Positions 1 through 64,000 of a stretch of DNA of 64,000 nucleotides are shown here, piece by piece. Source of the DNA: Branchiostoma floridae (taxonomy: Eukaryota; Chordata; Leptocardii; Amphioxiformes; Branchiostomatidae); assembly GCF_000003815.2 (NCBI RefSeq), contig NC_049986.1, forward strand, positions 17,289,542 to 17,353,541, written 5' to 3'. The translations under genes and the position numbers were made by a program. How positions within the stretch are numbered: the first letter of the stretch is position 1; each line of letters opens with the position of its first letter. The notes under the pieces were generated by a model, which saw nothing but the letters and a program-made list of their open reading frames with translations, was not told the origin of the DNA and made no database searches.

Positions 1-868
1 AAAGAACAAAAATTGTTGTTCGGTATGCTGTATTCTGTGTGTTCAGTTATCTGTTCAACCTTCCACTTAGATTTCATGATGAAGGCAACTTTTTCTATCA
101 AACGTTTTTTATCCGCACACTCGCATCAGTTTTGGGGGTTCCCAAAGGATGTCATCCATCAAATCAACATCGCCTAAAGAGTCTTTGGGTTGATGGATGC
201 TGTATTGATCCACTGTCCAAGTCAAGTTTAATGATGCTAAATAGAAAACTAAAGTTTTATCTCTAAAGTTTTAAGTCGTACCTAATAGCACGAACAAATA
301 AGCTTCTGAATTAATGACTTGTCTTAATGAGATGTAAATATACCCAAAGGATTTTACGTGTAATTAAAATCATAACAACTTTAATTGCAAGTGAAATGTA
401 ATAGGCTACAAATATACTCTAACGCATCACGTTGCGATGATTAGGCGTACAATTATCAATGTGTGCAAACAGATAAGTACTTTGAATGTGTGGAGTGAAA
501 ATAATCTTGATAGAGCTGGTATACATCAAACCTGCTAATTTAGACTTCTAGTGTTGCTCTTCCTTTCTCCTAGAGAATTTTCTCCCTTTATTGTTTCTGC
601 AATTTTAAGTGTATGGGACATTTTATTGTCAAACATACCAAACACATGTCTCAAACATGAATGTGTTTGTGTTCTAACTCTCTCAATAGTCTGATTTTTG
701 CATAAATCATGTTGTAGTGAGTTTTACAGTTATAGCTTACAGGCCTTTTAGTGTTGTACTCTCGGGTGCGCCACTAATGGTACATAGTCTCAAAGCTCAC
801 AGTTTTTCTTGAAGTTGACGAAGTGTTTGGCTTGATACCCCATTTCCGCTATTTTGACTTGCTAGAGA

Positions 869-1172
869 TATTCCTTCCTTTCCTTCAATGATCCTCAGGT
901 GTACAAAGAGAAGATAGAGATATTTCTTTACTTCAATGATCCCCAGGTGTACAAAGAGAAGATATAGATATTCCTTACCTTAAATGCTCCCCATGTTTAC
1001 AATGACAATGACAATGACAATGACAATTTTACAAAGAGATGTAGATATTTCTTGCCTTCAATGTACAAAGAGAGGGACCACAGGAAGAATAGCTGACAAC
1101 ATCAAGTCAAGTGGAGATATAGATATTCCTTGCCTTGAATGCTCCCCAGGTGTACAAAGAGAAGATGTACGG
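869..1172 (+). repeat. array of copies of the GABBR1 exon acceptor and exon start
   Basis: The segment GATATTCCTT..CTTCAATG..CCCCAG followed by GTGTACAAAGAGAAGAT occurs at about 870-917, 918-967, 968-1000 (decayed), 1030-1075 (decayed) and at the true exon start (1149/1150). Copies at 898/899 and 946/947 preserve both the AG and the first coding bases but meet an in-frame TAG. Confidence 0.75.
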
Positions 1173-4100
1173 GAATCGGCACGTGTGGTTTATCATCGGC
1201 TGGTACCCTGACAACTGGTACCAGAAGGTGGAGGAGAACGATGTGAACTGTACTGTGGACCAGATGAGAGAGGCACTGCAGGGCCACTTCACTACTGAGA
1301 TGACAATGAGATCCCTGGACGACACCCCCAGCTTTTCTGGACTGGTCAGAAGTTTTCTTTAATCCAATGCGGTCAATTTTCGTCTTTATCTAAGACACTG
1401 TTATCTTTTGCTCGTACGTTTTATCCCCATCAGAGCCATTGTTTGATGTCCTGATTTTCAAATGTCTTCACAAGGCAACAAGTTATACCATATGTCAATG
1501 TGTTGGACATATGGTAATAACTTATTCCTATTTGATGTCGTTACAAGTACTGTACCACGTTGTTGTATTTTTTTTTCGTTCTGTTACATTACTACAATTG
1601 CTAGATCGGCATCAAGTTCAGGTTTTAAACAGTTCGATGTGATTTATTTTTCTTTCTCGCCTGTATATTATCAATACCATTCAGAACGTGTCACAATTCG
1701 ATGAGGAATTGTTGATCAAACTGAACAACAGCGACCCAAACGACACGCCAGGCTACCCGGAGGCTCCCCTGGCGTACGACGCAGTGTGGGCCCTGGCGCT
1801 GGCTTTGAACCAGACTATCACCAGGCTTACAGAGAAAGGAGTCAACGTGGGGCTGGACAAATTCACATATGATAATAGGTAAGAACAGTTTGTATCTTTA
1901 TTAGTTGTAACGTTTTAGTGACTTGATCTAAACTGACCTAAAAAAAGGTTATAGTCATTTTGAAGTTATTAAGGTTATCAAAAATATAACGTAAACATAT
2001 TCTTAATACTTACTGATACGGAAAAGCCTCGCCACAAGAATGTAACCATAAATACACATATAACTAATTATTGCTTTGTTATTTCAGTACAATATTCCGT
2101 GAATTCTACCGTGCCATGGACTCTACGTCTTTCCAGGGCGTCTCGGTGGGTGGCTGGTTATACATATGCGCATGAGTCTACTCTTTGATACAACAGGGCA
2201 CTGTAATTATAGTACTTTGCTCAAGGGGTGCCTTTTTCATCCATTTGGGACGAACCCAACATCTGTATGCCCGCCCTGTTGGACTACATCATTGTGTAGT
2301 GTTCAGTAACGTGCGGACGTCATGGGCACTAAATATTCTAACACTCGGCGTGCACCTCAACTCCGGATGTCTTTGATGTAACCTTCATAGACGTAGTTTT
2401 GGCTATTAATTCATGACCAGCTCATGTTTTTCAGCCGCACTTTATTCTGAGCTTGATGCTAAGATATGACCCTAATGACTGAGACTGGCATGTGCTTTAT
2501 TTCGTGCCATATCAGGCAATGAGAAACATTTTGGTCCTTGGTTGCAATTTTATCACGCGGCTCGATCAAAACAGACAGGTCCATAAGCCGAACCTTTGAA
2601 TTCCATCCGGGGTCTGCTGCACCTGACAGTGATATATCCCATTAAAGAGCATCGCTCTCGTGATCGGCATATCAAATATGAACTTGACGTTGGTTTGCTC
2701 TTGATCATGACATTGACACTTGAATGGAATGACCTCGTCGGTACATATTAATGTGCACGCTTACAGATGAATGAGTTTGTCAAAGTCAGACTGTCGTTGT
2801 TACTCCCTGCCCGTGGGTAGACAGTATAATCCCCCGCGACCCCAGCTTTATCCTCAGATGAGGTTAAACTGTTCTTGTCGTTTTTTAGCCCCGTCATGTC
2901 TCGGCGGCCCTTTGTACCAGCAGTTATCAGATATCAAAGGGAATAATTCATACGGTGGTTACGTGATGCTTTGAATCATACATCACATGTGTGCGTGTCG
3001 TGAGTCTGTTGCCATTGCCATAACCATAGCCCATGGTTGTATGTATATGGAGATAGAAGGCGAATATGTATAGTTAATATCTACAAACAGAGATACAGAT
3101 AAGTTTTACATGCTACCATTGTGGAGCACGCCATCTTAGATTTGTGATTAGTTCTATGCTGGGCACGTTAGAGTCAAATTCTCCTTGATCTAGGATCTCT
3201 CTATGGCTGTGATAGTCTTTATGTCCTATTGATTATGCGGGAGCTTGTGGTATAAGTACTTAGGTTTTGTATTAATGGTGACAGAATACTGCTTTAGAAG
3301 CATAAAGTTTCCATCCTTGATGTCCATAGCTAAAGTTGCTTGTTCAATAAATAAATCATAATCGGCTATGCATAAGGTTATCATGATACGTAAGCAAAAG
3401 TTCATATAGATAGTGTGGGTTCACACGTACGTTTATATTCAAGTCCGAATGAGGTCCGTAATGGGATTCTTTAATAGCCTTTACCAGGCTCCACGGGTCA
3501 CTGGAAAAAAGAGTAAACATTGAGCAAATATGCATAAAACATGTCAGAGTAGTTACTACACAAGTGTGAACCCACCCATGCAATGTACCTATTCCGTAGG
3601 CAAGCAAACTATGATAGATAGACATAGTCTCTGTGACACGCTGTCTGACTTTAATAGGTCCCTCGAAACTTCTTGCATGGTTGCGTACCTGTGTTCGGCG
3701 AATTTGGGCCCAAAGTATGCCAATCGCTTTTAGACATCATCGATCAAAGAAACTGTCTGCGAAGACAGTACATTGATCTATAGGGAGTCGTGTGTGTGAA
3801 AATAAAATTATATCATTGTATGCTCTGCATATGATATTAGATGATATGATATGATATATGATATGACATCATATGATATCATATGGTGTAATGTGATATG
3901 ATATGATATTTTATATGGTGTGATATGATATGGTATGTGATATGATATAGTCCGTTTCGTCTTTATGACCGACTTATCTTAATGTCTGTACCTGACAGGG
4001 CCCTGTACAGTTCCTGTCTACAGGAGACCGCCTCACTCTGACGCAGATCGAGCAGATGTGGGGTAGGTTATGGTTTTACTCCTCTGTAAACATGCGTCTG

Positions 4101-5133
4101 AGTATTGCAAGAATCGTTCATCTAGAAACATTTTAAATCCCTCTGTGTCCTTTCGAATGAATGAAACCGCAGCTATTGTGGCCCATTGCGATTAGGCCAT
4201 GCTGATTTCATTGTATGGATGACATCCTCTGGGCCCCCAAACGGGTGCGAGCATGGGAATAAAATTTACCTTTATTATGAGATATAAGTGATCAGAAAGG
4301 TTGTGCAATTGACTGAATACACAGAGTATGTTATAACAAACACTGGATTTTCTTTCACATCTTCTTTGACTTTGGGACTCTACCACATTAGTGGCCGTTT
4401 TACGATATTTTTGCAATCGATCTGCGGTATATATTTGCTGATTTTTCAGCTGCTTTGTACGATTTACAGTATAGCGGCTACCTTTGGGAAGGTATACGAC
4501 AGAAAACCGATGCGCGCGCGGATGTCATCCATATAATCAAATCAACATGGCCTTACAAGGCTCCTTGGTTTAGAAACAAAATAACGGATCAAAATGCTCG
4601 TAATCTCAGTTAGACAATCAATTAGTCATTGCACTTACGTCGGCCCATCAGCTAACGAAGGACGTTCCTGGTTACAATCTTGTCTACAATCAGCAATGCC
4701 CAACTAAACGGGTAACGGCAAAATCAATACTTGTGAGCCAATTAACAACAACACGATGTTTGGTACCGGTGTCTTACTTAAAACGTCTCTGGCACTCATG
4801 TCCAATGATTGTAAGAAAATTATCCCATACTACAACTCCTGTATTAGTTAGATAAGCCTTAAGTAAAGCTATAGAACTGTAGTTATGTAGATTCCATACT
4901 TTGTACCTCGTACAATATTGTTGTGCAATAAAGTTATTGTCATTATGAAATACTAGTAGTTTTCTCGTTTCACAAGAAACTGGTCATCATCATCAAGTGC
5001 TTCTAAACTGTGAGCACGATTATGTAAATCTAATTGTCATTTATGTCTACAGATGGACGATACTACAAGATCGGTTACTACGACAACAAAAATAACAACT
5101 GGACACTGAATCACAGCATCGTACGATGGAATG
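1150..5133 (+). CDS. GABBR1: GABBR1 exons 1-5: C-terminal lobe of the Venus-flytrap ligand-binding domain
   Basis: Five exons (1150-1344, 1685-1878, 2088-2145, 3999-4062, 5053-5133) encode the second half of the extracellular bilobed domain: [13 protein letters not shown], a conserved NCTVDQM segment, GHFTTEM, the [14 protein letters not shown] helix, [20 protein letters not shown], then TLTQIEQMW and the [10 protein letters not shown] strand that closes the domain. Several N-glycosylation sequons are visible (NCT, NVS, NNS, NQT, NWT, NHS). The family's C-terminal link goes straight to TM1 without the cysteine-rich domain of glutamate receptors, and that is what is seen here. Confidence 0.9.
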
Positions 5134-8100
5134 GTAGGAGTATAATCTTCAATATGTTGCAAATCTAACACTGTCAGCACAAGCTGTTGAATTTTCGTAA
5201 TTCCATTCTTCATTATGTATTACAATGCACTCTATACACATTTTCATAATCATTCCGTCCGAATGTCGTATCCTAAACTCTTTCATTCAATTCTATCCGT
5301 TTACATATTAATGAATAAATAGATTAATTGCAAATCTTCTTAAAGCAAATCCAGACCATAGCATGTCCAGCTCAAAAATAGAACAATGTAAGTTCTGCTG
5401 TAGCACCAAGGTCACATACCAGGGGGCCTAAAATCGATCTTGACCTTTGTCTTCCCAATCCCTGCCCACATACCAAATACCATCGTCATACATTCAGAGG
5501 TTCTAGAGTTATGCTGACCACAAATATACAGAGACACAAACAGACACACAGATAGACAGACAGACAGACAAACAGACACACCAATAACTTTTCCTCCATT
5601 TTTCATTGAGGTAATGATACCGAATCAATTGACCTGATGACTGTTCTGGCAGGTCCTCATCCGCCATATGACCGCACGCTGGTTGTTGAAGACTTGCGGC
5701 TGGTGTCCATGGAGCTGTATGTCGGCATGTGTTCCTCCGCTCTTGTCGCCATGCTGGCAGCGTTCGGCTGTCTGGTGTTCAACGTGCTGAACAGAAACGT
5801 TAGGTATGGCATTGGGGGAGCTAGGGAGCCTATTCAAGGTTAGAACGGTTAGGGCTTGAACAGGTCTTGTGAAGGCTACTCTGTCATGCTTTTATATGTA
5901 ATTAAGGTTCTAAGGGTTTATATGATAATTAGATTGTATATAATTGAAATAAACATTGCCATTGTCATTGTGATTTCATATATACCAGATGTAAATTGAT
6001 ATGGGGAAACTGAAGCCACTAGTAGGAAACCCTTACTGTCAAGTTTCAAGTGCAGATTCTGTTTTGTGGTATATTTGATTCAGACAGACTGGTTATTACG
6101 TAGTATGAAGAATAATACCGGAACATCAGCTCATAACTCGTATGTTCCGAATAAATATTATAAGCAAAACCGTGCATTTGTATGACTTAAAACAAGTCGC
6201 TCTAGATCTGTGCACTCAGATAAGTCTGTACTTACAGGTACATCACCATGTCCCAGCCGGGTCTGAACAACATCGCCGTGCTGGGCTGCATCACCTGCCT
6301 CTCGTGCATCTTCCTCTTCGGCCTGGACAACTCCAGTCTGTCTGAGGACCAGTTCACAGCTATCTGTCAGGTAAATCGCAAAACTGTTGAGCAGGTTTGT
6401 ATGGATAAGGTCATCGAGAGGGATGTACCAAGCCCCCTCTGAACTATGTCTTGTCATTGTCAACATTGTACAACAACAAAATGTGATTTGGTATACTTGT
6501 TTTAAGAAGAGGGAACGGAGGCATGTAAAAATAGTTGTTAACATATACAGCTTAAGATTTTTTGTTTATCCAGCTGTTCACTTGTAACACTACTTGTATT
6601 AGTATGTAGTCTTTAGTATTCCATGCAACACTATCGAATCATTCACTGCATTTAGTCCATATGGGCAAGAACATGCAAATCTTAAGATCATCATCAATTG
6701 TCATTGTCTATCAGCTTAGGTTTGTGAAAGTTAAACTCAACTTTTAGTATGTTGCCTTTATTACATTAGACTGTAACATGTTCTTGTTGCATGATATTGT
6801 CAGTATATGTGTACTGTGATATTGTGTGCTTTAAGGGCATGAGCATTCTGGACATCAGTGATGTTATATAAGCGCTAGTATAATGTTGCACCTTTGTCTC
6901 CTGTAGGCCCGGACGTGGGTACTTGTTGTTGGCTTCACCCTGGCTGTAGGATCGATGTTCTCCAAGATCTGGCGAGTTCACAGACTCACCACCAGGGCAC
7001 GAGAGGAGGACAAGGTCCAGTTCTCCGATGTGTTTTTTCTCGTAGAATATAGACTCTTGACATCTGTATCTTCCTGCATACATAATAGTTGTTCCCTCGG
7101 ACTTTTATTCCATTTTATCATACCCAATACATGATTTATACGGAAGAAAGGTAAATGAAACGTTTTTATATGATTGTAGAACAACAGAATGTATGCTGCT
7201 TATGTAAATGACGATAATACCTTGTTTATTGTAAACTACAGTGCAATTCAAGTAAACGTACTTTTGCTGCGTCATCACATGTTGAGCAAGCTTATTGGTA
7301 CGTTCATATCATTTCTTAGATCTTCATATGTTTTCCATATTGGGAATGACAACATAAACCACCATTGCTCCTGATGATTCCTTACAGGTAGTGGAGGCGT
7401 GGAAACTCTACGCTCTGCTAGGACTATTTTTAGCGGTTGACGTCATCATCATGACAGTCTGGCAGTTGACAAACCCCATGACGAGGTATGCTTTACAGAT
7501 AACATGTCATTCACAAAGTAGTATTTCAATGGTGAAAGGCAAATGCTACAAATCGCATGTCAATCATGCGATGGCATTTTGATCGAATGGCAAGGTCTTT
7601 AGGAGAGGTTGCTTCTCGGAATCCTACCTTATGAAGAAGACTGTATGGACTAAAACTGAAAGATAAAGAGGAATCTTAATTAAATCTGGGTTCTCCTCGT
7701 ATCCTCAATTTCTACCTTCGCCAAGAACGTTATATTTTCAATACCGTTTGTATGTCTGGCTGTATGTATCTGTTTGTGTGGACAGTATGATTTGAGTAGC
7801 GGTGGATGGATTCTCGTAGAATTTGTTGTGATGAGGGTCGGAAAAACGAAGGTCAAGTTCTATATTTGAACCCCTAGTAGTTTTCTGCGGTGCTGCAGCG
7901 ACTGCCTGGTGTTGATAACCCTTGTTGGTATACTATGTCAGGGTTTTTGAGCGGTGGATAGCTCTGGGGGATAAAAATGCTGTAGGTTTGAATCCTTGAC
8001 AGCTTTTTAGAATTCCAGGGGCTGACTTTGTTTCTTATGAATGTCATTTTCATCACTGTAGTTCCCCATTCCTAACTCTGTTTCCCGTTACCCTGTACGT

Positions 8101-11100
8101 AGGTATCTGGAGGAGTTTCCGCAAGAAGTGCCTGAAGGAAGCGATGACATCGTTATCCAGCCCAAACTGGAACACTGCACCTGTGACAACTTCACCATAT
8201 GGCTTGGTGAGCACATACATGTGTATACATTACTTTCTTTATCTTATATTATGTGTCTCTTTCCCTTCAACAGATTGATTGTTGTATGACGGATTTATTA
8301 ATTGATTTGTAGATAGATTGATTGATTTATTAATTGACTGGGTAAATACTTGCATATCTCCTGTTGTTACTACTAGCTAGCTGTCTCGTAGTTGTATATT
8401 TGCGTTGTGTTTTAGATACACTGATGTCTCCGGTGTTGACCTCTAGGTGTTCTGTACGGCTACAAGGGTCTCCTCCTGCTGTTCGGGGTCTTCCTGGCCT
8501 ACGAAACCCGTGACGTCAACATAAAAGACATCAACGACACGCGATACGTCGGAATGAGCATCTACAACATAGTGGTAAGTGAACCAAGGTATAGGGATGT
8601 CCCTGGTAGCAGCCTCACAGTTGAGTGAATACACCTTTCTTTGATACGCAGCGGGCATGATAGATAAAAAACAAGCCAATGTGGCAAACAAAAGACTGTC
8701 GATCATAATTTAGCAGTTAAACCAATGATGGCATGGCAAATAGCAAATCGACCAATTAGAGCATGGTTGCATATCTGTCAACTAATTTGCACTATTATGT
8801 TTTTATTTTCCATCTCTACTCTACTCCAAATTGCTACAGAAAAGACTCCAAATTGCTACATCTTTTCTATGCACAACTCTGCTTATAGTATTCATCATTT
8901 GATCTTATATTAGAATATTAGTATAGTTGAGGAGAAAAATTTACTGAATGGGATATGATTCTACAAATATTCTTTGTTTGTTTGCCTCATTGGCCTAGTC
9001 TTCATTCTGTCATGTCCGGTGCGTTAGAAAGGTGTAAGGTCGTGTAACTGGGAAAGCCCGGTCCAATTCTGGATCAGGAAATCTTGGTTGGGGCTGAACC
9101 CGTACCACTACAAGGGTACTGAACGAATGAATGAACCGCGGTATAAGCAAGAGGACTTCTCTATCCATGGTTTGTGTGGTTTTCTTGGCTGGTTGTCAGA
9201 TGACGTGACGACATTTCCCATCTTTTCATGTTCTTTTGCTTCATTGGCTGAGCTATCATTTGGGTCCGAATATCAAATAGGTTGACAAAAATGATAACTT
9301 GGATGGCAAGTACTTGATTTGATACCTAATGATAGACTGCCGTTGGGGTCAAGCACACTAATGTACTGTCCATGATTGTGTTGGCGCCCTTTGACAAGGG
9401 TTTTGTACTGATGGTGACTTGTGTGACATCTCCGATAATGACTGCCGATGATCATTAACTTGCACTATCTCATGATCGATGGTTCTGACGGGATCCGACC
9501 TAACACTGTCTACCAAGTCAGAATCGGTCAGTTGTCTTTCTCGTTGATAGAAGGATCCAGAATCATAGGTCTTCAGATCAGAATCTTTAATGTATATTTT
9601 ATACAGTAAGTGCAGCTGATTGTGACCAGTTAAGCCTTTGCAAGGTTGAAATGTCCCTCAGTTTTTTATCTCCCTCTGTGAATAGTTAATCCGACTGAAA
9701 GNNNNNNNNNNNNNNNNNNNNNNNNNNNNNNNNNNNNNNNNNNNNNNNNNNNNNNNNNNNNNNNNNNNNNNNNNNNNNNNNNNNNNNNNNNNNNNNNNNN
9801 NGACTGGAAAATCACTGTACAAAGTTGTTGTTTTTTGTACACGTATTCACAACTACGTATAACTTCACAAAAACGTATAAGTACCAATCACAGCCGACGT
9901 TTTGGAGACCGTCTAGATCTGTCACTTACTTACAGCAATACTGACTGGTTCTATTCCACATTGCAGCTTGGTGTCGCTGCTGTCCCAAACGTGACTTATT
10001 GCGGTTCCAAATGTATCGCTGCTGGACAATATTTATTTTTGTATACATGCCAGTGATTAATCTTGTACTGTCTTGTCGAGTGAGAGAAAATACCATATAA
10101 GATAAACCGTAGCGGTAGTGGGTTGCTACGAACTGTGGCTAGGGCATGGCATTGGAAGGCCAACCCATATCCCGCTCCCTCCGCTTGTACCTATCTTTAT
10201 ACCTGGGTGGCGCGATGGAGTTCATGTAAAGTGCCTTTCCCAACAATACGTCTAGCCAGGAATTGAACCCGTGACCTCTTGACCTCCTATCCACTAGCAA
10301 GGGCACACGGTATGAGATGAACTTGTACAGTTTGATGAGACATGCCGACTCTGCTGCCTCCCTCAGGTCCTGTGCCTCATCACAGCGCCAGTCACTATCC
10401 TCATCAGCAGCCAGCAGGACGCCACCTTCGCCTTCACGTCTCTGGCCATCCTGTTCTGCACTGTCATCACTCTCGGACTCATCTTCATCCCAAAGGTACA
10501 GGAAGGATCTAACAGATCCTTAAATCTTACTTAAATCTTACTTAGATTTCAGAGATTTTAGTACTGAATTAGAGTTTCTCGCCGACGCACCGTTCCCGGC
10601 CCTTTCCGGCTTGCTTTATTAACAACTAACAGTTTCTTATGATCTCAAACTTCTAACCATTCTTTAATTTACTACAGTACCACTACACCCCCTTCTCCTC
10701 ACCTTTTCTGCTACAAGATTTCGGCCTCACTGCGTTCTGCATGGCCGTCGATATGTTTGTACAACGAATAAATCTCCATTTACAGAGCAATTTAAAGACA
10801 TCACATGCCCCAAACCGCGAAGCTCTCTTGTGTTGTTTCGTGAATGATTATATAGTAATGACAATGATAAATATTTTACAATCGGTGTTTCCCCCACAGA
10901 TCATGAACTACAAACAGAAGAGCATAGAGGAGACGTCTCAGCCTCTCCAGGCCCCTGGAGTAACGCAAGAGGAGGAGGAGAAACAGAAAAGACTACAGGA
11001 GGAAAACGATACGATGAAGAAGCAGATAACACAGGTAAATGGTGGACCAATAATCGAAATATAGAAAAGAAATTCTACAGCTGTCCTTTTGACATTCTTG

Positions 11101-12371
11101 TTTTATCTGTCCATAACAGTTTTCAACAAATCTGTTTTGTCTCCGACTATGATACAGAAAGAGGAACGAATCCGTGAACTTCAGAAGAGTTTGAAAGAGC
11201 TGCTGAAAGAGGGACAGAAAATGACAAACACCTTCCTTGCGCCCCCTGGCGTCGGCAGACTGCAAGCCACCGGTAACAACTTCACTCGCCTCTCGGCTTC
11301 ATCGATGGCGTCATCAAGGTATGAAATAGCCTTATGAAAGGTACTTAACGAGAACGTTAAACACCTGTCAGAAGGACTTCGTTACTGAATACTGGGTAAC
11401 CTTCTGAATGACAAAAGAACACTAACCAGAGAACAGTCTGAGTGACATTGTAGTGCGCAGTCTCTGTCTAAGTGTTTTATGTCTGATACCTTACAGTGCC
11501 GTGCTGTCAAGCTAATAGTATGCTTTCAACGCTACAGAGGTAAAATAACACTAACTCCTACCAGTGAACAGAGCAACACTGTAGTGCGCAGTGTCTGTCT
11601 AAGTGTTTTATGTCTGGTACTTTACAGCGCCGTGTCAAGCTATGCTTCCAACGCTACAGAGGTATTCGAGGAAGTTTTGGACACCCCTCCCCCTAAGTAA
11701 GCACGGGCCACTTCCAAGGAACGTTTTGCAATGACATGTACAATATGCACCGTACAATACTTAAAAGTTCAAAGTTAAGCCCAAGAGAGCAAAAACTGCG
11801 GAAGATAAACTGCGGAACGCAAAATTGCCTTCTTTAGAAATAATGACCCACCCCCCACTACTATCTATCTTATACACGTGACCGCTAGGACCGCTAGGTT
11901 AAACGTGCCAAAAAATCTGTAACATACCGGTACTCATTACCGCCTGGTACCCATTATCGTCCACTTTGGGTAATGTCCGCATTTTCAATGGAAATTACGT
12001 ATACGTTTTGACTAAATCGGGCGACAATTAGACCGCAACTTTACCAACGTTAACCCCAATCCTGGCTGACCAATGGTTGGCATTTCTTAAGAATCCATTT
12101 CTCTAGATTGACCAAACTATGAGAAGATTATCCTTGCTTGGTAAAAGTGTTAATGTATATGTTTTCAACACCATGTCTCAGGGTCTCAAACATTTTCACT
12201 GTTATTTTTCCACCGTACTGTAGATATCGGGGGAAGGCACCTTCCATCAGCTTCGATGTTGGGAACGAGACCATCGAACGTGTGCCTGATCACGTGATGC
12301 TCCCCACAGTCAAGGTGACCTTGTCGGACGAACCGGCGGAAGATGGCGGCCAGTTCGAGTCTTTCTTGTGA
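1150..12371 (+). CDS. GABBR1: GABA-B receptor subunit 1-like (class C GPCR), 5' partial
   Basis: Metabotropic GABA receptor of the plasma membrane. Exons: 1150-1344, 1685-1878, 2088-2145, 3999-4062, 5053-5133, 5653-5803, 6238-6370, 6907-7014, 7388-7485, 8103-8206, 8447-8574, 10367-10495, 10900-11034, 11158-11318, 11628-11696, 12224-12371. All junctions keep phase and the sum is exactly 652 codons with the stop. Family hallmarks include [49 protein letters not shown] and [20 protein letters not shown]. The last of these, and the KEERIRELQ coiled coil, match subunit 1 better than subunit 2. Donors after exon 1 (gtcaga) and exon 8 (gtccag) are weak but are the only ones that hold the frame. The N-terminal part of the Venus-flytrap domain, and any sushi repeats, lie upstream of the window. 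Confidence 0.93.
3829..3957 (+). repeat. (TGATA)n simple repeat
   Basis: ATATGATATGATATG-type tract with interruptions, in the GABBR1 intron 2146-3998. The rest of that intron shows nothing recognisable. Confidence 0.85.
4190..4557. mobile_element. foldback MITE in a GABBR1 intron
   Basis: AGGCCATGCTGATTTCATTG and TATGGATGACATCC at the left pair with the inverted right end GGATGTCATCCATATAATCA / AACATGGCCTT. A related end (GGATGTCATCCATCAAATCA) occurs at about 148-168. Confidence 0.7.
5405..5610. repeat. fragment of the dispersed GACCTTYGTCTTCCC / CAGACAGACA family
   Basis: TTGACCTTTGTCTTCCCAAT, ACATACCAAATACCATCGTC and GAGTTATGCTGACCAC followed by (AGACAGAC)n. Shares its order with 32640-32760 and 56200-56350. 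Confidence 0.7.
5653..10495 (+). CDS. GABBR1: GABBR1 exons 6-12: seven-transmembrane domain
   Basis: Exons 5653-5803 (TM1), 6238-6370 (TM2), 6907-7014 (TM3), 7388-7485 (TM4), 8103-8206 (extracellular loop 2, with the EHCTC cysteines that normally bridge to TM3), 8447-8574 (TM5) and 10367-10495 (TM6-TM7, ending LIFIPK). The [10 protein letters not shown] segment after TM3 and FLAYETRDV after TM5 are class C GABA-B signatures. The intron between TM5 and TM6, 8575-10366, is the largest here and holds an assembly gap and a SINE. Confidence 0.92.
7790..7990. repeat. degenerate member of the same dispersed family
   Basis: GGTCGGAAAAACGAAGGTCA, CCCCTAGTAG and GGTGCTGCAGCGACT follow the order seen in the better copies. 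It lies in a GABBR1 intron. Confidence 0.45.
9702..9801. other. assembly gaps
   Basis: Runs of exactly 100 N at 9702-9801, 13291-13390, 15956-16055, 22301-22400 and 45756-45855, probably of arbitrary length, and 227 N at 56920-57146. Only 22301-22400 falls in coding sequence (the lectin exon). Confidence 0.98.
10085..10312 (-). mobile_element. tRNA-derived SINE
   Basis: On the minus strand GCTAGTGGATAGGAGG resembles a pol III A box and GGGTTCAATTCC (10259-10270) a B box. The spacing is shorter than in a tRNA, so the head is derived or degenerate. It lies in GABBR1 intron 8575-10366. Confidence 0.45.
10900..12371 (+). CDS. GABBR1: GABBR1 exons 13-16: cytoplasmic coiled-coil tail and stop
   Basis: Exons 10900-11034, 11158-11318, 11628-11696 and 12224-12371. 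The first two encode the heptad-rich helix ([19 protein letters not shown] joined to [19 protein letters not shown]) that in vertebrates pairs with the coiled coil of subunit 2 and masks an ER retention motif. No obvious RSRR-type retention signal is seen. The last 68 residues are low in similarity to anything I recognise, so the final two exons rest on splice sites and phase only. A broken copy of the 11628-11696 exon lies just upstream. Confidence 0.78.
11411..11665 (+). repeat. tandem duplication of GABBR1 exon 15 and its acceptor, upstream copy broken
   Basis: TGTAGTGCGCAGTCTCTGTC ... TTACAG plus exon sequence at 11450-11535 is repeated at 11579-11662. In the upstream copy the exon would start at 11497 and hits TAA after six codons, so it is a pseudo-exon. 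Confidence 0.75.
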
Positions 12372-14254
12372 CACGTCTTGTGGTCGTTTTGTCTGCTACT
12401 TGAATAAAGGAGGGAGGAATATCTTCAGGAGGTCCGGTTTTACAATTGAACCGATAGGACCTGACCAAAAGTAAGATATCTCGAAAATCAAACGACAGGG
12501 TGTTAGGAATAAGGAAAGTAAGGGCAGTAACAGTCTCTTAACTCTATCTTAACTATGTACTACTACAAGTGAAAAATCTATAAACGTATTGTACTTTTTT
12601 CTTTATATTATGAAATATTCCACATTGAGTCTGGTATTGGTAACTTAACTCGTGATATGTGAGATATGATATCAGTTAATCCTGGCTGTTACAAAAAAAT
12701 GTACAATATTGCTTTAAGTTCCACTTAGACAATTGTGGTTTGTTAGTTAGTGTTGACAGTGAAATGAATATGATATGTTATACTTGTCGTGTCAATACTA
12801 TTGAGTGAGTCTCTATAAGTATAACTGTTCTGTTAGTCCACGACTTTGACAATGTACAAATTTGTCAAGCTGTAATGATGTCTAAATCCGAAGCAATAGT
12901 TATCCGGTTAAAGTTCTCCTGTATCGATCATGAAAACTCACCTTTATAAGGTAGCAGATTGGAATTTCGCGTGCCTTTGATTGGTATCTAATGAATCCAC
13001 GGTATTTCGATTAGTTTCGTGGATGGTGTTTTCAGTGGACGTCATTAGAGAAAGTATCGCCAATTTCATTGCATACAATAAATTCATACACTAAAGAATA
13101 TGTGACTGTCATTTTGAGATCCCTAGGTATGAAAATCCCTAAGGAGGCTAGCGGCACCAGCTTTCGGATGGGATGCAGAATGGTTATTCCGTGTTGTCGG
13201 GAGAAGGTGCCTCAAGCAAGTTAAAAGCCTAGTAATTCTTCCCTGCAAAAGTATACTTAAGCAAGGAGGTTAAAATTCGGCTGCCCTATGNNNNNNNNNN
13301 NNNNNNNNNNNNNNNNNNNNNNNNNNNNNNNNNNNNNNNNNNNNNNNNNNNNNNNNNNNNNNNNNNNNNNNNNNNNNNNNNNNNNNNNNNGAAACGAACG
13401 AATACCGTGATCTTGATGTATCATGATTTCCCAACATTCGTGATCACTTAGCTTCAAAACTTATGCCCACCTTTTATTTTGGGCGCGCACGCATCAGTTT
13501 TAGGTTGTCCCAAGAGCGTCAAATCCAATTTGTATCAGTATCCAATTCGCCCCAAGGTTAGTGTCACTGCAATCACCAGTTTTACGACTTGATTTTGCTT
13601 TATTGTAAAGAAAGCATTAGAATACATCACAGTATTTCAGCACCGCTATATCCATTTCTGGGTCCGAACTCAACGTTGTTACGGTGATTGAGATATCCTA
13701 ATGTATTCTACTGAAACTGCAAGGTAATAGATCTAACGTTACATATTTGAAGATGCAAGTTCTCCATAGGACTCTGGCTACATATGGCAAACATGAAATT
13801 AACTGTACATACCAGTAGATCAGATGTTAAAAAGTATCTAACCCATAAATTTTAGTTTTGACATCGCAGTTGTGGATCTAATGATTCTCAGATTGACAGC
13901 TTGACCTATTATCTCATTATGTGTCAAACACATAACATTAGGTAGCATTCTGCAAAAGCCTCTTAAGCGTCTTGGTAGTTGACCATTTCCATTGCAACGT
14001 TTGCTGAATTTTCACATCATCACACATTTAAAATGATTTTTCTAATCTAAGTAACAAACACAATGCTTTAATGGCAAAGGATCAATACTTGACACACATT
14101 TCAACAACGTCAGCTTATCCCACAACAGGGCTGAAAAATCTTAATCTTATTGAATTGATAGTATTAAAATAACTATGCTGCTTGATGAAAATTGCAAATA
14201 GTTCGACTTATACATTTACCACATCAGTGCACTTTTGGAGCTACATCATACTGT
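12372..14254. other. convergent intergenic region and 3'UTRs
   Basis: No coding signal seen. It should hold the 3'UTR of GABBR1 from the left and of the Cys-loop gene from the right. An AATAAA on the minus strand at 13599-13604 is a candidate end for the latter. A 100-base assembly gap lies at 13291-13390. Confidence 0.5.
12403..12408 (+). promoter_or_regulatory. candidate polyadenylation signal AATAAA for GABBR1
   Basis: AATAAA 32 bases after the GABBR1 stop codon, in GAATAAAGG. A second AATAAA at 13077-13082 would give a longer 3'UTR of about 700 bases. Either is plausible from sequence alone. Confidence 0.4.
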
Positions 14255-14750
14255 TTACCTGCTCAAATACCTGGTCAATGGAATGGCTGCCACGATGCTG
14301 ATGACGTACAGGATCAGACACAGCCTGTCCAGAACCTTCGCCAGCAAGGTGTAGTCGGACACCACCTCCTCGTTCTTTACTGCCTTGGTCAGCTCCTTCA
14401 TCTCGTTCTTCAACTCGGTGAACCTTTCGCCCATCTTCTCCGTTCCGATCTTCACGGCCTTGATCAGATCCTCGTTTCCTTTCCTCACCGTCCTGGTCAG
14501 CTCATTCTCTCCCGAGGATCCAGTGGACCTACGCCCTGTAGGAGGCTGAAACGCCCGTCCAATTATCCTGGATCTTCCACCACCCCACATCCACATTTCA
14601 GGGGCGCTTCTTCCATCCTTAGCCACCATGCCATTGTCGTCAAAGGCGATGGTCAGCTCTACGGCAGCGTGGTTGGTCAGGGGATCGTCACCGCCCGCGG
14701 TACCGGCGCTGGCTTGCTTGTCCTCCATGAGATCTCCCAGAAGTAATATC
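14255..14750 (-). CDS. exon 16: cytoplasmic loop, MA-type helix, TM4 and stop
   Basis: 165 codons plus stop. A Ser/Gly-rich loop is followed by a long charged amphipathic helix ([20 protein letters not shown]), then TM4 ([20 protein letters not shown]) and a short extracellular LTRYLSR tail with TAA. This is the standard organisation of the M3-M4 loop in Cys-loop subunits. Confidence 0.9.
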
Positions 14751-17700
14751 CTATGCAAATGTAAAACATTTTTACAAATGACGTTCCTCATTGTGCAAGT
14801 GTCTGCAAAGCATATCACAGCACTTGTGCGCCTGTAATTGGCCTAAGATTTCTCCATATCAGAAAGTGACTATCGAGATATTCCACATTTTCAGTCGTTC
14901 CTACGAAAACAAGGAATGGATTCAGTGACTCACTACGCCTTTGAATGTTTACGCTATCTTCAGAAGTTGCCATCAAAGGACCAGTAAGTAAGGCTGCAAG
15001 CAAAGGTTCAACTTGACGACTAAGACTGAAAGAAATACATCATCAAGAAGCTTAAGCGTCTTAAATGAATGATTTCATCATATGATTGGATACGACAGAC
15101 GAATTCAGTACCTTGCTGTGTAGCGGAGGAAAATAACCCTCGCCGTGGGAGACAGGCTCCCCTCTTTGCCGTGAATGAAGATGACGGCCATGGTGAGAAA
15201 GAGGAACAGTCCCATCAGGCCCATGCACACGATGATCAGCGTGGCTGGAAAATTACAGATGATAAATCCAGTAATAGCTACCAGAAATTTGACGAAATCC
15301 AATTCAAACGGAATGCATTTAATAATTGCTTGCAAAATGGTATGGTTAAATCAAATGTTTGCACTCACCGAAAAATGGTAGAGCTCCCTTGACAGGAATA
15401 ACGTCTGTAACAAACACAAGAGAGACGACCATAGACAGTTGAATGGTCACTCCGAAGGAGATCCGGTCTCCTTCTCCTATGGGCATGATGAAGGTGATGG
15501 TCATCAGCACAATCAGGATGATGCAGGGTCCAACAGTCGTGGCGATGTGGAATGTGGGGATCCTTGACAGTTGAAGAGAGAAGCACGCCTCCTTCTGATG
15601 TTTTGCGGAGGTCATATCCCTGCGGTACCATTCTCCCTCCGCTTTTGAAGGGGAGTAAGATCCACAAGGATGACGCACTTGTACATCTAATGCGGAGCTT
15701 TCCTCGTAGCATTCTGTAGTTATATTATATGTAGATATATACATCATCATCATCATCCAGGCGTGCTGGTTATATACACATGTGGTACATAGTAAGATGT
15801 ATCTAACGTCTATAAACGCTATACCAAAACGTCAAAGAAGTTTAGACATCCAGGTAATAAGATACGCCAAATAGCAATTACTCAAGCAACTGGATGTGAT
15901 TTGGAAAATCAACATGGGGACATCAGATTTTTCTAGCCTGAGTACCATCCTATTTNNNNNNNNNNNNNNNNNNNNNNNNNNNNNNNNNNNNNNNNNNNNN
16001 NNNNNNNNNNNNNNNNNNNNNNNNNNNNNNNNNNNNNNNNNNNNNNNNNNNNNNNTTTTTAGGGTAGGTAGTGTAAGGAGCCCGTTAGAAATCAAATGGT
16101 ACCCAGGCTAAGATTTTTCCAGTTGCTTGATTAATTGATACTTGGCGTCATACCAGAACATATTGCTACCAGATTTAGAGTCCTATGGAATATCCGAAAC
16201 ACTTACGTATTGTTTGCTCGATTGCCGTGGATGCAGAAAAACAGACTTCGCATTCCATGGTATCTGCGGGGAAGAGGAAGGGGTCAGCATCACACACGGT
16301 GGTGGTCAGCGTTTCCACTCTCCACTGTACCAGACCGGTGCTGCTCACACGCACCGGTACGTCCTTTGGTAGGCCTTGGTGGAGGGGGTTAGCACTGGAA
16401 CGTAGATCACAAAGAGATTCCTGTAACTTTTTATATTCGTTTGTTTGTACTGCATACCCAGTAAAACTGCCACTGAACAGTACAAGATGCATATCTGGAC
16501 AGATTTGCTTCACTCCCACCGGAATGGAACCTTACGCCTTTCCATTACTGAGGTGGGTACTTATACGTGTTCCCGGACCTCCATTTATGTTCTATCCTCT
16601 AACCAAAGCTAGGTACTCATTTTCACATGAGAGAAGTGCCTTTCTAATGGCCTGTCGGGGGTTTTAACATTGTCTCGATTTGTTTCAATTTTGCAACGCG
16701 TCTTGCTTTGGACAAGGAATTTTCCACCAGTCATAGGGGTTGAAACCTTGGCCAAGTAAGGCATACGCCTTTATCTTATAATGAAATAGATTTAATGAAT
16801 GCTTTAATTTATATCAATCTGGTTGATTGAACAAAGCCTTTCCACCTACTTCCTCTTGAGAGTGAATGCTGGGATCCAAATATCCTTGCCAGGAACGCTG
16901 AATGTCTCGATATCACCGTAATACTTTGGGTTCCACTTCAGCCTAGCGTCGTACCATGTCTAATAGGATAAAGATAATTACGTCTCAACAAAACTTGTTC
17001 TCCATGATCCAAAGGGACATAACTAGACATATAGACTACATGTAAAGACTTGAATATTTAGAACATTTATTTAGCCCTGAATAGTATTTTAGGACGTAAA
17101 GTGTGATAGCTGGAAAAGTTGTAATAACGTTTTTTCCGAAATAAGGGGCAAAAGATTGTGAATCGTAATTGTGAACGTCAGTCAATAGAATCCGTTGATA
17201 CGTGGCATGTGCAAAAACTGCCTAACGGACAACTACCTGTTACCGTGGTGTTGGAGGCGTTGATGATTAGTTTTCATGGTGACAGAGAACCATGAGCTCG
17301 AGCTCCTATTGGGTTGAATTTCATAGTACTAAATACTACTAAGCGCATATTGCTATATTTCCAAAAATGGTCTCCTGGCTTAGAGATCGACAGCCAGTGA
17401 CTGAGAGAAATTGTGTACCATAGGCTACATAGGCTGTGCAAACTTACGAAATCGATGATCAAAGAAGCAAGAAGCTGCTCCTTCTTTTCATCCTGAAATT
17501 TGAAACAAACAAAAATCATAGCATTAATCTTGTTGTGCACTGATGCATTTCAGCATCCATAATGATTTTGCTTATCAATAATATTCTTGGAAACGAAAAG
17601 GATCCTCAGATATGTAAGAAATAGTACTTACCAAGTTGACGATTTGTTCCACTTCCCCCCAGAAGTTGATGGTGACATTTTCGTCAGGTGCCAGACTCGC

Positions 17701-20700
17701 ACTGTAGGTCCCTAGTAGCTCCTTTTGCAGCCGTCGCTTATAGTTTACTAAACAGAGGGTGACCAAGCTTGTCAGAAAATGATGTCAAAATGTGATTCCG
17801 TACTGGTATAGCCTGACACGTTTTGCTATGAATTACAATGTGCGTAAGGAGCTTTTCTTGGGCACAGCAGCAATCTGTGGACAATGTTTAACCTAATTAA
17901 TGTCGCCTACATGTATGACAAAGATAGGAAATACGTGTGCAGAATAGCATACAAAAATGATCTCTGTCTTATTTACAGACGACTGGAGGAAAAACAAAAC
18001 AATGTGAATGACCTTTCTACGTCAAGAACTATTCTCAATGATACTTGAGTAAATGTGGAAACCGTGAGAAACCAGAATTAGAAAGTTTAAGGCAAGGACT
18101 AAACACCTGAACAAGTGGGCATGTGATATTCCCAGACGCCGGCGGACGAGGAGTTCCCCTGGCGGCACCTGACTTCCCGAGGATAACCGTACTCCAGCAT
18201 GTAGCCGTCGTTACACGTGTACGTCACCTTTTCTTCCAACAGGTAGAACCTCTTGCTCGGAGTTCTCTTGCCGTAGATTGGAGGCCCTCTGTCTGCACAG
18301 CTAACGGAATCTAAATGTAGTACAATAGAAACATTTTTATTTATTTTTTTTTTTTTTTATTCAGACATAGAGGACATAGAAGACAGACATAGTGGTGACG
18401 CACTCAAGACCACAGGTATGAACATTATATCACTATACATATATACAAAGACATAGACATAACTGAACTAAGCGAAATACAAAATTAAGGAAGATATAAA
18501 TAATACTAACATCAAGTTACCGTCCTCGGTTAAACAAAATGGCCGCTCCAGACCGGTAGGGTTACGGCAGTAGTTCTTGTCCAGGTTAGCCCAGGGGTAC
18601 TCTGCCTTGTAGTTATCATCTGACCACTCAAGACTCTTTGCCCCGGAAGTAGTTGTACTCCATGCTCCACGGTAGTTTGTGCCAGTGCCATGATAGCAAA
18701 CTGAGTATAAAGAAGTGAGCTACCTGTGGGCGAAAGAACCTGCAACCATTGTATTGCAAAACCGGTGGAAGACGAAATACATTTTTTTTCTAACTGCCTC
18801 TCCAATGACCAGGAAAGAAAGGAGTTATTTGAAGAGGTTTGCAAAAAACTCAAGGTTTGCAAAACACACAAAAATTTCGAAACGCTTACCGACGAAAACA
18901 AAACTATAAAGCTGTTGACGTCACATAACCCACTCATCATAGAAAAAGTGGGGTATTTCGTCTTCCACTGCTTCCAGAAAAGAAGTCAAACCCCAAATGC
19001 ATAGATTGTAGCTCTCAGCAGTCAATATCATTGTTAGAATAGTCACTTGTTTACACTTGTCACCATTGTTATCTATACCAAATTACTTTATGTATGTTTA
19101 CTATATCTTCTGTATGCTTTATGTTGCAATTAGCCCTCGGGCAAGAACTTGCAAATAAACTTCTATGTAGTAAAAAGAAGGAAAGACGACGGGAAATTGT
19201 TAACGTTACCTGCCACTAAAGCCACACTACCACATGACAGTCGCCTGGCGAAAAAATATTATTGCAGTTCTGACTCCCACCTTCCGTATCTTTCACTGCT
19301 GGTTCAGGGTTCCAACAGGCGTGCTGTGGTGACGGGAACAGCTCACATGGAGGCAGCAGGTCCCTCATCAGGGCTTCACTCATGCTGAACACTTCCTCAC
19401 ACCAAGAACGGCATGGCAGCAGCTGTCTTCCACTAATTAGGGAAAGAACTAAGCTCAATACCATTCGATGCATATCGTGAGGATATATATATCCAAGGAA
19501 GATTTAACCTCATTGATATGTCACAATGCGATGTTTTACGCGTACTTAAGAGCGAAGAAAACGAATACGTAGAGAATGAATGCCCCAATGGTTGATGGGC
19601 AACATTCCTTGATGACAAATAATTGATTCACGACCAGACGCGGACGCGGCTAGGTACGATATCATTACCCCGGATTCTTATCTATTCCAAGAAGATCTAC
19701 TGCCTACTGAGGGCAAAACTGCATCCGAAGGGCTGAATACTATAGAACTGACACCGGAACCAATGCATCGGATGGTGTTTAGCACTTTGGACCATGTCTT
19801 TCCTGTGGTACACCTTCTTCAGGAGATTTTTCCAGTAGATGTATTGGCTACTTACACGCATGAGGCCGTGATGTTTGAAGACGGACAGTGGTGAAGGTTC
19901 TCTTTAGTCACATTGCATCCTGGAAAAATTACAGTAGATACGAATTCTCGTAACTCCGGATGGTGTTCCCCCGCGATGCTGTAGGAACTGTTGAGAAGCT
20001 CCACGGCAGAGGAGTTCCGTATCTCCTCGGCTGTCGTCTGCTTCATCGGGTTCGGTAACATGGTGAGTCTGCTGTTGAGCTGGAAATCCTCGGGAATTCT
20101 CGAGCACACTGAAAAGTGAATCAAAAGGATTCCATGTTATTCGTCGACACGTCGGCTGATGCAACCTGAAGAAACAAGGCATTGACATTTTACCTGAAGG
20201 TAAAAGGAAGTGGAAAACACTTAAAAGTTTTAGACAGCATTCGCTGTCTTATGACACTTCGCCAGTATCAGAATGCTCTCTAGTGCAACTGCTGCATGGT
20301 CAAACTCAATATCAAGTTGTCAATTCTATTCATTGCTCGAATTCAGAAAAATAAAAGACCACCCGATTCTGGAGTTGATTTCATCTTTAAAGCACTAAAT
20401 TATGCATGCAACCAGAAGTAATTATAGGCACCGATGTGACTGACCCCATGATACGGTAACTTACCACATCTTTCCTCGTCGCTGCGGTCCGGACAGTCTG
20501 AGGTCCCGTCACAGCGTCTCCATGACAATATGCAGGTGTATTTGTCTGCACAGCGGAAATACCCAGGGGAGCACTTCACGATACCTGTGAATGGCAACAA
20601 TTTCTCATTAATGCTGTTTATTCTGCCACACCCAGGGATGTCCCTGTAGCTCAACTGGTAGCAGCCTCATCAGTTCCCGGATGTACTAATGCCAACAGTC

Positions 20701-23700
20701 GAATGTCATTTTGAGATCGCAGATCAGACTTATCGTCCGATCGATTTTCGTGTAATGTGACGGGGATATTAGCCTAACTATCTAACCGTTTTCCTCAACC
20801 TTCTTGACTGTATACATACACATACATAATGTTATATTTCCTAATTATAATCTTTTAAAAAGATAAAGTGACTGTAGGGAAAAAGACCTACCCGAGATAT
20901 GTACTTCACACAAGGTCAGTGTTCGGGAGGGTCCGGGAAGACGGACGCCTACGTAGCGCCCCTTCATCCCCTCACACGGGACGGAAATGGACGGCTGGCT
21001 CACGTCGATTTGATGGTCACCTCCACACTTGGGATTCGTGTGAATGAGCTCGGAATCTCCGATGTGGATGTTGAAGGGGTTGATTCGCTCCTGACAACAG
21101 TCCCCGCGGTTAATGATGATCACTCTGTAGATATCAAAGGCAATGCAATGGCACTTGTCAATAACTGATATATAAGTATTTGGAACACCGTATTAACACC
21201 CTATTTATTTATTTATTTATTGGTTTGGCTGCACCGAACACACAGCCAGGGCTGCCCAACTAGCCTATGGCTATTACAAAGGGCTAGCCCTGCTGACAAA
21301 CACATAAACAATACAGATTAAAAAAGAAGAACATTTGTATGTACATGGCAGGGTCCTCCCCAAAGGATGGAATAAGGGAGGTCCTCCACTATACTCCTAG
21401 CCCAGCTCCACTATACTACTTTTGAAATTTAGTGTTTCTTCCCTATTTTCTTGGTTAGTTTTGCTAAAATCAATGAAAATTCACAGATTTTTGTGCCAAG
21501 TGGCATCACTTTTCCAGTGGGCATTGTGACTATTGTCTGCAAAAACTTGTGAATGGGCTATGATCAAAACAATAGTCATTTTGCCACTTCACAACAATGG
21601 AATCACAATGATATATTATACTTGTAGTATTTGACACCTTCTGTCTTTGCAAAATGAACCCATTTACATGAAAGAGCAGCGTGTTGGTGCGGGTTATTTT
21701 TGCCAGCCCCTCCACTATACTAAAAAATTCTGGGGAGAACCCTGCACATGGTGTAGGATAACTTACATATCATCTAAAATGGAGTATATAACATCATATC
21801 ATCGACAACAATATTTGCAATGAGAGGTCAGGGTCTGTATATACACGTGTATGACTAATTTACCATGCGTAAGGGTTGCCTAGACATTCCCACAGTTTTC
21901 TTTTGAAAGAAAACCCTATATATAAAACCGGTAACACCCTATATCATTGTTCGCTTAGTTGTATTAGTAAGTATATGTATATTTATATGGGGGTATGGGT
22001 GCGTGGGGGTGTGTATAGGTGTATGTGTGTTGGAGGAGTTTGTGCATTTGTGTGTGTGTGCGCGCGTGTGAGTGTGTGCTGTGTCCCCTTGCATGCTTTT
22101 GTTTGTGCGGATTTTATGCTTATGGTATTCACACCAGTTGGATAACACGTTAATAGTTAGTTAACTGGCCACACATGACCTATCGTTGCACACCCATAAC
22201 GTACACATACCTGCCAACCATGTACGATTGACCCAGATCCACCCACCAGCTGGGATCAGCTTCCTGTAACGTCTGTGTACAGGAACCGGTGGACCCATAG
22301 NNNNNNNNNNNNNNNNNNNNNNNNNNNNNNNNNNNNNNNNNNNNNNNNNNNNNNNNNNNNNNNNNNNNNNNNNNNNNNNNNNNNNNNNNNNNNNNNNNNN
22401 GTCAGATGAGCTGCTAGATGTTGAGCTGTTTCCCAAGGGCGACATTTACACCTGTACCAGGCGAGAGGACGGTTAAGGTGCACTCTCACTGCACCTGCGT
22501 CAAGCTTGCGTAACTGCGGGGTTCGTTCGCTGCGTCACTGTTTTGTTATTTTCTCGGATTTTTTATAATTTAGATATTGCGTAATACGTACGGGTATGAC
22601 TTAGAAGACGACGAAATACACAAAAAGTAAGAACATTTGTTCTTTATCTCTGAAATTCGTTAAGTATCTTTCGAATTCCACAGTAACGCATGTGCGACCC
22701 AAGTGCAGTGAGAGTGCACCTTAGTGGCATTGCAACATTTACTGGTCTCCACTAAGCCTTCCGAAGGGGGTGCGGGGATCGTAGAATTCGGCAAAAAAAC
22801 GGGTAGTCCACGCTATCAAAGGTAAATGTTTCCCCACCCCTCTTAGTCGAAGAGTCTACCGTCCCCTGGGTGACAGGTTCTTAAGTATTAAGTAGAAACA
22901 GAATCGAACCTTACCGCAGGATGGCGCGTCACACCAGTCCCACCTCGTGCCGGGGTCCGTGGTGTAGCACCAGACTCTGGGTTCGCCGTCCGGATTCCGG
23001 CAGGCTGAGGTCTGCTCCAATCCGGAGGACGGGTAATTCTCGGGTGTCCTGCTGTGATCGTGCGGTGTCTGACTGTCCCAGCGTTGGCACGTCTTGCCCG
23101 TTTCGGTCACAGAAAATGTTCCTCGGTAGGATACCCCATTTCCTACAATACAGTCTAAGGCGAGGCCTCCGGGTACAAAATGGACAGATACTTTATTTTA
23201 AGTGCCGCTGTTGGAAGGAAAATAAAACTGCCTCGAACTCTCGACGTGGCTGGGCGGCTGCTCTGCGACCTAATATTTGACATATCCCTCAACGGATTGT
23301 ATAGAAAAGAAACCAATCTTTTTACACTTTCTGTGTCTTCTCAGTCACACTTTTACGTTTTGCATGATACACTAGTGCCCAGTGTGAAAGCGAAGAATAC
23401 ACATATCCTATTTAGGTCGCAGTGAGAGCGCAGCGCGTTCGCCGTCTAGTGGAAAGGGGGCCTAGCATACGTAATTTACAATGCGAAGTACAATTTGACA
23501 GTTGTTAGGATGTTGCTAGGTGCCTGGTTGTTGTCACCAATGGCAGCGACAACACCCGACCTCACTGATGCGTTACCAAAAGAATGCGGTCGCGCGATGG
23601 TAACAATATGATTACTATAAAAAAATTGTGGAAATATTTTGAACGTTCTGTCAAGTTTATAGATATTTCGCTGGTTGTGTAAAACTTTTGCAAGCATCTA

Positions 23701-25881
23701 TGATGTGGAATGATGATATTCATACGTCATCAGACGTATATTATTTGCCATTATTTACAATTATTTGTAACATTTTGGCACCCTAAATTCCTTTCACGTT
23801 AGAGTAGTCCAGCCCAAGTCACAGCAGGGGTAGTTATTGTCATTATTTACAAGTGGTCTCAATTCTTTATAGACATTTTCTAAGATATTTCACACTTCTC
23901 AATTATGTAAGCCTTTAGAAATATTCAAGACGTATGGAATATTATATTTCTACTAGGTTGTAAGTTATGGTAGCATTGTAGCATCATGCACATTTTGCAA
24001 CATTTGTAATGGTTCAGTGGGCTGGGCTAGGCGATTTATGAGCCAAATGATTGAGAGCGACAGTATACATCCTCACTGATGCATGCAAAAGGACCCGGTC
24101 GCATGATATCATATGATTACTATAATAATTACGCCGTTGCATACGATGCATCAATTCAAAACAAAAACTCGCTTTCGCAGTGTAGTGCCACAGGTCATCA
24201 TATTTTCAAACGACTTGCATTTCTGCGCGAGGCACTTTAAAACAAGGTGACAGGTCATCGGCTTGTCGGCTTGTCGGAACCAAAGGTTGAGACGTAATGA
24301 CGGAGATCGCGTGTTTGACGAGACACGAGAGCCACACCTCGAGCACTCTTAAGCCCCCTTTGCGATCGCGATGCGCTTTCACTGCGACCTAAATAGGATA
24401 TGTGTATCCTTCGCTTTCACACTGGGTATATCATACAAAATGTAAAAGTGTGACTGAAAAGACAACAGAACACACAAAGTGTTAAAAGACACGTTTCTTG
24501 TCTATACAATTAGTTGAGCGATACGTCAAATTTCAGATCGCAGAGAGAGCGCGGCGAGAGCGCCGTCCCAGTGGAAAGGCGGTATGACGGAGATCCCGTG
24601 TGTGATGAGAAAGGAAAGCCACATCTCGAGCACGTAAAGGTGGGGTCACACCTGCGTATATATTTACGTCCGTATGAGGCGCGCATGGGAGTATTTGCCT
24701 CCACCAGTCTCCACAGGTCGTTGTAAAAATAATACAAATTGGACAAACTTAAACAGGTAACATGTCGGACGAGTTAGCTGGGTCGCTAACCATACTTCTC
24801 GGTCAGCTAACTCATCTGGCATGTTATGTATCTATATTTGTCCAATTTGTACTATTTTTTCCACGACCCCCGGAGCCTGGTAGAGACTAAGAGCTTCATA
24901 CGCACCTCAAACGGACTTGAATATTTACGCATGTGTGACCCCACCTTTAAACTTTAAGCCCCCCTTTCCACTAGACTGCGATCGCGATGCGCTCTCACCG
25001 CGACCTAAATAGGATATGTGTATCCTTCGCTTTCACACTGGGTATATCATACAAAAGTGACTGAAAAGACAACAGATCATACAAAGTGTCAAAAGACTCG
25101 TTTCTTTTCTATACAATTCGTTTAGCGATATGTCAAATTTCAGGTCGCAAAGAGAGCGCGACGAGAGCGCCGTCCTAGTGGAAAGGGGGTATAAAAAGAA
25201 CCCACCACCGCACTTATCGAAAAGAGTAGGGGTTCATCTCTGTGTTTGTTGTTTGTTTGTTTTTGGTTAATTTAAGCCTTATGCTTTCCGGCTATATATA
25301 TACTAACGTCACATTTCCAAACTAGGGCCAGGCCGGGCTGTTTGTGGAAACGATGTATACGTAAAAATATACAGAAATAATGTCTTTTTACGTCGTGTGT
25401 AGTTTGATATCTTTTATATCATACCTTTCGTTCCCGAAAGCTGCCCGGCCGGGCCTCGGTTTGAAAACGTGACGTAAGCCGTATTACGCAACTTCAACGA
25501 TTACGAGGAACAAACAAAAATAAACAGGACTGTCTAAAAAGGGGGTCTAGCTAAGCTTCGGCCTGAGTGTACACTCCTGGTTAGCTATAGGCCTACGTCA
25601 CATTTCCAAACTGGGGCCCGGTCGGAAAGCTTTTGGGAACGAAAAGTATGATATAAAGGACACAAGATGAAAAGAGACTATTCGTGGGCATTATTTGTGT
25701 ATATTTCATGTATACGTTTCTATTTCTCGTTTCCACAAACAGCCCGGCCGGGCCCCGGTTTGAAAACCTTAAACAAATAAAGTGAAGTGAAAAAACGAAA
25801 ATAGACTTTGCAGGTACATTTCCTACCTGAGACAAACAGCACACAGCACGCGGCCCCAGCGACGACAAGCTGGCCTCTCAT
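14255..25881 (-). CDS. chimeric multidomain Cys-loop channel subunit (kringle, F-lectin, LDLa, Frizzled CRD, kringle, sushi, ion channel)
   Basis: Sixteen exons in transcript order: 25827-25881, 22915-23154, 22211-22451, 20892-21124, 20465-20584, 19856-20108, 19281-19432, 18521-18700, 18107-18310, 17632-17747, 17448-17492, 16850-16959, 16207-16394, 15369-15713, 15112-15244, 14255-14750. The protein is about 1,036 residues: signal peptide (1-18), kringle, F-type lectin, LDLa, Frizzled CRD, degenerate kringle, sushi, then a pentameric ligand-gated channel subunit with Cys-loop and four TM helices. Every junction is GT-AG and phase-compatible; the module borders are all phase 1. The channel half looks cation-selective by its M2 sequence. 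I know of no characterised Cys-loop subunit with this ectodomain, so the ligand is unknown. One gap (22301-22400) and one frameshift fall inside the lectin exon. A competing model is two adjacent genes, but the sushi exon splices in phase to the channel and no internal signal peptide was seen. Confidence 0.85.
15112..15713 (-). CDS. exons 14-15: end of the binding domain, TM1, TM2 (pore) and TM3
   Basis: Exons 15369-15713 and 15112-15244. Contains GEWYRR, then TM1 with [22 protein letters not shown]2 in [20 protein letters not shown] and TM3 [20 protein letters not shown]. Aligning M2 on the family gives Asp at -1', Arg 0', Ser 2', Thr 6', Leu 9', Ser 10', Val 13' and Asp 20'. This is the nicotinic-type cation filter and gate, not the Pro-Ala filter of anion channels. 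Confidence 0.92.
15864..16146. mobile_element. MITE with CGCCAA..CAAGCAACTGG inverted ends, containing a gap
   Basis: Left CAATTACTCAAGCAACTGG and right CCAGTTGCTTGATTAATTG are inverted, beyond them CGCCAA and TTGGCG. A single related end (TTACTCAAGCAGCTGGATAT) is at about 53150-53170. A 100-N gap (15956-16055) lies inside. Confidence 0.65.
16207..17747 (-). CDS. exons 10-13: Cys-loop receptor ligand-binding domain
   Basis: Exons 17632-17747, 17448-17492, 16850-16959 and 16207-16394. Visible are the beta1 strand [15 protein letters not shown], then [54 protein letters not shown], and the Cys-loop [15 protein letters not shown] with exactly 13 residues between cysteines and the FPxD motif. 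The usual W-x-PD is WIPAF. The Trp of loop B and the vicinal cysteines of loop C seen in nicotinic alpha subunits are not found, so acetylcholine binding is not expected from this subunit alone. Confidence 0.9.
18107..18310 (-). CDS. exon 9: sushi (CCP) domain
   Basis: 68 codons, phase 1-1. Four cysteines in sushi spacing: [33 protein letters not shown] Trp (GVWEY) precedes the last cysteine as usual. It is the membrane-proximal module of the added ectodomain and runs directly into the channel's ligand-binding domain. Confidence 0.92.
18521..18700 (-). CDS. exon 8: degenerate, C-terminally short kringle
   Basis: 60 codons, phase 1-1. [20 protein letters not shown] and [14 protein letters not shown] identify a kringle, but the second cysteine is replaced (AKSLEW instead of xxCQxW) and the exon ends at LTED before cysteines 5 and 6. 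Only three of six cysteines remain. It joins in phase to the sushi exon. The acceptor lies about 14 bases from a LINE fragment inserted on the opposite strand. Confidence 0.85.
18711..19178 (+). mobile_element. 3' fragment of a non-LTR retrotransposon (LINE)
   Basis: The plus-strand reading frame through 19004 contains [28 protein letters not shown] and [11 protein letters not shown]. This CxxC...HxxxxC segment and its context are typical of the region after reverse transcriptase in CR1/L2-like LINEs. A 3' tail follows, ending near AAATAAAC at about 19152. It is inserted antisense in intron 7 of the chimeric channel gene. Confidence 0.65.
19281..20108 (-). CDS. exons 6-7: Frizzled-type cysteine-rich domain
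   Basis: Exons 19856-20108 and 19281-19432, phase 1-2-1. Family features are [40 protein letters not shown] and LLPPCELFP. Frizzled CRDs bind Wnt lipids or other ligands. Of the ten canonical cysteines, C1, C5, C6, C7, C9 and C10 are visible; C2, C3, C4 and C8 are absent. Two extra cysteines (HHC and ASC) lie between C5 and C6. NSS and NIT/NVT sequons are present. Confidence 0.85.
20465..20584 (-). CDS. exon 5: LDL-receptor class A domain
   Basis: 40 codons, phase 1-1. Six cysteines in order: [23 protein letters not shown] and DEERC. The acidic calcium cage [12 protein letters not shown] is intact, so the module should fold with one bound calcium ion. Confidence 0.93.
20634..20700 (+). mobile_element. 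possible tRNA-like SINE head fragment
   Basis: TAGCTCAACTGGTAGCAG is A-box-like, but no good B box follows. A related string, GGGATGTCCCTGGTAGCAGC, is at about 8596-8615. Confidence 0.3.
20892..22451 (-). CDS. exons 3-4: F-type lectin (fucolectin, F5/8C-like) domain, interrupted by a gap
   Basis: Exon 3 is 22211-22451 and exon 4 is 20892-21124. It opens with NVALGK, passes the 100-N gap, and continues [27 protein letters not shown], ending TLTLCEVHI. The fucose motif of the family is H-x26-R-x-D-x4-R/K. Here the spacing is exact (26 residues) and R-G-D-CCQE-R is intact, but the first His is Gln. Between the acceptor and the gap the frame breaks: the frame of NVALGK runs into TAG, while the shifted frame reads STSSSSSD, as expected for this family. 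An error at the contig edge is the simplest explanation. Confidence 0.85.
21348..21745. mobile_element. MITE with GCAGGGTYCTCCCC terminal inverted repeats
   Basis: Left end GCAGGGTCCTCCCC and right end GGGGAGAACCCTGC are inverted copies. The flanks show the direct repeat ACATG on both sides, a probable 5 bp target duplication. No coding capacity is evident. It lies in the intron inside the lectin module. Confidence 0.7.
22476..22721. mobile_element. 246 bp MITE with near-perfect TIRs and TA target duplication
   Basis: Left end AGGTGCACTCTCACTGCAC is matched inversely by GTGCAGTGAGAGTGCACCT at the right. TA flanks both ends, as for Tc1/mariner-type insertion. The left end is only about 25 bases from the acceptor of lectin exon 3. 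Confidence 0.8.
22915..23154 (-). CDS. exon 2: complete kringle domain
   Basis: 80 codons, phase 1-1. All six kringle cysteines are present: [39 protein letters not shown] and APSC. The GNGxxYRG, TCQRW and CRNPDG motifs leave no doubt about the family. Kringles bind protein ligands or lysine-like groups in receptors such as ROR and MuSK and in plasma proteases. The partner here is unknown. Confidence 0.93.
23225..25190. repeat. three copies of a MITE family ending CTAGTGGAAAGGGGG
   Basis: Copies at about 23225-23461, 24352-24583 and 24956-25190, the first inverted relative to the others. Shared blocks include ACCTAAATAGGATATGTGTA, CTTTCACACTGGGTATATCA and TCTAGTGGAAAGG. The last two copies flank a different foldback element (24636-24948), a nested arrangement in intron 1 of the chimeric channel. 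Confidence 0.75.
24636..24948. mobile_element. foldback element nested between two MITE copies
   Basis: Outer arms AAAGGTGGGGTCACACCTGC and an inverted GTGTGACCCCACCTTT at the right. An inner inverted pair lies around TACAAATTGGACAAA and TTTGTCCAATTTGTA. About 313 bases, no coding capacity. Confidence 0.7.
25304..25768. repeat. two oppositely oriented MITEs with ACGTCACATTT ends
   Basis: Copies at about 25304-25475 and 25594-25768. Both begin ACGTCACATTTCCAAACT and end near GGTTTGAAAAC. They share GCCCGGCCGGGC and a region of TATGATATAAA in opposite order, so the second copy is inverted. They lie just downstream of the signal-peptide exon. Confidence 0.7.
25827..25881 (-). CDS. exon 1: start codon and signal peptide of the chimeric channel
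   Basis: Encodes [18 protein letters not shown] followed by a phase 1 GTAGGA donor. The short positive N-terminus and hydrophobic core are typical of a signal peptide. The single leftover G joins with AC of exon 2 to give Asp-Cys, the usual start of a kringle. The distance to exon 2 (2.7 kb) is filled with nested MITEs. Confidence 0.75.
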
Positions 25882-27263
25882 CCCTCTACAGGTCTGTCCG
25901 TCTCCGCTGGAGGAGTTTAGGCTTCGTTGCTCGCCTCACCACAGAAGAGCTCTACTTTAAACACAAGTAGTCCCTAATGCACACGCGTAGTTTCCGAGTT
26001 GGGAGTTAGTTCAATCTAACAAAAATTTCCGAGTTTGAAAAATCCACGCGACACAGACCGAGATGGCATTAAAAGCGCACACCCAAACTCCTGGAGACAA
26101 TCTACCTTTATGGCCAGACGTACCGCAGAATGTGTGTAGTATAAAATATTCAAAAGTCCTTTGAAGACCCCATCAACTTGATTGGTTTGCGTCACGGCTC
26201 ACGGGTTATTAGAATCCATAATCTATAACAGAATTGTTTTCTTCATCGTTATACCACACTGTACTTCATCCTAGTATAATTATTATGAATAATTGATAAA
26301 TACACTATAAAGATGTCATTGTATTTCACCTCCTTCGACGGCCTCTTTGTAAGAAGATATTGAACCCGCATAAAAGAGACACAATGGTTCTAGGTACAGC
26401 ATATTTATTTCTGGGATAGAACAGTAGAGATACAGGCACCCAACTTTGGCATATCGTACTGAAACATTAACGAAACCATGTTTACCCACCAGACGCATAA
26501 CTGTGTATAACATGCAAAAAGTACGACTTAGTTTGCCTTATTTTCGAGCAACATTTGTGTTTCTTTTACGTTTTCAGTAGGAAAATTTGATTTCATTTCT
26601 CATTCTTCTAACGCTAGGTAGGAAGCCTTGAAACAATATAATCGTTACAATTAACGACTTCCTGCAACCTATGATCCATTACTTACTAAGTCACGTCTTC
26701 TACCTGCATAACGGACAGCAGTGGATTGTTCATTCCTTGACAAAGACTAATGCTGTTCAGTCGAAAATTTGGGTGAGTCCAATTTTTATGTTGGACATTA
26801 CAGTTAAACTAGTCCAACAACTATCGTTTGTGTTTATTACGTACTTTATAAGGTGGTTCTATATATTCTCTATATTCTTTGATCTTAGGTCGGACTTTTG
26901 TAACCAATACTACATGCAACGTTATTTAAAATGTATACGTTGCTTGGAAGATGAAGGTATTCTTTCAGATCAAAGCCATAAATGATACTCTTATCGTTGA
27001 CAAATAACTTGACTAAGCTACAGAAATACAGTGGGTTGTCTCACGACTGGATGTTGCTTATTGCTGTCTACATCAGTATAATTGATTTTTTTAAGATTAA
27101 TGTTATCCTCAGTTGTCCTGGTGAAAAGTACTCAAATTTTGCACATGATTGGTTAAATGTTTGACATAGATGTCCGAGCTTTCCACAATTGAACGTTTTC
27201 TTTGAGCATTTTAAAACTGTGAAAGTTACATGTTACTATGTTGCATTTTTTAAAATCAGTGGT
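25882..27263. other. intergenic: 5' flank of the channel gene and 3' flank of the LAMP gene
   Basis: AT-rich, no gene recognised. On the minus strand, AATAAA at 26833-26838 and 26404-26409 are candidate polyadenylation signals for the LAMP gene. The promoter and 5'UTR of the channel gene should lie just above 25881. Confidence 0.4.
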
Positions 27264-30200
27264 TTAGAATTTCTGGTACTCGGACCTCTTTTTCCGGTAG
27301 AAGTAACAGGTGACGCCGAAAGCTATGATGACGAAGAGCGTGAGGCACACGGCCAGCGCGACGGTCCCTCCCGAGCTCCCGCCCGACGGGGTGTCGTCCT
27401 GCGGACACTGGTCAGTCTCCCCAAACTGTCCGTCACGACCGACGCCGAACGGCTGCGCTTCGAGCTCCGCAATCTTCATCCTGAAACACAAAACATTTAT
27501 ATTAGAGACCACCAGACAGATCAAGGAAATCAACCTGACTTTGACGCAGCAAAGTGAGTGGACATGAAACAAGGCTAGCTAACAGGAAGTGTCAGGATAA
27601 GCATGTGAGAAGTCTTTGAGAGACTCGAAATTATGACAATTCAGACAAACTAGCAGTGCAGCCAACAAGACATCAGTTAAAAGCTAAAGTGTACGAAAGA
27701 ATTGTAACTAATTATGATAGTAATAAAAGATCATAAGAGAAGGAAGGAAGGAAGGTCGGGAGATTTCACTGTTGTACCTTTTCCTCATCCTCATATCAAT
27801 TGAGGAAAACATTTGGAAACTCTAAGAGAAAGATTGAAATAAACAAATGTCAATTTTCTTATTAGTTGTTGTTTTTAACAGGTTAGCATGTACAATGAGT
27901 AAACGTACGTCACGTTGGTGTCCACCGGGATGACGGTGGGAGTGGCACACGTCAGGGCCCTGCCCACCTTCCCGTGGTAGGCGTCCACGGTGAGGTTAGA
28001 GGCGCGACCAGCCGTCCCACAGTCCCGGCACTCCGGAAACCCGTCCTCGTTCACCGTGTACTCCACCTGGATGTTGTTCAGCTTGAAGCTGGTACTGTCC
28101 GTCCCGATGTTTTTGGAGAATTTGATAGTTACCGTGTACCTGGAAGAAACAGTAACGCGTCAGTAATTGCTTTAAGTAATAATCTTGTATTTCGCTCCCA
28201 AGGTCAGCCCTTAACAATAGCCAATGGATAGTTGGGTTTGCTTGGCTGTACTGCCAAACAAATGAATAAACAGTGCATGCAGGTGATCCTTGCAAATTTG
28301 GCTCCATCATGAGAAAGACTTACTGTGAAACCACAAGACGTACCATTTGACAAATATATATGATTGATAATTGATAATTGATAATGATGGAATAGTTATA
28401 GACTGATAATTTCATAGGCGTTTGCCGAAAAGTTGATATCAACGCAATGTTAGAACTAGAAAGGCCGACATTTGCTTGAGAGCAAATACAGCATATTTCA
28501 GCCATACCCCTTCCCACGCAACATTGGACTGTTCCAAATCACCCCTGCGCAAAAATGGAACATCCTCTTAACAGTACATTATCCCCCAAAGTGGACTGGT
28601 ATTGTGAATTGATTCCAGGTAAAGACAGAGCTTGCTTCTATTTTTCAGAAAATGACAATAATCACACCTTCCATTCAGAAAATTTTCATCATGACTGAAA
28701 ATTGTTGAATGACTTCATGTAATGTCATTAACAATTTTCAGTACGGTAACTAGGCGTAAGTTTAAAAAAGTATAAGCTCCTTGTGATGTGGGTACATTTA
28801 TTATTGCAGTGAACTTTTTTATTCAAGTAGGGCATACGATTTAATAATTATCAAGCAGGTGCAGGTACTGTAGGAGCGTTTGTTTTCTTCAAGCTGTAAA
28901 ACTGTTAAACTGTTTTACTTTGTATGCAATCAACCATCGAGCCTATTCTTATTTTAGTTTAACAACTTCCTGCCAGACCCGGAAGATACGATTGAACCTT
29001 GTTCGAGGATTTATTTTCGTCTGTCTGGTCGGTCTGTTCATACCCTGGCGCTGAGAGTGTTTTATTGGGCTGAAACTCTGGCAGTTTAAAGTTACTTACA
29101 ATTTAAATGTTCAAAGTTTATGTCAAACAACAACAGCACTAGGAAATGTGGCCACTATAGACAGGTGGTCACTATAGAGAAAATGCAGATCTATTGACTA
29201 GGAGCCATACGTTACACATGATTTCAGTACACTGATCATTTAAATCATATAAACATTGCACAGGTAAGCCAATTGTTTAGATGTACAATTAAGTTCAAAT
29301 AATTCTGAAGAGAAATATTGATGAGAAAATAATCATTCTTGCCACTGTCTAACTTATAATTACGTATCAAAACTAAACGCAGATTTTCTAACTAACGCAC
29401 CTTTCGCCGACTTCATCAAAGGACCGCCGGCTATCAATCAAACACGGCTGTTGATTAGACTTAGAGTTTCAAACAGTCATGTGCTGTGTGCATGTTTTAC
29501 ATTGCTTGGACCTTCTTTCCTACAGCGGTGCTTCTACAAAATATTTAGACTGTAACACTGAGTCCCACATGTTTTATAGAATAGAATTTGACGCAGAACA
29601 GCGTTTTTTGCTGGGTATTTTTCTTGAAACATGTCCGTGGGAATATCAGCGAGGCGGCGACGTAGGGATATCAGACCGTCAACAAAAGTCGCACGGCGGC
29701 TAACGGCGCAGCGAAGATACTAGCGCTATAAATAAGCGCTTCAACTAAGGATGGCAACCCGTACAATATTTTTGTATACTGTTGAGCTAAGTAAAGTTTG
29801 TTGTTTATGAGGTTTTAGTTGTCTTTGAAGCTTTGACCCGAAATATTTTAAAGTCAAACTGCTGAAGAGAAGTAAGTTACTGCTACGATTATCGTAGATA
29901 TGGCCCTAAAAAACTGATAAAAGAAGCCTTCTCAATAGTCTAAAATGCAAGAGCTTCCGGGGGGGCTTCGCCCACCTGGGTCCCCCCCCACAGTGGCCCT
30001 GCCCCTGGACCCCGCCAGGGACATTCGGCGGCCCCCGGACCCCTGTCCGACGCTTTGACAAAATCCTGGCGAGAAGTCTGTACGGCCTGAGTCTTCAAGT
30101 TAACGTATTGTGTGGTCCCGCTTATAAATATTAATTAGCCTTCGCTTTCCTCTTCGCTGATTGGCTGAACCATTAATTGAATTAACTCTTCCTGCAGGCT

Positions 30201-33200
30201 AGACGCAGGTGCAGATGTCGGCTCTGTGGGGTGAACGTCCGAAAAGTCATGGCATGCCGCATGGAGAACGAAAGAAAACCAATTTCCCCTAAAAAAAGTG
30301 CTGTAATTAAGCCTTTTACAGTACTTTATGCCAAAAATTTTACTTGGATCATTTTACCAACTATATTATGCCTATCTATACCAAATGTTACTCATATATA
30401 ACATTTAACTATATATAACATATAAGTTATAAGTACTGTTGAACTCAGTAACGTTCAAGTTTGTTTTTAGTTGCCTTTGACGGTTTGACCTGAAATAGTG
30501 TTACGCTAAACTCCTGAAGAGAAGTTAAGTGACTGCTGCGATTATCATAGATATGCCCCTAAGAACTAATACAATATAAAGCCTTCTGAATAGTCTAAAA
30601 TGCGAGAGCCTTAGGCGGGCTTCGCTCCCCCTGGCGGGAACACTGCTATATACGGGATCATGAGGCCCCGCTTATGAATATTAATTAGCCTTTGGCCTCC
30701 TCTTCGCTGATTGGCTAGGTCTTTGATTCAATTAACTCTCAGGCTGACGCGCACAGGTGTGGCTCTGTGCGGGGTCACAGAAGGTCACGTCAGGAGGCCA
30801 AAAGAAAACAAATTTCCCCTCAGAAAAGTGCCAAAATTAATCATTTCAAAGTTGTTTATGTCAATAACTTGAATCTTGTTACCAAGTATCTAATGCCTAT
30901 CTATACCAAATTTCAGGTCATTTAATTGTAATACCAGGGTACAGGAGCCAAAAGTGTCCTTTTTTGGTCAAAAATTGGCCAAAAATCGCAAAAATAAGCA
31001 TTTTGTTGCACTGTACACCAAAAGTGTTATTGAATTTATATGAAGGGATTATCAAGGCACATCTGTGTCAAATTTCAGCTCATTCGGTTGCAATACCAAG
31101 GTACAGGAGCCAAAATTGTCCTTTTTTGGTCAAAAATTGGTCAAAAAATCGCAAAAATAAGCATTTTGTTGTACTGTACACCAAAAGTGTTATTGAATTT
31201 ATATGGGGGCATTATCAAGGCACATCCCTGTCAAATTTCAGCTCATTTGGTTGTAATACCAGGGTACAGGGGCCAAAATATACAGTTTTGGTCTAAAATT
31301 GACCAAAAAATCTCAATAAAATCATTTTAGAGGCAGATATGAAAAAAACTGAGAAAAAACCATCAAGGTATTGGCCCATTCTACCCCTGTGCCAAATTTC
31401 AGGTCATTCGGTCCAGGAACGGCGGAGATGAATCACTTTGAAGATTTGACAGGAGAAAGAAAGAAGAACTAGAGTTCCACGAACACATACCTTTGCCAAA
31501 TAAACCAGGTTTGTTATGTAGAATGATGTCTGCAGACAAATGCGTTACTCATTTCATTTTCTTTATAATTATATGCTTGGAGTTGGTTTATAAAATTTCG
31601 GCATTCATTATGCAAATTAGATCCCAAGTTACAATTAATTGATATCAAATTGTATCAAGCATTTCTTAAGCTATCAGCATACCAAAAATTATGATGATCC
31701 TTTGATCCATTCTCTTTCAAAGTCTTTAAATACACCTCTTACTCTCTTCCCTCTTTCTCAGTTACATATGTGACAACTTTGATGAAAGTACTATAATGGA
31801 ATGCAGTGGATTTATTAACTTTTCCTAATCAATTATGCAAATTACCTGTTTTTTTGCATAATAAGTATCACATTATATAAGTCTTCACTTGGGCTATCTA
31901 CATGCCAAAAAACATGACGATCCGTCAACACGTTCATATTTTCTCATTAATTATGCAAATGAGATCATCATTTGCATGATAAATATGTATTAACATTTCT
32001 CTCTTTCTCAGCTACATATGTGACAAGTTTTAAAGTCCTATCATGGAATGTAGTGAATTCATAAAATATCCTCATTAATTATGCAAATTAGCTGTTGATT
32101 TGCATAATTGGTATCTCATTATGTAGGTCTTCACTTACGCTACCTACATACCAAAAAACATGATGATCCGTCAACATGTTCATATTTTCTCATTAATTAT
32201 GCAAATGAGGTCATCATTTGCATAATTGATATCTATCGACATTTCTCTCCTTCCCAGCTACATATGTGACAAGTTTGAAAGTCCTATCATGGAATGCAGT
32301 GGATTTATGAATTTTCCTCATTAATTATGCAAATTAGCTGTTGATTTGCATAATTAGTATACCATTATGTAAGTCATCACTCATTCTATCTACATACCAA
32401 AAATCATGACGATCCGTCAACACGTTGTAGAGTTATTCTCGTCCAAAGTTTGAAAGGAAACCGGCGCCTGCAGTTCCAAAAAAGCCGCTAGGGGGCCCAA
32501 ACTCACAGCACTTACTCTCTGCCTCGAGGACTATCTACCACTCAAAAATCATGACCACAGCACGTCCAGAACACGAGATATAAAAAATTGAGTTTCCGCT
32601 GCAGTACCTTAGCAAGCCGCTAGGGGGCCCATTATCGAAGTTGACCTTCGTTTTCCCGACCCCTACCCACCTACCAAATATCATCGGGATCCATCCAAGG
32701 CTTCTCGAGTTATGCTGTTAACACACAGACACACAGACTCACAAGCCCAAAACATAACCTTAGCCATTCTGGCAAAGGTAAACATTACGAATACAATATA
32801 TTTCACCATACTATGTATGGCTGAAATATAATGATGCATGTCCATTTCACTTTACGAAAGTTTCGCTAGGTGGCGCTGACACCACACGAGGGTGCAAAGG
32901 TGGCTGTCAAACTACAAGTACCTGGTGATGAATCGATGAAGGTTAAACATCCAGGTAAGATTGGCGAAAGATGGCGGATGCTTTCTGAAACGTCTTACCT
33001 CTTCCAAAATCATGTACAGTTGCATTTGATCGTACAGTACTTGTTGTTGATATATGGGGATATTATCATAACATATTGAAAACAAAATTACTGTAATAGG
33101 ATTTCTTTCAACATCGGAACAAGAGGAAGCATTAGCACATGAACCTATACATTGGCTTACTGATCAATTGATAGTTGATTGATATATTAACTTACAAGTT

Positions 33201-33362
33201 GTCCCATGAGAGGACGAGGCTTGCGCTGTTCCCGGTAACCCCTGCGCATGTCCCCGAGGCGCCGATGTGGGGCGGCACGGTCAGGTCCGTCTGTTCTAAC
33301 GTGCCCCGTGTCGTGTAGTACTTCACTTTGAACTGGATACTGGCTTTTACTCTCATACACAC
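27264..33362 (-). CDS. LAMP luminal repeat 3, transmembrane helix and tail
   Basis: Exons 33196-33362, 27909-28139 and 27264-27480. Repeat 3 is more diverged: VCMRVKASIQFKVKYY, HIGASGTCAGV, YTVTIKF, SFKLNNIQVEYTVNED, an extra ECRDC pair, ALTCATP, NVTMKIAELEAQPFGVG, TDQC, then the TM helix. The 5 kb intron between the first two exons (28140-33195) is almost entirely repeats. Confidence 0.85.
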
Positions 33363-36300
33363 CTGGGAAAACAGGCAGTGTGCATCAGTAATGAACAAAG
33401 TGACCTAGGATGGGGGACACTAAGAACAGAATAACAGCTAGTATATATCTTGCAGAAAGCTAGACAAGGCCTCCTAGCCCAGCCGGTCAATACGTTTTGT
33501 TAATGAATGATCTTTATTTGCATGTTCCTGCCCATGTGGGCTAAATGCAGCAAATCCCATGATGGGATACTAATAAATGTTAATAAATACGTAGTACCCG
33601 CGCCAATCGTGCAACAGTCAACCGTACTCGTACAAACATATCACCTTTAACAAAGGTTGCAACATACACTCGTATACGTATTTTCCGCGAACAAGTCAAC
33701 ATTAACATTGGAATCTATCAAGTTGGCGTATAGGTGATCTTGTAACATATCTATGGCTATGGAAACATTTCGAAAGGCAAGAAGCTGAATACATAACAAT
33801 ACTATTAAAAATACAGATGGAATATATTTCAATAGCTTGTGCATCTTTCTCTACCCTACTCACCATGCCACTGCTGTTCGTGACCTTCCAGTCGCCGGGT
33901 ATCGGCAGGGGCATGTAGGCGGTAGTTGAGGGGCCGGGAGGCCGGGGAGTTGTGGTCAGATCCTCGGAGCAGACTCTGGGCGCGCCGAACTTGTTGTCCT
34001 TCACCTCGAACGGCTGCAGCTGAACCCCGACGAAGTTCAACGTCGCGACGGTTCCGTCCTGTAAGGTCTGCTCACTCTGACACATGTAAGACTGTCCTAC
34101 CGGCGCGCTGAACTGGTCCTTAAGGTCGTTCATCGTGATGGTCTTCTGGGAGTCGGTCTCGTTGGCGTCTGGGAAGTCGTCTTGGGTCAGGTTGTAGTTA
34201 AAGACGAGGCCGCTGAGACTGAAGACGTTCCTGACCTTGGTGAAGACCAGGGCGAGTGTGTAGGGAGCCTGGTCATCAGCGCCTACAGGCCACCTCATAC
34301 TGGGCAACAGCAATATAACGTATATGATATAAGTTAAATGTACACAGTGTCTTAATTGCTGCTGTTCTAAACATATTTTAAAAAGCTTGACTTCTGTCGA
34401 TCATATATTTATCCGTTGTATTATACTTTATCACTAGATTTTTGTTCCACTTATTATTAGAAAACCTTATTTCTGTCAACAACACTGTTTGTTAATAAAC
34501 AATTTGTCCGACAAAATTGTGTACGTGCCTAGCCACTTGCGACCATTCCAAATTGTTAATTTGATGGACAGTCACACTCACGCGGCACAATCTCAATTTT
34601 GAGGGCCTGTGTGGGGGCCTGTAGTTCTTGCCCCGATATTCTATGATAGAAATCCATTGAGCACGTTAAGAAATTTACTCACAGAAGCGACGCCTCTCCC
34701 TGTCCGTTGTCACATTCGCCGCCCACGTCAGCGGACGGGGACAGCTGGAAGTCCGCTAAGTCCTCGTCCCCATCTCTGGAGTCGTACTGGATCTTGAACT
34801 GCAGACCGAGAGAAGCCAGGATGCACATGTTTCCCGAGTCGTCAGTCACGTTGAAGTGACCTGTCAAATGTATGTACACATGAGCAAAGGAAGGAAGGAA
34901 GGAAGGAGGGAAGGAAGGAGGGAAGGGAGACAGGAACGAAAACAGGAAGAACGGAGGGAGTAAGGGAGAAAGAAAAAGAAATAAGGAGGCGGAAGAGGGA
35001 AGAAATTAACGTTTGAAGTGAGGAAAGAAGGCATGATGGAAGAAATGAAGATATGAAGGAAGGAAGGATGGGTGGAAAGAAGGAAGAAATGAATGTATTC
35101 AGATGGGAATGAAGGAAAAAGGAAGGGATAGAAAGTGGGGGATGGAAAGGACTGAATACAAGTCCGAAATCCTGCTAAATACGCAGATGATGTTTCGTAT
35201 GTAGACCCTCCCAGATGAACAAATGAATGAAAAAAATTACTATAGCGAAATTGAATATCAAGCATACAAGTATATCTTTTGCGTTCATTCAGAAGTACCT
35301 TACCGACTGTGGGCGGTGGAAGCGGCGGGGCAGGCCGGGTGGTGGGGGGAGGTGTGGTGCCCGCGATGTCCTCCGGGCAGACTTTCGGCTCCCCGAACTC
35401 ATCTCCCTTCACTTCGAACGGCTGGAGCTGAACCCCCACAAAGTTGATGGTGGCGACGTTTCCCACCTGTATGGTCTGCTCGGTGCGGCACTGGTAGGAC
35501 TGACCTAGCGTATATACATATGGCAAGAAATTGGACATATTTGAACGCAACGCACTTCTAAACCCAACAGAAAACGTAACATAGAATGATATTGCACCCA
35601 AGGGAATTGGCCGATTTTTGAAACATTATTAGCTCTAATAGCAGGTGGTGTGTGTCTCATTAAGAAGTGATCATCAATGGACCAGAGTCATTAAGGGTTA
35701 GTGCTGTTGTTTTAAACATAACATAACACTGAATTCCCAAGGAAGACATGAAATGAACCCCTGGTGCAGGTCTTTTGGGGAGCGAACTGTAGATTGTTAG
35801 ATAACTGCAGATAGAACTATCTAAATTGATATCCTGTAGTTTTGTAAGGTTTTCTCAGACTGTTAGGGTTGGAAATGCCAATTATTCTGCAGTGTCCAAT
35901 ATCTTGCCACTACTGACAAATATCTCAGTGAAGCTGGAGGGCTGCATGAGCAACCTCCATGGAGGACCTCTGTGGAGCTCCTCCATGGAGGTTGCTCGTG
36001 CAGCCCCTTCTCTACTGACCTAGCGGCGCGCTAAACGTGTCCTGGATGTCGTGCTTCTCAATGGTCTTTATCGCGTTGGTCTCGTTAGCGTTGGGGAAGT
36101 CGTCCTCGGTCAGGTTGTAGTTGAGCACGATGTCGTTAAGGTGGAATTCCGAGGCTTGGGAGTCCTTCTTGAAGGACAGGGTGAACTGGTAGTTGGGTCC
36201 TTCATCGCTCAGCGGCCATTGGAGGCTGGGAAAGAGAGTAGTTCATCTGATATAAGTGCAACGACATCAACCGCACAAACGATTAAGATAACAGTGTAAT

Positions 36301-38184
36301 TTCTGTTCAAATCCAACAGGAGGGATTCAATAAACATGTAAGGAATTGAAGAATTAAGTAAGATATTATATAATATTTCCCTTTTCACGTCCGTACTACC
36401 TACAAAACTACCTCTGAGACTTGAGAACAAAGAAAAAGGCATTACTTATTGGATATAAATGGGCTTCAGGTGACTATGATATACTGCAATAACTTGGCAA
36501 ATAACTTATTATTATATAAAATAAGTCATGAAGACTCTTGCAGAAGACACAGATTCTTGAACGTTGAGAGGTGTTAGTTGGCTAGGATAACTTAGCAGGT
36601 AACTCACAGAATGGCTGCCTCTCCCTGACCGTTATCACAGTTGCCGCTGTCGTCTGCGTACGGAGAGAGCTGGAAGTCAGCCATGAGATCGTCGCCATCT
36701 TTGGACGTGTACTGGATCTTAAACTGCACACCCATGTGTACCAGGATGCACCGGATACCGGTGGAGGAGTCGCTGACGTTGAAACGTCCTACAGAAATGT
36801 TATGAATGAAAGAAAGGATCGATTGATTGACAAATATTCCAATCCATTTCTGTCAATTGAATTGTGGAAAAAAAAAGTAAAATGCTAGCCTCTACCAGGC
36901 TCCGTGGATCGGTGGTCTAATTGTAGAATTGGACAAATAGAGTCAATATTACTCTGGGGGAGTCGGCCGGCCAAGTTCGTGGTGCGTGAGGATAATGTTT
37001 CTACTTGACCGTCCGACTCCCCTTGCGTACTATTGACTCTATTTGCCCATTTTTTTACAATTAGACCACCGATGTACGGAGCCTGGTAGAGGCTAGCAAA
37101 ATGTTACTCTATTACCATGATCACATACTTCTGAAATATGGAAATCTCGTAGAGAACATAAAAACAAACAAACAAAAACATGCACGAAGTAGACGTAAGC
37201 GTAGGATATAGATAAATTGGCATTCAAAATGTGTACAAAGAGAGGTACTTTTAAGAAAATACCCCAACCTCCAAGTGACGAAATATTCCGTATACAGTAT
37301 TTGAAAAGTTTTGTCTGTGGTGAGTTGACAAATTCATTCTTTTGTAACCAAGTTCCTCGTGTTGAGCACACGTCTCTACAATACATATAAGGGTCCTTGA
37401 AATGAATTTGTTGCGAATATTCAAATTATTGCACATGTTGATATAACGTTACCACAGTGCGACGTACATAAACAACATGTACACCATACAGGATGTTTTC
37501 TACCAACACAGATGAACTTTCCTGCCAACATGTACACCTGTAGTGGTAGGTACTAAGTTTGTACCTTGACCAGCCCCATGATAAAGGGTCAATATCCGAG
37601 GGGTATGTTGACATGTCGCTATCAATACATTACATTGCACCAGAAGGCACCGTAGGTGGGGAGGGAGGGTGCTTGTGTCTCCGTCGTGATATTAAAAATA
37701 AATTGCTTTACTTGACTGTAGCTTTTATTGACTATTGTAGGACAGTATTTTTCGAGTATGCTATATGCACTAAGCAACTAAATGTAGCGAAATTTAATAT
37801 GGGTGATTTTCCACCCATTGAATAGGGATTGCTAGTCTGGTCGTCATACAGTGTTTCTTTATAACTTATAAATTTCGTTTACTATATTGCGAGTTAAGAC
37901 AGTAATGGGCTATAAAAGCAACTCTCACAGCAGTACCATCAAGAACAAAAACACCGGTTGCCGACCAACAATTACAGTTATTGTTAATAACAATGCTATT
38001 TAAGTGTCTTACCGATACTAGGAGGCGGCAGGGGAGGGGGAGGCAAGGTAGTGGTATCTGCGAGTTGTTCTGAAGCCGCCGGGTCATACCTGGGCATCAC
38101 ACCTGCTGTAGTCGTCCCAAGTACAAAGTACAGAAACAACAACGGCGAAAACAACGCCAAATGTCCTCTGGAACTTGCCATCAT
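27264..38184 (-). CDS. LAMP-family lysosomal membrane glycoprotein with three luminal repeats
   Basis: Nine exons: 38013-38184, 36608-36788, 36020-36225, 35304-35504, 34683-34860, 33864-34299, 33196-33362, 27909-28139, 27264-27480. They total exactly 663 codons. Architecture: signal peptide, three LAMP luminal domains of about 200 residues separated by Pro/Thr hinges (TTLPPPPLPPP, TTPPPTTRPAPP, TTPRPPGPSTT), one TM helix (GTVALAVCLTLFVIIAFGV) and an 11-residue tail, YRKKRSEYQKF. The terminal YQKF fits the YxxPhi sorting motif that takes LAMPs to lysosomes. Each repeat keeps four LAMP cysteines and the (Q)xQPF motif. LAMP1/2 have two repeats and LAMP3/5 and CD68 one, so three is unusual. Which LAMP it is closest to cannot be told by eye. 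Confidence 0.9.
29740..30835. repeat. two diverged direct copies of a ~450 bp repeat
   Basis: Copies at about 29760-30290 and 30425-30815 share the order AGTTTGTTG/TTTAGTTG, CTGAAGAGAAGTTAAGTGACTG-like block, ATTATCATAGATATG, AGTCTAAAATGC, GGCGGGCTTCG, ATTAATTAGCCTT and TCTTCGCTGATTGGCT. No coding capacity seen. Confidence 0.6.
30910..31300. repeat. tandem repeat, unit about 163 bp, 2-3 copies
   Basis: The block AATACCAGGGTACAGGAGCC, then TTTTTTGGTCAAAAATTGG, AAATCGCAAAAATAAGCATT, ACACCAAAAGTGTTATTG recurs at about 30930, 31093 and 31256 with few differences. Located in the long LAMP intron. Confidence 0.75.
31440..32765. repeat. tandem/dispersed repeat rich in ATGCAAAT blocks, unit about 240 bp
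   Basis: Copies of CTCATTAATTATGCAAAT, GATTTGCATAATTGGTATC, CTACATACCAAAAAACATGA and AGCTACATATGTGACAAGTT recur roughly every 240 bases from 31740 to 32420. The block ends with GACCTTCGTTTTCCCGACCC and an ACACAGACACACAGACTCAC run. The same ends occur at 5405-5600 and 56150-58282, so this is a dispersed family. Confidence 0.7.
33864..34860 (-). CDS. LAMP luminal repeat 2 (exons 34683-34860 and 33864-34299)
   Basis: HFNVTDDSGNMCILASLGLQ, DFQLSPSADVGGEC, then YTLALVF, YNLTQDDFPDANETD, SYMCQSEQT, NFVGVQLQPFEV and RVCSED. It is a close duplicate of repeat 1, with the last two exons of the unit joined into one 436 bp exon. It ends in a TTTPRPPGPSTT hinge. Confidence 0.9.
34885..35150. repeat. purine-rich (GGAA)n low-complexity tract
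   Basis: Irregular GAAGGAAGGAAGG-type repeats in the intron between LAMP repeats 1 and 2. Any protein read from it on either strand is an artefact. Confidence 0.85.
35304..36788 (-). CDS. LAMP luminal repeat 1 (exons 36608-36788, 36020-36225, 35304-35504)
   Basis: RFNVSDSSTGIRCILVHMG, VQFKIQY, FQLSPYADDSGNC, then YQFTLSF, YNLTEDDFPNANETN, and finally SYQCRTEQT, NFVGVQLQPFEV, KVCPED. Cysteines pair as expected for a LAMP domain (RC-NC, QC-VC). Sequons NVS, NLT and NET. The intron between the second and third exons is absent from repeat 2 and has direct repeats at both splice sites. Confidence 0.9.
35938..36006. repeat. hairpin at the 5' end of a LAMP intron
   Basis: GGGCTGCATGAGCAACCTCC and its inverted copy GGAGGTTGCTCGTGCAGCCC flank a short GC-rich centre. 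It sits just inside the donor of the intron between exons 3 and 4 of the LAMP gene. Confidence 0.75.
36883..37098. mobile_element. 216 bp foldback MITE
   Basis: Both ends read GCTAGCCTCTACCAGGCTCC inward, continuing inverted through ATCGGTGGTCTAATTGTA and CAAATAGAGTCAATA. Arms are about 80 bases with a small centre. Located in LAMP intron 1. Part of the arm (CGGAGCCTGGTAGAG) is also found inside the element at 24636-24948. Confidence 0.8.
38013..38184 (-). CDS. LAMP exon 1: signal peptide and proline hinge
   Basis: Starts MMASSRGHLALFSPLLFLYF, a clear signal peptide, then LGTTTAGVMP and a proline-rich hinge LPPPPLPPPSIG, ending in phase 1. Two adjacent ATGs; the first at 38184 is used for the coordinates. 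Confidence 0.85.
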
Positions 38185-38956
38185 TAGCGATTGCTTCTTT
38201 GACGTGCGTTATCCAGACAGGGTAGGGTGTCCTCAGAAAAGAGACTAAGATGTAGTGACATGGAAAAGGAAAGGACGAGAGGAACGTAAGGGTCACCGGT
38301 CGACTTGAGCTGTGACAGGCGCGTGACCCAAGGAGTGTGGCTTGTGACGACACGGGAGTAGTTAGCGATCTCTTCTCACGTGGCTCGACATGACGGCTTT
38401 GTTGAAACAAGACAGTTTACATTGTGACTGGCTTAGCTATAAGGAGTATGTACGGACCAAAGGTCTCCGTTCTGTCAATCATGTGAATGATGTTTGTAAT
38501 TCCGTCATCCTCGGCGGGAAATTCGTACCACAGGCAAACCTGTACAGGTGGCCACAGCTACATAAGCACCACCTGGGCAATGTGGCTGCTTTTTGGTGAT
38601 ACCTTAGATAATTCCATTGACACATCATGTCAAAAGTGACCACTTATCTATATAGACCGGATTCTCTTTGGTCTCCATAGGAGTCTCCGAAGTAGTCTTC
38701 ATGGGTAGTTTTGAATGAACTATAGATTAAAGCATTTCTTCATAAAAAGTGAGAAAACGAATAACTCGCCATCTGGAATCCCTACACAGTCTTTTTATAT
38801 TGTGCATTATTAGAACATTCTTTGTAAATATAGATCTTTAATGAATAACATGTCAACCGGCACATTCTCCAGTTACATATGCCACTCCCAGACACACTCC
38901 TTTTGTAGATTTTTCCACCTAGTGATTGCATTGTCACTGACGTATTTGGCTCTCAG

Positions 38957-39465
38957 GTGTTTCTCACCTCAAAAATATGCAAAATGAGCAATGCTTTTCA
39001 AGCCCACCACTGCGCAACTCGAACATTTGGTCTGCGTGCCCTGGACTCGACATCAGGAAACCCCATGTGTGAGGTGTGTTTTCCGACACGAAACCCGGGA
39101 TGCGGAAACCTGTGGCCAGAGCCTGAGAAAACCAACTTTGACAAGGTAAGTCTTTGATCTTGCTTCACCTTATTTCTTTAAGTCCAAGGTGTTCTGCGAC
39201 TAGTAACTTAAATGTTTTGATTTGACGCGTATATCGCCGCGGACAGCCAAGACTCTTGTGAGGACTGCCTCACCCTGGCGCGCACCATTCCAAGCTGAGA
39301 CTCTAGTAGCGTCGTCTCGGAGTCGCTAGTCAGAATTATTGGTCGCCTCTCGACATCATCTGATGGCGCTTAGGGGCTGAAATGGCTACAAATGATATAA
39401 GTCCCCCTCGCGTGTTTTCTCCTTTTTTTCAGCAGGCTTTGAGGCAGCTTGTAGGGAACCCATCG
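38957..39465 (+). other. two candidate exons of an unknown gene or transposon remnant
   Basis: 38957-39145 encodes MSNAFQAHHCATRTFGLRAL, GNPMCEVCFPTRNPGCGN and ends FDK at a good GTAAGT donor in phase 0. 39433-39465 follows a CAG acceptor, encodes QALRQLVGNPS and ends at GTAAGT, also in phase 0. The CxxC and H-C pairs hint at a zinc-binding module. I cannot name it and no continuing exon was found. Confidence 0.25.
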
Positions 39466-39587
39466 GTAAGTGTCTTAGCAACCCGTCTCATTACCATTTG
39501 ACTTTGTTTCCTAGTTGTATTCAGGCGTATGGTAAATTCGTTCAATTTCATGGATGCTTACTGCTAATCCCCAAGCAAATCCTACGG

Positions 39588-39718
39588 TACCATAAGATAG
39601 TATCAAAAGCCACCGAGGAGTTAAGTCGGTCTAGGAGTGTGTTTGACTACCGGAGACTGATGGCTCCCTTTGGCCAGCTGTACTCTTTAGCCAGCTTTGA
39701 TACTATCTTATGCCACTG
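39588..39718. mobile_element. small MITE with CATAAGATAGTATCAAA ends
   Basis: CCATAAGATAGTATCAAAAG at the left and an inverted CTTTGATACTATCTTATG at the right, 130 bases apart. It lies upstream of the UBL gene. Confidence 0.7.
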
Positions 39719-39806
39719 ATAAATTTGCCTGGAGATTAGCTGACTACATATGATGCAGTGTCACCCTCTCGACACAGTGTCATCCTGAAGCATAACAAGC
39801 TTCACC

Positions 39807-42037
39807 ATGGCCCCGAACTTACGTAAGAGAAAACGTACACCTGCGAGTTCTGCGTCTACTTCTACTTCTGAAAACAAACATTCTGAGCCCGAGGAAGATG
39901 TCGTCACCATGTCCACAGTGAGAGAGCTTCTTGACGACCAGAAGAAGGACTTCACCAGCCTCATGGACCTCCAGGCGAAGAACTTCAAATCTTTTATTCA
40001 GACGGTAATTAATTAATCAATCAATTGTCATTAACTTAATTGCGTTACAGCTGTAAGCTAAGGTATAAATATGGCAAACGGTTATTCGCAACAATCATGA
40101 ATGACTTGTATATTTCTAGTAATACGGAATACACTAATGATAAACACAACGATCTGCCAACCACTACACAAATTGCGCCAATATTACAGGTCATATTCTC
40201 CCAGTCAATATCCACGGGAGATGTTCCTGAAGATTGGAGAACAGCTAACATCGCTCCAATCTTCAAAAAGGGGGACAGAACCTTGCCATCAAACTATAGG
40301 CCGGTGTCTCTGACATCGGTCTGTGGTAAAGTGCTCGAACACATCGTGCACAGCCACATGATGAAACATCTAGACGCTCATGGCATTCTGTCCCCTGCGC
40401 AACACGGCTTCAGGAAGGGTCTGTCCTGCGAGAGCCAGCTGGTGCTTACCCTCCAAGACCTGGCCAAGAACATGGACCAGAACAAACAGGTCGATGCCGC
40501 GGTGCTTGACTTTAGCAAAGCATTCGATACTGTGCCACACGAACGTCTGCTGAGCAAGCTCGAGCACTATGGTATTTCTGGCCTCCTTCAGTCTTGGCTT
40601 AGGGCCTTCCTTACGGAGAGAACCCAGAGGGTTGTCTTTGATGGTGGAACATCTAAAGCTGTCAAGGTCACCTCTGGAGTTCCGCAGGGTACTGTGTTAG
40701 GCCCTCTGCTATTCCTGCTCTACATTAATGACCTACCCGATTCCGTAGACTCACATGTTCGACTGTTTGCTGACGATTGCTTGATTTATCGAACTATCAG
40801 CAAGCCTTCTGACGCACAAGGGCCGCAGTCTGACCTCGATGCGCTAACAGAATGGCAAAATCGTTGGCTCATGTCGTTCAACCCCTCTAAATGTCACATC
40901 CTCCATATCACCCGTAAAAAGCACCCCATCATAACTCAGTACTCCCTCTGTGGAGAAGCCCTTACCGGTGTTAAGTCCCACCCCTATCTTGGAGTACAAC
41001 TGTCCGACGATTTGCGGTGGGACACCCATATCAACCACGCCACTAGCAAAGCTGGTAAGGTCCTAGGAGTCATTCGGCGCAACTTGACCCATTGTCCATC
41101 TAGGGTCAAGGCCACTTGTTACAAAGCGCTGGTACGGCCTCACTTGGAATATAGTGCCATCGTCTGGGACCCGTACACCAACAAAGGGATACAGGCGGTG
41201 GAGGCCGTCCAGCGCAGGGCAGCCCGAGTGACCCTAAATGACTACCGGCAGACTAGCAGCGTGACACAAATGCTTTCAGACCTGCAGTGGCGCCCTCTCT
41301 CCGAAAGGAGGAGGAACGCCCGCCTCACCTTTTTCTATAAAGTAGTCAACAATAATATTAACATAGACGCCAGCAATATTCTGAAGCCTGCCCAAGGGCG
41401 CACCCGGGGTAGTCACGACTTCAAATATCAACACATTTTTGCACGCACCGATATCTACAAACATTCTTTTTTCCCACGCACAATTCCCGAGTGGAATGCC
41501 CTGCCTGGCACGGTTGTAAGCGCTCCCAACGTTGAGCACTTCCGTGCCAGGCAGGCGGCCTGCCCGCCCTAACCCGGGAGCCTCAGCTCCCCCCCCTACT
41601 TTTGCCCCTCGCGGGGTCATTTGGGGGTATCCTATGCAGATGCAGATGCAGATTGCAAATTCTTCACCAAAACGCACATGCAGTTTCAGAAAAAGTCGTT
41701 ACGGGGCTCAAGGCCAGGTCTTTCAGTGAACAAGAGCAATTTACTACTCCAATTTGTTAATTATACCGTCTTCAGATCGAAAGATGGTAAAAAGAAAAAA
41801 CAATGCATGCTTTTGATGTGTGCCTTTGGTGAACATTTTCCATGTAGGTGATGGAGACAACCAACAGGCGACTTGATGACATTATTCGTGATGTGGAGGA
41901 CGTCAAGGGAAGCCTGCAGAACTCACAAAGGGAGATTGTAGACCTGAAAGCATCGTCCGACCAGCATCATGGGAGAATCTCGGACATTGAATGGGAATTC
42001 TGTCAGCTCAGACGCGACATGAAGCTGCCACCACCAG
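39807..42037 (+). CDS. UBL gene exons 1-2: N-terminal coiled coil resembling LINE-encoded proteins
   Basis: Exon 1 (39807-40004) and exon 2 (41848-42037) join in phase 0. The assembled helix, with LLDDQKKDFTSLMDLQAKNF and the STN/TTNxRLD-type segment, is of the kind that precedes the endonuclease in some CR1-like LINE proteins. That likeness is from memory of the family, not an alignment. The joined helix is now split by an intron that carries another LINE. Confidence 0.7.
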
Positions 42038-44841
42038 GTGAACCAAACCCGTCACAGCAATTATTAAATACAATTTAGAAGTATCTTGCAAATTCTTGCC
42101 CGAAGGCTGATGAAAAGTAGCAAGAAAACACCATAAAAGAAGACAATGGCTTGTGATTTATCCAAAGGCTAATTATGAATCTAAACTTGTTAAATTTATC
42201 TGACTCATTTCTTTTTCAAACAATGGAATATGAAAGCGAAACTTTCCATTGAACATGAGCTCTGTAATTCTAGGATGAGTGTAGTTTTGTCTGTAAACAC
42301 GGAGGAATTAGGATGTGATTTCGTGGCTTCATGAAGTTTTACAGAACACTTCTTGTTCACTCGTAGTTTACATCAAGAGAGAACCTGCCAGCCCCTCTCG
42401 CCAAACGGCAGTGAAGGAGGAGGAGGACTCTGATACAGACGACTGGAGGGACATCTGGACAATCTATGTGCAGGAACTTTTCTCTGTGTACAGGCATGTT
42501 CGGGGAATTATCCGACTCCACAAGGTATTCACAACCTTTGATCACACGTCACATGTCATTGTATAAACTTTATATGACGCATTCGTATATATAAAGCCTT
42601 CTCACATAAGTCAGGACGCATGTGCGGCGCCAGGAATTCTAGTTAATATGTCAAAGGGTAAGGCCCACAAAAAGTAAACAGTCCTTGTCTTGACCATTGT
42701 TTTCGATTTGCATAACAACGTCCAGAAGGGTTTTGTTTTCTTTTTGTGGGCAGTTACCCTATGACATATAACCTAGAATTCCTGTCGCCGCACATTCGTC
42801 CTGACTAATGTGAGATCTAGAAGGCTTATTCATGACTTGTATTTGTCATTCTTGAATTCCCTTCGTCAAAAAGGTTATGTTCCGCGTATGAATGTGTATT
42901 TGTTCATGACCAATATTAGTCGAAAAGTCGGATCTTCGTGATGTTTGGTATACTGGTGGGTTTCGGCAACATGGAGAGACGATGAGATATCCAACGGTAC
43001 TGCAGTGGAACGTTCGGTTTTCATATCTCGTGTTCTGAATAGCAGTCTGAGCAGCGGTCTTGGTTTTTGAGTGACAAACATCTCTTGAGGCAGAGAGTAT
43101 AAATTGTGTAGGTTTGGTACCCTAATGTTTTTTCTTGGGAACTGCAGGTTTTTATTTGGTACTTTGGGAGAGAATAATTTAAGCATGGGTTACTGGATTT
43201 TCAATGTTCTTCTTTACTTGTACATTATGTATGCACTAGTCGTGGCTGTGGACATCTAACACTTGAATATTCCTGAAAGCATGACAATGGCCAATATGCT
43301 CTATTTTGATATCGGAGATGCCTGGTTCAAAACACGATATCATCCTGTCACTTAAGGTAAAATAAAGGGGTATACATGTACTTATGTTGGGGCATTGTGT
43401 TAACCACGGATAAACAGAGACGCAGTGAAAATGTTTTCTGGTCCATTGATGGTTTAGTGTATTTCTTTTTTTTCTCTTCAGAAAGCCACAGTGGACGAAC
43501 TGATACGAAAGGTGAGCGAAGGAAGAAACATGCCAATCCCGGAGATGCGTCTCATGTTCAAGGGCCGTTCACTCGAGTATGGCCAAGCGAAACATCTGTT
43601 CGACTTCAACATTCGAGACCTTGACACCATTTACCTTCTCAAGCGCCAGGTCAGCAATAACTCAACTAAACCTTCACCGACGTCCACCAACCAGCAAGAC
43701 CAGGAGGACACTGAGGACTCTGATGTAGATCTGGACAGTGACATCTGGCAACTTCATGTGAAAGAAGGATCTCAAATTCACCATGTTCACATCCACAAGG
43801 TATCTACCACTCGTTTCTTTACATGTAATTCGTGGTTGATTATATTGATCAATTATGAAATAATATTTGTTACTGCAATTTCAGTGATGTTGTAAAAGCA
43901 CACATATTTGTACACCAGCTACAGCAAGGAAGTCATATAGCTGTCATACAAATTAATTGAATACTCTAGTCAACATTGCAACATAGCCCATATATAGTCT
44001 TTACTGAGGCTGTGTAAGGGTTATTTTGGTGTCATGGATTCATCCTTGAGAACCCAAGTACGTAGTCTCCTCTGCCGGACTCTCTGTGGGCGTTTGCGTA
44101 ATAAGTTGTTGGGAGAGTGCGTCGCTGTGCGCGAGACTTCAACCTTCCCGGCATACATGTGTAATCCTTTCTCGGCATAAGAACCTTCCCGGTGCAAAAC
44201 CTTGCCACAATGTGTTGTAAATGATGGCGAATCTGCGCCCACTACGGAGGGCCAAATGTTGCAAAATTACACACATATACTGTACATGAATTTCACACAT
44301 ACATCAAGCCGCTTCAAACACACACACAACCCACCCCTCACAAACACAAGTTACGCCAATGACTAAAGAGAGGCCGACGGAGAATGCTATCACCTACGTT
44401 GAATACTCACAGGCTTCTTTCCTGCAGAATGCTACAGTTGATGAGCTGATCAGAAAGGTGAGCAAAGAGAGAAACATCCCTATTGGGGAGCTGGAGATCT
44501 TTCCCTGCCGTGGGGCCCATACCCTGAAGTACGGCCAAGGGAAACATCTGTACGACTATGATATTCAAGACGGAGACGAATTCTACCTCTTCCGCCACCG
44601 GTCAGAAGACAACGTCTTTAATGAGAAACCTCATGCCCTCAGCACGTGTGATGAAGACGAGAGTTTTATTGCTTCTGATCAGGATGAGGGTAGAGTCGTG
44701 TCCGTGATACGGTGTACCTACGCTGATATCTGGGGCTATGATCCGAATGCCGGTAGTGATCGCGAGCAAGGAGCTCCTTGTTCCGACATACCAGATATAA
44801 AGTTGAAAATTGATGCTGATGCCTCGTCGGATGATGACTAG
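39807..44841 (+). CDS. coiled-coil protein with two tandem UHRF1-like ubiquitin-like domains
   Basis: Five exons: 39807-40004, 41848-42037, 42367-42524, 43482-43799, 44428-44841, total 426 codons, phases 0,1,0,0. The ATG is in good context (TTCACCATGG) with an in-frame stop just upstream. Residues 1-66 start with a basic RKRKR (possible nuclear signal) and lead into a coiled coil through about residue 125 (VRELLDDQKKDF, NFKSFIQT, METTNRRLDDIIRDVEDVKG, SQREIVDLK). Two ubiquitin-like domains follow (about 157-243 and 267-347), recognisable by TVDELIRKVS, LMFKGRSLEYGQAKHLFDF and DTIYLLKRQ, which resemble the UBL of UHRF1. No RING, tandem tudor, PHD or SRA domain follows. The tail is acidic. Function unknown; a nuclear scaffold role is only a guess. 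Confidence 0.8.
40030..41690 (+). mobile_element. 5'-truncated CR1-like non-LTR retrotransposon (reverse transcriptase)
   Basis: An open frame 40040-41572 encodes a nearly full reverse transcriptase: GDVPEDWRTANIAPIFKKGD, SNYRPVSLTS, HGFRKGLSCESQL, AAVLDFSKAFDTVPH, SGVPQGTVLGPLLFLLYIND and the catalytic LFADDCLIY. The usual CR1/jockey C-terminal region follows to HFRARQAACPP and TAA. No endonuclease is present, so it is truncated at the 5' end. The 3' end carries GCAGATGCAGATGCAGAT short repeats at about 41636-41653, typical of CR1/L2-type tails. It sits sense-strand in intron 1 of the UBL gene. The intact frame implies a recent insertion. Confidence 0.9.
42367..43661 (+). CDS. UBL gene exons 3-4: SUMO-motif linker and first ubiquitin-like domain
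   Basis: VYIKREPASP and AVKEEE are two PsiKxE SUMO-acceptor consensus sites in an acidic linker. The domain starts at DIWTIYVQELFSVYR in exon 3 and continues KATVDELIRKVSEGRNMPIP in exon 4, ending at YLLKRQ. The intron falls in phase 0 just before the first helix. Confidence 0.8.
42594..42837. mobile_element. foldback MITE, arms about 80 bp
   Basis: AAGCCTTCTCACATAAGTCA at the left pairs with the inverted right end ACTAATGTGAGATCTAGAAG. Inner parts GGAATTCTAG, CCCACAAAAAG also pair. It is in intron 3 of the UBL gene. Confidence 0.8.
42940..43150. repeat. diverged member of the dispersed family in UBL intron 3
   Basis: GATGTTTGGTATACTGGTGG, GGTACTGCAGTGGAAC, TCATATCTCGTGTTCTGAA and TTTTTGAGTG parallel the DDR-intron copies (GGTACTGCAGCGCAACTTCC, CTCGGTGTTCTGAACATG). 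Confidence 0.5.
43700..44841 (+). CDS. UBL gene exons 4-5: second ubiquitin-like domain and acidic tail
   Basis: DSDIWQLHVKEGSQIHHVHI in exon 4 is followed after a phase 0 intron by NATVDELIRKVSKERNIPIG, GQGKHLYDYDIQDGDEFYLF in exon 5. The intron is at the same place as in domain 1. The tail contains YADIWGYDP, which looks like the start of a third, decayed unit, then ends DADASSDDD and TAG. Confidence 0.8.
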
Positions 44842-44937
44842 TACAGTGGTATTCTGATATTCCCACAACGAGGTGTTGGCAATATATATGCCTGATAAAA
44901 CAAACCGTGTGTATGAAAATCCACATAATGTTACAGA

Positions 44938-47317
44938 TAGGGTGGATACCGGTACAGAAAATTCAGGTCCAGGTACAGTCCAAGTCCAAAGGATCAGGTC
45001 CAGATCCAGACCTAATATTCTAATCGGTCCAAAACCAGTACTGGCAAGGAATCGGACATAGAAAAACATGACCCATTTCAGAACTTTACAAATAACTTTA
45101 CACACCGATGACCTAATCTCTTACACACGAATGACCAAACGCAGAAACATTACTGAACCCAAACGCAATGACATAACTGCACCCAAGGGAATTGCGCTCT
45201 CCGGAAAGAAAAGGAGGTTTTCTTCTAAACCTTAAGGCTAATCAATTACGCCGCTCTCGAAAAAGATTAATGGGAACATCTCAACTTTTCCACTTTACAC
45301 TTTATGGACGCCTTTTCCAACGCTTTTATTACAAGCACGCATGCCCCGAGAAACGAAAGAAGCTTCTTCCAACGCTGTGCTGTTTTCCAAATCTTACACT
45401 TTACACTTTACAGACACGGCATCAGCTTAGCACACAAGCCCTGAAAAAATTCGAGGCTGTTTTTGGAAAGCTTACATTTACACTTTACAGACACGGCTCA
45501 TTGACAATGACCAACCACTCTCAGTGAAAAAACGGGGCTTTTTCCTAATCTTACACTTTACACTTTACAGACACGGCATCAGCTTAGCACACAAGCCCTG
45601 AAAAAATTCGAGGCTGTTTTTGGAAAGCTTACATTTACACTTTACAGACACGGCTCATTAACCACCAGGGTTGATTGACAAAAGCTAGCGACTATTATGA
45701 CCCACCACTCTCAGTGAAAAAAGGGGGCAGTTTTTCTAATCTTACACTTTACACTNNNNNNNNNNNNNNNNNNNNNNNNNNNNNNNNNNNNNNNNNNNNN
45801 NNNNNNNNNNNNNNNNNNNNNNNNNNNNNNNNNNNNNNNNNNNNNNNNNNNNNNNGACATTGGGTTGCTCCGACTTTTGGGCGGTTCCGACATTGGGGCG
45901 ATTCTCTACATTGGAGTCATCTCGACATTGGGACGGCCTCGTCATTGGAAACTTCAGGTGGCGCCGCGGGAAGAATCTACGAGCAGACGCTGGGAGGGAT
46001 CCCAGACAACGTCTGCTTGGAGATCACACTGAAACAGACACTGCAGGATCTTTTCGGGGTCGAGTCTTTAAAGTGAAGTGTAAAATTGGGAAAACAGCCC
46101 TTTTTTTCTCAGGACCAGTGGAGTTTGCTAAGATAATGCCGTGTCTGTAAAGTGTAAAGTGTAAGATTAGGAAAAAGCCCCGTTTTTTCACTGAGAGTGG
46201 TGGGTCATTGTCAATGAGCCGTGTCTGTAAAGTGTAAATGTAAGCTTTCCAAAAACAGCCTCGAATTTTCTCAGGGCCTGTGTGCTAAGATGATGCCGTG
46301 TCTGTAAAGTGTAAAGTGTAAGATAAGGAAAAAGCCCCGTTTTTTCACTGAGAGTGGTGGGTCATTGTCGCAAGCTTTTGTCAATCAACCCCGGTGGTTA
46401 ATGAGCCGTGTCTGTAAAGTGTAAATGTAAGCTTTCCAAAAACAGCCTCGAATTTTCTCAGGGCCTGTGTGCTAAGATGATGCCGTGTCTGTAAAGTGTA
46501 AAGTGTAAGATTTGGAAAAACAGCCTCGTTTTTTCTCAGGGACTGTGTGCTGATATAGCCGTGTCTGTAAAGTGTAAAGTGTAAGATTTGGAAAAAGCCC
46601 CGTTTTTTTCGCTGAGAGTGGTGGGTCATTGTCAATTAGCCGTGTCTGTAAAGTGTAAATGTAAGCTTTGGAAAAAGAGCCTCGAATTTTTTCAGGGCCT
46701 GTGTGCTAAGATAGCCGTGTCTGTAAAGTGTAAAGTGTAAGATTGGGAAAGGCCTCCATTTTTTTCTCAGCCTGTAATGTGGTTAATGAGCCGTGTCCGT
46801 GTAAAGTGTAAAGTGTAAGATTTGGAAATAGGCCTCTTTTTTTCGCTTGGCCTGTGTGCTTATGATAAAAGCGTCTGTAAAGTGTTAAGTGTAAGGTTTG
46901 GAAATATTTCTTTTCTTGGGACCTCTGTTTTATGGGAGAGCCTGTGTCTGCAAGATGTAACTAATGTCTTTTTCTCGGAGCATTTCTCCGTTGTTGAACG
47001 CAGATTGTGGTATATAGATGACCCGTGCCTGAAAGATAAAATATGTAAGATTTGGTATAAAGACAACAATGTCAAGGACAGCATAAGAAAAGGAGGTTAC
47101 ATAACCTTTCAAATTAGTCTTGCCTAAACATTGAATTCCCTTGGGTGCTGTATTCTTCAGTGTAAAGTTATTTGTAAAGTTCTGAAATGGGTCATGTTTT
47201 TCTATGTCCGATTTCTTGCCATATATATCCAAAACCCAGTCTACTGATGTTTTTCAGGTTCAGTATCTATGGACCGTCCAATAAGGAAAAAGAGCTTTGT
47301 ACCAGTACCCACCCCTA
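44938..47317. mobile_element. non-autonomous hAT-type transposon with long repetitive inverted arms
   Basis: Ends TAGGGTGGATACCGGTAC and GTACCAGTACCCACCCCTA are inverted. They are flanked by the perfect 8 bp direct repeat GTTACAGA (44930-44937 and 47318-47325), the hAT target-site length. Inside, second-tier inverted segments include GGACATAGAAAAACATGACC and its complement near 47190. Tandem units built on TACACTTTACAGACACGGC run one way at 45390-45755 and the other at 46080-46880. The unique GC-rich core is 45856-46076. No transposase is seen. A gap (45756-45855) sits at the symmetry centre. Confidence 0.88.
45856..46076 (+). other. GC-rich unique core of the hAT element with an open frame
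   Basis: Begins with a GACATTGGG / CCGACATTGGGGCG short repeat. Then, after ACTTCAG, an open frame encodes GGAAGRIYEQTLGGIPDNVC, then LEITLKQTLQDLFGVESLK and a stop. Composition contrasts with the AT-rich arms. It could be a captured exon; I do not recognise the family. Confidence 0.4.
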
Positions 47318-47325
47318 GTTACAGA

Positions 47326-50005
47326 CCAGACAGATTCACACGTCACAACAGGGCACACTTTGTTCCAGATTCTTTACTTGTGTTTTTAGTCTTCTCTGTT
47401 ATACATACAGCAGGGTTGGATAAGGAGGCACGACTCCACAACAATCCTACAACTTATTCATAATTTCATAAGGGAATAATAATAATAATACCACAGCTTC
47501 CATTCACCTTGTAAGTCACAACAATAGAGATTATGTACATATTAATCCATCTACATCATGTGTCTGTTACGACTTAACGAACAAAAATTCTACATTTGTC
47601 ACGCACTAGAAAAAATACATTTCTTCACAAGTAGAGAAGTTGCAAGTTCAAAGTGTACATCTCTAAAGTAAGCCACTGTTATGTCTTGGTACATAACAGT
47701 GAATGGTGTAATTTTTTACATGTAGATGTACATTGTAAGCCTGTCGATATCAGCAATATCTTCCTTTTGCTTGTAGATGTACATGTATCCTAATACCTGA
47801 CAGCAGATATATCTATGTGCACAATAATTCTTCAACCAAATGCATGGTGATTGTTATGACATAGTGCTATTATGACAAGAATATAGCTGTATTTGAACAA
47901 GAGTTTATCAAGTATATGATGGTTGTCAATATTTTCCACAAAGATCTGAATCTGTGGTCCTGAAAGTTTCTTAGTGTGATGTACCATGGCACAGAGATGG
48001 TCTTTTCTGTTAACAAAATACATTTGCAACAAACATGAAAATTTTAACCTTAAGACTGTAGTAAAAAACCATGGCTTACGCATATAGACTCCACTATAAG
48101 TGTATGGAATCTCGTCTGGTTAGAAAACTGAACATAAGTTATAACTGAACTCTTCCCTTTCTTCAATACATATTATCAGTTCATTTCCTTTGCTTTGTCT
48201 TTTCCTAAAACAAGGTTGAACAGTAATCAAACAGAATGAAGAAAAAATGTGGCTTGTACGTAAACATGTTTCAAATTGATGGATTGGGCTTTGTAAGAAT
48301 TTGGATTACAGGTTCGCTAGCAAATGAAATAAACTGGTACATGTTTGACTTTTGATTCACAATGATATAGTTACACTTTGCACAATATTACAGGTGTGTT
48401 GAAACATAAGCTAACCCTATTTCATAAATGTGCTGGGAAGTTAAACAATCTAGTTCAATACTGTATGAAAGCTAGGCATATAAAGAACTGGTAATGAAAT
48501 CATTAAAATCATGATTACTTGCAATCAAGCTCAAGACCTCTTCTGTATAAGATCTGACGATAGGATTTAAAATTCGTAATCTGCACGACAAGTTCTAAAG
48601 CAGCTTCTTCACAACAACCTGCAACATTTTCCTTTTCAATTTACACACTACTTACTCTGTGGTTATAACTCAATGCTTGGCACTGCACATAGCCCTGTCA
48701 CAGTCTGCTCTCAGCCTTGCCATATTTACATACAAAAATATCATGAACAGACAGCATACAGGTAATATTGTAACTGAAGGCTGTAGATATCTTAGAAGAT
48801 CTCGGAAGAAAAAAAAAGGCTTCTTAACAAGTATGACCTTGTTAACTCCATAAGAATGAAAACTAGATTGGTATGCTCGACTTCTGGTTCTATTTGAAGG
48901 GTTTAAGTGGTGAAAATTACAAACCAGAGTAAAATTGACGTTGCCCATAGACACATTTATGTGAATATATCTGGTACTACAAAAGTTTTACAAACATACC
49001 TTTACAAAATTGGCAAGAAATGGTTATGATGTATGAAGAGCTATGCCTGTCTTTTTTTGGGAATACATCCCAAAATTATTATCATCTTTATAGACTTGGA
49101 ATCTTTAACGAAATCATTATGTATCCAGAGCACACTTTAAAAAGTAGAGATATTCACTACAAAGTTTTTGTCAGTAATTTTTTCCTGATTTGGAAGTAAG
49201 ATTGGCAAGATACGAAGGACAGCTCTACACCAAATTTTTCAGAGTTTTACAATCATTACAACACTAACAGCCACTACTGTACATCAACATAAAATACCTT
49301 TACATCTATTGATAATACTTAAATTATAATACAACTTTATCCTGAATATGGTTATATGTCACAGACACTATACAGAATTTTCAAACTCATTCAATGGCAA
49401 ATAATACAATAAACAAAACACAAAAACAGGCTTTAAGCTTCACACATTCCTAGTAATGCAACACACATTGTCCCTTCAAATTTCAACTTAACACTGAAGC
49501 CACACCAATTCTATTTGCTGACTCTCAGATTTTAAAACAACGTAATTCTAAACTGTGAGATGAAAAAACATCAGAGGGAAAAGTATGTGAATCTTGGAAC
49601 ACTCAGTTACAGGGAGTGGATATGGTTAGTGTTTCCGCCTGGCTCCGGTTTATTTTATAAAGTTTTGATAAATTATCATTTTGAATGCCTGAGGACCAAG
49701 GAAATACATATTGGTGTGGCCTACAACGGTAATCATGAAAAAATTACAATAAAAAACACACGCTGTACAGGCTTTACACCCACTCACTGTTTACTCTTTA
49801 CAATACGTACAGCCTTACATGATAATCTATAAGCCGCAGTGCACACATGAGTTAGGAGATGACTTTCTCCTTTTAACATAATGTAATGGCAAGTAAAAGG
49901 TGATGATGGCACTCTTTCCACTGGAAAACTTAACAATTGATCATGATCTTTTATAACTCTTCTTAAAGAAAACATGGTAAGTGAATCAAATATTGAAGGC
50001 AGCTC

Positions 50006-50036
<31 letters not shown>

Positions 50037-50052
50037 TCTATGTATCTGTACA
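47326..50052. other. AT-rich region, probable 3'UTR and downstream flank of DDR
   Basis: No gene recognised. The DDR stop is at 50053 and transcription runs leftward into this region. A minus-strand AATAAA at 49649-49654 is a candidate polyadenylation signal. A (TA)n tract lies at about 50009-50031. Confidence 0.45.
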
Positions 50053-52330
50053 TCATACTTCAGTGAGGAAGCCAATGTTTTTCCTCTGTAAGAACACACA
50101 CAGGTCCTCGAAGGTGGGCCTGCTCTCGGGCTCCTTCTTCCAGCACTTTCTCATCATGGCGTAGGTGTCGCTGGGACAGATGGCGGGCTGGGACAGGTGC
50201 ACCTGCCGCCCCTCGTCCTTGAAGAACTCTCCCGTGTTCTCGATGACCTGTTCGTCGCTCAGGTGGGCGTAAGGCTGCTCCTTGGCCAGAGTCAGGATCT
50301 CCCAGAGGGTCACTCCGAAGGCCCAGATGTCGCTCTGGCTGGTGAACTTACCCTGGGGGAGAAGGAGAGGGAAATATCGCATCAACTCTTCATTCTAAAC
50401 ATAATGTCTGGACTTAACTCCATTTTCAAGACATTGTGAGGAAAGGACATCTTGCTTCTCACTGACTCTTTTCAAGTTGCTTTCCATAATGCTACAGTCA
50501 AACCTGTACTACTGACCACCTCTGCATAAGATCAAATAGGCATTGTGACTTTCTATTGTTCCAAGAAATACGTTGCCATTGATCCAAATCCTGTCTATAA
50601 TGGCCACCTGTCTACTACTACTGTATGTCAAATTTCTACAAAAGTCCCTTGAATGGTCACAACTATGCACAGGTTTGACCTGGAATTCATCATGTTACCT
50701 GCTATGTATTCATGCTCCTGTATACATGTATGTACAACTATGACATATGCAGAGGACCCTATCTCAACTTTTCTTCAAAAGTCCCTTGAATGGTCACTAT
50801 ACATAGGTTGACTGGACTTCATCATGTTACCTGCTGCGTATTCATACTACTCTACAAACTATGACATATGCAGAAGACCCTTACCATGAGGATGCTCTCC
50901 CATGCCATCCACCTGATGGGCAGCACAGCGCGCCCCTGTATCCTGTAGTAATCGGCGCAGTACAGGTTCCGACTCATGCCGAAGTCTGCTATTCTCACCG
51001 AGTGCCTCGGACCAACCAGGCAGTTCCTGGTGGCAAGGTCGCGGTGCACAAAGTTCAAGGACGACAGGTACTTCATTCCTGATGCGATCTGAGCAGCCAT
51101 GTACAGCAGCGCCCCCAAGCTGTAAGAGAAGGTAATGCATGGTCAAACTCAGGAATGTAGTAAAGTAGTCCTAACAATAAACAGCTGTTACCTTAAATTA
51201 CGATTAGCTGTTCAACTAATGAAAGGGTGGCTGCATGCCCATCAGAATTCTTGCTTTCTACATTCTTTGGGCATTTTTATGCGTTGATGGAGGTGAGTAG
51301 GACAATGTGAAAGGCCTGTTGCATTTGAGCTTTTACTTGCTTTTCTTTCAGAACATAAAGATATAACTTCTACACAATGTGCTGGTTGTAGAGCAGTAAC
51401 TTGCAGAAGGATAACCAGTAACGCTAGAGTTAACTGTTTTGGTCTAAAGCATACCCTGGTACATCAAATGCATGTAAAAGCATGTCACACTGATAAAGGG
51501 AACAACAAAATTGCTCACGACTTACCCAAGCATGGGTGCATTTGAAGCCGAAGGAACAGCCCCCTCGAACTCGTGTTTGAAAAGGTACTGGTTCAGGTCT
51601 CCGTTCTCCATGTACTCAACGATCATGCACAGGGGCTCGTCCCGCGTGCACACTCCCAGCAGTCGCACGATGTTAGGGTCCCGCAGCCTCGCAAGGATCT
51701 TCACTTCCTTGAAGAAGTCAGTTCTGTATAGAAACATAAGACAGTGTTTCTCAAAATATCAAGGACAGTTGTTGTCACTCAAGGTATGAAAGGGACAAAA
51801 TGGACTTCTTAACTTTTGTACTCCACGCATGTACGAAAGCATATACTACACGTGTTTGCCAATTCCCTTTACTTTGTGATATTATACAAGTACATGGTAG
51901 CCTGCCCTGCGTAGTTCAGTGGTTGGCAGCCCTGCCTATGGCACTAGACGCTGTGGGTTCGATTCCGGCTGTGTCACTCGCACAACATGCACGCTACCAG
52001 AAAAAGTTGCAGTCCTTAGGGCGGGAAGTTAAGCTGTAGTCCACTGTTGATTGTGCTAGTCGTTAAGAGCTAGGGGAATTGACCTTAAATACTGTACATA
52101 GCATCTGTGGAAAACAAGCTCTTCAGTGAGTTAAAACTGGATTGAGATCACTTTCCTTTCCTTTTTTCCTTACATGTTAGGAGCAGTACATTAGTGTCTT
52201 ACCTGGCATTTTTGGTAGCATCTGGCCTGAGCATCTTCACAGCCACCAGTACAGGTTTGTCCTTGGTGTGGGTGAGGCAGAAGTCTCCCCCCACAAACTC
52301 TCTCATTCCTTCAGCTTCACACAAATGAAC
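50053..52330 (-). CDS. DDR: DDR exons: tyrosine kinase domain
   Basis: Exons 52203-52330 (VLVAVKML, catalytic Lys), 51526-51723 ([11 protein letters not shown] with the C-helix Glu, [14 protein letters not shown] hinge), 50885-51119 (HRDLATRN catalytic loop, DFGMSR, activation loop [19 protein letters not shown] with three tyrosines) and 50053-50352 ([25 protein letters not shown], ending FLTEV). All catalytic residues are present, so an active kinase is expected. Confidence 0.96.
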
Positions 52331-55300
52331 CTGTGGAATAACAATGGGCAAAGTCAGCTTGTCCAACTAGTTCAAACGTAATATGTGATACAATGTTCAG
52401 TGATACTAGTATGACAGAACCGATCACGAAAAAGAATCTATGATGACTTTTTCTGTCGCAAGACAGCTGAATCTTGCATGACACATTCAACTGTCAGCTC
52501 TTGTAGACCTTTAACATTACATGGGCTAAGACATACACTTGACTGTGCTTAAAAACTGCAGGTAACTACGGCAACAAGCCACACCCTCACCTCTCCAAAC
52601 TGGCCCTCCCCCAGCTTCTCCTGGAAGTGTAGGTTGTGTCGGGGGAACTCCGGAGGTGTTGACGTGGAGTACATGTCGATGTTGACGTTGGGGACCGCGT
52701 ACGTGTTGGTTCCTGCCACGCCCTGGATGTTGACGATCTCGGCCTCGGCGTAGTGCGGGATCTTGACGTTCGGGTTCGCTGCACAGAGGCTGAAGTCTGG
52801 TTCAGCATACACAGCATCACCTGCAATAAACAACAGAGGAAACCTTACAACATGTGTCACGTAACAATTTGATCATAGAAGGAAAAAAACACTCTGACTC
52901 TGAGGTACTCCCAAAAAGTTGCAACTTAGTGAATATTTTGAATATATTTTGAAGATATTTTTCAGATTGATACAGTTAAACCATCTCTGTAAAAACTATT
53001 AAATCACATTCTGATTTCCCAGTGATACCTGTATTGTCCTCATAAACATGTCAATAGCCACTGCAGGGAAACTAACATAATACATTTTTCTACTTCCTCC
53101 ACTGTTCTGTCGCTGATACATCCAGGTAATAAGATAAACCAGAAAGCAGTTACTCAAGCAGCTGGATATGATTTTGGAAACGGTCAGACAGTTCAGAGAA
53201 TGATCCGGTATCTTTTGACAGTGTCTTTCTGCTTTTTGCCGTTTCCTCCCCTGTTGTTTCCTCTCCTTACCTGAGTTCTCCCTGGACTGACTGACAGGAG
53301 CGGGCAGTGCGGGCAGGTCGGGCAGTTTCCTCAGGAAGTTGTGGGGCTCCTGGTACTCCGGGTCGTTGGGGCGGATGCGGTGGTAGCTCGGGTTGGCGTG
53401 GCGCACGCTCGGCTGGTTGTTGTGTCCGTTAGGCATGCATACGTTCAACGCTATGTGCTGCTCAAATCCTCTTGTTTCTGTATAAAAAAGGATAGCAATG
53501 TTGATTAGTACTTAGTACAACATAATGATACTTCAAAAACAAAAGTACCTATTATTTATATTAGTAATCTTTATTGATCGTCTTCATGCTAAATTAGCCT
53601 TTTGGCACAAAGATTGTATTGCTTACAAGGTTAGGCAGCAGGGAGAAAAATAAAAGTACTGGATAACTTCACTTTCTTACACACATAAGCTAAGTCTTTA
53701 CCAATAAGTAACAATCAACAAGGCAAATAGCTGGTGATTGGCCATTGAACCCTTGCAAGACAGGGAACAGACAATGATAAAATAGGCTGAATAAGCACTT
53801 TTTGAATGCTAATTTTGTTAGTTAACATTCAAGAAACAAATGAACAAAAATGTACCTTTTGGAGGCTTGGCCTTGGTCTTCCTCTTGTGTCTCCACAAGA
53901 TGAGCAGGATGACCACCATCAGGACAAAGATGATGGCCACCAGGATGCCCACGATGATGGCCACGTTGGGCAGGCCGCTCTGGCCGTCCACTTCTGTGAT
54001 GGACGTGTCCACTGTGGTCACTTCTGAAACAATGGAATGAACATAGACTGTCATTTTCATGTCACTAAATATGTCATATGACCTTCACATGCATCTTCAG
54101 TCTTTATTGGACTTCTACATGTACATTTGATGACGAAACACATTTTGACATACAATGTACATTTTCATGTCTTCTTTATATTTCAAAGTCTAAATTTCAC
54201 ATGACATTAGATTTCGTTTGTTTAAATGTATACAACATGAAAAGACACTTAGTCTTCTCTGTCTTACAATCATGTACAATACCTTTATGTGCCTCACATA
54301 ATAAACTTCTCAAGACACACACACATTACCTAAGACGACACAAGGACAGGCTAACACATACAATGTAATCTAGCAATGTGCCCCCTAGAGCTACAAACCT
54401 TTGGATTAAACACAAAGGACAAGTTGTGACATCATGTAAATATGTTAAACACATTACAGATAAAACTTAATCCACATTCCGTATATATAGTAACATGTGG
54501 CAATATGTCATGTCTGAGGTACATTTATCAACTGTCTTCTTGCTGACTTATTATAGGAAATTGTCATGTAAAATACCTCGAAGTTGGACAAGTGAACTTC
54601 ATGTACTTCAAAGTTTTAACAAAAGTTTACAATGGTTACAGCAGTTTGTCCAATCACATTATCATAGAGCCATTAGGTTACAACAGCCAGGCAAATTAAT
54701 GTCTTTACAACTAGTATCTAACTACAGTTAGGCTAGGGGGCCTTGCTTGAGGCAAGAGCAAACCTGTATCATTCCCATCTGCAGAAATCGCAGCAACAAC
54801 TGCAAACCAGGAAGAAGACAAGAAAATAAGCACTTGCTTTACCATGCAAGTCTGGCAACAGATGTACTGTTGAGATTTGCTTGGAAACTTCCTGGTGGCT
54901 GTTTTCCTTTCTTTAGTTTGTTTGTCTGTTTTGAGCTTGTACAAGCTGGCCAACACTATTTGAACAAATTTTCATCCTTTCGAAAATGCATGAAAAACAG
55001 TTTTTATCAGATAACAGAATAGAATACTGTACTGTTCATTTATAGATAATTCCTTTGAATATTGTTCATTACAACAAGCTTCTCTGTTTCTAAACCATTT
55101 GAATCAAAACTGATCACAGATCAAAAGAAAATAAAACAGCCAGGAAAGCTGCCAAGCTTCATCCTCAGTTTCACCTAAAAGCATTAATGATTAAACCTGT
55201 TCTAAAATCCTTTAGTACCTGTGTGGTCCGAGCCGTTAGGGTCTACGGTTGTGAGAGAAGTGGCGCTTCCGTCCATAACGATTTCCCCGTTCGGAATCTC

Positions 55301-58300
55301 GATGGGCAGAGGCACTGTCTCTGTCACAAGCATTGGATCTACATACTCTTCGTCAGTAAGGTGGCTGAAGTTGCCAGTCACTAGAGAGAGGAGAGACATC
55401 CGAGCTGGGTTATAGAACTACTAGCTAGTAGTTAAGCAAGAGAGGTTAGGAGCAAGGTAGAAGACTCCAACAACAGCAGGAGTCCAACATCTTGCCCCTA
55501 ACAAATCTTACATTGTTGTGAGGCTATGGCAGGAGAGAGGAGGGGAAAGTGGGATAGGGCATGTACCAAGGTGGCTACTTGGGTCAACAAGGGTTAAAGG
55601 GTAAATAATGATATATCATGCATCAATGCAAGCACCATTAATAAGATATGTTACAATCTAGCACAATATTGTCATCAGAAATAATGTGTCAAAAATGAAT
55701 ATCTGCTATGTCAAAATAAAAGCAGCATTGATGTCTCTGGTGTACTGAGGCCAAATATGACTGTCACATATCAAGAGCGCCACCTGTTGGATCTTACAAA
55801 AACTTCAAGTTGACCAAACCTTATATGAAATTTGTTTTGATCTGTATTTCTTTTGTGCCTTTTATGTCCATTTGTTGCTTACTTGATAAATATTTATGTA
55901 TTTACAAAGAAAAAAATGCACTGGATTTAATTTTAGCCTTTCTTTTTCAGTATTCATCAGAATTTGTCTTTTGTCAGTTACTCTCTGTGACCTACCTGAG
56001 TCAAAGGACACTTCACTAAAAAGCATCCAACTGTCGGCGTATGTAAAGCGGACCTTGAGAAACTTCCCAATGTTGTGATTCAAATTGATGGTCACCCATC
56101 GAGCACTGTATAGAAGAGAAAAAAGATCACAAATCAGATACTGTCATTACCTCCATGAAAAAATGGAGGTATAGTTTTGAGTGTGTCTGTGTGTGTGTCT
56201 GTGTGTGTGTGTGTGTGTGTGTCTGTGTGTCCGCATAGTGTGGTCAGCATAACTTGAGAATCTCTTGATGGACTACGATGATATTTGGTATGCGGGTAGG
56301 GGTTGGGAAGACGAAGGTCAAGGTCAATTTTGGGCCCCCTGGTGTGTGACCTTGGTACTGCAGCGCAACTTCCGGTTTTGCTATCTCGGTGTTCTGAACA
56401 TGCTATGGTCAAGATTTTTAAGTATTAGATAGCTCTTGTGCTCAGGAAAAAATGACATGAGTTTGGGCCCCCTAGCGTCTAGTTTTGGGATAGCAGGGGC
56501 ATTTTTGTCAAAAACTTCTGACGAGGATAACTCAAGAAGGGAATAGCGGATTTTCATGATTTTTGGTATGTAGGTACCTTAGACAATGTTGTACAAGATA
56601 AAATACTAATTATGCAAAATAGGAGTACATTTGCATAATTAATGAGAATATTCTATCATAGCAGTTTTTTCAATGTATCTCTTGTCCCGTACGTGATATG
56701 GTCGTGACATTTGGGTGGTAGATAGCTTTTAGCGTCATGACAAAGTGGGGCAAGTTTCAGTCCCCTAACATTCAATTGTGGAACTGCAGGGGCGTTTTTG
56801 TCAAGACACTCCAAAGAGCGATACTGCAGAAAGGAACGACGGATTGCCATCATTTTAGGCATGCAGGTAGCTTAGGCAAAGATGTTCATAATGATATACA
56901 TGTTATGCAAATGATGACTNNNNNNNNNNNNNNNNNNNNNNNNNNNNNNNNNNNNNNNNNNNNNNNNNNNNNNNNNNNNNNNNNNNNNNNNNNNNNNNNN
57001 NNNNNNNNNNNNNNNNNNNNNNNNNNNNNNNNNNNNNNNNNNNNNNNNNNNNNNNNNNNNNNNNNNNNNNNNNNNNNNNNNNNNNNNNNNNNNNNNNNNN
57101 NNNNNNNNNNNNNNNNNNNNNNNNNNNNNNNNNNNNNNNNNNNNNNGTCTGGCCTGAATAGGAACGTTCTTAGTCAATTGCATGAAATTTACGAAAGCTT
57201 TAAATTTTCATGGAGGTATGAGGTCGCCGAACTCTAGTTTACCCTGCGTTTGTCTGTGTGTGTGTCTGTGTGTCTGTGTGTAAACAAGATAACTCAAGAA
57301 CGGTCGGATGGATTGGTTTCATACTTGGTGTGTTGGTAGGGTGTGATGAAAGCTGGAAATGATTGGATTTGGGGCCCCCTAGCGGCTCCCCTTGGTACTG
57401 CAGCGCAACTTCTGGTTTTGCTATTTCGGTGTTCTGAACATGCTATGGTCACGATATTTGAGTATTAGATAGCTCTTGTGCTCAGGAAGAAGTGACATAA
57501 GTTTGGGCCCCCTAGCGTCTAGTTTTGGGATAGCAGGGGCATTTTTGTCAAAAACTTCTGAAGAGGATAACTCAAGAAGGGAACAACGAATTTTCATGAT
57601 TTTTGGTATGTAGGTACCTCAGACAATGTTGTACAAAATGAAATACTAATTATGCAAAATAGGAGCAAATTTGCATAATTAATGACAACATTCAATCATA
57701 GCAGTTTTTTCTATGTATCTCTTGTCTTGGGCGTGATATGGTCTTGAAATTTAGGTGATAGATAGCTTTTAGCGTCATGACAAAGTGAGGCAAGTTTCAG
57801 CCCCCTAACATCTAATTTGGGAACTGCAGGGGCGTTTTTGTCAAGACATTCCAAAGAGGATAACTGCAGAAAGGATTGACGGATTGGTATCATATTAGGC
57901 ATGCGGGTACCTTAGGCAAAGATGTTCATAATGATATACATGTTATGCAAGTGAGGACTTAATTTGCATAATTAATGAGGAAATTTGTATAATTCCATTG
58001 TTTGCAATAACTGGACTTCAATAAATGTAACGCATGTTAATTATGATAGGTGGAATATAAGCAGATACCAAATATGGTAATGAGGAACTTATTTGCATAA
58101 TTCATGTAAAAATTGCAAAACCGCTTTATGATTAATAATGGGAATTTTATAATTGTGACATGTGTATGTTTGTCAATGATGAACAACACCATGCATAAAT
58201 TATGTTAATGTCTTAGTCAATTGCATGAAATTTACGAAAGCTCTAAATTTTCATGGAGGTATGAGGTCGCCGAACTCTAGTTGTTTTAGTATTACGAGAA

Positions 58301-61300
58301 GATCCTTACTTTATATGATATTTGCATTTTCTTTCTCAACGAAACAAAGGTGCAATTTGATATACATGTATTACCTTTTATGCTGTACATGCTAAGAAAT
58401 GTTACCATACAGTAACTCAGTAAACCTTTGTCACTATTTCTGTTCTTTACTCCAAAACAAGGAAATCAAAGTAAAGAAGACCTTCCTACCTGTAGTTGTT
58501 AGTGTCCAGTATGTGCTTGTACACTATTGGCGTGCGGGAGTAGTATGTCCCCTCGATACTGAAGGATATCGTTGCCTCATCAAACACCTTTGCCTCCCGC
58601 AGGAAGAAGTTATTACAGTGGATCTTCATGGTGGTGAAGTTTCTCACGTTCTCAAACTCGAAAACAATCTCCACGGGTTTGGTTCCCTTGGTCGTGTTCT
58701 TCCAGCCAACCCACTCGTACCCGGTCCACATGCCACTGGCATCTAAGAGGAAGTTGTCGGGGCCGGTTATTCCATCGGTAAGCTGTCCCAGTCCGCTGTA
58801 CACGAGGGACGTGCTTTTCGCACCGTCGTAGGTGGCGTCGTTGACAAGGACGTCCCCGCGGCTCTGTCCAGGAGGCATGGAGTACGATACGAGGCCATCT
58901 ACGAAATGGTAAATGGTAAGTTAGGTTAGGACAAGTCCATACAAAAGAGCCATCTAGCAAGTGATGATGGAATTACATTGTCATTGCTAAGGCTTACAAA
59001 AGAGACATCTAGAGGCCTACAGAGGTACTCCATCTTTCTTGAGAATGTAACAACATTACTAATGAATATGGAAAATGCATACATGTACTCTGATAATCTA
59101 GCTTTCTTACAAGTTAGTTATGGTACAAGTGTGTCTATACATGTACAGGGTATATGTGTGCCTATACAATGTGACTTGACTATTGGAGTCACTCATCAAT
59201 AATAATCCAGTTTATTAGACCCTGAAGAATGCCGACATGCTACCCATTTTGCAACATTCTCACCGTTCCATTCGCAGCCGTACATCTCTACCCGCATGCA
59301 GACGGTCTGCGGCACGCCCGGGTCGTTACTGAGCGGGATGAAGCGGATGTGGTTCCCGATGAACGGCGGGTCAAGGTCACGCAACACTGGGGTCATGGAA
59401 TCGGTGTTCCCTTCCAAGAGCTGAGGAGAAAATGAAGAAACATTGGTCCCATCCCTTGATCAAGGCTACACATCCAGGCAAACGATGTCTAGAAACAAAT
59501 CAATATCTATAATTGGACAAATTATTTGATTACTTCCAGAAAGTTTTGAGCAATATCTATCACTCTTCAAATCTTTCTCCATCTTTTTCTGAGGCTTCAT
59601 CAGAAATCAACAATCCAATTTTTCCTATGAACATTCATGATCCTTATGGATATTGAACAAGTAAGAATATGAGGAACGTAAAATACTGCCTCGATACTTT
59701 AACTGCATCCATATTGTAAACATATCTAAAATGTAAAAAAAAAACGACTCTGGAAACCCCTTAAATAGCCTTTTCTAGTTAATCTAGATGATGATGATGA
59801 GTTAATCCATGTCATTTTGTTGACACAATAATTACGGAAACTTATGGAATTTGCCTGTGGTGTGGATCTATGGTTAGCTTTCTATTTCCAAAACTGACCT
59901 AGAACTAATTGCAAGAAGGTATGTGAAGGACTTGCTTTCTCCCAATATTTCCAGTGTTGACAAAACTTGCCAATAAATCCACCTGGACTAATCAATACAC
60001 ATACTTGTATCATCGAGCAGAAAAGCTCCAATTAGATAAAAACCCTAACCGTGCAGTTACAGCGACTAGACACACTGGTGCAATTCACAATGTAATTGAA
60101 TTAAGAGGATAAAACTAATTACACTAATTATGATCTGTTTAAGTTCCTTTGTCTGTATTTTCCAATACTGTGGGTGGGATACATAGGGCCTGGGAACATT
60201 CCTTAATTGTTCCACTTTGATAATCTCCTGAGAATAATTCCGTTAGGATTACTCCCGAAAAAATGGCAGCAGGATCAGTGTAAGATCTTTGTGTCATTGT
60301 TCTGTATTGAGAAACAGTTTCAAAGAATGTAAAATGACAGGAAATTGTTCGTTCACCAGTTGGTTTTAGAAGAGACACTTCCATTTCGTACAACCACCAC
60401 ACTCATTCATTCAAGTCTCAGAACTGTCCCAGGCAGTTGCTGTAGGTTGGGAAATTGAGGTGGCAAGATGCCTGTGAGAATGGATGGGGAACATCCTGGC
60501 ATCCCGGTTCACATGGGGACAAACTTCCTGCTGAAAATTCCTGGTACATGCCAAGGAAATGAGACAGATTCTTGGCTGTTGGAGTGTAAATGAAATTTCT
60601 CCATGATACTGTGTGTAGCTATGGATTCATAAGACTTTGTAAAGCTAGTAAATTAGTACTAGTATCGTAAGATAAACAAACCTCGTTGCCTGTCCTGTCC
60701 TTCCATCGTCTCCACACCTTCCCGTCCCGGCTGTACTCCAGTCGGAACCTGCGAGCGAACTCCCTCCCGATCCCCTCGTCGTACCTCCCCTGTACCGCCA
60801 CGATCGTGACGAAGCGCTGCGTGCGCATGTTGATCTGGAGGTACTCGTATGACTCGTCTGTGACCATGTTTCGCGGGCACCACGCGCCGTCACCCTCATC
60901 TTGTCTTAGTCTGTAAACGCAACAAAAAGAGTTCACTTGCAGTAAAAATGATTACATTTTGACAGAGGCTCCACATCTTTTTGAGAAAAAAAAGTTTGAA
61001 AACATTTTTCTTTACTCATCCCAAGGCAAAGGCACTCAGTAAGAACACTCCTCTTTTCCACATGGCCAGCTCTATCAGCAACTATGCAGCAGCACAAATA
61101 GTCAACTTATTTTCATCTAATTGCAGGATGAAAACAAAAGCTTTTAAACACTACAAAGGCTATCAGGAATTGCAGCCTCTTAGAATTCTATGTCAAGGGC
61201 AAAATCTGCTGCAACAAACTGAAGCAAAAGGAACGCAAGAAAATTAAAATGGAAAAGCCATTATGTGTTAGCATTGCCTTAAAAAAACATAAAATGTTGG

Positions 61301-62281
61301 CTTGTCTTAAAAGCGAAGTACAGCAAAGAGTAGGATTATCATGAAGCCATCTTCACATTGTCATTTTCAGTCACATCACATCAAATGCAATTAGTTCGTT
61401 ATTCTCAAACTCCACTCTTTGTAACGACCAAACCGGACAAATTTTGGGGTGCAATTTCTCTGGCGCCCGTCGGACTCACCTCCGGCGAGTTATGTAAGGT
61501 CTGGGGAGGTACACAGGACAGATACATAAGGAACAGAAGAGAGAGGAGAATCACACGTCAACACCAACCAACAAAGAGAAATCATGGATGGAATCATGCA
61601 TGAATTGTCTAAAAGAAAAATACATGAGCAATGAGACAAGTCTATAATATTCTATCATCATGCTGTTTGACTACAAAAGGAAGCAATTTTCGATCAAATA
61701 GCACAAAGATAGAACATTTCTCCGACTGTCTTATTGCATGTCTTTCCTGCAGACACAACAAAAGACACTTGTATGAATCTATGGCAAAATCATGAAGAAA
61801 GACAATCCAAGTCTGGAATGCCTTACAAATATTACTGTAAAGAGTGAGGAAATGTTCAAAGAAATGAGAGAATGAGGAAAGTTTTACCAGAAAGAAGACC
61901 TTTCAGAAGGAATTGTGTTAATGAATAATAGTACATATGGCATGGAATGGTAGAGAAATAACAGACCAGAGAGAAAGGAACAAGAAAGAGGGCCACTGGT
62001 ATATGAAACATAGAACTTTATTTTGATGCCTAACATTCTTCCAGGCTTATATCCAAGGCAGATCAAATCCTTGCAACATTTGCAAGGTGCATATTCACAA
62101 CTGTAGTTGATAAAAGCAGTACCTCCCAGAGAAACCATTTTCTCCAACATAACAGGATAACTATACTACACACCATACCTTGCATAGCTTGGACCAACTG
62201 TTTCGAAATGTGAGGAGCTTGCTGAGATGTCCTCGTCTGGGATTCTCTTGTCTTCCATACCCAGGGAATACCGGCATGTTG
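50053..62281 (-). CDS. DDR: discoidin domain receptor tyrosine kinase, first exon(s) outside or unseen
   Basis: Collagen receptor tyrosine kinase of the plasma membrane. Exons: 62179-62281, 60682-60910, 59264-59420, 58490-58898, 55996-56105, 55219-55380, 54764-54799, 53856-54023, 53271-53477, 52591-52820, 52203-52330, 51526-51723, 50885-51119, 50053-50352. All phases agree; the sum plus one missing upstream base gives 891 codons with the stop. Order: discoidin domain, DS-like domain, Thr-rich juxtamembrane stalk, TM helix, long juxtamembrane region with tyrosine motifs, kinase domain. DDR-specific strings include [32 protein letters not shown]-like [25 protein letters not shown] and [12 protein letters not shown]. 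Invertebrates usually have a single DDR, so DDR1 versus DDR2 is not assigned. The signal-peptide exon was not found up to 64000. Confidence 0.95.
50636..50884. repeat. tandem duplication beside a DDR splice donor
   Basis: AAAAGTCCCTTGAATGGTCAC ends, TTCATCATGTTACCTGCT, GTATTCAT and CTATGACATATGCAGA.GACCC occur twice, at 50638-50759 and 50777-50880. The second copy ends at the donor of the kinase exon 50885-51119. Confidence 0.75.
51901..52150 (+). mobile_element. tRNA-derived SINE
   Basis: A box TAGTTCAGTGGTTGGCAG (51912-51929) and B box GGGTTCGATTCC (51955-51966) are at tRNA-like spacing, followed by an unrelated body. It is in the DDR intron between 51724 and 52202, antisense to DDR. Confidence 0.75.
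52591..54023 (-). CDS. DDR: DDR exons: transmembrane helix, cytoplasmic juxtamembrane region and start of the kinase
   Basis: 53856-54023 holds the TM helix ([20 protein letters not shown]) and the basic stop-transfer [10 protein letters not shown]. 53271-53477 carries HANPSYHRI, an NPxY motif of the kind that recruits PTB-domain adaptors, and DPEYQEP. 52591-52820 carries [16 protein letters not shown] and TYAVPN tyrosine sites and ends with the glycine loop LGEGQFGE. Confidence 0.93.
54764..55380 (-). CDS. DDR: DDR exons: extracellular juxtamembrane stalk including a 36 bp exon
   Basis: 55219-55380 encodes [20 protein letters not shown] and a Ser/Thr-rich stretch. 54764-54799 is a 12-codon candidate exon ([12 protein letters not shown]) between TTTGCAG and GTTTGC, phase 1-1. 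Because it is symmetric and has a weak donor, skipping would keep the frame, so it may be alternative. Confidence 0.65.
55996..58898 (-). CDS. DDR: DDR exons: DS-like domain
   Basis: Exons 58490-58898 and 55996-56105. [63 protein letters not shown], then [20 protein letters not shown] and [11 protein letters not shown]. The intron between the two carries about 2.1 kb of tandem repeat with a gap. Confidence 0.93.
56150..58282. repeat. two tandem ~1.04 kb copies of the dispersed repeat in a DDR intron
   Basis: Blocks TACTGCAGCGCAACTT, GGCCCCCTAGCGTCTAGTTT, AAACTTCTGA.GAGGATAACTC, TATGCAAAATAGGAG and the end segment TTTTCATGGAGGTATGAGGT each occur twice about 1,040 bases apart (for example 57208 and 58248). 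The first copy contains a 227-base gap (56920-57146). The unit begins with a (TG)n tract. Confidence 0.8.
59264..62281 (-). CDS. DDR: DDR exons: discoidin (F5/8C) collagen-binding domain
   Basis: Exons 62179-62281, 60682-60910 and 59264-59420. [71 protein letters not shown], then [15 protein letters not shown] and [13 protein letters not shown]. The paired cysteines at the ends and the AWCP cysteine are conserved. The first exon needs one base from an upstream exon. Confidence 0.93.
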
Positions 62282-64000
62282 CTGCAGAGAAACAAGATAA
62301 TACATATCATTTAGTATCACTCTTCAATTATTGATGAACAAATTCAGTCTGTTAGTATGGTATGTATATGTACACAAAGGTTTTCTAGCTCTATTATGTA
62401 AAGTCTTTTAATATGGTAGTTCATGTGACTATTCTTTGTTGCTCATACACAAATTTGTGATCTCTTCAACAGAATAGGATGATGATATGTTCTTCACCTA
62501 TTTATTCTTATGCTTACAAGACAGAACTTCTTTTACTAGCTCCCAGGTATATATTATGTAAAATCTATTTATACATCAGTACTTCAGGTGACTCTTCTTT
62601 AAGCAAATATCGCTCATACTACTCATACACAAGCTTGCATGAAAGAACTTCTTTTTCCTGACCATTTCAGAGAAGTACTACCACTGCTGCAGCTATTTGT
62701 ACAGATGCTGTTCAAACAGTACTAATCCTGTTTTTCTTCTGGGATGTGGATGGTAGATCTACAACCCAGACTACCTGATCACGGCAACAGGAATTTATTT
62801 GCACAGACAGAGTCCTGAATGCCGTCCTTTCACTACATGGACCTTCAAGTTGGCTGGTTCTATTTTCTTTAAGATTTTGGGATGTCTGAAGGACCCTTCA
62901 GAACTCACAAGGCTGTGACTGCAGGAGGTGGGGCTCTGTTAGCTTAGGACAAATACTCCCAAGGACCACACAATATCTGCGTGACATGATCTTAATGAAC
63001 CAGGTGGGATTAGCCTAATCTCAGATAATCCAGCGAGATTAAAACCAACAATGGTCCAAGTTTTCTGGGAATATCCCGGGCCTGGAAATGTCTCCCTTAT
63101 AGATTATATGGAATCAATATTGATTACCGGTGGATTTCATTTTTTTTTAATCACTTTGGAAATTAAGACAATAGATAAAGCCATTGTTCTTTCAATGACC
63201 ATCTGGTACTGATAAAAATGCTTCTGTGAATGATTCATTATAAGATTTATCAAGCATTAGTTCTTGATGCCCAATGTTTTTCCAAACAACAGTCCCTTCC
63301 TTTCCTAATCTTTCTCCAGTCTGGTTGGCGGGACATTACAGTCTGACCACTGTACCCTGCTAGGTGCACACGTCACTCTTTGTTTAGACTATGCTATGGC
63401 TATTCAGGATAAAGCCATTCGGAAAAGGAAGTATGTTTCTTTTAACGTATAGTCAGAGTCTGTACGATTCACTGTTCCACCATTAGTGACAAAGAACATT
63501 TGTAAAACATCATATCACTGATGGTTTTAAAGTTTCATGAAAAATAAAATCATTGGAAGCTATAATTGGTCACAATTTAATGGCTACAAACACACCACAC
63601 ACCTTTATCTGTGCATGAGGATTTCGTAGAAAAACAGAAGAAATTCCTTATTTTGACAGACTGAGACCCTCTCCTCCCATCCTACACTGGACAGGATGTT
63701 TACCTGTTTTCACTGTTGTTTAGATAGAGGACCATACAGGTGAATCAATTCGTCATAGCTTTTACTCTTCAAGAATGATCAAAGGCTTTACAAGAACAGC
63801 AGATAACCTGTTTGTTGACAGTATTAAAATGCTAAAGAACTGGAAGTATTATAATACATGTAAGTGTTAGCATTTATCTAAAATGAAACAAAGCCCCCCC
63901 AAATCAAATATTCAACTCTTTCTTTTTAGAGGTTTGATATCGAATACGTTGTAGTGCTCATGACCTACGGACTCCGGAAGACATTTTTTTTCTGTATTAG
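62282..64000. other. upstream DDR intron or flank, nothing recognised
   Basis: AT-rich sequence with no exon of DDR or another gene that I can support. The DDR signal-peptide exon must be here unrecognised or beyond the window. Confidence 0.4.

Follow-up and report, generated by a model that had tools for sequence, protein, structure and literature searches.

Does the lancelet Branchiostoma floridae encode a pentameric ion-channel subunit that carries a chain of recognition modules ahead of its ligand-binding domain, or have two neighbouring genes been read as one? The question is raised by a locus in a 64,000-nucleotide stretch of the genome (hereafter the window; C8:17289542-17353541 in the contig naming of the searched genome). 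In the portion of PMC549065 available to us, the known animal members of the Cys-loop family show a stereotyped build, namely a ligand-binding domain (LBD) and four transmembrane segments (TM), the LBD alone lying outside the membrane. For lancelets, the accessible text of PMC4284660 reports that 1-1 exons have been shuffled to an extreme degree, and that of PMC4967905 attributes many fusions to prediction errors. A survey of pentameric channels (pLGICs) discarded terminal regions, with extra domains seen only at the genome level, as far as the consulted part of PMC4795631 states. If a large family with shuffled recognition modules on a channel does exist, it would unite fast ion channels with innate or contact recognition.

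Gene structure at the locus

The window DNA and its translation contain, on the minus strand from 25881 to 14255, a chain of 16 exons with GT-AG introns and phases that are compatible throughout (Table 1). The initial annotation had proposed such a series, and both of its limits (25881 and 14255) as well as the borders at 18310, 18106, 17748 and 17448 were recovered. The signal peptide, six extracellular modules and full channel subunit that it had recognized were also confirmed, the Frizzled-like (Fz) and sushi labels resting partly on paralogs. Kringle 1, the LDLa module, kringle 2 and the sushi module are each bounded by phases 1-1, the channel following the last of these, and the F-lectin and the Frizzled-like module are each split into a 1-2 and a 2-1 exon.

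Alternative starts were scanned as well. Before kringle 1, exon 1 alone offered a good phase-1 donor after a hydrophobic start. Further downstream the donors were weaker or absent, except for a reading upstream of exon 7 (19473/19464), which was judged to be an intron pyrimidine tract.

Table 1. Features of the module-channel gene, with positions in the window.
Feature	Position	Strand	Evidence or remark
Exon 1: start codon and signal peptide (18 protein letters), phase-1 donor	25827..25881	-	Homologous exons in L041, L042, L044, L049
Exon 2: kringle 1, phase 1-1	22915..23154	-	Pfam PF00051, residues 20-98
Exon 3: F-type lectin, first half; contains 100-N gap and in-frame stop	22211..22451	-	C256 exon open
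Exon 4: F-type lectin, second half, RGDCCQER motif	20892..21124	-	Pfam PF22633
Exon 5: LDL-receptor class A (LDLa) module, phase 1-1	20465..20584	-	Pfam PF00057
Exon 6: Frizzled-like module, first half	19856..20108	-	Below Pfam cut-off; paralogs above; family profile
Exon 7: Frizzled-like module, second half	19281..19432	-	Exon chain, cysteine alignment
Exon 8: kringle 2, truncated in window allele	18521..18700	-	Pfam; full form in C256, L042, L043
Segment unmatched in C256, replacing the exon 8 3' end and donor; A-rich run at end	18343..18520	-	
Exon 9: sushi/CCP module, phase-1 donor	18107..18310	-	16.5 bits, below cut-off
Exon 10: start of Cys-loop ligand-binding domain, phase-1 acceptor	17632..17747	-	Pfam LBD profile from position 2
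Exon 11: ligand-binding domain, 45 nt	17448..17492	-	Exon chain
Exon 12: ligand-binding domain, 110 nt, loop A region	16850..16959	-	
Exon 13: ligand-binding domain with 13-residue Cys-loop	16207..16394	-	
Exon 14: end of ligand-binding domain, TM1, TM2, link to TM3	15369..15713	-	
Exon 15: TM3, start of cytoplasmic loop	15112..15244	-	Pfam PF02932
Exon 16: cytoplasmic loop, TM4, stop codon	14255..14750	-	

The window also holds other open frames. Upstream on the same strand, the neighbouring coding sequence at 27264-35625 (-) was placed outside the channel gene because it has its own stop; the frame ending at 27264 encodes a TM-like helix with a short basic tail, and similar lumenal-looking segments occur at 33702-35625. 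By eye, a 510-aa open frame at 40040-41572 (+) resembles the reverse transcriptase of a LINE-type element, two similar open frames at 43458-44841 (+) resemble ubiquitin-like domains, and an open frame at 58486-58920 (-) resembles a discoidin-domain receptor exon.

Module identities

A Pfam search of the conceptual protein, put forward in the initial annotation as a check, bore out most of the expected domains. Kringle (two stretches, 130.6 bits), F5_F8_type_C_2 for the F-lectin and Ldl_recept_a were all above cut-off, followed by Neur_chan_LBD (102.6 bits, cut-off 26) and Neur_chan_memb (58.1 bits, cut-off 28.1). Sushi and Fz did not come out at this level in the window protein. For Sushi the score was 16.5 bits against a cut-off of 20.7, which the sushi exons of the paralogs L045 and L047 passed with 37.4 and 22.2 bits. 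Pfam scans of the window protein and of a second copy on contig C256 gave no match to a kinase or Ig domain.

In the window protein Fz had no Pfam match at E<0.1, and a PDB search with the Frizzled-like region as a single sequence returned nothing credible. The C256 copy scored 16.6 bits against a cut-off of 32.1. The Fz exons of two paralogs, L047 and L048, passed Pfam with 51.9 and 62.9 bits, and a nine-sequence family profile matched the CRDs of sizzled and Frizzled-2/7 in the PDB (E 1e-5 to 3e-3), a result that leans on L047 and L048, the canonical sequences among the nine. Since these two paralogs pass Pfam and the profile finds Frizzled CRDs, the Frizzled-like label stands for the family. 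The module of the window gene keeps six of the ten cysteines of L047/L048 and has two new ones; cysteines 2, 3, 4 and 8, which we take to be two whole disulfide pairs, are absent. Ten cysteines and a Pfam Fz match, the marks of a Frizzled CRD, are both present in L047 and L048 and both lacking in the window gene. Sensing of Wnt-like ligands, one of the functions first suggested for this gene, is therefore little supported, because four of the ten Fz cysteines are missing.

The F-lectin keeps RGDCCQER. The fucose-binding motif of F-type lectins is given as H-X24-R-X-D-X4-(R/K) in the available part of PMC5712786. Both the window and C256 copies have no His at X24 and a Gln at X26. The F-lectin of the paralog L044 has His at X26, so that its spacer is 26 residues as against 24 in the motif of PMC5712786. 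Since Gln replaces the fucose His, the product of the window gene may be unable to bind fucose.

A family of paralogs in the genome

Paralogs were counted in the Branchiostoma floridae assembly alone (513 Mb, 431 contigs). Four queries were used, namely the channel part, the sushi plus first channel exons, the Frizzled-like module and kringle 2, and the matches were clustered by strand and distance. The tally took in all 96 rows for the channel (96/96), 120 of 150 for sushi plus channel, a weak tail and one unrelated LBD row being dropped, all 107 for the Frizzled-like module (107/107), and the first 66 of 150 for kringle 2. The cluster counts are lower bounds because only the best candidates were scored in each search, and some loci may be unmerged haplotypes.

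The exons of kringle 1 and the F-lectin were rejected as family markers; they proved too widespread, with 973 first-look candidates, of which 150 were scored, and the tally is for this reason based on the channel together with Fz, kringle 2 and sushi. Exons resembling these two (about 46-81% identity) extend far beyond the channel family, the modules being spread through the genome.

At least 74 clusters were obtained. In 52 of the 74, which are spread over 17 contigs and each cover 3.3-14.6 kb, Fz, kringle, sushi and channel lie in this order on one strand; the 52 comprise the window locus, C256 and 50 other loci. Seven of the remaining clusters hold part of the set, and 15 hold a single type (eight lone kringles, three lone Frizzled-like modules and four sets of channel exons alone). 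Clusters that also contain sushi and channel TM exons account for 97 of the 107 Fz exon matches. Likewise, 56 of the 59 sushi matches used share a cluster with channel TM exons, and 56 of the 60 TM matches cluster with sushi. As a control, the first 61 of the 156 Neur_chan_LBD matches listed were compared with the module clusters, and one of the 61 lay within 15 kb of any of them. Given 97/107 for Fz and 56/60 for TM against 1/61 for LBD, the Fz-kringle-sushi modules go with one channel family and not with Cys-loop genes generally. The window gene is thus one of about fifty paralogs sharing a unit of Frizzled-like module, kringle, sushi, LBD and four TM, usually fronted by LDLa. The initial annotation had described one fusion gene; the fusion stands, and the gene is one of about fifty.

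At C8:9517020-9531542 (+), two tandem Fz-kringle-sushi sets precede one set of channel exons. Either the ectodomain is doubled here, or a second gene is present whose channel exons escaped the search. A distant subfamily of 11 clusters lies at C2:27904906-27972878, C230:229505-396710 and C11:19752616-19799347, and may also include C10:11256698, C13:9340679 and C18:13188053. Where it was read (L047, L048), the Frizzled domain of this subfamily has ten cysteines and the head is CUB.

The junction between sushi module and channel

It is worth considering whether two neighbouring genes have been wrongly joined, one for a secreted protein whose module chain stops after the sushi module and one for the channel. 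The donor of the sushi exon, GTGTTT, is weak and is followed by an in-frame stop within three codons, and lancelet gene models are known to join neighbours wrongly, according to the available text of PMC4967905. Such a joining would, however, have to recur, as the order of modules and channel is kept at 50 other loci. It would also have to fit into very little space. The distance between the sushi match and the first channel match is 80-2257 bp in 22 loci (the window and C256 included), and the shortest gaps, 80 bp at C17:6527998 and 97 bp in C14, are therefore too short to accommodate the end of one gene plus the promoter and signal-peptide exon of the next. The phases at the junction are conserved: a phase-1 donor before GT was found in the sushi exon of all seven paralog loci read, and a phase-1 acceptor after AG in exon 10 of all four. 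No start resembling a signal peptide turned up when the window was scanned between sushi and channel, and the interval between the sushi exon and exon 10 holds a single weak poly(A)-like hexamer. We therefore regard two separate genes as highly improbable.

At 18106-18099 the window reads TCA GGT GTT TAG from the sushi exon past its donor into the in-frame stop, and the same letters are found in L042. Retention of this intron would yield a soluble module chain.

The position of the modules agrees with a single gene. Since the Pfam LBD match begins at profile position 2, directly after the sushi module, the modules appear to lie between the signal peptide and the mature channel, which is where insertion through shuffling of phase-1 exons would have put them. 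Homologs of the signal-peptide exon with a phase-1 donor were found upstream of four of the 16 paralogs read (L041, L042, L044 and L049). They are followed directly by LDLa in L041, by a kringle in L042, by kringle-F-lectin in L044 and by WSC-chitin-lectin in L049, and no second copy of the exon nearer the channel was seen in these four stretches. Genomic DNA, paralog order and phases together point to a fusion gene. The fusion first proposed is thus strongly supported, and a sushi exon that terminates a gene of its own is very unlikely on the genome sequence.

The second copy on C256

C256 is a contig of 39,874 bp. Over the 13.5 kb read it has the same order as the window locus, at mostly 95-98% identity (range 90-99.9%); a few stretches in introns or between genes have no counterpart. 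It is most simply read as the other haplotype; a recent duplicate is also possible. All of exons 2-16 are present in C256, open and with splice sites. In the window, an in-frame stop interrupts exon 3 immediately 5' of the 100-N gap at 22301-22400, and the C256 exon 3 (172 nt, 4411-4582) is intact. The window kringle 2 is without its final 11 residues, GSKEECDVIPC; the kringles of C256, L042 and L043 are complete and end in CDVIPC. As read from the sequence, window exon 8 could still splice in phase through a GTAACT donor to give a truncated kringle. One cysteine that this kringle has in C256 is replaced by Ser in the window copy. Because of the stop beside the gap and the truncated kringle, the window copy may be damaged or misassembled.

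The same stop and truncation, together with the replaced cysteine, would also be expected if the window gene were a decaying family member, in which the fusion is ancestral and the working channel has been lost. We consider this improbable, since C256 is open over exons 2-16 with its splice sites and the base differences in exon 3 lie at the gap edge, as poor assembly would give. Exons 7, 9, 10 and 11 are, moreover, identical between the two copies. The dN/dS between the copies, with exons 1 and 3 left out, is 0.127 for module and channel exons together. It is 0.195 for the seven module exons (15.5 synonymous and 10.5 nonsynonymous differences) and 0.058 for the seven channel exons (16 and 3). 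These values point to purifying selection; exon 8 taken alone, with no synonymous and two nonsynonymous changes, does not.

The channel part

The Cys-loop of the window protein is intact, with 13 residues between its two cysteines and the FPxD motif. In what we take to be the usual naming of M2 positions, -1' is Asp in 30 of 30 rows, 9' is Leu in 30 of 30 and 20' is an acid in 28 of 30, the rows being 28 loci plus C256, with one locus twice. These residues predict a cation-type pore. The 60 best PDB matches listed for the channel were all nAChR and 5-HT3 subunits.

The positions of the acetylcholine box, presumably Tyr93, Trp149, Tyr190, Tyr198 and Trp55 in nAChR numbering, were mapped by hand with the aid of the PDB matches, the last three being read by eye. 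At Tyr93 all 20 rows have K, Q, R or E (Lys in the window gene), and none of 26 rows has Trp at the Trp149 position (Ser in the window gene), some rows in both counts being one locus twice. No vicinal cysteine pair was seen in the channel sequences. The aromatic box and vicinal Cys that identify an nAChR alpha subunit are not found here. Across 24 loci the mean identity is 89% in TM1-3 and 58-67% in the ligand-binding pieces; these means leave out L010, L011, L013, L038, L047 and L048 (alleles, duplicates and distant rows), which are kept in the residue counts.

Variable heads

The modules ahead of the common unit were read upstream of 16 paralogs (L041-L056). Twelve of them have LDLa ahead of the Frizzled-like module. 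The whole window order, with its kringle and F-lectin head, is repeated in one, L044. Beyond the signal peptide there is no head in L041, and L042 has a kringle. A chitin-binding-like module and a C-type lectin form the head of L043, to which L049 adds a WSC-like module; L050 has a WSC-like module, L056 a WSC-like module and a C-type lectin, and L045 a CCP and a C-type lectin. L046, L051 and L052 carry SRCR repeats, a YWTD-like segment, an EGF-like module and a C-type lectin, and L053, L054 and L055 have shorter versions of this SRCR type within the stretch read. The head of L047 and L048 is CUB. By eye, listed F-lectin matches also lie upstream of the family loci C16:2032647, C16:6822707, C16:2413828 and C221:495135. 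Because the signal-peptide exon was unseen in 12 of the 16 paralogs, the outermost modules there could in principle belong to a neighbour.

Pfam was run on one to three representatives of each type. CCP, C-type lectin, SRCR, CUB and EGF-like (FXa_inhibition) heads were above cut-off; WSC (24.9 vs 27.8 bits) and chitin-binding (19.4 vs 27.8) were below it. The YWTD-like segment had no Pfam match on the representatives, and its name was therefore given by eye. Ten C-type lectin heads were found, and in the eight tested (L049 and L056 left out) EPN was present in six and WND in six, motifs that we assume to carry their usual meaning in C-type lectins.

In a tree of 27 channel segments, from which L011 and L013 were left out, the genes nearest to that of the window have a kringle, kringle-F-lectin, chitin-lectin or WSC-like head, or lack one. 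The six-row group around the window gene had a support of 96/94, its inner forks ranged from 88/78 to 100/98, and the CUB pair (L047, L048) stood apart at the midpoint root. The tree and the head readings together show that close channel relatives bear unlike heads.

Possible function

We observed the exon chain, its recurrence, the diversity of the heads, a pore of the cation type and the absence of the acetylcholine box, and the protein to which these features belong is most likely a recognition-headed, non-cholinergic cation channel. We think it fairly probable that the locus encodes one nicotinic-type cation-channel subunit with an extracellular module chain and swapped heads, in which recognition at a surface would lead to cation influx. 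Shuffling of phase 1-1 exons would account for the gain and exchange of heads.

The N-terminus of the nAChR LBD is located at the outer tip of the pentamer. Five module chains would for this reason project from the channel, and five heads per pentamer might give high-avidity binding to glycans or to other ligands at surfaces. Judging from the domain types and motifs, multivalent surface ligands are the most likely targets of the heads. The binding would then most likely either open the pore itself or anchor the channel where a second, non-acetylcholine ligand gates it, and surface recognition would in both cases be converted to cation influx. The suggestion in the initial annotation that the channel senses glycan or matrix ligands fits, because the heads of the paralogs include C-type lectins with EPN/WND; the sensing and the gating are what we infer.

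More specifically, the family may comprise about fifty recognition-gated channels, each with an interchangeable head on a constant LDLa-Frizzled-kringle-sushi-channel core, the cation pore being opened by microbial, dietary or matrix binding. This proposal is tentative, and slightly more may speak against it than for it. It is also conceivable that the modules serve only for adhesion or clustering, the chain anchoring the channel at glycan-rich matrix or contacts while a small molecule gates the diverged pocket, much like the chemotactile receptors of cephalopods. The constraint on the channel part (dN/dS 0.058), the replacement of the box residues in all rows seen and an Fz-kringle pair reminiscent of ROR and MuSK would agree with such a role. 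Anchoring alone, however, leaves the strong differences in heads among closely related channels unexplained, and we consider it rather unlikely. A channel in which surface recognition leads to cation influx is the reading that we prefer.

Comparison with known systems

The protein resembles nAChR subunits in its LBD and four TM, its 13-residue Cys-loop and its cation-type M2, and differs from them in the long module chain before the LBD, the absence of vicinal Cys and the replaced box. ROR and MuSK have a Frizzled CRD and then a kringle, and the lancelet protein shows the same order. Unlike them, it is a channel and not a kinase, the Pfam scans matched no Ig domain in it, LDLa and sushi flank the pair, and its Fz module is degenerate.

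In the literature searched, no description of a family of module-headed channels was found. The statement in the initial annotation that no protein with this module order has been described was nearly right, except that PMC4967905, in the text available, names one Neur_chan_memb architecture in passing. This is the lancelet protein 269420_PRF0, whose architecture with Neur_chan_memb is apparently unique to Branchiostoma and which is possibly a member of the present family; it is given by identifier only in that text, whose authors caution that such models may be artefacts. The chemotactile receptors of octopus and squid are, in the accessible part of PMC10338036, divergent nAChR-like channels that are not gated by acetylcholine. 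They and Alpo4 are comparable with the lancelet channels in being divergent and nAChR-like; no module chain is mentioned for them in the accessible text, and Alpo4 retains key aromatic residues.

Another parallel in build is found in prokaryotic pLGICs. The available portion of PMC549065 describes fusions of sensor domains such as PBP-I and Cache/MCP-N to these channels, and prokaryotic pLGICs, DeCLIC among them in the sources as far as consulted, share with the lancelet protein an extra sensing domain before the LBD. The domains are unrelated, however, and the lancelet family has several modules, phase 1-1 exons and a Cys-loop. If the module-headed channels are what they appear to be, they would be an animal counterpart to the bacterial fusions of sensor domains to channels.
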